A stretch of DNA of 64,000 nucleotides from Siphonodentalium dalli. Taxonomy: Eukaryota > Mollusca > Scaphopoda > Gadilida > Siphonodentaliidae. This document shows, piece by piece, positions 1-64,000 of this stretch. Within the stretch, counting starts at the first letter, position 1. The number at the start of each line of letters is the position of its first letter. The notes beneath the pieces were generated by a model. That model saw only the letters and a list, made by a program, of their open reading frames with translations. It was not told the DNA's origin and searched no databases. Location: positions 48,416,443 through 48,480,442 of the forward strand of contig CP136068.1 of assembly GCA_032622095.1 (NCBI GenBank), read 5' to 3'. The translations under genes were made by a program, and so were the position numbers.

Positions 1-3000
1 TGTATTCTGATCATAACAATAGATATAACAGAAACATATTGCAAAAGTCTATATAAATTGCTGCATGGATGCACATGTGGATATAATATAGTTGTATATA
101 GCAATAGTGTCTTGGTCTGTATATCATTATCTTTATCTGATAGACGTATAGCATTATTGTTATTGTGTCCCGCGTTATTGGTTTTGTGTTCAGACATTGG
201 ATATGTATTTTGACTGGCTATATAGGAATTAAGCCCCAAGAGTACTCAGATTGTAATACTTGTAGCGCATTTCGTATGAATAATGATAATTTTGGATAAG
301 TGTGGCTAATTTCAATATATTTGGCCTCTACAAGAAATATGATTTAAGATACTTTTCTCATAGTTATTTAAGTTCACTGCAGCGTAAAATTATTCTGTAC
401 TCGTCACCAATCTCGGAACTGCATAACGTGCATACTCGTCCAGTTAGTTAAATGTTGTTCCATGAACCTTAATCTATAGGAAGCTTGTGGATTCTAGTTC
501 GGAATTTGATGAGGCTGTGGGCTACCCGGTTATCGTTAGTGCTATATATGTTTACGGTTCGAACTTGTTTTAATAATTCTATAAAACGAGAATTTCCTAG
601 ATTTATCAATGGAGGTCCACCACTCTTGAATGAATAAATCACGCATCTTCTGGTTTGCGGAGCGCGTTAGGGGCTGGATAGTAGTCACCCTTTGGTTGGT
701 CCAAACATTGTACAAACAAGTTGTACGTGCAATTATTAAGAATAGACATTTTCTCGATGATTGTCAACAAACTTATAAATATAAATATATGACTCAAATA
801 ATACATATGGCAGAGTAGTGTCGTGCGTTAGGGGTGGAGCGCTAGAACCACCAGAAATTATGTAATCGTGTTGGTTCCGAACTATCCTCTAAATTACGCA
901 TTCGAATTGTACGATTGGTCTAATGGTGCGGGTGGCAGATGCCAAATGACGACATTTGAGTTATGGCTTGGTATAGGCACCAAATTTGATAAAACACGAA
1001 ATTAATAATAGAACCCGTATAAAATGCTTGATTACTGTTTAAAGACACAGAGCGTCCAGTTAGTGAATCAATTTTATGAGTGAGTACTCAGGCATTACCA
1101 TTTATGGAAGAATGTGAAATTCATCTCATGTTTACGAGAATACAAACGTGTTTATTATACCATTTCAAAATATATAAGTATGACATCTGAAAATATGATC
1201 AATAGTGAATATCTACTCCTTAGCTCCATCGGGATAAACGATACTTGCAATAAATCAATCCGACAACGTGAGTCACTGCAACTACTGCAATATCCTATAT
1301 GAATACATGATACATAAGTGATGCCTATGCGCATATATGATTACACTTTATGATAAACTACTTTATACAAGAGAGTAGTCTATTCTCATCAAATGGACAC
1401 GCCACGTTAACCTGGAAAACGCCGGGTAACCATGATATGTAGCATAAGTATATGCCGTTATATATAACATGGACACATGCACTCCGAAAACTAAAACAAA
1501 AGCTCTGGCGCAAAAAAAGGTACCAAGTATCAACAGGTTAACAGATCTATATGGTAGTAACAACAATACGCGGAATGTATTGATGTTGTTAAATCCGGAC
1601 CGACTAACAGCCACGTTGAATTATGCATATGGCTTTTAACGGCAAGCCAGAGTCATTCTTGGGTTGACATGAAATGTCAACTGCGGCGTCAATGGTGTTT
1701 TCGAAAGTTTTCTAAAGTATCTAAGACTCTTGTGGCCAGTTGTAAATATCGATTTTATACATAAGGTCTCGTCACAAATACCTTGAATGTCATTTACAGA
1801 TCGAGTTATTCGATCCACATAAAGTAATTGGTATCTTCCAGTGCACGACAACGTGTTGCTGTCAATCGATCATTTAGAAATGCGTTCATCTCTGTATAAT
1901 AAAATGTCATATCTCTTGTGCTGACAAAAGACCGGTGGGATTCAATTTAATATTCAGGAGGATATAATTATACCATAGCTGCGTCCTTTTCACCCATGGT
2001 CGGTATGGTGCATGGAGTGCAATCCTGCTATTAGTTATATGTGGCAAATATCGGCGATCGTCTGTTATGTTTAGGAAACTGTTTTAAGATAAAACATACG
2101 ATAGTGGTTTTGCTTTTGGTGGCTGTTTTTCGCATGAAATGTCATATGGATGATAGCGAACACATTCTGTGCCAATGCTGGGCCACTAATTGGGATGACT
2201 ACCAAATATTTAAATTAGTTGACATCACAGTTCATTTTGCATCTATAAAACCATTGTTGTGGTTTCTAACCAGTTGTATGAAGCCAGACTAACATTTCAT
2301 TCACGCTTTAGTTAATGCGAGGCCATGCAGTGATCATGAATTACTATTTCAATGTTTGACGTTTCGGGGAAAACATATCATAAACGTCGCGAGATAGAAC
2401 AGTATGTATAACAATTGAAATGGACCTTTGAACTTATCATGTTGACAAGCTTTCAGGTGTCTGATGTTATTTAAAGCAACACAAAACGCACAATATAATG
2501 CGCGTGCGTGCGATGTGCTGATGAGCAAGAAATCAACAAAATGGTACAATCGTTATCATACTGATGTGTTATAATATGACTCCTATTTTGTGCCAATTAT
2601 TTGCCTGTAATCGGAAGATATATATTTGGACTTGCAATTTGCCGTAATCTATCACATCAGTGGAACTTCAATGTGCACGACAATGCTCCTGCAATGTGCC
2701 GTACACCAGACAATTATATTATTCGGCAATAATTTTTATAATCAGCAGAAAAACTTATATTTGGTGCATTGTAAAAAAGTATGGATATATCACATGCCGC
2801 GTGTACGGTGTATAGCAACATTAAACAACTCAATCGTTTTAAGTATAAGATATTCGGTATTTAATAGACCAAGTTACAGACGGTCCGTGGAATTTCACAT
2901 AATAATCATGATTTCTCAGGACGAACTTTGTACCAGGATTTATAGATAATATAGATGATAGAAGTATAGTACAATTGTGATTTTTTTTCGAGTAATTTGA

Positions 3001-3487
3001 TGTTGCCAACTTGTCTTCGTACTTAGATATAATCAACTTTATGTGAAAAATATCGAAATTTAATGTAAACAAACGCAATTCCTGCACAGTTTTCGGTGTT
3101 TGAGACACCAGATGGATGAAGACGGGAGTAAGTTCAGACTGAGAGCACAGTGTTTGGCATGAGTATAATGTATGTGACTTCAAAACAACAAAAGATATTC
3201 GACTGAATTATATCATATGCCGTTCTGGGTTGAGGTATAATACAAAAGTGTGTAACGATGTGCATAGCGGCCTTCTTCTTGAATCCGTAATATACCGGTT
3301 AAAATGGTCATATGAATTCCGAGTAACTGTTAACATAGTATGAATACCCCACTTGTGAGGGTGTCATGATTATTCCATAGAAAGCTGTACATATAGTTAG
3401 CAGTTGATAAATGTCTAATAAAATTGGGGTGCAATGATTCCCCAATGAACGCCTCAATTCTGTTTCCATTTTATTTTATTACACGCA
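1..3487. other. Non-coding flank left of the satellite
   Basis: No coding exon, RNA gene or mobile element is recognised here. Open frames are all under 115 codons, overlap on both strands and show no domain-like composition. The sequence is AT-rich. An AATAAA lies at 3418-3423, followed by a short inverted pair ATTGGGG/CCCCAAT at 3424-3447, but no gene upstream justifies calling a polyadenylation site. The last part runs directly into degenerate satellite sequence. Confidence 0.6.
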
Positions 3488-3542
3488 TTGAGCATGCCGG
3501 AAACTGCCACTCGACTGTTTTCGCAAACTTTGTCTGTTTTGG

Positions 3543-3622
3543 CGCGCGACAAAACTTCCGACATTATCGCATGTTTTGACACGTGCCGAAAAGCGACAGA
3601 AGCGACACAACATGCGACATTA
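3543..3622. repeat. Degenerate left edge of the 27-bp satellite
   Basis: Just before the first clean unit the sequence holds recognisable but diverged pieces of the unit, such as CCGACATTATCGCATGT near 3559 and GCGACATTATCTCACGTG near 3614. They have changed spacing and extra GCGACA words. This resembles the decayed border of a tandem array, where unequal exchange no longer homogenises copies. The right end has no comparable zone of decay. Confidence 0.6.
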
Positions 3623-4250
3623 TCTCACGTGTTGTCGCATTCAACAATATCTCATGTGTTGCCGCATTCGATATTATCTCACGTGTTGCCGCATTCGATA
3701 TTATCTCATGTGTTGCCGCATTCAACAATATCTCACGTGTTGCCGCATTCGATATTATCTCATGTGTTGCCGCATTCAACAATATCTCACGTGTTGCCGC
3801 ATTCGATATTATCTCATGTGTTGCCACATTCGATATTATCTCATGTGTTGCCGCATTCGATATTATCTCATGTGTTGCCGCATTCGATATTATCTCATGT
3901 GTTGCCACATTCGATATTATCTCATGTGTTGCCGCATTCGATATTATCTCATGTGTTGCCGCATTCGATATTATCTCATGTGTTGCCGCGTTCAACAATA
4001 TCTCACGTGTTGCCGCATTCGATATTATCTCACGTGTTGCCGCATTCGATATTATCTCATGTGTTGCCGCATTCAACAATATCTCACGTGTTGCCGCATT
4101 CGATATTATCTCACGTGTTGCCGCATTCGATATTATCTCATGTGTTGCCGCATTCAACAATATCTCACGTGTTGCCGCATTCGATATTATCTCATGTGTT
4201 GCCGCATTCAACAATATCTCACGTGTTGCCGCATTCGATATTATCTCATG

Positions 4251-4493
4251 TGTTGCCACATTCGATATTATCTCATGTGTTGCCGCATTCGATATTATCT
4301 CATGTGTTGCCGCATTCGATATTATCTCATGTGTTGCCACATTCGATATTATCTCATGTGTTGCCGCATTCGATATTATCTCATGTGTTGCCGCATTCGA
4401 TATTATCTCATGTGTTGCCACATTCGATATTATCTCATGTGTTGCCGCATTCGATATTATCTCATGTGTTGCCGCATTCGATATTATCTCATG
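4251..4493. repeat. 81-bp trimeric sub-array inside the satellite
   Basis: The rare CCAC state (unit position 15 = A) recurs at 4251, 4332 and 4413, exactly 81 bp apart, each followed by two CCGC units. The same CCAC spacing is seen at 3821 and 3902. This is a local three-unit higher-order repeat. Elsewhere CCAC occurs only near 6417 and 6874. Confidence 0.85.
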
Positions 4494-7087
4494 TGTTGTC
4501 GCATTCGACATTATCTCACGTGTTGCCGCATTCGATATTATCTCATGTGTTGTCGCATTCAACAATATCTCATGTGTTGTCGCATTCGATATTATCTCAT
4601 GTGTTGTCGCATTCGATATTATCTCATGTGTTGTCGCATTCGATATTATCTCATGTGTTGTCGCATTCGATATTATCTCATGTGTTGCCGCATTCGATAT
4701 TATCTCATGTGTTGTCGCATTCGACATTATCTCATGTGTTGTCGCATTCGATATTATCTCATGTGTTGTCGCATTCGATATTATCTCATGTGTTGTCGCA
4801 TTCGATATTATCTCATGTGTTGTCGCATTCGACATTATCTCATGTGTTGTCGCATTCAACATTATCTCATGTGTTGTCGCATTCAATATTATCTCATGTG
4901 TTGTCGCATTCGACATTATCTCATGTGTTGTCGCATTCAACATTATCTCATGTGTTGTCGCATTCAATATTATCTCATGTGTTGTCGCATTCGACATTAT
5001 CTCATGTGTTGTCGCATTCGACATTATCTCATGTGTTGTCGCATTCAATATTATCTCATGTGTTGTCGCATTCGATATTATCTCATGTGTTGTCGCATTC
5101 AACATTATCTCATGTGTTGTCGCATTCAATATTATCTCATGTGTTGTCGCATTCGACATTATCTCACGTGTTGTCGCATTCGATATTATCTCATGTGTTG
5201 TCGCATTCGACATTATCTCATGTGTTGCCGCATTCGATATTATCTCATGTGTTGTCGCATTCGACATTATCTCACGTGTTGTCGCATTCGATATTATCTC
5301 ACGTGTTGTCGCATTCGATATTATCTCATGTGTTGTCGCATTCGACATTATCTCACGTGTTGTCGCATTCGATATTATCTCATGTGTTGTCGCATTCGAC
5401 ATTATCTCACGTGTTGTCGCATTCGATATTATCTCATGTGTTGTCGCATTCGACATTATCTCATGTGTTGCCGCATTCGATATTATCTCATGTGTTGCCG
5501 CATTCGATATTATCTCATGTGTTGTCGCATTCGATATTATCTCATGTGTTGTCGCATTCAACATTATCTCATGTGTTGCCGCATTCGATATTATCTCATG
5601 TGTTGTCGCATTCGATATTATCTCACGTGTTGTCGCATTCGACATTATCTCATGTGTTGCCGCATTCGATATTATCTCATGTGTTGCCGCATTCAATATT
5701 ATCTCATGTGTTGTCGCATTCGATATTATCTCATGTGTTGTCGCATTCGATATTATCTCATGTGTTGCCGCATTCGATATTATCTCATGTGTTGTCGCAT
5801 TCGATATTATCTCATGTGTTGTCGCATTCAACATTATCTCACGTGTTGCCGCATTCGATATTATCTCATGTGTTGCCGCATTCGATATTATCTCATGTGT
5901 TGCCGCATTCGATATTATCTCATGTGTTGTCGCATTCGATATTATCTCATGTGTTGTCGCATTCGACATTATCTCATGTGTTGTCGCATTCGACATTATC
6001 TCATGTGTTGTCGCATTCGATATTATCTCATGTGTTGTCGCATTCGATATTATCTCATGTGTTGTCGCATTCGATATTATCTCATGTGTTGCCGCATTCG
6101 ATATTATCTCATGTGTTGTCGCATTCGATATTATCTCATGTGTTGCCGCATTCGATATTATCTCATGTGTTGTCGCATTCGATATTATCTCATGTGTTGT
6201 CGCATTCGACATTATCTCATGTGTTGTCGCATTCGATATTATCTCATGTGTTGTCGCATTCGATATTATCTCACGTGTTGTCGCATTCGACATTATCTCA
6301 TGTGTTGTCGCATTCGATATTATCTCATGTGTTGCCGCATTCGATATTATCTCATGTGTTGCCGCATTCGATATTATCTCATGTGTTGCCGCATTCGATA
6401 TTATCTCATGTGTTGCCACATTCGATATTATCTCATGTGTTGCCGCATTCGATATTATCTCATGTGTTGCCGCATTCGATATTATCTCATGTGTTGTCGC
6501 ATTCGACATTATCTCACGTGTTGCCGCATTCGATATTATCTCATGTGTTGTCGCATTCGATATTATCTCATGTGTTGTCGCATTCAACATTATCTCACGT
6601 GTTGTCGCATTCAACAATATCTCATGTGTTGCCGCATTCAACATTATCTCACGTGTTGTCGCATTCAACATTATCTCACGTGTTGTCGCATTCAACAATA
6701 TCTCATGTGTTGCCGCATTCAACATTATCTCATGTGTTGTCGCATTCAACATTATCTCACGTGTTGTCGCATTCGACATTATCTCATGTGTTGCCGCATT
6801 CGATATTATCTCATGTGTTGTCGCATTCGACATTATCTCACGTGTTGTCGCATTCGACATTATCTCATGTGTTGCCACATTCGATATTATCTCATGTGTT
6901 GTCGCATTCAACAATATCTCATGTGTTGTCGCATTCGACATTATCTCACGTGTTGTCGCATTCAACAATATCTCACGTGTTGCCGCATTCGATATTATCT
7001 CATGTGTTGTCGCATTCGATATTATCTCATGTGTTGCCGCATTCGATATTATCTCATGTGTTGTCGCATTCGACATTATCTCATGTG

Positions 7088-7858
7088 TTGCCGCATTCAA
7101 TATTATCTCATGTGTTGTCGCATTCGATATTATCTCACGTGTTGTCGCATTCGATATTATCTCATGTGTTGTCGCATTCGACATTATCTCATGTGTTGTC
7201 GCATTCAACAATATCTCATGTGTTGCCGCATTCAATATTATCTCATGTGTTGTCGCATTCGATATTATCTCACGTGTTGTCGCATTCGATATTATCTCAC
7301 GTGTTGTCGCATTCGATATTATCTCATGTGTTGCCGCATTCAATATTATCTCACGTGTTGTCGCATTCGATATTATCTCACGTGTTGTCGCATTCGATAT
7401 TATCTCATGTGTTGTCGCATTCGATATTATCTCACGTGTTGTCGCATTCGATATTATCTCATGTGTTGTCGCATTCGATATTATCTCATGTGTTGTCGCA
7501 TTCAACATTATCTCATGTGTTGTCGCATTCAACATTATCTCATGTGTTGTCGCATTCGACATTATCTCATGTGTTGTCGCATTCGACATTATCTCATGTG
7601 TTGCCGCATTCAATATTATCTCATGTGTTGTCGCATTCGATATTATCTCACGTGTTGTCGCATTCGATATTATCTCATGTGTTGTCGCATTCGACATTAT
7701 CTCATGTGTTGTCGCATTCAACAATATCTCATGTGTTGCCGCATTCAATATTATCTCATGTGTTGTCGCATTCGATATTATCTCACGTGTTGTCGCATTC
7801 GATATTATCTCACGTGTTGTCGCATTCGATATTATCTCATGTGTTGCCGCATTCAATA
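7088..7858. repeat. 513-bp higher-order duplication in the satellite
   Basis: The ordered pattern of unit variants from 7088 to about 7345 is repeated base for base from 7601 to about 7858. The offset is 513 bp, or 19 units. The block includes an AACAAT unit followed by a GCC/TTCAA unit and a run of CACGTG units, so chance agreement is unlikely. Confidence 0.85.
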
Positions 7859-8227
7859 TTATCTCATGTGTTGTCGCATTCGATATTATCTCATGTGTTG
7901 TCGCATTCGACATTATCTCATGTGTTGTCGCATTCAACAATATCTCATGTGTTGTCGCATTCGACATTATCTCATGTGTTGCCGCATTCGATATTATCTC
8001 ATGTGTTGCCGCATTCGATATTATCTCACGTGTTGTCGCATTCGATATTATCTCACGTGTTGTCGCATTCGATATTATCTCATGTGTTGTCGCATTCGAT
8101 ATTATCTCACGTGTTGTCGCATTCGACATTATCTCATGTGTTGCCGCATTCGACATTATCTCATGTGTTGTCGCATTCGATATTATCTCATGTGTTGTCG
8201 CATTCGATATTATCTCATGTGTTGTCG

Positions 8228-9276
8228 CATTCGACATTATCTCATGTGTTGTCGCATTCGATATTATCTCATGTGTTGCCGCATTCAATATTATCTCATG
8301 TGTTGTCGCATTCGATATTATCTCATGTGTTGCCGCATTCGATATTATCTCATGTGTTGTCGCATTCGACATTATCTCATGTGTTGTCGCATTCGATATT
8401 ATCTCATGTGTTGTCGCATTCAACATTATCTCATGTGTTGTCGCATTCGACATTATCTCATGTGTTGTCGCATTCGATATTATCTCATGTGTTGTCGCAT
8501 TCGATATTATCTCATGTGTTGTCGCATTCGATATTATCTCATGTGTTGTCGCATTCAACATTATCTCATGTGTTGTCGCATTCGACATTATCTCATGTGT
8601 TGTCGCATTCGATATTATCTCATGTGTTGTCGCATTCAACATTATCTCATGTGTTGTCGCATTCGACATTATCTCATGTGTTGTCGCATTCGATATTATC
8701 TCATGTGTTGTCGCATTCGATATTATCTCATGTGTTGTCGCATTCGATATTATCTCATGTGTTGTCGCATTCGATATTATCTCATGTGTTGTCGCATTCA
8801 ACATTATCTCATGTGTTGTCGCATTCAACATTATCTCATGTGTTGTCGCATTCGACATTATCTCATGTGTTGTCGCATTCGATATTATCTCATGTGTTGC
8901 CGCATTCAATATTATCTCATGTGTTGTCGCATTCGATATTATCTCATGTGTTGCCGCATTCGATATTATCTCATGTGTTGTCGCATTCGACATTATCTCA
9001 TGTGTTGTCGCATTCGATATTATCTCATGTGTTGTCGCATTCAACATTATCTCATGTGTTGTCGCATTCGACATTATCTCATGTGTTGTCGCATTCGATA
9101 TTATCTCATGTGTTGTCGCATTCGATATTATCTCATGTGTTGTCGCATTCGATATTATCTCATGTGTTGTCGCATTCAACATTATCTCATGTGTTGTCGC
9201 ATTCGACATTATCTCATGTGTTGTCGCATTCGATATTATCTCATGTGTTGTCGCATTCAACATTATCTCATGTGTT
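8228..9276. repeat. 621-bp higher-order duplication in the satellite
   Basis: About sixteen consecutive units from 8228 match in variant order those from 8849, an offset of 621 bp or 23 units. The match ends near 8655 and 9276, where one copy has GAC and the other GAT at unit position 23. Confidence 0.8.
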
Positions 9277-12200
9277 GTCGCATTCGATATTATCTCATGT
9301 GTTGTCGCATTCGACATTATCTCACGTGTTGCCGCATTCGATATTATCTCATGTGTTGTCGCATTCGACATTATCTCATGTGTTGCCGCATTCAATATTA
9401 TCTCATGTGTTGTCGCATTCGACATTATCTCATGTGTTGCCGCATTCGATATTATCTCATGTGTTGTCGCATTCGACATTATCTCATGTGTTGTCGCATT
9501 CGATATTATCTCATGTGTTGTCGCATTCGACATTATCTCACGTGTTGCCGCATTCGATATTATCTCACGTGTTGTCGCATTCGATATTATCTCACGTGTT
9601 GTCGCATTCAACATTATCTCATGTGTTGTCGCATTCGATATTATCTCATGTGTTGCCGCATTCGATATTATCTCATGTGTTGTCGCATTCGACATTATCT
9701 CATGTGTTGTCGCATTCGACATTATCTCATGTGTTGTCGCATTCGATATTATCTCACGTGTTGTCGCATTCGATATTATCTCACGTGTTGTCGCATTCGA
9801 TATTATCTCATGTGTTGTCGCATTCGATATTATCTCACGTGTTGTCGCATTCGATATTATCTCACGTGTTGTCGCATTCAACATTATCTCATGTGTTGTC
9901 GCATTCGATATTATCTCACGTGTTGTCGCATTCGATATTATCTCATGTGTTGTCGCATTCGACATTATCTCACGTGTTGTCGCATTCGATATTATCTCAC
10001 GTGTTGTCGCATTCGATATTATCTCACGTGTTGTCGCATTCAACATTATCTCATGTGTTGTCGCATTCGATATTATCTCACGTGTTGTCGCATTCGATAT
10101 TATCTCACGTGTTGTCGCATTCAACATTATCTCATGTGTTGTCGCATTCGATATTATCTCATGTGTTGTCGCATTCGACATTATCTCATGTGTTGTCGCA
10201 TTCGATATTATCTCATGTGTTGTCGCATTCAACATTATCTCATGTGTTGTCGCATTCGATATTATCTCACGTGTTGTCGCATTCAACATTATCTCATGTG
10301 TTGTCGCATTCGACATTATCTCATGTGTTGTCGCATTCAACATTATCTCATGTGTTGTCGCATTCAATATTATCTCATGTGTTGTCGCATTCAACATTAT
10401 CTCATGTGTTGTCGCATTCGACATTATCTCATGTGTTGTCGCATTCGATATTATCTCATGTGTTGCCGCATTCGATATTATCTCATGTGTTGTCGCATTC
10501 GACATTATCTCATGTGTTGTCGCATTCGACATTATCTCATGTGTTGTCGCATTCGATATTATCTCACGTGTTGTCGCATTCGATATTATCTCATGTGTTG
10601 TCGCATTCAACATTATCTCATGTGTTGTCGCATTCGACATTATCTCACGTGTTGTCGCATTCGATATTATCTCATGTGTTGCCGCATTCGACATTATCTC
10701 ATGTGTTGTCGCATTCGACATTATCTCATGTGTTGTCGCATTCGACATTATCTCATGTGTTGTCGCATTCGACATTATCTCATGTGTTGTCGCATTCAAC
10801 ATTATCTCACGTGTTGTCGCATTCGACATTATCTCATGTGTTGTCGCATTCGACATTATCTCATGTGTTGTCGCATTCGATATTATCTCATGTGTTGTCG
10901 CATTCGACATTATCTCATGTGTTGTCGCATTCGATATTATCTCATGTGTTGTCGCATTCGACATTATCTCATGTGTTGTCGCATTCGACATTATCTCACG
11001 TGTTGTCGCATTCGATATTATCTCATGTGTTGTCGCATTCGATATTATCTCACGTGTTGTCGCATTCGATATTATCTCATGTGTTGCCGCATTCGATATT
11101 ATCTCATGTGTTGTCGCATTCGATATTATCTCATGTGTTGTCGCATTCAACATTATCTCATGTGTTGTCGCATTCGACATTATCTCATGTGTTGTCGCAT
11201 TCGATATTATCTCATGTGTTGTCGCATTCGATATTATCTCATGTGTTGTCGCATTCAACATTATCTCATGTGTTGTCGCATTCGACATTATCTCATGTGT
11301 TGTCGCATTCGACATTATCTCATGTGTTGTCGCATTCGATATTATCTCATGTGTTGTCGCATTCGACATTATCTCATGTGTTGTCGCATTCGATATTATC
11401 TCATGTGTTGTCGCATTCGACATTATCTCATGTGTTGTCGCATTCGACATTATCTCATGTGTTGTCGCATTCGATATTATCTCATGTGTTGTCGCATTCA
11501 ACATTATCTCATGTGTTGTCGCATTCGATATTATCTCATGTGTTGTCGCATTCAACATTATCTCATGTGTTGCCGCATTCAATATTATCTCATGTGTTGT
11601 CGCATTCAACAATATCTCATGTGTTGTCGCATTCGATATTATCTCATGTGTTGTCGCATTCAACATTATCTCATGTGTTGTCGCATTCGACATTATCTCA
11701 TGTGTTGTCGCATTCGACATTATCTCATGTGTTGCCGCATTCAATATTATCTCATGTGTTGCCGCATTCGATATTATCTCATGTGTTGTCGCATTCGACA
11801 TTATCTCATGTGTTGTCGCATTCGACATTATCTCATGTGTTGTCGCATTCAACATTATCTCATGTGTTGTCGCATTCGACATTATCTCATGTGTTGTCGC
11901 ATTCGACATTATCTCATGTGTTGTCGCATTCGATATTATCTCATGTGTTGTCGCATTCGATATTATCTCATGTGTTGTCGCATTCGATATTATCTCATGT
12001 GTTGTCGCATTCAATATTATCTCATGTGTTGTCGCATTCGACATTATCTCATGTGTTGCCGCATTCAATATTATCTCATGTGTTGTCGCATTCGACATTA
12101 TCTCATGTGTTGTCGCATTCGACATTATCTCATGTGTTGTCGCATTCGACATTATCTCATGTGTTGCCGCATTCGATATTATCTCATGTGTTGTCGCATT

Positions 12201-15200
12201 CGACATTATCTCATGTGTTGCCGCATTCGACATTATCTCATGTGTTGTCGCATTCGACATTATCTCATGTGTTGCCGCATTCGACATTATCTCATGTGTT
12301 GTCGCATTCGATATTATCTCATGTGTTGTCGCATTCGACATTATCTCATGTGTTGTCGCATTCGACATTATCTCATGTGTTGCCGCATTCGACATTATCT
12401 CATGTGTTGTCGCATTCGATATTATCTCATGTGTTGTCGCATTCGATATTATCTCATGTGTTGTCGCATTCGACATTATCTCATGTGTTGTCGCATTCGA
12501 CATTATCTCATGTGTTGTCGCATTCGATATTATCTCATGTGTTGTCGCATTCGACATTATCTCATGTGTTGTCGCATTCGACATTATCTCATGTGTTGTC
12601 GCATTCGACATTATCTCATGTGTTGTCGCATTCGACATTATCTCATGTGTTGTCGCATTCGACATTATCTCATGTGTTGTCGCATTCGACATTATCTCAT
12701 GTGTTGTCGCATTCGACATTATCTCATGTGTTGCCGCATTCGACATTATCTCATGTGTTGTTGCATTCGACATTATCTCATGTGTTGTCGCATTCGACAT
12801 TATCTCATGTGTTGTCGCATTCGACATTATCTCATGTGTTGTCGCATTCGACATTATCTCATGTGTTGTCGCATTCGACATTATCTCATGTGTTGTCGCA
12901 TTCGATATTATCTCATGTGTTGTCGCATTCGATATTATCTCATGTGTTGTCGCATTCAACAATATCTCATGTGTTGTCGCATTCGATATTATCTCATGTG
13001 TTGCCGCATTCGACAATATCTCATGTGTTGTCGCATTCGACATTATCTCATGTGTTGTCGCATTCGACATTATCTCATGTGTTGTCGCATTCGATATTAT
13101 CTCATGTGTTGTCGCATTCGACATTATCTCACGTGTTGTCGCATTCGACATTATCTCATGTGTTGTCGCATTCGACATTATCTCATGTGTTGTCGCATTC
13201 GACATTATCTCATGTGTTGTCGCATTCGACATTATCTCATGTGTTGTCGCATTTGATATTATCTCATGTGTTGTCGCATTCGACATTATCTCACGTGTTG
13301 TCGCATTCGACATTATCTCATGTGTTGTCGCATTCGATATTATCTCACGTGTTGTCGCATTCGATATTATCTCATGTGTTGTCGCATTCAACATTATCTC
13401 ATGTGTTGCCGCATTCGATATTATCTCACGTGTTGTCGCATTCGACATTATCTCATGTGTTGTCGCATTCGACATTATCTCATGTGTTGTCGCATTCGAT
13501 ATTATCTCATGTGTTGTCGCATTCGATATTATCTCATGTGTTGCCGCATTCGACATTATCTCATGTGTTGTCGCATTCGACATTATCTCATGTGTTGTCG
13601 CATTCGATATTATCTCATGTGTTGTCGCATTCGATATTATCTCATGTGTTGTCGCATTCGACATTATCTCATGTGTTGTCGCATTCGATATTATCTCACG
13701 TGTTGTCGCATTCGATATTATCTCATGTGTTGCCGCATTCGATATTATCTCATGTGTTGTCGCATTCGACATTATCTCATGTGTTGTCGCATTCGACATT
13801 ATCTCATGTGTTGTCGCATTCGATATTATCTCATGTGTTGTCGCATTCGATATTATCTCATGTGTTGCCGCATTCGACATTATCTCATGTGTTGTCGCAT
13901 TCGACATTATCTCATGTGTTGTCGCATTCGATATTATCTCATGTGTTGTCGCATTCGATATTATCTCATGTGTTGCCGCATTCGACATTATCTCATGTGT
14001 TGTCGCATTCGACATTATCTCATGTGTTGTCGCATTCGACATTATCTCATGTGTTGTCGCATTCGATATTATCTCATGTGTTGCCGCATTCGATATTATC
14101 TCATGTGTTGTCGCATTCGACATTATCTCATGTGTTGTCGCATTCGACATTATCTCATGTGTTGTCGCATTCGACATTATCTCATGTGTTGTCGCATTCG
14201 ACATTATCTCATGTGTTGCCGCATTCGACATTATCTCATGTGTTGTCGCATTCGATATTATCTCATGTGTTGTCGCATTCGACATTATCTCATGTGTTGT
14301 CGCATTCGACATTATCTCATGTGTTGCCGCATTCGATATTATCTCATGTGTTGTCGCATTCGATATTATCTCATGTGTTGCCGCATTCGATATTATCTCA
14401 TGTGTTGTCGCATTCGACATTATCTCATGTGTTGCCGCATTCGATATTATCTCATGTGTTGCCGCATTCGATATTATCTCATGTGTTGTCGCATTCGACA
14501 TTATCTCATGTGTTGCCGCATTCGATATTATCTCATGTGTTGTCGCATTCGACATTATCTCATGTGTTGTCGCATTCGACATTATCTCATGTGTTGTCGC
14601 ATTCGACATTATCTCATGTGTTGTCGCATTCGACATTATCTCACGTGTTGTCGCATTCGATATTATCTCATGTGTTGTCGCATTCGATATTATCTCATGT
14701 GTTGTCGCATTCGATATTATCTCATGTGTTGCCGCATTCGACATTATCTCATGTGTTGTCGCATTCGATATTATCTCATGTGTTGTCGCATTCGATATTA
14801 TCTCATGTGTTGCCGCATTCGACATTATCTCATGTGTTGTCGCATTCGACATTATCTCATGTGTTGTCGCATTCGACATTATCTCATGTGTTGTCGCATT
14901 CGATATTATCTCATGTGTTGCCGCATTCGACATTATCTCATGTGTTGTCGCATTCGACATTATCTCATGTGTTGTCGCATTCGATATTATCTCATGTGTT
15001 GTCGCATTCGATATTATCTCATGTGTTGTCGCATTCGATATTATCTCATGTGTTGTCGCATTCGATATTATCTCACGTGTTGCCGCATTCGACATTATCT
15101 CACGTGTTGTCGCATTCGATATTATCTCATGTGTTGTCGCATTCAACAATATCTCATGTGTTGTCGCATTCGATATTATCTCATGTGTTGCCGCATTCGA

Positions 15201-17164
15201 CATTATCTCATGTGTTGTCGCATTCGATATTATCTCATGTGTTGTCGCATTCGATATTATCTCATGTGTTGCCGCATTCGACATTATCTCATGTGTTGCC
15301 GCATTCGATATTATCTCACGTGTTGTCGCATTCGATATTATCTCATGTGTTGTCGCATTCGACATTATCTCACGTGTTGTCGCATTCGATATTATCTCAT
15401 GTGTTGTCGCATTCAACATTATCTCATGTGTTGCCGCATTCGATATTATCTCATGTGTTGCCGCATTCGACATTATCTCATGTGTTGCCGCATTCGATAT
15501 TATCTCATGTGTTGTCGCATTCGATATTATCTCATGTGTTGTCGCATTCGACATTATCTCATGTGTTGTCGCATTCGACATTATCTCACGTGTTGTCGCA
15601 TTCGATATTATCTCATGTGTTGTCGCATTCAACAATATCTCATGTGTTGTCGCATTCGATATTATCTCATGTGTTGCCGCATTCGATATTATCTCATGTG
15701 TTGCCGCATTCGATATTATCTCACGTGTTGTCGCATTCGATATTATCTCATGTGTTGTCGCATTCGATATTATCTCATGTGTTGCCGCATTCGACATTAT
15801 CTCATGTGTTGTCGCATTCGATATTATCTCATGTGTTGCCGCATTCGACATTATCTCATGTGTTGCCGCATTCGACATTATCTCATGTGTTGTCGCATTC
15901 GATATTATCTCATGTGTTGCCGCATTCGACATTATCTCATGTGTTGTCGCATTCGATATTATCTCATGTGTTGCCGCATTCGATATTATCTCATGTGTTG
16001 CCGCATTCGACATTATCTCATGTGTTGTCGCATTCGATATTATCTCATGTGTTGTCGCATTCGATATTATCTCATGTGTTGTCGCATTCGATATTATCTC
16101 ATGTGTTGCCGCATTCGACATTATCTCACGTGTTGTCGCATTCAACATTATCTCATGTGTTGTCGCATTCGATATTATCTCATGTGTTGTCGCATTCGAT
16201 ATTATCTCATGTGTTGTCGCATTCAACATTATCTCATGTGTTGTCGCATTCGATATTATCTCATGTGTTGTCGCATTCGATATTATCTCATGTGTTGTCG
16301 CATTCGACATTATCTCATGTGTTGTCGCATTCGATATTATCTCATGTGTTGTCGCATTCGATATTATCTCATGTGTTGTCGCATTCGATATTATCTCATG
16401 TGTTGTCGCATTCGATATTATCTCATGTGTTGTCGCATTCAACAATATCTCACGTGTTGTCGCATTCGATATTATCTCATGTGTTGTCGCATTCAACAAT
16501 ATCTCACGTGTTGTCGCATTCGATATTATCTCATGTGTTGTCGCATTCGACATTATCTCATGTGTTGTCGCATTCGATATTATCTCATGTGTTGTCGCAT
16601 TCGATATTATCTCACGTGTTGTCGCATTCGATATTATCTCATGTGTTGTCGCATTCGACATTATCTCATGTGTTGCCGCATTCGATATTATCTCATGTGT
16701 TGTCGCATTCGATATTATCTCATGTGTTGTCGCATTCGACATTATCTCATGTGTTGTCGCATTCGATATTATCTCATGTGTTGTCGCATTCGATATTATC
16801 TCATGTGTTGTCGCATTCAACAATATCTCACGTGTTGTCGCATTCGATATTATCTCATGTGTTGTCGCATTCGATATTATCTCATGTGTTGTCGCATTCG
16901 ATATTATCTCATGTGTTGTCGCATTCGACATTATCTCACGTGTTGCCGCATTCAACAATATCTCATGTGTTGTCGCATTCGATATTATCTCATGTGTTGT
17001 CGCATTCAACAATATCTCATGTGTTGTCGCATTCGATATTATCTCATGTGTTGCCGCATTCGATATTATCTCATGTGTTGCCGCATTCGATATTATCTCA
17101 CGTGTTGTCGCATTCGATATTATCTCATGTGTTGCCGCATTCGATATTATCTCATGTGTTGCCG

Positions 17165-18180
17165 CATTCGATATTATCTCATGTGTTGTCGCATTCGACA
17201 TTATCTCACGTGTTGCCGCATTCGATATTATCTCATGTGTTGTCGCATTCGATATTATCTCATGTGTTGTCGCATTCGATATTATCTCATGTGTTGTCGC
17301 ATTCGACATTATCTCATGTGTTGCCGCATTCAATATTATCTCATGTGTTGTCGCATTCGATATTATCTCATGTGCTGTCGCATTCGACATTATCTCATGT
17401 GTTGCCGCATTCAATATTATCTCATGTGTTGTCGCATTCGATATTATCTCATGTGTTGCCGCATTCGATATTATCTCATGTGTTGCCGCATTCGATATTA
17501 TCTCATGTGTTGCCGCATTCAATATTATCTCATGTGTTGTCGCATTCAATATTATCTCATGTGTTGCCGCATTCGATATTATCTCATGTGTTGCCGCATT
17601 CGATATTATCTCATGTGTTGCCGCATTCGATATTATCTCATGTGTTGCCGCATTCGATATTATCTCATGTGTTGTCGCATTCGATATTATCTCATGTGTT
17701 GTCGCATTCGATATTATCTCATGTGTTGTCGCATTCGACATTATCTCACGTGTTGCCGCATTCGATATTATCTCATGTGTTGTCGCATTCGATATTATCT
17801 CATGTGTTGTCGCATTCGATATTATCTCATGTGTTGTCGCATTCGACATTATCTCATGTGTTGCCGCATTCAATATTATCTCATGTGTTGTCGCATTCGA
17901 TATTATCTCATGTGTTGTCGCATTCGACATTATCTCATGTGTTGCCGCATTCAATATTATCTCATGTGTTGTCGCATTCGATATTATCTCATGTGTTGCC
18001 GCATTCGATATTATCTCATGTGTTGCCGCATTCGATATTATCTCATGTGTTGCCGCATTCAATATTATCTCATGTGTTGTCGCATTCGATATTATCTCAT
18101 GTGTTGCCGCATTCGATATTATCTCATGTGTTGCCGCATTCGATATTATCTCATGTGTTGCCGCATTCGATATTATCTCA
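17165..18180. repeat. 540-bp higher-order duplication in the satellite
   Basis: Two blocks, 17165-17640 and 17705-18180, are offset by 540 bp (20 units) and differ at only two bases in the part compared. One is the private T-to-C change at 17375 and the other a G/A state at 17547 versus 18087. The private change therefore arose after the block was duplicated. Confidence 0.88.
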
Positions 18181-21100
18181 CGTGTTGTCGCATTCGATAT
18201 TATCTCATGTGTTGTCGCATTCGACATTATCTCATGTGTTGCCGCATTCAATATTATCTCATGTGTTGTCGCATTCGATATTATCTCATGTGTTGCCGCA
18301 TTCGATATTATCTCATGTGTTGTCGCATTCGACATTATCTCACGTGTTGCCGCATTCAATATTATCTCATGTGTTGTCGCATTCGATATTATCTCATGTG
18401 TTGCCGCATTCGATATTATCTCATGTGTTGTCGCATTCGACATTATCTCATGTGTTGCCGCATTCAATATTATCTCATGTGTTGTCGCATTCGATATTAT
18501 CTCATGTGTTGTCGCATTCGACATTATCTCATGTGTTGTCGCATTCGATATTATCTCATGTGTTGCCGCATTCAATATTATCTCATGTGTTGTCGCATTC
18601 GACATTATCTCATGTGTTGTCGCATTCGACATTATCTCACGTGTTGTCGCATTCGACATTATCTCATGTGTTGCCGCATTCAATATTATCTCATGTGTTG
18701 TCGCATTCGACATTATCTCATGTGTTGTCGCATTCGACATTATCTCACGTGTTGTCGCATTCGATATTATCTCATGTGTTGTCGCATTCGATATTATCTC
18801 ATGTGTTGTCGCATTCGATATTATCTCATGTGTTGTCGCATTCGATATTATCTCATGTGTTGCCGCATTCAATATTATCTCATGTGTTGTCGCATTCGAT
18901 ATTATCTCATGTGTTGTCGCATTCGATATTATCTCATGTGTTGTCGCATTCGACATTATCTCACGTGTTGCCGCATTCAATATTATCTCATGTGTTGTCG
19001 CATTCGATATTATCTCATGTGTTGTCGCATTCGATATTATCTCATGTGTTGCCGCATTCGACATTATCTCATGTGTTGCCGCATTCAATATTATCTCATG
19101 TGTTGTCGCATTCGATATTATCTCATGTGTTGTCGCATTCGACATTATCTCACGTGTTGCCGCATTCAATATTATCTCATGTGTTGTCGCATTCGATATT
19201 ATCTCATGTGTTGCCGCATTCGATATTATCTCACGTGTTGTCGCATTCGATATTATCTCATGTGTTGCCGCATTCGATATTATCTCATGTGTTGCCGCAT
19301 TCGATATTATCTCATGTGTTGTCGCATTCGACATTATCTCACGTGTTGCCGCATTCGATATTATCTCATGTGTTGTCGCATTCGATATTATCTCATGTGT
19401 TGTCGCATTCGATATTATCTCATGTGTTGTCGCATTCGACATTATCTCATGTGTTGTCGCATTCGACATTATCTCATGTGTTGTCGCATTCGATATTATC
19501 TCATGTGTTGTCGCATTCGACATTATCTCATGTGTTGCCGCATTCAATATTATCTCATGTGTTGTCGCATTCGATATTATCTCATGTGTTGTCGCATTCG
19601 ACATTATCTCATGTGTTGCCGCATTCAATATTATCTCATGTGTTGTCGCATTCGATATTATCTCATGTGTTGTCGCATTCGACATTATCTCATGTGTTGC
19701 CGCATTCAATATTATCTCATGTGTTGTCGCATTCGATATTATCTCATGTGTTGCCGCATTCGATATTATCTCATGTGTTGTCGCATTCAACAATATCTCA
19801 TGTGTTGTCGCATTCGATATTATCTCATGTGTTGCCGCATTCGATATTATCTCATGTGTTGTCGCATTCGATATTATCTCACGTGTTGTCGCATTCGACA
19901 TTATCTCACGTGTTGTCGCATTCGATATTATCTCATGTGTTGCCGCATTCAACATTATCTCAAGTGTTGTCGCATTCGACATTATCTCATGTGTTGTCGC
20001 ATTCGATATTATCTCATGTGTTGTCGCATTCAACAATATCTCATGTGTTGTCGCATTCGATATTATCTCATGTGTTGCCGCATTCGATATTATCTCATGT
20101 GTTGCCGCATTCGATATTATCTCACGTGTTGCCGCATTCAATATTATCTCATGTGTTGTCGCATTCGATATTATCTCATGTGTTGTCGCATTCGACATTA
20201 TCTCACGTGTTGCCGCATTCAACATTATCTCACGTGTTGTCGCATTCGATATTATCTCATGTGTTGCCGCATTCGACATTATCTCACGTGTTGCCGCATT
20301 CGATATTATCTCATGTGTTGTCGCATTCGATATTATCTCATGTGTTGTCGCATTCGATATTATCTCATGTGTTGTCGCATTCGATATTATCTCATGTGTT
20401 GTCGCATTCGATATTATCTCACGTGTTGCCGCATTCAACATTATCTCACGTGTTGTCGCATTCGATATTATCTCATGTGTTGCCGCATTCGACATTATCT
20501 CACGTGTTGCCGCATTCGATATTATCTCATGTGTTGTCGCATTCGATATTATCTCATGTGTTGTCGCATTCGACATTATCTCATGTGTTGTCGCATTCAA
20601 CATTATCTCATGTGTTGTCGCATTCGACATTATCTCATGTGTTGTCGCATTCGATATTATCTCATGTGTTGTCGCATTCGACATTATCTCATGTGTTGTC
20701 GCATTCGATATTATCTCATGTGTTGCCGCATTCGACATTATCTCACGTGTTGCCGCATTCAACATTATCTCACGTGTTGTCGCATTCGATATTATCTCAT
20801 GTGTTGCCGCATTCGACATTATCTCACGTGTTGCCGCATTCAACATTATCTCACGTGTTGTCGCATTCGATATTATCTCATGTGTTGTCGCATTCGACAT
20901 TATCTCACGTGTTGCCGCATTCAACATTATCTCACGTGTTGTCGCATTCGATATTATCTCATGTGTTGCCGCATTCGATATTATCTCATGTGTTGCCGCA
21001 TTCGATATTATCTCATGTGTTGTCGCATTCGACATTATCTCACGTGTTGCCGCATTCGATATTATCTCATGTGTTGTCGCATTCGACATTATCTCACGTG

Positions 21101-22819
21101 TTGCCGCATTCAACATTATCTCATGTGTTGTCGCATTCGATATTATCTCATGTGTTGTCGCATTCGATATTATCTCATGTGTTGTCGCATTCGATATTAT
21201 CTCATGTGTTGTCGCATTCGATATTATCTCATGTGTTGTCGCATTCGACATTATCTCATGTGTTGTCGCATTCGATATTATCTCATGTGTTGTCGCATTC
21301 GACATTATCTCATGTGTTGCCGCATTCGATATTATCTCATGTGTTGCCGCATTCAATATTATCTCATGTGTTGCCGCATTCAATATTATCTCATGTGTTG
21401 CCGCATTCAATATTATCTCATGTGTTGTCGCATTCGATATTATCTCATGTGTTGTCGCATTCGATATTATCTCATGTGTTGTCGCATTCGACATTATCTC
21501 ATGTGTTGTCGCATTCGATATTATCTCATGTGTTGTCGCATTCGACATTATCTCATGTGTTGCCGCATTCGATATTATCTCATGTGTTGCCGCATTCAAT
21601 ATTATCTCATGTGTTGTCGCATTCGATATTATCTCATGTGTTGTCGCATTCGATATTATCTCATGTGTTGTCGCATTCGACATTATCTCATGTGTTGCCG
21701 CATTCAATATTATCTCATGTGTTGTCGCATTCGATATTATCTCATGTGTTGCCGCATTCGATATTATCTCACGTGTTGTCGCATTCGACATTATCTCACG
21801 TGTTGCCGCATTCAATATTATCTCATGTGTTGTCGCATTCGACATTATCTCACGTGTTGTCGCATTCGACATTATCTCACGTGTTGTCGCATTCGATATT
21901 ATCTCATGTGTTGCCGCATTCGATATTATCTCATGTGTTGCCGCATTCGATATTATCTCATGTGTTGCCGCATTCGATATTATCTCATGTGTTGCCGCAT
22001 TCGATATTATCTCATGTGTTGTCGCATTCGACATTATCTCATGTGTTGTCGCATTCAATATTATCTCATGTGTTGTCGCATTCAACATTATCTCATGTGT
22101 TGCCGCATTCGATATTATCTCATGTGTTGTCGCATTCGATATTATCTCATGTGTTGTCGCATTCGACATTATCTCATGTGTTGTCGCATTCGATATTATC
22201 TCATGTGTTGTCGCATTCAACATTATCTCATGTGTTGTCGCATTCGACATTATCTCATGTGTTGTCGCATTCAACATTATCTCATGTGTTGCCGCATTCG
22301 ATATTATCTCATGTGTTGTCGCATTCGACATTATCTCATGTGTTGTCGCATTCGACATTATCTCATGTGTTGTCGCATTCGACATTATCTCATGTGTTGC
22401 CGCATTCGATATTATCTCATGTGTTGCCGCATTCGATATTATCTCATGTGTTGTCGCATTCGATATTATCTCATGTGTTGTCGCATTCGATATTATCTCA
22501 TGTGTTGCCGCATTCGATATTATCTCATGTGTTGCCGCATTCGATATTATCTCATGTGTTGCCGCATTCGATATTATCTCATGTGTTGTCGCATTCGATA
22601 TTATCTCATGTGTTGTCGCATTCGATATTATCTCATGTGTTGCCGCATTCGATATTATCTCATGTGTTGCCGCATTCGATATTATCTCATGTGTTGCCGC
22701 ATTCGATATTATCTCATGTGTTGCCGCATTCGATATTATCTCATGTGTTGTCGCATTCGACATTATCTCATGTGTTGTCGCATTCGACATTATCTCACGT
22801 GTTGCCGCATTCGATATTT

Positions 22820-23256
22820 CCGAAAATGTTACAGCTATGAATCTTCGCCAACACATCTACATCGACGACGACACATTACCGAAACTGGTGTTCCCATCTG
22901 AATTTTGTATAAACAACCGTTATTTATAATAATAATTCATAATAGCTTTGGCAAATGGCGGTAATTGTGTCACTATTGTAGTGTTATATTTATTTTTATT
23001 TGCAATACATTATTTCAAATCAAAATGAAATTTTCATTCACCAGTAAACATGTGGAATAATTTCAAACCGATGTGTCAAGATCTACCTGGGTTATTATTT
23101 TTTTCCTTCTCCACCAAGATATTTTCCACGTTGTTCGTAAACTAACTAATAACATTGCCGTGGCCTTAAATGTATAGTGATGTAAGTGTGCATATACCAA
23201 CAAAACACCACCATCATCATCATAATCGTCATCATCATCATCCAGCCTTGTCTCCT
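22820..23256. other. Unique sequence right of the satellite
   Basis: The array stops abruptly after GATATTT at 22819. The forward frames close at 22840, 22901 and 22929, with no splice donor or domain that would suggest a coding end. A short imperfect (CAT)n run lies at 23208-23243. Nothing else is recognised. Confidence 0.6.
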
Positions 23257-23614
23257 GAAAATAAGTTCATATTGAACTTATTTTCAAAACACAACTAAGC
23301 CCATATCGGCATATTTGAATCATTGCTACGCTCAATATGAGCCACTTTGGACGCCATCTTCATTACAAAAAAATTATCAAAGCGAAATTTAGCGGATTGT
23401 GGATATGTCATAGATGATATCTTCCTCTACAAAATGGTATAAAAACCAACTTAGTCCAAATTTGTTATAGGTTGACCCTAAAATTTGAGTTTATCGACCG
23501 GGCTATTAATTGACTTACCAGCTTTACGCTCTGTATAATCTGTTTTCATTTTGGCCCGCGCCAATACGAACCTATGTACATGTAAATATTTAGGTCCAGT
23601 ATGAACCTATTTTC
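23257..23614. mobile_element. MITE-like element, family A copy 1
   Basis: The ends are inverted repeats: about 21 bases at 23257-23277 match the reverse complement of 23594-23614 with three differences. The left end is itself a palindrome, GAAAATAAGTTCA then TAT then its complement. The element has no coding capacity and contains the word TTTTGGCCCGCGCCA near 23550, which recurs near 27795. A relative lies at 36161-36550. No target-site duplication is clear. Confidence 0.6.
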
Positions 23615-24968
23615 ACGAGGATGCGTTGCATCGTCACCATGATCATCGTGTAATTAATTATTTGTTTGTTAATTTACTAATGCTCTTATTTTCCCTGTCG
23701 ATAAACATTTAAATCGGATATAACATTATTCCAACCGCGATAACTTCGTCTACGCATATTCGTACCTATCGTGTAGATAATCCAAGCTGTACAACTTGTA
23801 TTACTTTCTCATTTGATACGACCATACCAAAACGTGCATATATTGTACACAATGGGACGATATGGAAACAGTTAAGGGAGCACCACATTGTTGCATACCG
23901 GAATGACTCGTTAAGGCCTTCATCCACATGTTGCATCATCTTCGTATTGTGAAATGTATTTTCGGCAAATTGGAAATCCGGATTGTTTTCTTAAAGTTTT
24001 GTTAACTTTTATTGATGTGACATACAATTTAAGAAATTTAATGCTGGACGTTTCGGCAATTTCGTTTGTGGTTGGCACTTAAATGATTCAGCACCCGATT
24101 TTTCGGTACTTCTGAAGTTTCTAAATTTCAGACTACTAAACGATCAGTGATTGTCAGACATATCTTTGTTTAAATTCCTCATTTCAGTAAAATGTGATAC
24201 AACATGTATATTGAATATAAAAAACAAACACAGGATGGAACAAATTATAAAAATGGCGATGAAGATTATAAATATCACGAGTTATTCCGCGCTCCGCGTG
24301 TATACTGTTTCGCCGTTTCTTGGTATACAGTGGGCGATGGGGGATCTATTTATAGAATGACAATTATTGGGACACATTAACAGTTGTAGTGCGACCCCGA
24401 GGCCGAGCCAGATAAAAGGTGTAGTTGGGAATTTCAATTTCGTGTATTGACGTTTACATTATATCAATAATGTTGATTTTTGTTTTGTGATAAGCTATGC
24501 CAATTACAAATAACATAAATGGAAAAGATACTACTATTATACAATCATGGGTAGATAATATATCTTGAGCGCGTTACCATTTCTGACTATGGTTTTCTTG
24601 TACACACTAAGATACGAACGTCAGTGGCCCCGCAGTGCCCATGCATCGTGCAATATAAATAAACAGGTTTTCTCCTCCAATTTCACAACGAGAATCAATC
24701 GAAGCTACGGTATGAGAGACATGAACGCTGCCAACCTTTCACTTCATAGTTACAGTATATTCAGTCAGTATCACAATAGCTGCCTGTTTATTCCAATCGG
24801 ATTTATACTTCTTGCTTGCAGCTATATTTAAAATCAAATACTCAGTGTTTCCTATGGTGTGTATTGGTCGATCGCTGGGAACACAATGCGTTTAATATCA
24901 GACCATGCCATTTAGGTAGCTCCGGACATCCTTTTCATGATAAAATTTGACTGATCGTTGATGCAGGT
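23615..24968. other. Non-coding stretch before the PAN exon
   Basis: Open frames here are short and show no recognisable domain. A TATAAATA word at 24654 lies about 400 bases upstream of the PAN exon and could belong to a promoter, but there is no independent support. A possible 3' splice site, GATGCAG, ends at 24966 and would allow an untranslated exon upstream. Confidence 0.4.
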
Positions 24969-25061
24969 ATGAATATGAAGACTAAAAATCGTTTACCAAA
25001 ACGTTATGTAAAAACTCGCCTTGCAAATGTTCTCAATGTGGTACAGACGGTGATAGTAATT

Positions 25062-25337
25062 ATGTGCAAGTTTGCAGTGTTGGGAATATTCATGTTCAGC
25101 CACAGTGGATTGCAATGTCAAGCTCTCGATGAATCGCAAACTGAATTGGAAGCAATGGGACCAATCATGCAACCAACCGTCTCCAACATACTCCGATGTA
25201 ACAAACTTTGCGAGCGACAGCCTGATTGTGTATCGAGAGCTTACCATGTCGGTACAAGGGAATGTGTTCTGTTGAGAGCCAGATTCAACCAAACTCTACA
25301 GCTCAATCGAAAATGGCAGGCCAATAACATGGAAAAG
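25062..25337 (+). CDS. First exon of a secreted PAN/apple-domain protein (partial)
   Basis: The 92 codons encode the start of a secreted protein. Residues 1-21 form a classical signal peptide: a short basic start, the hydrophobic core FAVLGIFMF and a small-residue cleavage region ending CQA. Residues 46-68 carry a PAN/apple-like cysteine pattern (C46-x3-C50-x5-C56-x11-C68) followed by VLL. PAN domains mediate protein or carbohydrate contacts in extracellular proteins. N76-Q-T is a glycosylation sequon. I chose the ATG at 25062 because it makes the signal peptide compact. The frame extends in phase to an ATG at 24969, which would add 31 basic residues and might instead give a membrane anchor. 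The exon ends at AAG|GTAGGA (25337/25338), phase 0; read-through stops after four codons. The gene is incomplete here. It may join the downstream threonine-rich and lectin exons, but the phase 0 donor does not match their phase 1 acceptors. Confidence 0.6.
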
Positions 25338-28300
25338 GTAGGACTATTTTAAGGATCAAGGGAACTCACTTGACCTAATAAGAACCACATGTTTACCATC
25401 AGAACAACTCGAAATTATTTGCTGCAAAATACATAATTTTAGAAGCGAAAATATGTTTTTGGATTCACGTACCATATAAATGTACCACCACTTTTATTTT
25501 CTGAAAAGGTAATAATGTTAGTGGATGAATAACAACGTGATAATTATTTGAAACTTTAGTCCGACCAGTGAACGGGGAAACAAGACATGTTGAAGTCTCA
25601 ATTTCAACGCAATTTTCTTGTTTTTGTTATAAATTTGACACTTATAATGTTTTTTCTGAATGTGTTACAGCTATATCAATTTGTGTGCTTTATACAAGTT
25701 TGATAGCAGAGACGTGGGGGTAGGGGGTTGGGTGTGTCTCATACCTGCTAAAACATATTTAAGTTGGAAATTCCACACCAACAATAGGTAGAAAATGTTC
25801 TTGTAGTTCGATTTTCAAACAATTTATTGAGGAATTAATTGTTTTTGGATCAATATTTGCATATTTTTTGTAAAATTTTTGGACTGAAATGGTCATCCCT
25901 TGGAAATTTTCCAACCTTAGGGGGGTGACGGGTTGGAAATGTCTAACACTTGGAAAGCTTGTGTCCTAGTCCCTCACACGTGGCCAGTCGAAAACTGCTA
26001 GTTAATTTAAGAAAACAATATTGTCATACATTTGGTCAACATTGTCATTAGAATTATCATCAGTTGGAAACATCCAACTCTAGGAAGGTTTTGTCTAGAT
26101 GCTAGGATTTTCTTGTTCTGATTTCAAATTTTTCGCACATCGGGCCGAACCATGGTCCGCCCGGTGTGTCGTTGCCCCCCCCCCCCCCCCACCCCCGTGG
26201 CCAATTAAAAAACTGCTAATTAGTTTAACAAAAACAATATTTTACTCCATTTGGTCAAACTTTTTGACTGAAATGGTCATCAGTTGCAGGATTTTCCAAC
26301 CTGAGGGGGAGTATGAGGTTTGAAATTTCCAACAGTAGGAAATCTTCAGTTGAGACTAGTTTAGATGCTAGGATTTGCGATTTTCTTGTATAGTTTTCAA
26401 AATTTTCTCACACCGGACCGAACAACCTTGGTCTGCCCAGTGTGTCCTGGTATCTTGTCCGTAGCTGTGTGTATTTGTCCGGAGTTAGACCACTAGATGT
26501 TAGGATTTATGCAATTTTTAGGTTAGTATACCGGGTATATAGAACAATGGTTTATGAATATATAGGATATAGGCCTGAGCACTGAGGTGCAAGGGAGGGG
26601 TGCAAATGGAATTATGCAAAACTTGTGTTTGGTCTTATTTTGATTCAAAGGGGGTGTGCAGTTTTAATTTCACAAGGCGACACTCCCAAACAGAGGCCAT
26701 CTAGCCACGTCCCTGTTTTGATAGACAGATATTTGTTACAGATGAGGTTCCCTGATCCTTAATGTCCGCATCAGGGTAATATGATATAAAGGTTTATTCC
26801 TTCATTCTGACATAATTAGTCGACGAATACCCAATAGTTTCAGCTTGATGCGGCCAAATGGAACACATAACGGGACGTTGGGACCGAAGGCGAATAGATT
26901 TGCTGCAGGATGTTATAACTCTCACTCCATCAGCGAGTGATACACATAGACTAAATAATAATATTAATAATGGCCACAGTGTCGTGTGAATGTTCACGAT
27001 TTTGCCCTATTAAGTTTCTCGACTAGGCAGCTTACAAGTTATGCTAACAGCTAACAGCCTCCACGATGGTACATATTTACAGTAATTACTTCTCTGGTTG
27101 TTTATGTTTATACGAACCAATATGCACCAGGCTAGGCAACGATTGTTCACAATGTATTTAAGCATCGACAACATGAGATATGTATCATACACATTCAGCG
27201 TAATCCACACTAAGTTCCACCGCTTCGAGGATTTATGTGAAAAACGATTCTGTTTGAAACGATATATGATCAATGTTGTATTTAGGTAACATGTTTACTG
27301 ACAGTAAGTTGTTCATCCTACATCATCATTCGCTGTCGTATATCACATTAGACAAAATTCAGTCAAAATTAGATGTCCAGTCCCATGTCCACCGTTTTGA
27401 AATTGTCAAGCAAACTTTGGTTCCTGGAACCCCTAGGTCACGTAATCAGCAGCCGGGTTCATTTTATAAACCGCGTGGTATATTTGGTAGCGGCTGCCGT
27501 TTATTACACAGCTATCATCCATATGATTGACCCTATCATATTTGTCATTTACCGACTCTGCCTCACGATTAAATCGCGCGCTGACTGTTCCCCCAAAAAC
27601 CCGCAAATTATTTGCTTATAATAGAACGTGTTGTATGTAGATATAATCTGTTTAGAATCTCCACATTTTGAGTCGATATTGTGCTGAAAATAGAACATTT
27701 TAGTCACATTATCGACTCATAATGAGACAATTCTAAGCAGATTATGTGCGGACAATTACATAAATAAGCCAACTCATGAATTTTAACATGTGTTTTCACT
27801 TTGGCCCGCGCCATAAAACGAGATAACGGGTATGAGTCTATTATCTGCCCATTTCATGATCAAATAATCACACTGTTAACCTGTATCACATTATAGGTCG
27901 ATTATGTGCGGGATCCTCAAGTAGAGGAACCCTCTCTACACAATGAGAGTTGAAGATACAATTGGGCTGGCTGGAGTACTGTATACTTAACGTATCTTTA
28001 TGCTTAAGATTGTGAATATTGCTACACAAAAACGTTGTGTATAATTGAAATGATCCGAGCATGTACACTGCTTCATGCGAAGGCGATTATAAAAAACATC
28101 GGTATCATTACTGCAGTTGCAATACAAGGGGCGCATGACGTCATTGTCGGGTTCAAAATCATGAATGAACATATCAATCGCGTGGGCAATCAAAACAACA
28201 TTCCAACGTATTTCCTTACGCACTATAAACAAATAGTTCCTATGTTTTAACATTATTTGATTGCCTCCCGTCGCGTGTATTATGGTAAAACATATCACAG

Positions 28301-28580
28301 AGTAACTACAACACATTTGTTGAGTAGTTACTATATACACTATATAAAACGCAGATGTAATAGATTTTGTCCATTTAATTCAATTTCTGCTGAACTTGCA
28401 GGTTGTGAGAATTTAGCAAATTGAGATACACTGATGCATGTGCAGGTTGGGATAATTTACTCAAGAAAGCTAATCGCCGGACACAAATCCAACTATTTTG
28501 GCATTTAAAACACAAATAAAATGTAATTTGTGTGGTGGATTCTGTCGAACGAATATTAGATAAACGTGTTATATACACAA
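25338..28580. other. Probable intron with diverged repeats
   Basis: No exon was recognised. About 25,740-26,510 holds two diverged tandem copies of one sequence: GGCCAGTCGAAAACTGCTAG near 25982 resembles 26199 onward, and TGCTAGGATTT occurs near 26100 and 26366. A poly-C run lies at 26175-26190. Related, inverted sequence appears near 44,530-44,640, and the stretch around 26,690-26,715 resembles the reverse complement of 38,068-38,090. All point to old dispersed repeats. Confidence 0.5.
27643..27745. repeat. Small inverted-repeat (MITE-like) unit
   Basis: TAATCTGTTTAGAAT at the left pairs with ATTCTAAGCAGATTA at the right (one mismatch). Inside, GAGTCGATATTGTG pairs with CACATTATCGACTC (one mismatch). 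The two nested pairs make a unit of about 100 bp that could fold into a hairpin. It has no coding capacity. Confidence 0.45.
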
Positions 28581-29329
28581 TGGTCCGAATCGGCATCTCT
28601 GGTTTAGACTAGGTTTTATTCTAGACCAGGTTTAACTCCAGTTTAAACTAGGTTTAAGTAGGGTTTTACAGTAGTTAAACCAGGTTTATGGGAGTAAAAC
28701 TGGGTTTTAGCGTACTTAAACCAAGTTTTGTGATAAACTCAGTTTAAGTTGAACTAGGTTTTATTAACGTGATAAAGTTATGGTAATATTACTAATTGTT
28801 TGTGGTGAATTGGCTATATAATCATCAATATAAGCTTAGGTATATATGATTTATACGTACCATACGTCTCGCCTCCAACATACACCTTTAAATATACTTT
28901 GAAAAAAAATCAAAGTTAAACCACCCTACCCCAGGTTTGACTAAAACCTAGTTTTTTGGGTTTAATTATTCGGCCGATATTTTTCGCCCAATATTGATGT
29001 TGTTTCTTCGTGAATATGAGAGTGTTTATTTTGAATTGGGGGAGGCGTTTATGCGCGGGCGTTTGTCATTCAATGTAGATGCAGGAGAGTCTTAGTGGAA
29101 TTCGGGGAGGCGATGTCGGTACTTATGAGATAAATTCTAACAAAATATGTGCCAGTGTGATGGATGATTTCTTGCTATATATGTCTGTTTGCAATTCGCT
29201 CGTTCGGATGTCGATTTGGCGGCTGAGAGTATGGCGGGATCGGACTGATCAGATTGACACGTTAGACACGAACATGACTTTTGAAACTGATTCCTTATTC
29301 ACAAAAAGGTCTCTTTCGGTCAATTTGAC

Positions 29330-29870
29330 GCATGGGTTGGTGGCCCGCCCAAATACCCATCAGAGTCACCCCAGCCTTCACCCGGGGGAGGGTAACGGCC
29401 ACCCTGAGAGGGTGGAGTATGGACTATTTTGGAGAACTGTAAGGATTTCGGCCAATTTGATAGTATGGGTGGGTGGCTCGCCCCAAATAACCCATAGAAA
29501 CACCCCACCCCTCACATCCGGGGGGGTACCACCGAGGGGGTGAATGTGGGATATGGACCATTTTCGAAACTGGTAAGGATTTCGGCCAATTGACGGCATG
29601 GATGGATGGCCCGCTCAAATGTCCCATAGAAACAGCCCACCCCTGAACGCTGGGGGAACCACACGGGAGGTGAACATGGGGTATGGACCATTTTCGAGAA
29701 CGGTAAGGATTTCGGTCAATTTGACTTCAGCAGTGTGGGTAGCCCGCTCCAACTACCCCCTATAAACACCCTCACCCGGAGGTACCACCCGAGGGGGTGA
29801 AATGGGGTATGGACCATTTTCGAGAACGGTGGGTGGCACATCCCAAATGCGCCCCATAGAAACACCCCAC
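29330..29870 (+). repeat. GC-rich minisatellite, forward arm
   Basis: Diverged units of roughly 95-135 bp repeat here. The word AAGGATTTCGG recurs at 29441, 29575 and 29705, and CATAGAAACACCCC-type words recur near 29500, 29630, 29770 and 29860. The region is far more GC-rich than its surroundings. Short frames on both strands are repeat shadows. Confidence 0.75.
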
Positions 29871-29904
29871 CCCGGACCCCATTTTCACCCGCTCGGGTAG
29901 AACC

Positions 29905-30700
29905 ACTCGCGGTAAGGGTGGGGGTGTTTCTGTGACTATATTTGAGGGCGGGCCGCCCACCAATGACGTCATATTGGCCGAAATTCTTACCGTTCTCGAT
30001 AACGGTCCATAACCCATTATATGGGGTATTTGGGGCGTGCCACCTACACATGCCGTAATATTAACCAACAGAGGCATGTTTTTGCAAATAATGAATAAAA
30101 TGCTCCATACCCCATTTTCACCCCAGCAGGGTGGTACCCTCCAGGGATGAGGGTAGGGTGTCTATATAGGATATTTGGAGCTGGCCACACACCCCTGTCG
30201 TCAAATTGGCCGAAATCCTTACCTATCTCGAACATGGTTCATATCCCATCTTCACCCTCGGGTGGTGACCCACCCCACCCCGCCCGGATGTGAGCGGTGG
30301 GGTGTTTATATGCGTTATTTGATGTACCCTTCCCCGGGGGTGAGGGTTGGGGTGTTTCTATTCGGTATTTGGGCGTGCCCAATTTCCACCTCCTCTGGTG
30401 GGACCCCTCCCCCGGTGAGGGGTGGGTAGGGGTGGTTCTATGGTGTATTTTGATCGTGCCACCCACTCCTGCTGCCAAATTAATTAGCCTAAATCCTTAC
30501 CGTCCATACCCCTGTTATCCCGGGGTGAGGGGTGATGTTTCTATCGGGTATTATGGGCGAGCCACCCTTTCATGCCGTCAAATTCGCCGAAATCCTTCCC
30601 GTTCTCAAAAATGGTCCATACCCCATTTTCAACCGTCCGGATGGTACCCCCGGGGTGTTGGTGTTTCTATGTGGTATTTGTGGCGGGGCCCCACCTATGC
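29905..30700 (-). repeat. GC-rich minisatellite, inverted arm
   Basis: The same unit continues in reverse orientation: GGCCGAAATTCTTACC near 29979, GGCCGAAATCCTTACC near 30208 and CGCCGAAATCCTTCCC near 30584. GGGGTGTTTCTAT-type words recur near 29922, 30299, 30351 and 30654. The switch of orientation falls between about 29,870 and 29,920. Eight or so units can be recognised, more than in the forward arm. Confidence 0.72.
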
Positions 30701-31067
30701 CCTCAAGAGATATTAGATAATATTTACACACTAAGTGTTGTCATCACTAAATCCAGCATTCTGATTGGTCGGCGCCCACGTGGCTAGTTGCAGTTATTTC
30801 TCGGTGAATGCGCAAAGCCTAATAACACCAAGCTAATAACACCATCGATACGTCATTAGGTTTGGAAAGACGAATGCGTAACGCTTTGGGCGCATTTTGA
30901 CTCGCGCAGGATTGACTTAATACATCATCGGGTTTCAACATGAAGAGAAATTGTTCCTATTAACTTTTGCCAAGGGTGCTATTGGGTATTTTGGGCTGAT
31001 CTTGTCACGATACACTTTTCGATTTAAATATATTTACAAAAGTGGCTTTTTCGCTAAATGTATATAA

Positions 31068-31232
31068 ATATAAGGATTAACTGTCATGTGGACTATTTTT
31101 ATGGAGATGTAACGGTGAGGTAAGTGGACATAACTTGTATGTAAAACCCTTCGGGTTTTACACAAGTTATGTCCACTTACCTCACCGTTACATCTCCATA
31201 AAAACAGTCCACATGACAGTTAATCCTTATAT
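31068..31232. repeat. 82-bp near-perfect hairpin with a 3-base loop
   Basis: The left arm 31068-31149 and right arm 31153-31232 are reverse complements apart from one base (A versus G in the GGACT-TTTTT stretch) and a two-base insertion near 31139. The loop is TTC at 31150-31152. RNA from either strand would form a long double-stranded stem. It sits inside the foldback-like element. Confidence 0.92.
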
Positions 31233-31541
31233 ATCTAACCGTTATACAACAGACCGTGCATTCGTCGTGATTTCTCAAAGCGCACGTGTTATTCCCCTGA
31301 TTAGGAGATTATATAGCGACAACAGGTCGCTTGACCGGACAATGAATTGACAAGCTTAGCGATAATAAACAGACAGACCACGCCTCCTATTCTTGCAATT
31401 GGACAAGTGTGGCCCACAGGTAACGCAATCGACCAAATCTATGTCGTCCCAGCGGTGGAGAAAAACTTGGTTTTACTACTAAAACCCAGTTTAAACTGGT
31501 AGTTTAAACTAGGTCTAAACTGGAGATGCCGATTCGGACCA

Positions 31542-34500
31542 ATGTGTTTGTAACGATTCATGTATCGCGACGAGGCTATTTTTCGTGGGGACATAGCGAC
31601 TCGACACATTGGGCATATAACACACATCTACCACCGTGATGTATATCCGGTCGACGACCAAAGATAGCTCCGCGTTGAGCCTCGCCAGATATAAACTAAA
31701 TATATGATATATAGTGCCCAGTGTGATGGTATAGTTCACGACGCGAAGCAGTATATCCTCGTAGTCAACGACAAGTCATGCTCTAGTTATAATATATCAC
31801 CGAACAATTCGAACTTGTAACATGTGCATGCATACCGCATAACCCTATCCTACCATCACCAACAGCTGGACATATCCTTCATAACCGATTAAGACTGAAC
31901 TGCAGACCTAATATTTGTGACCTGACATTCCCCCATCTCTCTGTGTGGGGAACTTGGGACAACTTACCGCTATCTCTTTGCCATGCAGAAGAGATATAAA
32001 TGTCTCCATACCCAACGTTGTCCTATCAGATAATATTTTATTGTGGGGATAAAGGGAGATTAGCCTTCGCGAAAACAAATAAATATGTAATGCAGTACAG
32101 ACATATATCATGAGAACAAAAATATTTCCATAAGTTTATCACTTGTATGTGTAACGAATTGCTTTGGATTCCGGCCTCGTTGTGCGGCAACATGATATAC
32201 CCCACGATATATGTAGTACTAAATGCCTACCGATAACGATTGTTGTGTATGTTATTTGCTTGTTATTATCCTGTTTATATGTAAACTGATTCCACTGGAA
32301 CGATGCTGCGATATTCACAGTGAACACCCTTGAACTAGGAATTGTCCTGTTTCGGGTTAGTGCTGCTGAATATGTTATTGTTCTCAAGATATATAGTGCA
32401 CGACATATTTTGATTATGTACTTTTGGTTGTGTTTGTGTTTAAGTACTTGTTGACGGATGTATATAATCAATTGTGATTGACCCCCTGCAATGACGCCTG
32501 ACACATGAAGATTACTACAGACGAGCACCATTTTTATCACGCAACAACCCAATTATTGAAAATTCCCACCACTGTCATCTCGCGACTTCATCTGCCCCCC
32601 TCTGGTCTTCTAGTTTCTCCTCCACTTCTCTCTCTCTACCTGCCTCAGCTATCCCTAACACCGTCTTCTCCCTTTTCTTCCATCCTAACCCAAATTCAGT
32701 TATATATCTCCATTTCTCCTACAACCATTATTTCTAACCACTCCCGTCTGATCAATACCCCTCCCTCACTTATTGTGGACGGGGCATGTAGCCAAAGAGG
32801 AGACGACTTCATATAAGCCCTTGGGCTTGTTGTCTGAACCTCGTTTCCACACACTAACTCTCTATTTTGCACATATGTGTCATATGTATATTATGTCATA
32901 TGTTTGGATTTGGATATACAAATATGTTTAAATTAAAACTCGCTACATTTGTGATCGGTTCGAATAGCTGGCTACGAATGTTATCGATGCCTTCTGACAA
33001 TGACCTCATCGGCGGCAATTAATGTGTTCTCCCGATCTTGAATGTATCGGAACAGTACCGTGAGGAGTGAACTGACTCGATTATCATGTCCAAAATCATA
33101 CAATGCTTATTCTTAGCAAGACACTGGGTACATGTATATATTCCCCATGCATTAGTACAGCTACGGTCAGGAGGCGAAGGGGTTACCATTTACCCTCGGT
33201 TATATCTGTTTAATTGCCATGCACTCATCACCGCCATTTGCTATGTTGGCTGTCCAACCCTCCATCCGTGTCATTATGTCAGCTTGGTTCATGGCGATTA
33301 ACGATTTTAAAACGTATCAAAATAATTCATTGTCAAAGCAAACAAAAGCACAATAATGTACAGTACCATACCGTCGATATATACGACACCTTGTGTGTAG
33401 TTGCCATGCATTTACCTCTGACTTTTTCTTGGTGGGTGATTTCGGGTTGAATCAAGGTTGAGTCTTTCTGAGGGAATTAATCATTTATTTATAAATTTAT
33501 CTATTTACAATGAAAACTTTCGGACATTCCAGTATAGTTGGAAGCGGACCAAGCAACAATCGGAACTCCGGTTGTAAAACGTAGAATTGTGACTTAACGG
33601 CGGAGTTCCAGAACATAAAGTAACATAGAACATTTTAACAAGATCTTATATAGAAAACATGCACAGGTGTGAATTAATGACGGGGAATCGATTAGCAGAT
33701 TTGCATTATAAAAAATGTTGGCATCAACAGTTTGACAAATAAGTAATTATTAAACGTAAAGCTAATAATTAGGTGCGAAATTGGTAATTAATGAGCACCC
33801 GATTGTGTGAGAATTGACAAGTTACATGTGAAAAACCAGCTGATTGAGACAGAGAAAAGGTTGGAATTACGAAAAGCCTTATGCAACACAGAAATGAACC
33901 AAACGCGAGTACTATAAAAACAAACCTCAGAAATGATATATACAGTCGAAATAATTTACAGTACCAATGAATTAATTATCCGAAAAATATCACTGACAGG
34001 TGTTCAACCCGTGGTCCGAGTGCTAGCAGTGGGTTGGATAATGCCACAGTAAAGTAATGTACATGTACTTTCGATTTGTATTTTCCATTTTTCTGGTACT
34101 ATGTATTTTGTATGGGACAGATACATTTTGATCACTTTGGTCGGGTTTCGAAGCTAGAAATCTAAATTATCAGGTTAGAATTTCATGTACAATATATGCG
34201 ATCATATTTAATTTATCATGTTAGTTTTAAAGAATACTATTAAATGTCTGTAGAATTGGAAGTAATGTCCGATAAGTGAACAGTTTGCAAAAAGTGTTTC
34301 TGAAACCCATTTTACCTCGAAGCAGTTTGGTTTTCCGACAATCTGACCATTCCTATAACACCTCCAAAAGTAAGCTACCCCTCATATACTATCTAGCATA
34401 TTCTATGTTATTAATCTGGTCGTTTTTAAATATTAAACGGATGGAAAATATGGTAAATCCAGCACATTACTGTGAGAGATGTTATGATTTATCCTGATGG

Positions 34501-36160
34501 TATAAGCTAGCTAGACTAAATATATACCAGTGAGTGAATACACGCCCTTGTATCTAAATAGATTGTCTCCGATCCGCCATTACTGTTACTGTTGATTTGT
34601 TATGTTATGAGATTCGTTGACTTTTTGTTCCATAATTTCGAACGTGTAGCTCTTACAGTTGGTTTCATCCATACTTCCTCTGATGGTGATAAATGTAATT
34701 ATATCTTCACTATCTGAATCAGGCTCTCCCAAATAGGAGCCTTTATTCGGCGTCGTTGGGACTTGCGTACCCTGACAAAAGGGGCCTGCAGTTTGATTTT
34801 TTATACAATTTGTTTTTAAAATATACAATTAAACAAATTTGAATTAAAATTTAAAAGAATTGTATTTTTTTATTTATTTATTTTGCATTGAACTCCTTGC
34901 TAAATTTAAAAAAACCGCAAGTTTATATTTGTTTGTAATCAAAATTTAGAAAAACTAATGCCGCTATGAAATTGACCTGTGTACCCCGCGTCACCACACC
35001 TAATTTGGTTGCCATCGGTGCAGGTGTCTGAAAAATTGCACGAATAGACAGGTGTGCCCCTTTTGCGCAAGGGGCCTCCGGCCCCTTTTTGTGCTTTGCG
35101 CTCATTTATATTTTAGACATTGCCGCACAGTTTGATGGTTTTACATTTTGATTTTGAAATCTAAAATTATATCTTTTAAATCCTTTTTTTTAGATTGAAC
35201 TCCTTGCTTTTTTTAAGTCATAATTTTGAAAAACTAAGGCCGTTATAACATCCGCGGGGTATTCCGATTCACCACACGAATTTATTTTTTAATCGGACCA
35301 GGGGTCTGGGTTAAATATCGCGAACAGACAGACATGGGCGGACATCCCTACTGTTTATATGTCTATATTATTCTGATTACCTGATTTTGATTTGGAACTA
35401 AATGATAATGTGAAATGAAAATGTGATGGACATGATATAATACTAGCAGGGATAAAATCGTATCATAGACGACGCGACTTAAGTATATTTAAATCACATC
35501 ATTATCACAGAGATGACTATATATCGGTCTGGTGGAAATCGACGACACCAAAGTTTGTTTTTATTGCTACACCCCTCTCCGATCCAATCCCTGACATGCA
35601 TATGCATGTGTCTTTTAACCATACCATAATATTGCCCATATCATGAAGATGACTATATGTATACAAGTTTTCCACCAGGGACTTAGCTATGGTTGACTCA
35701 TGGGTCCCCCGAGTATTAAATTGAATCACATCCAACTCAACCGCAGAGAAATGACATTGTATAACACAAACATGAACATTTGAGAAGGCATCTCTAAAGG
35801 AAACAACAAGATCGACCGCCAGCAAAACGTTAGCGTTAACTGGATGTACCAGCAGCCTCCAATGCCCTTTCGTGGACTGAAACACGTATCGCTCGCTCAT
35901 AAAATAAATATGACACGGTACTCAGAAAGTTTTTTGTGACGACAGTATAAAATCGACAAAACTGACCACAGCAAGTGGCTCGGGTACTTTTGAAAACATC
36001 TACAGCTTTCTGCATGCTGACAGTTTCTGTCAACTCAAGAATGACTCTGGCTTGTCGTTAAAAGCTATATCGTAAAGGTCCATTATATGCATTTGTTCGG
36101 ACTCTGACACCAGCAATCAGAGTCCGCGCCGTGTTTTTACTTTACCAACATATCCTCATG
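31542..36160. other. Probable intron, no exon recognised
   Basis: Open frames are short and undomained on both strands. A pyrimidine-rich stretch lies at about 32,580-32,760. Around 34,880-35,350 a sequence is duplicated in tandem with a period of about 306 bp: ATTGAACTCCTTGCT occurs at 34887 and 35193, followed in each by GAAAAACTAA, a CACCACAC word and ACAGACAGG/ACAGACAGAC-type words. This is a diverged tandem repeat. Confidence 0.5.
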
Positions 36161-36550
36161 CAAAAAGGTTCATATTGATCGTATTTCAAAAACCCAAATA
36201 CGGTTATATTGGCGTTATTTGAATCTGAATTAGGCTCTATATGAACGTGAATGGGACACGAAAACAGTCAATTCTGAAATAAGTCCATACTGAACGCATA
36301 CCCGTTATTCCTTTGAATGGTGCGGGCCTCAGTAAAACCACATTATAAAGAGTGTGAATCTGGTTAGTCAAGTTGATGGAAAAAGTTAAGATTAAATATT
36401 GCCAATATGGGCGTGTTTCGTATGGGGTGCATCAAATACGCCCGATACGAACATATATGTAATATGAATATGGTAATATATGACTGTTTTCGTGCCCAAT
36501 TTACGTTCATATATAGAGTAATTAAGATTCAAATAAGAACCTATTTTTTT
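36161..36550. mobile_element. MITE-like element, family A copy 2, long inverted arms
   Basis: The left end AAGGTTCATATTGATC and right end AAGAACCTATTTTT resemble the ends of the element at 23257-23614. Inside, 36215-36270 matches the reverse complement of 36481-36537 with few differences. The arms run from TTATTTGAATCTGAATTA through AACGTGAA to CACGAAAACAGTCA. It has no coding capacity. Confidence 0.65.
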
Positions 36551-38434
36551 GGGGGGTTCTGGTCACATTTGAGATGCAATGAGCAGAACTTGGCGAGAAT
36601 CGTGAGAGTTTTATTACTTATGAACATTCTATCTCAAATGGACCGAAAACAATCACTTTGATCCAATATGGCAAAAATAAATGAAATTGTAGATGTTGCC
36701 CCAGAATGCCATATATTCGCTTGAAAGAAAACTGTTGCGTTTGGTGGATGTAATTGGTTAGTTGGCTTATCTATGTACCTTTTAAACATTAAATAACACT
36801 AATAATGTTAATGTATCGTGGTTTATTCTCACTCTAATATTAAATTTTCGGGTTATTATTCCATTATTCCATACACTTTTATGGTACACGGTCGCGCGAT
36901 ACGCACAGTAGGTCGATCCAGAAGTTAGCAGGGAGCAATTTTGGTGTCATTCGAGAGAGAACCTTTAGATTACGATCTGAAATCTGCTAAAATCTGCTTC
37001 TGGGAAAATGCAAGACCAACGATGGCATAACATATGGCCGCCGAGAATAATGGAAGTGATAAATATGGTATTTACTCATTAATTCCTATTCGATAAAAGC
37101 GAATTTGACGTGGGTATAGATCTCTTGTTGGGGATACAGTATGTTTTGGAATTTGAAATGTGTTTAGAATATCGCATTTCGCAATATCTTAAGAGGCTAC
37201 AAAAACTGCCACATGAACGTCACATCCTTATAGCTAGGCTGGAGTGCACTGAAACAACTCTTTTAATATGACCATACGCTAGCGTAATTAACGAACCACA
37301 GCTAAACTACATGCATAAGCGAGGATATACCAGTATATGTGCCTTTTTAAAATCTTATAAAAATAACTATATAGATGCGTATTCCCATCCAATATGAATC
37401 ACTTAGGCCTTATGTCGTTGTGTGATTATGATTAATTTCACTCCAGACATGCACATCGAAAGAGTGGGTCTTAGGCGGTGTTTATACATTATCCGGTGAA
37501 GATCCTATTCGCTTTAGCCGTTAGCGATAACAATAGAGTGTTTATACTTCGCCGGATAAGAATTACAGGTATCCGGGTACGCAGCTATACGGTTTTCAAC
37601 TTTTGGATAAAATGAATTTGTACAAGCACCTGATTGTAGTATGGATTCTAGTTAGCTCTGCGTTTAAAGTTAGATGTTTATCTGGGGTCATGCCGTAATG
37701 GATGATTTCCTTTCAACAATTAACTCGGACAATATTATTGTGTAATCACTGATAGAACAGCCCGCTTTTCACCGGTGTACATATGGGTCAGTGTGCCAGT
37801 TTGGTTGTTTCTAATCAGCTGTCCGTCGGTGGTCACATACCTTGATTATAAGCTATTATTATAAATACTAACTGCTGATGTACACGTACTCTGCATGTAC
37901 ATGGTACATTTGTTGCACATTCGAGGGAATTAAATGTGCGTGTTCATGTACATGTATTTTCATATATATATATGGAAGAAATTGGATGACACGTTTCAAT
38001 GGATTCAAACTTTGTGGGTAATTAGTTCAACAATCTTAATCTGAGTGCGCCGTGGACATATATACATAGGGACGGGTCTAGATGGCCTGATTTGGATGTG
38101 TGGGACTGTTCATCTTTGGAATTTCCAACTGCATGCACCAAACCTTGAATGTCACCAAACTCACAATTTCGCGTAAATCCATGTACGCACCACGTTGGGC
38201 TTTAATCTAACTTCCCACTCACAGTAATCCTCTAGGCGGCCCCGTATTCAGCCATTTCCTTTAGATCTGAATCTGTTTATCAACCTGGAAATTGCCCAAA
38301 TCCTAACATGTTTAGTGGTCTGGCGTCAAGCAACTTGAACCCCGATTGATTCAGTTAAATTAGATAGCTGTTTAACTGACAACGGGGCGGGACCAAGACA
38401 TAATATCATTGGCCGACGATGGTTATGGCCAGGT
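36551..38434. other. Probable intron, no exon recognised
   Basis: Nothing coding is recognised. A small inverted pair, TTATCCGGTGAA near 37484 and TTCGCCGGATAA near 37548, lies next to two copies of GTGTTTATAC. The stretch near 38,068-38,330 resembles the reverse complement of sequence near 26,500-26,715, so it is probably an old dispersed repeat. Confidence 0.45.
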
Positions 38435-38673
38435 GTTGTCGGGTGATCGGAATTACAGTTATAGATGACACCCTGTCGTGTATACATCGTTACGTTGGTC
38501 TTGCTGCTAGATACATGGGGACGATCCCCTATAGCAATGTTAGCGTTGTTTTGTGTCTCTTTCAATTTCAGTCCAATAATTTGGCCAAAAAATAAGCAAA
38601 TGTTGGTCTAATAAAAATCTCCACTAATAAATTGTTGGAAAATAAACTACGAGAACAATTTCAATATATTGTA

Positions 38674-38826
38674 CCGTGGGGACGATACTGTTTTGGTCGA
38701 TTTATAACTGATTCTCACGTGAAATAACGCCATCATTGCCAACTGACCTCAACACTAATATTGTTCACAATATTTACTTTAGTTCGTGTGCTTTTTAAAT
38801 CGACCAAAACAGTATCATCCCCACGG
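38674..38826. mobile_element. Nested 153-bp MITE-like unit
   Basis: CCGTGGGGACGATACTG at 38674 starts a 31-base arm. It matches the reverse complement of 38796-38826 with one mismatch. The unit lies between the arms of the 127-bp inverted repeat. It has no coding capacity and no clear target duplication. Confidence 0.65.
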
Positions 38827-38829
38827 CCC

Positions 38830-38893
38830 AGTGGAACTTGGTTTTACTATTAAAACAACGTTTAAACATGTAGTTTAAAACAGAGATGGAGAG
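38830..38893. repeat. Solo copy of the foldback element's end
   Basis: AACTTGGTTTTACTATTAAA, followed by GTTTAAAC, TAGTTTAAA and AGAGATGG words, parallels 31465-31527 at the right end of the 28.6-31.5 kb element in the same orientation. It directly abuts the nested MITE-like unit. Confidence 0.6.
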
Positions 38894-39345
38894 ACTTATT
38901 CTCCCCTTTAATATGTCTAGTATACATGTAAATCAGTATGACAATGTGAGCATGAATGTTAAAGTGTTCGTGTATGCGTTTAGTTATTTCATGTAGATTG
39001 TCTCTCATATATACGGTAATGCAGACTGAAAATACACCCAGTATATTGGAATCCGATTGCGACTCCGAGTTGGCAGAGTGTTGGGGCTAACAATTATGTC
39101 TGTCTAGGCGAAACCGAACATGAATCAGTCAGTCACTAGCTTTCGTTTCAACCGAGGGATTTCTTTAAACTCAATTCGATCGCCTAACAAACGTCAATCT
39201 GAGAAGCCAAATGAATTTAAGAGACACAAAACAACGCTAACATTGCTATAGGGGATCGTCCCCATGTATCTAGCAGCAAGACCAACGTAACGATGTATAC
39301 ACGACAGGGTGTCATCTATAACTGTAATTCCGATCACCCGACAAC

Positions 39346-41373
39346 TCAACATACCCAACTAATTTTAGGGCGAACAATACATACATTCATGATTGCGTAG
39401 CAATTGCCACAACATCAGCTGTTATCTTATTGTTCATTGCAGAACGTTGAAGTTGGATGTGGTCGCAATGAATTGAATCTACCGTCCGTATCCGGTGGCT
39501 CTAAGTGCTTCGCACTGAGAGGTAAGATTATCCCAATACTAGAGTCCCCGCATCAAGTTACAATATACTAGTTCAGATCGAAAACTTCATTCGTCAGGAG
39601 ACGACAAATCTCAACAGCCGGTTGGTGCATATATCAACATATCGATAACAGATGGATAATTTTTATCCGTAAACAAATGGCGATGAAGTAAATGTGGGTG
39701 ACTAGAAATGACTGACGTTTGAATCTATATCGTGCTTTGAAAGTCTGGACATCAGCTCATTTTCGTCACTTCACCGGGAGACTGTTTTCAACGGGTTCCC
39801 TCCTACATTTGGAATACTAAAATGCATAGCAAACGTGGAGTGTAAGGTAGTCTTCTGCTTCATAAGTATTTCCCCTCACTAATACCAGTAGGGTGTTCAT
39901 TGTTGATTGTGCTTGTATTCAAGCTGCGGTAAACACAAACACGACTTTCTTCATCACCATTATTATGCTTGAATATGGTGTGTATATATGAGTTAATAAA
40001 ATATGTTATCTACTTGGAAATGCTTCGTCTCCAAGTTTTCTTCTGAAAGGACAACCGTCGTCAATAACTGACCATTTACATGTTCGACAATGTTATAACC
40101 ACCTGGATTTCCATTGTCACGTGGCAGTTCACAATTTCGAATGTAATATTTTTTTCTAGATGGGTTACTTCAAAAACATGCTGACACATTTTCTTTGACA
40201 ATGGCCTTATGCATAATTTGTTTTATTTTGTATATGAATAATCGAAGGAAATCACTATGCCGTTAAGTCAGATACACATGTGCATCACTGGTGAAATCTC
40301 GGGAACAAGATGACACACACCACAGCTGTTAAAACTAATATCGGTAATGTTGGTGTTGGTATATAATCTATTCGTGGGTGGTCATTCGCATCTGTTTAGA
40401 CCTCTATATACATATATTTGAAATACGCTAAACATTCAGATGAGGCGAATTGAGAAATATGTTTCATTTCCAGTGTAATGATCCATACAATTAAGTTTTT
40501 GGTTACATTTGTCTAACTTTTAGTCGTCAATGTTTTGCTATTTAAGAGGAGACCAGTACACATGTATTTGAATACGTTTGATAGGTTGAGTATGTCTCCT
40601 GAGATACCAAGAACTGCAAGGTAATTAAGCTTATTGTCTTGGTTCTAAATGAGGAACTTTCAGTCGTGATATGATATTGAGTTATTGCTTTATTTTGTAC
40701 AATAAAGCATCATACCCCCGTATGTTGCAATTAAAAAATATTCAGCTAACAATATTTCATTTCAATGCGAACCAACATTAATATGTTTTTTACACATAAT
40801 ATGCTATCACCTGGAATTTACCATTATTGATATATAGTGATCAGCTGTGATTTTGTTAACGAGATATGATATAGAACTCATCCTAATATGTCATTACTCA
40901 ACGGGTATGACAAGAACATATTCAATTATAGAAAATTATTTATGGGTGGCTGTCTTTCGAATTGAAACTAATATGAGATTTCCCCAATAAAAGAAACATT
41001 AAGTTACCTGTCCTAATCTTTAGATATGAGTGCATGGACATATCTGTACTTTTGAAAAAAGGTATATTATACACAGGTTCACGGTACCTGAAAACAGCGA
41101 GATTTTAATAGTATTCATGCCACATAAGTATTGTTAGTTGGGTGATAATTTTCAAATTCTTAAATACTGTATCACCATAATCCGTCATATCAAGTTGTGA
41201 AAAGAAAAACCAAACAATTTTGAGTAATGGAATTTTGAACAATCATAAATTATTGGCAAAATGTGCGCCTGGTCTTTAAAACTGAACTATGTGACAATTT
41301 AACATTGCCGTAATGATTCCTACAGTTGTATCAATGGAGGCACATGGTGGTTTAAAGCTCATAATTCTTTCAG
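39346..41373. other. Probable intron upstream of the threonine-rich exon
   Basis: AT-rich sequence with no open frame of note. The last bases form a plausible 3' splice site, ATAATTCTTTCAG, ending at 41373. Confidence 0.45.
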
Positions 41374-41775
41374 GTGAAGCTACGACCGTAATCCGGAATA
41401 TCACAACCATGAGGACAACCAGAATCACAACCACAACCGCTACTGCTACGGAAACTACCACTACCGTATCAACAGCCATAATTTCCGCAACAACCAATAC
41501 AACCGCCACCACAAACAAAACCAAAATTGGCACCGCTACAGTTAATACAACAACAGCCAACACCACTCCCTCAACTACAGCCACAACTTCCACCACAACC
41601 AATAACACCACAACCACCACCATGACCACTACAACCACCACCATCGTTACCACCACAACTACCACCGCCATTACCAGCACAACTACCACCACCATTACCA
41701 GCACAACTACCACCACCATTACTAGCACAACTACCACCACCACTACCACCACAACTACCATCACTACGACCCCAG
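41374..41775 (+). CDS. Threonine-rich mucin-like exon (internal, partial gene)
   Basis: The exon is 402 bp (134 codons), bounded by TTTCAG before 41374 and CCCAG|GTGAGT at 41775/41776. Both introns are phase 1, so it is a symmetric cassette exon of the kind that can be gained, lost or skipped without a frameshift. The product is dominated by threonine, with Ile, Ala, Ser and Asn, several N-x-T sequons and a final Pro-Gly. Such segments are usually heavily O-glycosylated, extended linkers in secreted or surface proteins. Near the 3' end a 24-bp in-frame unit (TTTAITST or TTTTITST) repeats about three times, so length variation is likely. It could join the lectin exon at 57732, which has a matching phase 1 acceptor, and possibly the PAN exon upstream. 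The valine-rich frame on the opposite strand is a shadow. Confidence 0.6.
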
Positions 41776-44700
41776 GTGAGTGAATATGCTAATTACTTAA
41801 AACTCATTTTAGCACGTCGTGATGCTTATTCTCATGAATTGACATAAACATGATTGCGTATCTCAAGTGTCCTCACCCATAAAGAATATTTATTTAAACA
41901 TAATTTAAGGAAACATCGCATGCTTAATTTCTCAGCGGCGCACCCAATATCTCTTTCGGGTGATTGTTTATAAATCAATTCGGAAGACCAGTCCATCATA
42001 CCTACCCGATTGCACGGGATAATTAAATGTCATTTTGTCTGCAGCCAAGCACACCTCTTTCGTCTCGTAGTCTGCACTTCGACATTTTATATTGACTCCA
42101 AATTGTTTACAGTGGAATCTATGTATGAACTATTTCGTTGTACATTGTGTTTGCATTAACAGTGATAGTAATAATCATTTTTTATGATTAATATTACGGT
42201 GATTTTTAGGAATAGTTGCACATTTGATAGATTGTTCTTGCTCTGACAGACGATTTTGATAGCTCGCAGGCCAGTTGACTCACTGTAACCGCGATATTTA
42301 ACATCATGTAATTAACAGTGAACAGCGGTTCTCGTATGTGTATCTTGTGATAACAGTTTAGAACGAAACAGATAATTACCTGGCTACGATCATTACGGAG
42401 CACGCTCCAGATAATGCACACTCCCTACTATACACAACGAAACTGTCAATGCCAAAGCTGAGTTGGCGACTTCAGCAGATATTTTCTACGCAACTCAGAC
42501 TATTTTGAAAACAACATTTCCTACTTAATAATTCATCCTATTACCATTAAGTAGGAACAGGAACCATCGGGAAGACACTGAATACTCCTTGTTATATACT
42601 GCCCCTCGTACTCAATCCAATGAACTGATCCCATGCACAGAATGAGACCGATTCAAGTTCTTCGATAAAGTGTTTTTGATTGGTAACATTAAGATTAACG
42701 ACAATTTTGTTATATTAGAAGCATGTACATGCCTATAAGACGGTGACTGTGTTATCAACAGATACGGACGACCGATCGCCACGAGGATACACCGACAATG
42801 TCTTGTCGTTACAAAAGAACGAACGAGTTTTTCGTGTGTAAAATGGATATATACGATATGTAAAACAAACAAGCTTCGTACACGTCGCGGCAAAACCCCC
42901 ACCCGGTAAAATCTTCCCCTGACCAAAACTCCACACATACCAATTGTTAGAATACCATACATATATGATATGCCTAGGATTCATTATAATAAATTGTATT
43001 CATCCATTCGTCATACCCAACAAACGGAACCAGGTACAGTAAGTAACCAGGTAAACAATATACATATTTCTATTGAAGATACATTGCTACCTAGATGTCC
43101 TAATGTGAGTTTATTATTTGTCTGGGACTCCCATTATTTGGGTTTCAAGTCTGATAAAAGTTCCAGAAAAAGGTGACGAAGATAAAAATAATTAAGTGGA
43201 TTATGGCTATAAACCCACGTATACGGTCTGTTTGAATTATGCGCCAGTGAATATAACATTCGTGTGTAACTATTATGTAAAAGGTAATAATCGAAGCAGG
43301 GGTGTTCGGCAAAATATTCAACGCGGCACAAGACGAGTTTTATTTTTTTTTCTGGCCGAAACCCCGATGCTGAGAATATTATCTGACATAAAACCAACAA
43401 ATCGAAGTGTCATTGACTCATTATGAGCCGATTATTCAATTGGTCTGGTCTACATCTCTGTCTTGATTACCCGATTATGCTCACATTGTTCAACACGGAC
43501 AGTTATTATTGTCACCGGCGAAAAGCAACACGTTTCAATTATTATTTAACCCGAATCCGAACTCATCTAATTGGACACATAATACGTTAAAATTGCGTAA
43601 GACATTGCTCCATTTTACCAGGTGAATAAAACATGCTAATAAAATTGAACGGCAATCAACGATTGTTGTTATCCGTATGCATCACCATGCAAAACACCGC
43701 AATAACATCCCAGATAATGCCATTGGTGAGCTTAGAATATAATTTTCGAAAACTCTCTTTAATTGTCACCGTTAATTACTGCGTCAATTGGCAATGATAA
43801 GCCAACAACCCTCTTATCAATGGTGATGTCTCGAGTATTCGGGCTTCGAATAACACATAACCTGGTAAAACTGCCTAATTCAGATGTCGACAGCTGCCCA
43901 CAGAAGCTTCCTTCAGTGGGTTAATAGTTCTTTCTAAATTTCCTCTGGTGTTGAAAACGTTTGAATAGAAGTGATCAGGTATTAAATCGGATGCGGTTTC
44001 TTAAATTTCCAATCAGTATTAGATAGACACGATTGCTACCTTGAATTTTAAGTATCGATCTTTGGTGTACAGTTTATTGATGTTTTTCATTCTGCAGGGG
44101 GGGGGGGGTCCAGACCAATTCTCCGAACAGTATAAAGTTTCATTTAGCACACCCATTCCCCTTCGGGTTAATTATAGTTTTCAAACTGCATGGTATCCCA
44201 ACATTTCCAATTATTGGAAAGTGCTAACATGACAACCATCCCCGGTGGTTGGCAAATTATCATAAGTTCCATTATGATACCAAACATTTCGCACCACGCC
44301 GACCTTACATACCTTTAATTATCACCCTAAAATGGTTTATATATTTTTTTTTAATTCGACTGTATCAGAACCTGACTGAAAAATGCAGAATACTGCCTCG
44401 ATTTGTTTTCGTTTGTTTGCTTTTTGCAATTCATTTGACTGAACACCGGGGAAGGACCAGGGCCAACGGGTCTACAGTGTTTCGTCCCGGTGGGATAAAC
44501 ATGTTCAAATCCGATTTGTTTTTAATTCGAAGTTTTTGACTGGCCCATGGTCGGACCGGTTGGTGAACATTTGGAAATTAGAACTTAGAAACTTCATAAT
44601 CCTAGCATATAAACTGGCCTGAAGCTTTCCAGGTGTTGGAAATTACCAATCTGACACGCCCCTATAATTGTGTGACGTGCTGGGGGAGGGGTACCTATAT

Positions 44701-44899
44701 AAATGTACTAAATAGGCCGAGCGGAAACCTGACATAATATATACCCCAATGCCACACGTGAAACTAACAGTTTCCCAATTTACAAGTGGTCGCGTTATAT
44801 TTATACTGAGGAAATGCCACACCATGGACCACTGGTCAACTCACTACATAATTACCATATCATTAATATGCATAGGCCAGTTGGTAAGTATACCTGCAT

Positions 44900-45063
44900 C
44901 TGTATTGGAATGGTAGCAGTAGCTGATATTGTGACATTTGACCTCGTTCATGACCTGACCTGTCTGCATATAGGCTAGCTGGTAGATACCTGTATCCCCA
45001 TATCTGTATCGGATTGGTAGCGGTAGCTGAAACTATGACCTTCGACCTGGTTCACGACCTGAC
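44900..45063. repeat. Tandem duplication, 104-bp period
   Basis: CTGTATTGGAATGGTAGCAG at 44900 and CTGTATCGGATTGGTAGCGG at 45004 begin two similar copies that both run to a CACGACCTGAC/CATGACCTGAC-type end. They are clearly diverged. Confidence 0.7.
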
Positions 45064-45992
45064 ATTGCTGGTTACGGATAGACTCGTATGCATGTTATTA
45101 GCTGGACTGACAGTGACGTACAACGACCAGATCTGACATCTCTGAATGGATGAGTAACATGTCATCCAAGACATCTGACGAGCAGTGGATAGGGCGGTAC
45201 AGCGACCGGATCGTCGACACTGCATGGCTGGATGACGACATCAATATGCATAAGTAAGCTGATGGACGTAGTACATCTGGGCTGTCTATAGACCTGGCAT
45301 TTACATGAGCGTTACCAACTGGCATACTAGCTTATAACTTACACTGTCAGCATGATAAATACAACACCCAATTCCATCTGAGTTGACCAGCCTAACAAGA
45401 GTAGAGCCCAGTATAAAATGCTGTGATGTATTTACAATGACCAGAATAATATTGTATATTTAAAGATATGACAGCAATATGAAAAATCTGTACGCACTAT
45501 ATTACGGGAATAAGTATTGCATAAAGCAGGGATGGAATACTCGTAAATTACTGCTATTAGTGCGATTATTAATATGACTGATCCCGCAGATACTATATTA
45601 ATTGAGCTACCTGTGAGGAATAATAATATGACCTGGATAAACCTGTTATGTATGTCTGATCGTGGAATGGTACTGCAGCATCTACTGATAAAGTAGTGGT
45701 ACGTGTAATGGATACATAGTGTGCATGTGGGCTGACCTGTAACCTGGGCCTCAACCAAGTGTGGACATCCATGTGTCACCAGGCAGCACTGGAAATGGTT
45801 CACCTGGGATGGGCGTAATACTGAGCATCGGCAAAGCAATCGACCAAGTGGTGATGAGTGGTTGTATGGTTGGTTTCTGTCTTGATATGCACTGTACCAG
45901 GTCTGCATTTGGATTCGGACTGTCTGATTATTACATATGCCATGATCAGGCCGAAGTGGTCTGTGAGTGAAGCTGTACTATCCATAATCCAT

Positions 45993-46105
45993 GTGATGCA
46001 TCTCTGTCTGTTCTTGTGCATCTAAACCTGGCTCTGATTCTGACAGAGCTGTGATGCATCTGTCTGTCCTCGTGCATCTAAACCTGGCTCTGATTCAGAC
46101 TGTAC
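45993..46105. repeat. Tandem duplication, 58-bp period
   Basis: GTGATGCATCT starts at 45993 and again at 46051. Both copies contain GTGCATCTAAACCTGGCTCT and end with a GATTC-AGA/GATTC-TGA variant. A two-base difference in spacing separates them. Confidence 0.8.
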
Positions 46106-46827
46106 ATCCTGGATGGATAGCATGACTGGAGTACCATTATTCCTCACAGGCTAACGCAAGAACTAACCCACACTACAAATGTACTACAAGAGTACCAAGA
46201 ATAAGAGTAAAGAATGACTACGACTGAAGTCTGAACTGCGGTTAAATTGACCAAGTGGAAAAGTGCATGAAATATGCGTTGAAATTACCTGAATGGAAAG
46301 TGCAATCATCAAGATTGCGAGCTGTGTATGCCCTATAATAGTAGCCTGGCATGGTATTCTTCTGTCGCCAGGATGCGTATGGAAATACGTCTGAATTATG
46401 CTTGGAAATGAGCTCGATTATCTTGAAAACGGTTGGAATACCCTTGCATCGTTGTTGACATAGTGACGTAAGTTGCTATGCCGAGAGAGAAAGTAGAAAG
46501 CCAGCGACGTTGGCGGTTGGTCGGTATTTATACCCAGCCAACCGGAAACGAGGCCGTTAAAAATAGCATAGAAACGCACATCACACGCCACGTGGGAATT
46601 CCCGTAATATTTACAATTATGAAAGTGCCAGATCAGCAAAGCGATCTGTGAAATAAAACTGATCAAACTGATGAAATAGTATGAATACGACGAATAGATT
46701 TACGATATAAATCGCGATGAAAATTACGAAAGTCAAATTACGTAAAATAGGGCGAACATAGAATGTAATTAGAAAGATTATATAATTAGTTAACCCTGTC
46801 ACGCTACAATTGGAACATTTCCAACTA

Positions 46828-47333
46828 CCTTACTCGTATTTAAATTCGCGCAGTACTATTTTTCGCGCATCCAATGGTGCACGAATTTAAAACTGAGCTA
46901 AAAATAGTACGACTCCCAAGTTTAATCTAAACCACAGTCCATATGAAATACAAGAGCGTTATGTTGCTGAATTTACATATATTATGAACGGTTGAATAGG
47001 CAATTACACCTATACATGTATGCATATATTTATATTCGGCCAACCGCTACCAAGACCCTTGCTCGCAATGCCATGCGACACATCATGGTAACATAGACAT
47101 TGTTGAAATACTTGTATAAGAAATACTAATATTCCAGGTCGCCACAATATTATGATGTATGGAGTTACTAGTTTATTGTCGACGCGATGTAAATCCGCCA
47201 CGATTGTGTTTATTATACACATATACTATCCCCAGCGAACATATTTTTGTCAGTTTTGAATTCGCGAATTTAAAGTGCGCGAATTCAAAACTGAGCGAAA
47301 AATAGTACTGCACGAATTCAAATACGAGTAAGG
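46828..47333. mobile_element. MITE-like element with 39-bp terminal inverted repeats
   Basis: CCTTACTCGTATTTAAATTC at 46828 starts a 39-base arm ending TTTTTCGC at 46866. It matches the reverse complement of 47295-47333 with three mismatches. Subterminal words such as AAACTGAGC and AAAATAGTAC recur near both ends. There is no coding capacity. Confidence 0.68.
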
Positions 47334-48827
47334 TAATGGCCATTTCCGTCGAAAAAATTAACAAAAGTATGAAAATGTGCGACTGTTCCCCACCAATTCC
47401 TCGCTAATTTCTAACTACCCCACCCTCCACCCATCTTGTCGCACATCTGATTCCCTGTTGCGATAGTCCTTTTGTGTCGTATTCGATGTATCTACTCGCG
47501 AACGAGGTACCAATAAATTAATCCCCTGCGTATTCTTAACGAATGTACACGGGTATTATTAAAAGAATACCCGTTGGTTATAAGAACAACCATGTGTCAC
47601 ACATGTTTTGAGCATTCTGCCAGATAGCATCCGTATCAGGCAGGACAAAGGGGTAACACGCAGGTGGGTTTTAAATTGAAAATAAACTGAAGTGCCACAA
47701 ACTCTGACACTGTCGTCGCAAAGCTGCTAACTTATGACACTTGTATTGCTGACCACATGTCCTTATTTGTTTCGGAATTCAAGAGACAGTTTGTGTACGA
47801 GTCTGAATTAAATCGATAATTGTAAACACAAATGATACACTACTCTCAAAGACTGGAGATATAATTGCACACATCGCATGTAGCTAACACAAATACACAT
47901 TCATGTAGGATAGCGAGGGGGCCATGATACAAGGTTAAATTTTTAGTTTGTTTTAATTTGTGTGACCCACCATCCCTGGAATGAAAGTTTGTCTTCCTTT
48001 CAGATATCTGACAACTACCACTCCAACACAAGTTTGCAAGTGCAATCTAAGTTAATTTGATGACAATCGCTGACAATAGTAGGATAAGGCAGACATCCGG
48101 ATGAAATGCCAATCAGTTAAGCTTAATGAGAAGTACCATAAATCTCAGAAATACAAAACACTCAGTAACTAATGTTGTGAAATAAGGTTCAGCATCCCTA
48201 CCCATATATTACCCGCAGTATATATGCGACAAAGATGTGTATGTACAGCAGCGTCTTCTCTCAGGTTGTGACTAGCCCAGGTTAGATGACTAAATGATCG
48301 CCCAATCTCTGTATTAATTATATAATTTTCCATCTGTAGTCTGTTCCATTGACCAATAACAAGTAATTGAAGGACACACTGATAAAATACATGTGTTCTT
48401 TGCAAATGGCAAACACATGGTCTTGTAACACGCTTACTGTTCCGCCACGCCCCCCCCCCCCCCCAACTGCACTACCCTTATACGCCGCACATATACAGCG
48501 TATCCCCATCACAGACCGTAAGCACCGTAACTACCAGTATATATGTTCCTGCTTTACGTCAGTGTAGTATACATGAGACATAGTTATACTACCACGATGT
48601 ATAGAGCAGGCACGTATATTCTAGTAAGGGCATTGCGGATTTTGATGGGAGGGGAGCATTGGAACGCATTACAGGCCTATGTGGCAGAAACAGTAATCCA
48701 GAAATAAAATGTTGTCATCTCAAATATGAATACTCGTTCTGTAATAATTAGCATTTTATGGTCAATTACTCAAACTTTTCAATCGTGTGTAAGTAATCCA
48801 AGGTCCCATCTACCCAATGAACAGGTC
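47334..48827. other. Non-coding stretch
   Basis: No exon or element is recognised. A poly-C run lies at 48450-48464. Short open frames around it are low-complexity or shadows. Confidence 0.5.
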
Positions 48828-49318
48828 AGGCACATCCTGCATTTCATTATTATAGTGGTATATGACCACTACCGTTTTGTGAATTTGATAAAAGAGGGAT
48901 AATCCAAAATCATATTTCACACAAATTAATCAAAATGAGTGTCGCACTAATTCGGTATCTTACATATATATTGTCAAGGAGAATGCTTAATCATGACGGC
49001 ACATGATAAGCAACTCAATTAGCATATCAATTAATTTAAATCATGTTATGAAGGGGCGATTGAGTCATCCTGTTATTGTCATTTAGAAAGGCATATATTA
49101 GTATTATTATTCAATAACAAAGCTGGCGCAAAAGATTGCACCACAGCGCATTTTGTCGGAAGACTGTTCATTCGCTGCGATATTGTTAGGAGTGAAATTT
49201 AATGTGCACTGGTAAGTCTACTATTTCTGACGCAAATAAAGGAAACATGGATATGTTATGGTCATATACCACTATAATAGTCGAATACCACTATAATAAT
49301 CGAATTCAGGATGTGCCT
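48828..49318. mobile_element. MITE-like element with interrupted inverted ends
   Basis: The left end AGGCACATCCTG, then CATTATTATAGTGGTATATG and ACCA, matches the reverse complement of 49259-49318. In the right end the word CCACTATAATA is duplicated, lengthening that arm by about 20 bases. There is no coding capacity. Confidence 0.65.
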
Positions 49319-50150
49319 CAGACACCACCCACCCACCTGGACCTTGTAGCATAGAGTTTTCATACCACCACCGGGATAGATCATTATATTATATATAATT
49401 ATTGACAAACAAGGACGACATCTATGGTCAGTACCGTTGTTCATCTTCGGTGATCTGACAGATATATGGCAGATTTTGGTGCAGAACACAAACACGACGC
49501 ACGTGTAACCGGTTGCCGGAAATACAAATACGGCGTTTTTTCATATAGAACAGTCCGCTAGGGCTAGTCGAGTACGACTCACGGAAGGTAACGATTATTC
49601 CATTATATCATACATGTCATTCAACAGAATATCGAATAAGAGGTACTGACAACTAAGTCGTTTCCAACATCAAATAACACACCACACAGCTGACGTCGTA
49701 ATGCCCCACTGCGAATTATTACGTCATATGTTGTTCAGTGTGTCAAGATATGTGCTTCTGTGGATACGAGTTTGTTTAAAACATTTCTGTTTTTGCAGAA
49801 CTAAATTGACTTTTTCAAGTATATGATTAGCGGATTCAAAATTATATATATATACGTCCTTGTGTGGTTATCAGTAGATTCGTAAATACTGCGTTGCTGT
49901 CACAACGGTTAATGACTGCTTCATTTTAACGGAATCTCAAACAAACTGTTTTGTTATATTATGTCATGAATATGTGTTTTCATTTTCTTTTTTTACCTTA
50001 CATCCACATATTAATATGTATTACTCTCTTACTTCACAAATCATTGTCCCTATGTATCTTCAGAAAAGAGCCTGCAACCGCGCCGATGGAACCGTGATCA
50101 AATGAAAAAGCCTACCTACATATTATCTAGCACCATAAATTATCATCGAT
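49319..50150. other. Non-coding stretch before the LINE
   Basis: AT-rich, with no exon recognised. Part of it could be the 5' untranslated region of the LINE that follows, but I cannot place the element's 5' end. Confidence 0.4.
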
Positions 50151-53100
50151 ATGATCCAGGATAACTATTACCGCTCAAGGGTAGGCACATTCTATAATCG
50201 CGCGCGATGTGCGAAACGTAAAGAGCGATGTGATCCGTATATGTCCAAACTTCTAATTTATTACGTAAACTTGGCTATGAATGGAACAAACCAACTTAAG
50301 CTCATTAGAGTACTACTCATACTTTCGATTGTGAACTCCGACGAAATGTTCATGAATAAAACTAGGGTACCAAGAGAAATCTTTTCCTCTCCTAAGGATC
50401 CTGCCACAACGGCCACGTGGCTCAGACAATTGCTATTAATTTCTGGCGATATTTTGCCTAACCCCGGACCTGGAACAGACGGAGAACTATCAGTGTTCCA
50501 CTTGAATGTGCAGAGTATTTTCCCGAAACTTGATGTTCTTTCCACCGAAATCCAAAACTATGACGTGTGTGGTTTTACGGAGTCCTGGCTTGGTACCAAA
50601 AATGAACAAAATGATTTGCTGATACCTGGTTTCCACGAACCTGAACGTAGAGATAGAGTTCATATCGATACAATAGGGGGTGGTGTTATTGTCGATGTCA
50701 AGAACAATATAGCATTTAAACGTAGAAATGACATGGAAAGAAGTAATTTAGAAAATTAATGGATCGAAGTTATATTGAATGGAAAAAACGTTCTAGTCGG
50801 TACCTTCTATCGCCCACAAAATGTACAATGTTGGGACGAAATCGAGGGGAATATTGGTGATGTAGTAAATGCCCATCCATCCCATAGAATAATAATATGT
50901 GGAGATTTGAATGAAAATCAGTTTAATCCAGCAAATTCCAAAGTGTCCTCCATCTCAACATACTTCTCCCTCAAGCAAGTTATATACGAATCGACAAATT
51001 GTTCTGAATTTTCAGAAACACTCATAGATGTTATACTGATCAACGGTAACTGCACACGAAAGGAAAGTGGAACATTAGAACCCTTATTTTGTGACTTAGT
51101 TCGCTACCACGTCCCGGTCTACGTGAAAATTGAAACTCAGAGACAACTAGACCGATAGTACATAACAAACACACTGTATACATGTTTGAACAAGCAGATT
51201 TCTCAACAATTAACCACCAAATAAAAACATCAGAATGGACCCAGGCATTCAACAACTTACCACTTGAGGATCTATGTGGCACTTTGACTAACAAACTAAC
51301 TGAGCTTATGAATAAATATATTCCCCACAAGTTTATCAGCTGCAAGCAAGACAAGCCCGATTGGATGAACCCACGGATTAAGTAGTTAATTAGACAACGA
51401 AAAAGGATTCATAAATCGGCAAAAAGAAGAAATACCTCCGATTCATGGAGTAAATATAGAAAAATTCGAAACGAAGTAATTTCCGAAGTTAGATCGTCTA
51501 AACAATTTCATTTATTAAAAGTGCAAGAAGTCCTCAATGATCACAAAACAACAGCTGGCAAATGGTGGAAAACATTTAATCATCTTTCCACAAATAAGGC
51601 TGAAACTGTGCCTCCTTTAGTTTGGCAGGGCAAAGTTGTGTCGTCGGATGAAGACAAATCCGAGGTGCTAAATGGCTACTTCTGCAGCATTGCATCTCTC
51701 GATGGAACAAAACAACATCCACCCCCAACACCGGATGGCCCTAATCTGACCACACTCAGTGATATAAATATAACCGAGCTGGAAGTTTATAATGCTATAA
51801 AAGAACTCCAACCTGATAAGGCATCTGGACCTGATTTTATTAGCCCACGTCTGTTAAGGAACTGCACAAGCTTAAGTAAGCCTCTTTCCAAAATCTTCAA
51901 CCGTTTTATCCGAGAATCATACTTTCCTCCGCAATGGAAACGCGCAAACGTTGTACCAATTCATAAAAAGGAGACGGAACCAAGCCGGCGAATTACCGGC
52001 CAATCTCACTTTTAAGCTGTATAAGCAAGTTATTTGAAAAATGCATCGCTAAACACCTTATGGCATATCTCCAATCGAATAATATTCTAACTAAACGTCA
52101 GTCCGTGTTTGTTCCCGCCGACTCAACTGCCTATCAACTATGTGATATATTTGACAAAATTAGTAAATCTGTGGACGAAGGGCGCGACATTCGATTAGTA
52201 TTTTTTGACATAAGTAAAGCGTTTGATAAGTCTGGCACGAGGGTCTACTTTTTAAACTTCATGCAATAGGAATTCGCGATAATATGCTCTGTTGGTTCAA
52301 ATCATACCTTTCCGATCGCCAACATCGTGTAATACTACGCTCTGGCCAATCAACGTGGGGGACAATAACTGCAGGAGTGCCACAAGGGTGAGTATTGGGT
52401 CCTATCCTATTTCTTGTGTTTATTAACGACATTGTTGACAACATGACATGTAATATTCGTCTTTTTGCCGACGACACTTCGATTGCGCTGTCAACTGATG
52501 ACCCAAACACTGGGGCAATTATGATGCAACATGATATTATACGATTTGAAGAATGGTCCTCCACATGCTCGTTAAATTCAATGAACTTAAGACAGAGGCA
52601 TTAACGTGTACTCGAAAACGCAATACTCTAAGCCACCCAACCCTGACTATGAATCAACAGCCCATTAAGGAAGTCAATTCACACAAGCACCTCGGTGTTA
52701 TTATCAGTAAAGATGGCTGCTGTGGTCCCCACATCAATGAAATGACGAATACTGCCTGGAAACGTATTTCCCTACTAAGAAAATATCGATTTTATCTTGA
52801 CAGAGCTAGTCTTGAAAAATGTTACTTCACTCTGATTCGATCAGTTCTTGAATATTCTTGTGTAGTTTGGGATGGTTGTGTGCAACATGAATCTGATGCT
52901 ATTGAAAATATACAATATGAAGCAGCTCGCATCGAAACGGGTGCCACTGGGTCTGTCAGTAAGTCGACACTCCTAGCAGAAACTGGTTGGGAAACTTTAA
53001 AATCACGACGTGAAAAATACAAACTGAAGCTATTCTACAAGATGGTGTATGGCCAGGCACCAATATATCTAAGAACTTTAGTACCTCCAACTCACAGTCA

Positions 53101-53587
53101 GATATCGGAATGTGTCACCAGACAAGGCAATTGTATTATGGTTCCAGTTTTCGATAATGAATATCACAGAAGATCCTTCCTTCCCTCGACAACCACTTTG
53201 TGGAATAACCTTGACACAAGCAGGATTGCCATGGATTCAATAGTGACATTCTCAAAGTCATGGAATTCTAACATGAACACTATCCCTAAATGGTTTTATT
53301 ATGCCTACACACGCGATGCGCAGGTTTTGCACTCTCGACTTAGACTGCACTGTAGCCACTTAAATTACCACACCTATTCAAATTTTGTTTCTGACCAACC
53401 CATGTGTGCTTGCGGTGAGCTAGAGGATACCGAACATTATTAAATTTTACTCGAATGCGAAAGATACGACTCACAAAAATCTTTATTACTAACCACAGTG
53501 TCTGGCCTTTGCAACATTACAACCGAGGTGCTACTCCGTGGTTCCGCTGAACTCTTACATGACGATAATATAACCATTTTCAGATAG
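50151..53587 (+). pseudogene. Decayed jockey/CR1-like LINE ORF2 (endonuclease plus reverse transcriptase)
   Basis: This is the ORF2 of a non-LTR retrotransposon, which would nick DNA and copy its RNA into the nick. In order: a leader with a 2A-like motif (GDILPNPGP, about 50445-50472); an apurinic-type endonuclease (LNVQS, FTESWL, YRP near 50806, GDLN near 50902, and VRYHVPV where SDH-PV is usual); a linker; reverse transcriptase with NYRPISLL (near 51990, in a shifted frame), motif A FFDISKAFD (near 52203), motif B GVPQG-VLGP (near 52375) and motif C FADDTS (near 52465); and a C-terminal cysteine-rich segment CACGELEDTEHY (near 53410). Breaks: stops at 50757, 51383, inside motif B near 52390 and at 53441, plus frameshifts near 51150, 51985, 52230 and 52565. 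The natural stop is probably 53585-53587. Motif A and C aspartates survive, but the copy cannot make a full protein. It lies in the same direction as the proposed host gene, within an intron. Clade assignment is by motif only. Confidence 0.9.
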
Positions 53588-56500
53588 TACAAAAGTATAT
53601 CCTAGGCACCAAACGATTCAAATTCAATCAGTAATGACCCCGAGGACTCGTTCGTTAAACCACATACACGCATAATAACCAAATAAAATCGGAAGATATG
53701 CAATAATGAGCTAGTTTATAACCTGATCACATAAGAAAACATTCCGCTTTCGAATTCATTGTGAACTGTTACCGTGGTGCGTCGTCGGCTCAGATGCTAC
53801 AAGTCAGCTCCTCAAAATAATTCTGTCTACATCAGATTTTCCACATATCTTTAAATTCTCCTCTATCTGAAACATTACTATTCTCCCCTTTTCTCCCACT
53901 GACCTGATATTAATTTGTCTAACACCAACTATTATTAATACCAACTCTTAGTCTCACTTAAACCGTTTATTCCATAAAACTCAATTTCGACACACCTATC
54001 GAACGAGCCCACTGCGTGAGTTGATGCGAGACAAAAACTAAATAAACGCCAACTGTGAGCACCAAATTGTCTGAAATACATCGCACTTAATTCAAGCAAA
54101 CTCACGACGTGGGCTCGGTCACATCGTGATCGGAGACGACACATATAAGCTATCAGCTTGCTGTCGAATCCACTCCATACCATAACTTGTTATTATGTTG
54201 TAATTACTTTATGAATTATATGGATTAAATACTGTTTACACCAAACAGACGTCCCAAACTTCAGATGATTACAGCCGTCTGAAATGTTTTTATATAAGAA
54301 ATGAACCGCGATTGGAATGTTGTCAGGGTAGCACCTCAAATTCTTCCACTCGTAAAACAATTGTTTTTTATTATACTTCCATATTTTAATATGGGAGTAT
54401 ATTGTATTTCTGTTGAGGCCGTTTTCCGTTTAATTGGAAATACTGAGAAAACCAATGGTAGTAGGAACGCGACATATCTAGGGAATGTAGGCACCAGAGA
54501 GCGACTTAAAATAAAGGCGTCCGGATTTCGGTCCAACGTTTCTTTACAGAGTTATTGCCCCTTTAAGTTTCTCCATTTTTCTCTATTATTATTATTTTTC
54601 TGAGGTCCTAATATCTCAGGAACCGCTACATGAAGAACGCTGAAAATGTTCATACTGTGTACAACTCCTACAGTTGACGGTGGTTAATGCATTGAGAATG
54701 TTGTCAGATTATTGACCGCGGCATGGGAGGGTGGTCAATGTCGTAAAAAAAACTAATTCTCTCCGATCGCGACCAAATTACAGGACATGGCCAACATGTC
54801 ACCTCTATAACGACGCCGCAAAAATGATCGGCCCATGAATGTTCAAACAAAAATTATAAGTTTTTTGTCCCAACATTTACCAATCTACGGTCAGGACAAC
54901 AAAATTTACTATTATTAGCGCCAAATCCAAACGGGCTAATTAGCAAGGTTAATGCATTAGTGGGTACGTACTTATTATGTAGGTACGGCCACAAAGTTTG
55001 ATCGCTCTGCTTTAAAAGCAACCTGCCCAACAGCGAACTCGCTTCGGGTTGGTTCAGACTTGCGGCAAATTCCAACGAAAATCAAAGGGGGAGGGGAATT
55101 GTCAAAAAAATCAAACATCGAGATAAAATTTATTTGACGAGTGCATGTGATAGATAGTACCCAGGCGAAACTTTGTCGTGCACTTCAAATCCCGTCAAAT
55201 CCAAACGGGCTAATGAAGGAGCGAGGTAATGCATATTCAGGTACGTCAATATACCGTAAGTAACCTCCCAAAGATTGACTGCTCTACTAAATAAACAACC
55301 TGCCCAGTGGAGAGCTCGCGTGCAGGTGTGTTCAAATTGGCAAATTCCACCGAAAACCAAATACTCCAAAAATGAAACATGGAGATACAATTTTGTTGAT
55401 GAGTGGATGTGATAGTGAGAATCCACTCGCAACTAATCTGCGATTTTCTAAGTTTTAGAGCGAACGGTTTACTTTTGGCGACACTATATAGCATAATAAT
55501 AAAATTAACACAGCCATACACTTCACCTCTTTGCTGCTAAATGACGTTATCACGTCGTCTGCTGGGCTGTTGACGTTATTGTCATATTCCAGTGGAAAAC
55601 TATAACGGAAATATCACAAGAACCATACAACTGACTCAGTTGAAAGGTTATTATCGTTCACAATCGTGGAACATCATACACTGTTTGAAACTTCGAGATT
55701 CAGTTATTCCGATGAACCAATATCTGAGTTCCTGTTATGAATAATGGCTTAATGCTAGTGTGCTGAAGTAGGTCCGGACCATATAGCACACGACGTGCAA
55801 TTTTACGTCTGTAACAGTTACGGTTCGTCACAGCAGCGAATAGGTTAATACAGTCTATCATACACTGAACACAGCCTACCGTACAATGCTCACATCATAC
55901 CATGCATTCTGCTATGCAACTGAACCTCCTGGTGATATTTCTGAATTTTTAATGAATACACCAGAAGAAAGACTAGTATAAGCTTTTCAAAGGTAACATA
56001 AACAGAAAACTAAAAGTGAGAATATCTTTCTTCTCAACTGCTTGCTGTTTACTATGATACACGAAAGCGATAAGTAGATAAGTAGCGACAGAGAGAGAGA
56101 GAGGGGGGGGGGTATGAGAAATGATAAAGCGATACAGCGAGAAGATAATAATGTATAACATGAGAAACGGGAAGCGATATATATGGAAGTATCTCCAAAT
56201 TTCCCACCGGGAATTTGAAACATAGTTTGTTTTAATAGTGTGTATCCAGAGCGTACGTTTGTTAGCATATGTTGTACAAATTCTACATATGTATACATAG
56301 CAACAAAATAGTCGTGTAGGGCAGCAGAACCCTAGAATTTGGCAGGATACATTACAATGTGTATGCTCAAATATAACACCGATATGTTATCATGTTTGGG
56401 TTATTTAACAGCTCTGGTGTGATGTATCTCGAAATGTCCAGAATAAAATCCGCAACACTAACTATAGAACAAAACACATTTCTTCTGGGACACTTTCAAA

Positions 56501-57731
56501 TCCAAACGCGATGAATAATTAAACAGTGTACGGATCGCTCATGTCGGGCAAACGATCCGGAACTGAAATTTAACTAAATTGGGTGTATGTGGCTATATTT
56601 TTTGGACATATTCACTCAGTGGTGTGGGAACGCAGAGTCAATATAACAAGTGTAATTGAATATATATATTTTTAAATTTCATAAACGTTAGGCCCTTGTG
56701 TACATGAATACACATGCTTCCAAGAATGTAAGGCATGCTTAGAAAACGTTGTGGAGCTCCGTGGTCAGTGGTTGGCGTGTCGGTATGGGTTCGCAGCGCA
56801 TCGCCGGTCATTGATTCTTCACACAACATTGGCTTGGCCGCTTTGAGCGACGTGCAATTGTCGTATTGCTCACTGTTTCAAAACCCGCGCCAAATTGTGA
56901 CCATTGTGCAAGGTCGCTCGAACTAAACTGGTGCAGCGCCTGCAATGGCTGCAGTCGGTTCATTGGTTGGCTTGTACAAATGACTGGGATATTATTGTAC
57001 CAAGCGAGCTAGAGCAAGTAATTGGTTAATCGCTATATCAAATTGGTCATTATTATTATAAAAGCAACTAATATTTAAAGGCATTCCGAGCCTCAGGCAC
57101 AATTCAATACATACACTATATACAATATAATAGAGTGCACAAGAACAAAAAACGATACATGCATCTATGAACTATTTTCAAGATTTAATTTCGCCCATAA
57201 ACTATTTTCAAGATTTAATTACGTATATTTGGAAAATATTATATGCAAGTCATGTTCTTGAAATTCTGGCAAGTTATGGTACCGGTAATAGCGGCACTTC
57301 TTCGTGGCCGCGGCCCTCGTCCGTGCGTGTGTGGGTTTCATGTGAACCCATCACAATGTTCTGGGCCACTAAAATCACACCGGACGTCCCAGAGACGGTC
57401 CGGACTGGTTTGCTTCATTCACTTCAATTAGCTAGATATAACTACTGATAAGAAAGGATGCATGATATGCAAGCGAATATATAATATTGTGATTTGCGAC
57501 ATAGAGTTGGTGCAGTTCTGATAATATCAATAACTTATACAGTGCATGTAGGGCACGATTTGCATCCTATGCTTGGCAGCAATCAGGTATCTTGCCGACG
57601 AGAATGGAAACGTATACAGAACTATGCAAATTTCTAACGCATAGCTATGTCATGTACTCTGATATAAATATTACATTATATGTATTTCGATTCCATTCGA
57701 TGTGCCCATGCGTACCAGTATCTAATTTCAG
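53588..57731. other. Probable intron before the lectin exon
   Basis: No exon was recognised. The LINE's 3' end lies somewhere after 53,587 but is not clear. At 54,880-55,430 two diverged copies with a period of about 274 bp are seen: ATCCAAACGGGCTAAT occurs at 54925 and 55199, and CAACCTGCCCA words follow in both. A poly-G run lies at 56103-56112. At 57170-57220 the word AACTATTTTCAAGATTTAAT is duplicated 30 bp apart. Confidence 0.45.
54880..55430. repeat. Diverged tandem duplication, about 274-bp period
   Basis: Copy one covers about 54,880-55,150 and copy two about 55,155-55,430. Shared words in the same order include ATCCAAACGGGCTAAT, GTAATGCAT/TTAATGCATT, GGTACGT, CAACCTGCCCA, GGCAAATTCCA and GATGTGATAG/GCATGTGATAG. 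Confidence 0.7.
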
Positions 57732-57914
57732 ACTGGCCGTCAGGTTTCAGCTCGATAAATTCAGCGACTGGAGAATTATGTCTAAAATATGTCAGCAAAG
57801 AGGCAGACCATGGAGCGGCGCAGCAAGATTGTCAGGCTCTCCACACTCACGGACACCTTGTTCTGCTGAAATCTCAGGCTGATTTTGATGCAGTTGTTTC
57901 AACGGTTTCACCTG
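57732..57914 (+). CDS. C-type lectin domain exon, first half (partial gene)
   Basis: The 183-bp exon (61 codons) lies between ATCTAATTTCAG (ending 57731) and CCTG|GTGAGC (57914/57915); both introns are phase 1. The peptide has the layout of the N-terminal half of a C-type lectin-like domain: an early cysteine in GELCLKYVSK, a helix with AAQQDCQAL, then HGHLVLLKSQADFDAVV, which matches the usual pattern of a cysteine, a glycine, a hydrophobic strand and a serine followed by a helix. The tryptophan common in the first helix is replaced (DHGAAQQDC). The second half, with the WIGL, calcium-site and WND-like motifs, is not found in the rest of the window, so sugar binding cannot be judged. Its acceptor phase matches the donor of the threonine-rich exon at 41775. 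A joint gene on the + strand is plausible but unproven. Confidence 0.62.
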
Positions 57915-59126
57915 GTGAGCAACTAGTTTCCCGAAACTTACATGTATGTTAGGATTCTATGAATCAGGGCCGGAGCAAAAAGCAGATACTGCGTGGCTTA
58001 GGGTTGACAATACCAAAATATTGGACTCAAATTATCCAACGTCGATGTCAACATATACATGAGAAAATAGCTTAGGTTTGATCGTGTTCACTTTATTCAG
58101 GACTTTCTTCCAATGACGCTATTTTGCAATAAATCAGGTTTCTCGATGGTACCGGTCCGGAACCAGCGGTACGCGGACAACAATTTTCCGAGTACCTGAA
58201 CTGAATGCATACAAGGTACTAGGCCGTAATTGAATTAGTGCAATAATATTATACGTGTGAAGCGATTCATAACTTGATTTGTAAGTTAGTTACAGCGTCG
58301 AGGTTGCGATACAAAACCGCATTTGAACCACTGTTCGTTATATTGCTAAATTAAAGTTATATTGTAATAGTCGCAGACCCGAGTTGCAACTTGTTTCAAG
58401 CCCCCAACCAAGATGAAATGCAGCAATACTATCCAGCGGTAGCCGCAAAGAGTCCACTATTATTTTGTCTTGAAGTTAATTAATTTAAATCAAGCGCATG
58501 TCGTCTGCAAATGTCATCGTATACCACGGTCGGTCACAATGCAAAGTGATCAGTAAGCGACGCTCCTTTGAAGAATGGAAACCTACACATACTGTGATAT
58601 AAATACAAAGAGACAAGATCACACGTCAATCATTAACTAAGCAAAACATCATACGCGTCGCACTGACTGACACCACGTGTAGTTTGTATAAATGTTGAGG
58701 TAGATAATTATACAATGCATATTTCCATTCTTAAAAGAACAATCGCGACTAGAAACACACATGCACTTGTCTTCGATTGGAATGATTGTTTTGCGGGGTT
58801 TTTTTCTTTTATGTTGAACTAAGTAAAACGATTGGTCGAAGCAGACAGCTTCTGATATACATCATTGCATTTTCGTTGTAAATCAGATACTACCATCGAT
58901 ATTTTAACAGTCAGTGAATCATTGAAGATGATACTAGTTATATTTGATGAATTTCTATCGCTGCGGTAGCTTTTTCAACAGGTTTGTCCGTTATGTCTGA
59001 CAAAAATTTCACAGAAGAAACTTTGCGGATGGAACCGTTTTGAGACCGACCCGTCAAATAAACAAACACTTAAACACTTCGCCACATATAATTCATACAT
59101 TCCAATGTATTTGCGTACAACCAATT
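57915..59126. other. Probable intron after the lectin exon
   Basis: I searched for a second-half lectin exon and did not find one. The sequence is AT-rich with only short open frames. Confidence 0.45.
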
Positions 59127-59939
59127 GAAGGTCAATCCACACCGGACGCGAGGGCGCGATTATAACGGCCGTTTTCTGTCGTCCGTAGCAGTTCAAAGCG
59201 GCCGATTTTTATATTCACACCGCAAACGACTGAATCACTGACCACGAGGCGATCATAGCAATGAGTTTATGCTTCGTCGATTTCTCGCTTTGTGGCAAAC
59301 CAGCGGAATAATAGGTCGCTGTCTAATATGATATTTATACGCGCGTACTCATCCCGTTTGAAGGCGACATATTCATTGGTCGTCGCGATAACAAAGGTGG
59401 TGGAGGACTTTAGCGACATGCTGATAACTGAAGTGCAGGGATAAATGAGAAGAGAAATGCCTGGCATGAGCTCGATGTATAAGAACAGGATCGTCTGGTT
59501 AAGTTTTGGTCCCAATCTATTCCAAGCTTGTGATGTCACTTTGCCCACAATTTACCCCACCCCCCCCCCCCCGATAAAAAAAAACCTCACAAACTGGAAT
59601 TATAGAATGAAATTCGATTAAACGCAATTGCTATGAGAATTTAGGAAGCCCGTGTACCATTCCACTTGACATACTATATTTGACAACTAAATGAGTGAAA
59701 AACTCTTACATGTACATGTTTAGCAAATTCTGATTAAAATGTCCATATACATGTACGTTGTATTTGTGAAGTTCCTGTAAACGATGCACTCAAACGTTTA
59801 TCTGCACAAACCATCGCGCGCGATGAAGCGATCCAGTCACTTTCGGTGTGAATATAAAAATCGAGAGCTTTGAACCGCTACGACGACAGAAAACGGCCGT
59901 AAAAATCGCGCGCTCGCGCCCGGTGTTGATTGACCCTTA
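59127..59939. mobile_element. DNA-transposon-like element with terminal inverted repeats of about 110 bp
   Basis: From AAGGTCAATCCACACCGG at 59128 the left end matches the reverse complement of about 59829-59939. Shared stretches include ACGGCCGTTTTCTGTCGTC, AGTTCAAAGC/GGTTCAAAGC and CGATTTTTATATTCACACCG. Scattered mismatches show it is not very young. A 93-codon reverse-strand frame (59267-59548) lies inside but is not recognised as a transposase. A poly-C run is at 59560-59572. The superfamily is uncertain; the CG-rich ACACCGGACGCG end would suit a PIF/Harbinger-like element, but no target duplication is clear. Confidence 0.68.
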
Positions 59940-60129
59940 GACAAAAAATAAATTAAATTAATGGCGACTTCATTATCTATTCCCATTCGATCACCATGAA
60001 GTATTCCACAGCACACTAATTCCAAGTCGCACATATCGTCGTCTAAATTCTACCAGATCTTTGCGAATTCAATCCTCTTATAATTGAAAAAATATGTTGA
60101 TGATCGGATGAGGGAAGTGGACTGTAGTG

Positions 60130-60414
60130 TGTGTCAAATGATTTAGTCATGCAAGGAGTAAAATCCAAGATGGCTGCCTGCGGACATGTTTTATGGCCGA
60201 ATGACCCCATAATGACTCGTTCCCATCCACATGGCAATGTGAACAGTCACGACAAATTTCATACTGATCCGACCAAAGGTACGACCTGTAGCCTGTGCCA
60301 AAAGATTCAGTCAGGCAAAGAGTAAAATACAAGATGGCTGCTGGCGGCCATGTTTTTTGGCCGAATGACCCCAAAATGACTCTTTCCCATCTACATGTCA
60401 ATATTAACATATTT
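60130..60414. repeat. Repeat of about 162 bp, two copies left of a LINE
   Basis: AAGATGGCTGC recurs at 60167 and 60331, each followed by GGCCGAATGACCCC and AATGACTC-TTCCCAT words. Two more copies lie at 62955 and 63116. Together they look like one tandem array split by the LINE between them. Confidence 0.8.
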
Positions 60415-62880
60415 AGCTTTTCCACTTATTACTCGGAAGGTCCCCAAAAAATGTATAAAGCGCCAACCTTGGATGACACCAGGACTAATCATATCATCAA
60501 TAACCAAACAACAACTGTATTGTAGTAAACTTAATTCGCCAACTTTAATAAATAAAAATAAATACTTAAAATATAGTCAACTATATAACAAACTAATCAG
60601 GAAAAGCACAAATTTATATTATTGCGACTCATTTGAACAAAATAAAGATAACATTAAAAATACGTGGAAAATTCTTTAAAACGCAATGAATAGTAACGTG
60701 AATGCAAAGACCCACCGTAGCCATTTTCAGAAAACGGTAAAGAGTTAACAGACCCTTATATAATAGCAGAAACATTTAATGACTACTTTTCGAACATTGA
60801 ACGTAATACCAGTAATCTTATTAACAATGAACCGTTCTCTGATTACCTCCGAAATAGACGAACAAATGAATTCATAAGTAATCCAAAATCAATTCAGGAA
60901 GTGATCTTAACTTGTTACTCTATGGAAGGAAAAAGGAGTAAGGATTTAAATGGCATATCGACCGATCTTATGAAAGACAATTTTTCACATAGCCCCGGCA
61001 CTGAAAAATATATTTAACCTGTCGTTCGAACAAGGAATTGTACCATCAAAAATTAAAATCTCAAAAGTAGTCCCCGTCCCCAAAACCACCAACTTGAATG
61101 ATATCATGAATTATCGCCCCATCAGCCTTCTTCCGTCATTTTAAAACTACTTGAAAACAAATATGCAAAAACGCCTTCTTGATTTTATAAAAGACGTCGA
61201 AAATCTGCACAAACATCAATACGGATTTCGTCCTAACCATTCAACATTTCATCCGATTATTCATCTTTTAGACCACGTGGCAAAGAGTAACGATAAACCA
61301 ACAAGGGATTCAACCATAGCGTTATTCTTATACCTATCTAAAGCATTCGATACGATTAGTCATGACATTCTACTTTCTATGGCATCAGAGGTGTGGCAAA
61401 ATCATGGTTTCGTAGCTACCTAGACGAATATACCAATATGTTGACTACTGTGGGGGCGCCTCTAAACTGAGGGAAAATACATTTGGAGTACCCCAAGGAT
61501 CAGTTCTTGGGCCGATAATTTGTTTAATATATGTAAATGATATGTCAAATGCGACCACAATGGACATTGTATCTTATGCCGATAACACGACACTCTTCAC
61601 TAGTGGACAAAATGAAGCCCTAGTCCAAACTTATGTCAATAACGAATTAGGAAAAATATTTGACTGGTGTTGTTGCAACAAACTATCTATAAATATCAAC
61701 AAGAGTAACTATATGCTATTCCACCCACAAAACGACAAAAAATGGAATACACTGAAAATAAAGTTGAATAACATTGAATTGAATCGAATAGGAAATCTTG
61801 GACACGAATCGTCAACAAAATTCCTTGGAATCCATATTGATGAGAATTTGACCTTTAAAAAACATATATCTATAGTTTGTTCGAAAATGAGTGAGACTTT
61901 TTTCCCGAGTAAAGCCCTGAAAACTCTGTATTATGCGCGGATCCAAAGCCACTTAGTTTATGGTATTCAGGTCTGGGGACATGTCCCCGAAGTAAAGAAC
62001 TTATTTCTTCTGCAAAAACGAGCATTACGAACCATATGCAATAAAAAGTATAGAAGCCACACTGAACCACTCTTCAGAAGGGAGAATATTGTGAACATAT
62101 TCGATCTTCATACTCTTCGTTCATCAGTCTTTATGCATGACTGGTATTATGACCGTCTAGCTGAATCCTTTGAAATGATGTTCATAAAGCGAACTAATTC
62201 AAATTCAAGACAACCAAATCCCATATTCCTAGAAACGCCAAGAACTGTCTTCAGTGAAAATCTACCCCATCATGCTTTCGCCACAATATGGAACAATCTC
62301 AGAAAAGAACACACTACACATCAGACAAGACATCTATTTAGGAAGAACTTGCATACAGACATGATAAATATTATTCTGAAAATGTGAAATGTAAAAATTA
62401 TTGGATGCCCGGACTACACATGCTAACAAATGATGCAATCATGATATGTACATGTATTTTTGCGTTACATAACATATGGTAAATTATCTCTACATGTGAT
62501 TTTCCCCCATGGCCTCACTCAATTGCCTCCCCGATGACCACACAAAACATCACCCATTTACCGATTGTTATGAACAAATCTGTCAATGGTCCGGGTTGGT
62601 ACCCATCAACTTAAATAATATCTGTAACATAGCCTTGATAATAATGTTCACAAGCCATGATTGTCTGTGCACTCACATGGAGATGACCGCCCACATATAA
62701 GCCATATTCAAACATTCATTATAGAGATACCTATGCCAACGGGGGTGACAGGAAGGCAGCCTGGAAGGGCTATATCACCCCAGTGCAATATACAAAATAT
62801 TCCTAATTATTTTTAATATGTTTGTTATATACATGTATGTATATATTAAATAAACTTATCCCATCCTATCCTATCCTAAC
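60415..62880 (+). mobile_element. 5'-truncated LINE inserted in the 162-bp repeat
   Basis: This non-LTR retrotransposon copy keeps the linker and reverse transcriptase but no endonuclease. The left border near 60,415 is where the flanking repeat breaks off. The right end is a short tandem tail of TCCTA words (about 62,861-62,880), after which repeat sequence resumes. Such short-repeat tails are typical of several CR1/jockey-type families. Confidence 0.75.
60430..62387 (+). pseudogene. Degenerate LINE reverse transcriptase
   Basis: Reading frames change several times. Recognisable parts are a linker with PWMTPGL (near 60465), a stretch with NDYFSNIE near 60780, YRPISLLPS (near 61113), YGFRPNHST (near 61220), motif A LFLYLSKAFDTI (near 61325), motif B GVPQGSVLGP (near 61490), motif C YADNTTLF (near 61575), and the following KFLGIHIDENLTFKKHI and WGHVPEV-type thumb region up to the stop at 62385. 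Two catalytic aspartates are replaced: Tyr stands where motif A normally has Asp, and motif C reads YADN rather than YADD. With the frameshifts and internal stops the copy is dead. The last 281 codons (61542-62387) remain open. Confidence 0.85.
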
Positions 62881-62929
62881 ATCCATGACAAATATCATGA
62901 TCAAACTAAGAGTATGGCCTGTAGCCCGT

Positions 62930-63190
62930 GCTAATGGATTGAATTTTGAAATCCAAGATGGCCGCTGGCGGCCATGTTTTTTCGCCGAATGACCCCAAAA
63001 TGACTCGTTCCATTTACATGTCAATGTCAATAGCCATGACAAATTTCATATTAATCCGACAAAAAAACGATCAGTAGCCCGTGCCAAAGGATTTAGTCAT
63101 GCAAAGAGTAAATCCAAGATGGCTGCTGACGGCCATGTTTTTTTTGCCGAATAACCCCAAAATGACTCGTTCCCATCATCATGTCATTGT
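62930..63190. repeat. Repeat of about 162 bp, two copies right of the LINE
   Basis: CCAAGATGGCCGCTGGCGGC near 62953 and the related copy near 63114 carry the same order of words as the copies at 60167 and 60331, with a spacing of 161 bp. The second copy runs up to CATCATGTCATTGTTAACAT near 63195. Confidence 0.8.
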
Positions 63191-63195
63191 TAACA

Positions 63196-63319
63196 TCCGT
63201 GGCAAGCACCTGGTTTTCAACGACTTCAAATTCCGCATCAAATCACGTCGATCCGAAAATGTCCACTGCGTGTATTGTAAGAATGAATATGGTGTTCCAA
63301 TCGCACAAAGAACGACATA
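63196..63319 (+). pseudogene. Possible FLYWCH-like zinc-finger fragment
   Basis: Directly after the last 162-bp repeat a frame reads RGKHLVFNDFKFRIKSRR, then a cysteine pair in HCVYCKNEYG, and ends RTT before a stop. The order RGK, hydrophobic strand, FKFR, then cysteines resembles a FLYWCH domain, which is found in transposon-related and nuclear proteins, but the tryptophan before the first cysteine is absent. It is short, has no clear splice sites and could be a chance or a decayed transposon piece. Confidence is low. Confidence 0.25.
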
Positions 63320-64000
63320 GATTGTTCTGCAAAGAATCAACACAATCATCTAGCTGATTCCGACCAGATACGACTCATACATTTTCTTATTATCTCCTGT
63401 ACTTCAGGTATCATACACACATTCTTATAAAGAGCGTATATTCTTCGGGGGGGGGGCTAAACGCCAGACCATAAAGAGCGTTCAATTTGATAATATTGAT
63501 TATTCAGTCTTTGAAATCCATATGATATCCATAGATGATCCACCACATTAAGAAAGATCAGGCATGCGCAGAATCGACCACACTGCAACTTACTTGCGGC
63601 GGCAGTGTTCAACCACAGAGGAGAAAATATCGGGCGGTGAACGCGTCTCTTCAACATTTCAAGAGGGTATTCAATGAGAACCAGATTGGCATTCTAGATT
63701 AGTTGGATTATATCGCTGAATTAGTTCGCCATTGAGCTTGTTATCTCCTTGAATATTTTTTATTAAACATTTTGCAAAAATTAAATAAATAAATAAAACA
63801 TCACACAGATTATTTCCTAACATCAACATTGAATCAGCGCCAAAGTTTCAAAACCCCAGATGTGACAAATCATTAAAACACTAAAAGCAAAGATGACAAA
63901 CCATTAAAACACCAGAAGAAATGAGGAATAGACTATAGAATAGAACTAAGGGATTATCGACACCTCGTGCAGGTACCCCCGGAAACAATAGCTGTCGGCA
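63320..64000. other. Non-coding right end of the window
   Basis: No gene is recognised. A poly-G run lies at 63447-63456. Near the end, ACAAATCATTAAAACAC and ACAAACCATTAAAACACC (about 63,866 and 63,897) form a short tandem duplication. Confidence 0.5.

What the first reader, a model, noticed from the sequence alone, without database searches (positions are those of the whole stretch)
3623..22819. 711-unit, 19.2-kb satellite in perfect 27-bp register
The array keeps exactly one period from first to last unit: the distance between the first and last TCTCA is 710 times 27. In 19 kb there is no net indel and no inserted element, and I found only five single-base private variants. Most short-period arrays collect indels. 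This suggests a very recent expansion, strong homogenisation, or selection on length or phase. I do not recognise the unit as a described family.
Basis: seen in the sequence. Interest (0 to 1): 0.85.

Follow-up and report, generated by a model that had tools for sequence, protein, structure and literature searches.

The report
Giant minisatellite seeded by hairpin element
A 19-kb stretch made of 711 copies of one 27-letter unit is real, but it was found at only one place in this genome and appears to have grown from a piece of a scattered hairpin-forming repeat, so it is a large but ordinary kind of tandem repeat.

Summary
In detail: 711 units, 710 spacings of exactly 27 bp, 3611 to 22807. It is less uniform than described: 28 different unit sequences, six recurrent two-allele sites, five internal singletons.

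It is not a satellite family. An exact unit pattern hits 703 times in the 2.23-Gb assembly and the window alone holds 703. With up to 3 mismatches the count is 718 genome-wide against 711 in the window. It is a single-locus minisatellite.

Its seed can be seen. Unit 0 and 80-90 bp before it match a dispersed, hairpin-rich element family. The apparently private G in unit 0 is that family's usual base (28 of 31 stacked copies).

The perfect register needs no selection. At least eleven substitutions survive in the array; at this genome's indel-to-substitution ratio of roughly 0.08-0.15, about one indel is expected, so none is unremarkable. Local block duplications and similarity that decays with distance fit slippage or unequal exchange. 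No reading frame shows clear selection.

I file it as a very large new member of a known kind: a transposable-element-derived minisatellite.

The parts
3611..22807 (+). Array of 711 complete 27-bp units, all in one register and orientation
   Evidence: 710 of 710 TCTCA spacings are 27; TRF 3611-22818, 0% indels, 94% matches, reported with periods 54 and 81
22808..22818 (+). Partial last unit (11 bp)
   Evidence: Sequence and TRF end
3611..3637 (+). Unit 0, probable descendant of the founder (keeps ATGCGACATT as in the dispersed family)
   Evidence: Family pattern hit at 3610-3634 with 3 mismatches; G at this site in 28 of 31 stacked family copies
3521..3643 (+). Hairpin-rich module shared with dispersed elements; homology runs through unit 0 and 6 bp into unit 1
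   Evidence: Matches L036 over 3529-3643 (78%, E 2e-18), L018 over 3546-3635 (80%) and L019 over 3521-3623 (77%)
3554..3578 (+). First hairpin motif of the element, 2 mismatches from the family motif
3353..3450 (+). Module that also precedes the hairpin module at two other loci (C1:38.93 Mb, C6:8.66 Mb); contains TATTCCATA at 3371-3379
   Evidence: 83% and 80% identity; a third locus (C2:210.84 Mb) matches 3367-3429 only
3261..3345 (+). Single copy of a sequence that forms separate 61/62-bp tandem arrays elsewhere (C7:111.68 Mb, about 98 copies; C1:60.82 Mb, about 11 copies)
1809..3099 (+). Older dispersed repeat; longer copies 69-79% identical
   Evidence: (39 of 605 candidates scored)
22937..23171 (+). 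Old dispersed repeat after the array, copies 71-77%
   Evidence: 40 of 1,145 candidates scored
24969..25349 (+). Open frame with a PAN domain, 2.2 kb after the array, probably the first coding exon of a gene (inferred); member of a same-strand paralogue cluster (C8 48.1-48.5 Mb)
   Evidence: PF00024 E 1.5e-6, above its curated cut-off; paralogues

Best explanation
It is a single-locus, non-coding giant minisatellite that grew out of a copy of a dispersed, hairpin-forming (MITE- or foldback-like) element.

Shown: the flank up to and including unit 0 is homologous to that element family; no other array of the unit was found in the assembly; unit variants are arranged in locally duplicated blocks.

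Inferred: during replication or repair the copying strand passed the loop and 3' arm of the element's second hairpin (3617-3643, exactly 27 bp), then switched back to the loop start. This made a 27-bp duplication that lacks the opposing 5' arm. Slippage and unequal exchange (or break-induced copying) then enlarged it to 711 units, and block duplications spread and recombined the six common variants. The exact register needs no selection: the array has turned over faster than it has gathered point mutations and indels.
For: Single locus: 703 forward and 0 reverse exact pattern hits in 2.23 Gb against 703 in the window; with up to 3 mismatches 714 forward and 4 reverse (reversed-pattern control 2 and 0), window 711.

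Seed: a search with the left flank, without the array, led to L018, L019, L025 and L026. The family motif has 45 forward and 42 reverse hits on all nine contigs, control 0 and 0; two of them are window 3554-3578 and unit 0. L036 aligns over 3529-3643 and stops where the window jumps back to the loop. A dispersed copy (L032) is identical to the commonest unit at 25 of 27 positions. Left flank alignment score to the family is 84, against at most 29 for 30 shuffles.

Hairpins: two family copies fold far better than shuffles (z -7.35 and -6.15, 0 of 200 shuffles as good).

Turnover: exact repeated blocks of 16, 11 and 10 units, longest in 50 shuffles 8; unit identity falls from 0.226 at lags 1-5 to 0.144-0.147 beyond 160.

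Register: indel-to-substitution ratio in other repeats of this genome about 0.08-0.15.

Non-coding: at most 4 of 11 changes are synonymous in any frame, against 0.15-0.25 expected for random changes (no significance test run).
Against: The right flank just after the array (22808-22940) has no family similarity (score 25; 30 shuffles mean 23.8, largest 29), so only one side of the element is found.

The window's own copy of the hairpin module folds little better than shuffles (3540-3640, z -1.36), and three unit dimers only weakly (z -1.14 to -2.79); the hairpin must have been better when the array began, which is assumed.

Small tandem repeats in family copies are only suggestively enriched (14 of 35 element zones against 15 of 70 control zones, Fisher p = 0.063), and several of the 14 are not made of the family motif.

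The comparison array at C7 mixes 61- and 62-bp spacings, so a strict register is not universal here. The template-switch step rests on one alignment and at most 1-2 bp of microhomology. No raw reads or second individual were available.
Confidence: 0.78

Rival explanations
1. Coding repeat: the array encodes a protein of about 6,400 residues built of 9-residue repeats (HSILSHVLS frame).
For: 27 is a multiple of 3; one forward frame is open for 6,463 codons through the whole array.
Against: A second forward frame (6,449 codons) and one reverse frame (6,430) are open just as far, which follows from a stop-free unit. In the HSILSHVLS frame 3 of 6 recurrent sites and 1 of 5 singletons are synonymous, against 0.25 expected; no other frame exceeds 4 of 11. 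No Pfam match up to E 0.1 for 3449-4549, the only part scanned. Matches of 3449-5549 to factor V and Crov588 are most simply read as shared periodic composition.
Confidence: 0.04
2. Cis-regulatory VNTR: the array is kept because each unit carries a CANNTG site (CATGTG 600, CACGTG 110, CAAGTG 1), acting on the PAN-domain gene 2.2 kb downstream.
For: The site is present in 711 of 711 units; a PAN-domain frame lies at 24969-25349 in a paralogue cluster.
Against: A random 27-bp unit holds such a loose motif about one time in ten (arithmetic); one variable site lies inside the motif; no expression data.
Confidence: 0.06
3. Assembly artefact: true length or register differs and was smoothed by consensus.
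For: No reads could be inspected; long arrays of short units are hard to assemble.
Against: Unit variants lie in irregular order, and the longest exact repeat inside the array is 458 bp, far below long-read length, so the array can be resolved. Consensus polishing would hardly create 28 unit types.
Confidence: 0.08
4. Selection on length or phase keeps the register.
For: Zero indels in 19 kb, whereas a 61-bp array in the same genome has mixed spacing.
Against: Zero indels is expected with probability of about 0.2-0.4 given eleven surviving substitutions (counts).
Confidence: 0.03

Closest known systems
TE-derived minisatellites of the human genome (PMC3389668; abstract and section 3.4 read)
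   Same: Tandem repeats started inside transposable elements and enlarged by local duplication of units; the paper counts at least 7,276, or 23% of human minisatellites/satellites.
   Different: Here a palindrome-rich non-coding element is the source and the array is 711 units and 19.2 kb; of the paper's repeats that no known mechanism explains, the majority have only two units.
Tetris foldback transposon and TIR-220 satellite of Drosophila virilis (PMC4079207; abstract and the section on origin of TIR-220 read)
   Same: A foldback-like non-autonomous element supplied the building block of kb-size arrays; unequal crossing-over is named as a likely route of growth.
   Different: Units of about 220 bp that occur inside the element's terminal repeats; here 27 bp, one locus, and only the left side of the element remains beside the array.
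Single-locus large tandem repeats of mouse (PMC3218096; passages read)
   Same: Arrays over 3 kb found once in the reference genome; 56 arrays in 29 subfamilies are listed as single locus.
   Different: Organism; and here the source element is identified.

Membership tests
Single-locus minisatellite (VNTR) | Head-to-tail units of roughly 10-100 bp | tested here: met
   27-bp unit, 711 copies
Single-locus minisatellite (VNTR) | Found at one locus | tested here: met
   703 of 703 exact hits; 711 of 718 loose hits lie in the window
Single-locus minisatellite (VNTR) | Length differs among individuals | not testable with these tools
   One assembly only
Satellite DNA family | Abundant arrays at several loci or in heterochromatic blocks | tested here: not met
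   One locus in 2.23 Gb
TE-derived tandem repeat | Unit or flank homologous to a dispersed element | tested here: met
TE-derived tandem repeat | Array framed by both sides of the element | tested here: not met
   Right flank without family similarity
MITE or foldback element (the source family) | Palindromic, hairpin-forming body | tested here: met
   Two copies folded, z -7.35 and -6.15; the window's own copy only -1.36; majority line of 31 of 35 copies
MITE or foldback element (the source family) | Terminal inverted repeats | tested here: inconclusive
   TATGGAATA/TATTCCATA within 350 bp in outward orientation in 16 of 35 copies (two of them, L045 and L046, 99% identical to each other), at both ends in 5; inward in 2 of 35 (counted)
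MITE or foldback element (the source family) | Target-site duplication and a matching transposase | not tested
   -
Protein-coding repeat | Synonymous changes favoured | tested here: not met
   At most 4 of 11 in any frame

The most novel reading that the evidence does not exclude
A hairpin-rich element family repeatedly starts short tandem arrays by skipping one hairpin arm, and this locus is the one where such a start ran away to 19 kb within a PAN-gene cluster, giving a datable example of minisatellite birth with founder unit, element source and variant map all readable.
Probability: 0.25. Interest if true: 0.45.

Novelty: new member of a known kind. Interest (0 to 1): 0.25.

Why it matters
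How minisatellites start is poorly documented: the human survey says that the two established mechanisms explain only 6% of TE-derived tandem repeats (PMC3389668, section 3.4). Here the presumed founder unit, the dispersed source elements and 711 ordered descendants can all be read, so a hairpin-arm-skipping start and later block duplication can be tested in relatives. The array itself shows no sign of function in what was tested here.

Tried and rejected
Coding array: tested by frame, rejected. Array as cargo between terminal repeats of one mobile element: the left 1 kb against the right 1 kb, direct and inverted, scored 23 against shuffle means of about 24. RNA families: none at gathering threshold in the window. 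Selection on register: rejected on counts. Hairpin potential of the unit itself as the driver: weak. Enrichment of small tandem repeats in family copies: only suggestive, p = 0.063.

Organism: not settled. A paper search listed Hadrurus arizonensis, a scorpion whose abstract gives 2.23 Gb in nine chromosomes (PMC11126328; abstract and passages), which fits the size and contig number of G000. The abstract's N50 of 280 Mb does not fit G000, whose N50 from the contig lengths is 264 Mb, so this is an untested lead.

The mean unit-against-family score is partly circular, because those zones were chosen with a motif that resembles the unit; I rest the homology instead. DNA searches of the genome score only the best candidates (40 of 97; 40 of 784), so family size is a lower bound. 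The 35 family loci are 7 from the first flank and element searches (L018, L019, L025, L026, L028-L030), 7 pattern hits picked for likeness to the unit or flank and 1 perfect match, and 20 further pattern hits in list order, passing over one (C2:58517969). They are not a random sample of the 87 pattern hits. The stack leaves out 4 of the 35 (L025, L026, L029, L030).

Full report
Observation. The array is real and in exact register: 711 units, 710 of 710 spacings equal to 27, window 3611-22807 plus an 11-bp partial unit. Twenty-eight unit sequences occur. Six sites recur with two alleles; five internal singletons exist (units 14, 338, 357, 509, 605, counted from 0) and a sixth sits in unit 0. 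Of the ten pairs of the five commonest variable sites (positions 5, 7, 9, 17, 24), nine occur in all four combinations; positions 7 and 9 show only three.

Locus count. The window is C8:48416443-48480442 of a 2,226,750,531-base assembly in nine contigs. A 32-nt degenerate unit pattern matched 703 times forward and 0 times reverse genome-wide, and 703 times in the window. A 23-nt pattern with up to 3 mismatches matched 714 forward and 4 reverse (reversed-pattern control 2 and 0) against 711 in the window. That leaves seven hits elsewhere against two for the control. So it is one locus, not a satellite family.

Seed. Searching the genome with the left flank alone (3105-3612) gave matches to 3353-3450 at two loci (and to 3367-3429 at a third), and to parts of 3521-3610 at two more; 40 of 97 candidates were scored. 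Aligned with the first array bases included, four of these loci reach into unit 0. They share a palindrome-rich motif. A 25-nt form of it matched 45 forward and 42 reverse sites on all nine contigs with a control of 0 and 0; two of the sites are window 3554-3578 and unit 0. The majority line of 31 copies reads as a long hairpin with loop CATTA, followed by a second hairpin module. Two copies fold with z -7.35 and -6.15; the window's own, decayed copy gives only -1.36. Copy L036 aligns with window 3529-3643 at 78% (E 2e-18); there the window jumps back to the loop sequence, and 3617-3643 is exactly 27 bp. The base that looks private in unit 0 is G in 28 of 31 family copies, so unit 0 keeps the older state. 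A nine-base terminal motif flanks 16 of 35 copies in outward orientation, 5 of them at both ends, and 2 of 35 in inward orientation (counted). The family is MITE-like or foldback-like; target duplications were not tested.

Against the seed model: the right flank (22808-22940) is not family-like, and small tandem repeats in family copies are only suggestively more frequent than in controls (14 of 35 against 15 of 70, p = 0.063).

Growth. Exact unit-string repeats of 16, 11 and 10 units occur at lags 23, 16 and 19; the longest in 50 shuffles was 8. Unit identity falls with distance, from 0.226 at lags 1-5 to 0.144-0.147 beyond 160. One variant (A at position 26) occurs in seven units, all among the first 121. 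This is the pattern of local duplication and loss. The longest exact repeat is 458 bp, so long reads could resolve the array.

Register. Close pairs of other repeats in this genome show about 0.08 indel openings per mismatch (24 to 297, summed over the alignments above 82% identity, leaving out a second alignment of L045 with L046, overlapping alignments of L016 with L024, and the L020-L021 array pair), and 0.15 in one pair at 80% (31 to 207). At least eleven distinct substitutions survive in the array (six recurrent sites, five internal singletons). Expected surviving indels are therefore about one, and none has a probability of about 0.2-0.4. A 61-bp array elsewhere does mix 61- and 62-bp spacings, so a strict register is not universal, but it needs no selection here.

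Coding and context. Three frames stay open through the whole array because the unit lacks stops there; a fourth is broken by one singleton. None has more than 4 of 11 synonymous changes. A frame with a PAN domain lies at 24969-25349; paralogues on the same strand at about 48.10, 48.17, 48.21, 48.29 and 48.52 Mb make a cluster. The distance from array to this frame is 2.2 kb. Regulatory influence is possible but unsupported.

Known relatives. TE-derived minisatellites (PMC3389668, abstract and section 3.4), a foldback element feeding a satellite (PMC4079207, abstract and one section) and single-locus large arrays (PMC3218096, passages) are in print. A review of TEs as a source of tandem repeats (PMC9659126, passages) lists further cases. 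Unit and motif strings were not found in the paper library (0 papers), which is weak evidence of absence. I file the array as a new, unusually large member of a known kind.

Noticed in passing
window 3261-3345; L020 (C7:111678500-111687500), L021 (C1:60822500-60826500): A second sequence in the left flank is the monomer of a different tandem repeat, with about 98 copies of 61/62 bp at C7 and about 11 at C1; two sequences within 350 bp have thus been amplified, at different places.
   Followed up: partly
C8 48.10-48.52 Mb; window 24969-25349: Same-strand cluster of PAN-domain frames 49-53% identical to the one beside the array; the 48.52-Mb copy has an internal stop.
   Followed up: partly
window 23334-23510: Short dispersed repeat of about 170 bp, 87-89% identical in the 39 copies listed, with 5,798 first-look candidates in the genome.
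   Followed up: no
window 50139-53440 and 61416-62384: Broken frames that look LINE-like by eye; the second matches RVT_1 (E 1.7e-12), while the three pieces of the first that were scanned have no Pfam hit above cut-off.
   Followed up: no
window 29418-29827: 130-bp tandem repeat, 3.2 copies, in a G+C-richer stretch.
   Followed up: no
G000, whole assembly: Size and contig number fit the published scorpion Hadrurus arizonensis assembly (2.23 Gb, nine chromosomes), but the N50 does not (264 against 280 Mb).
   Followed up: partly
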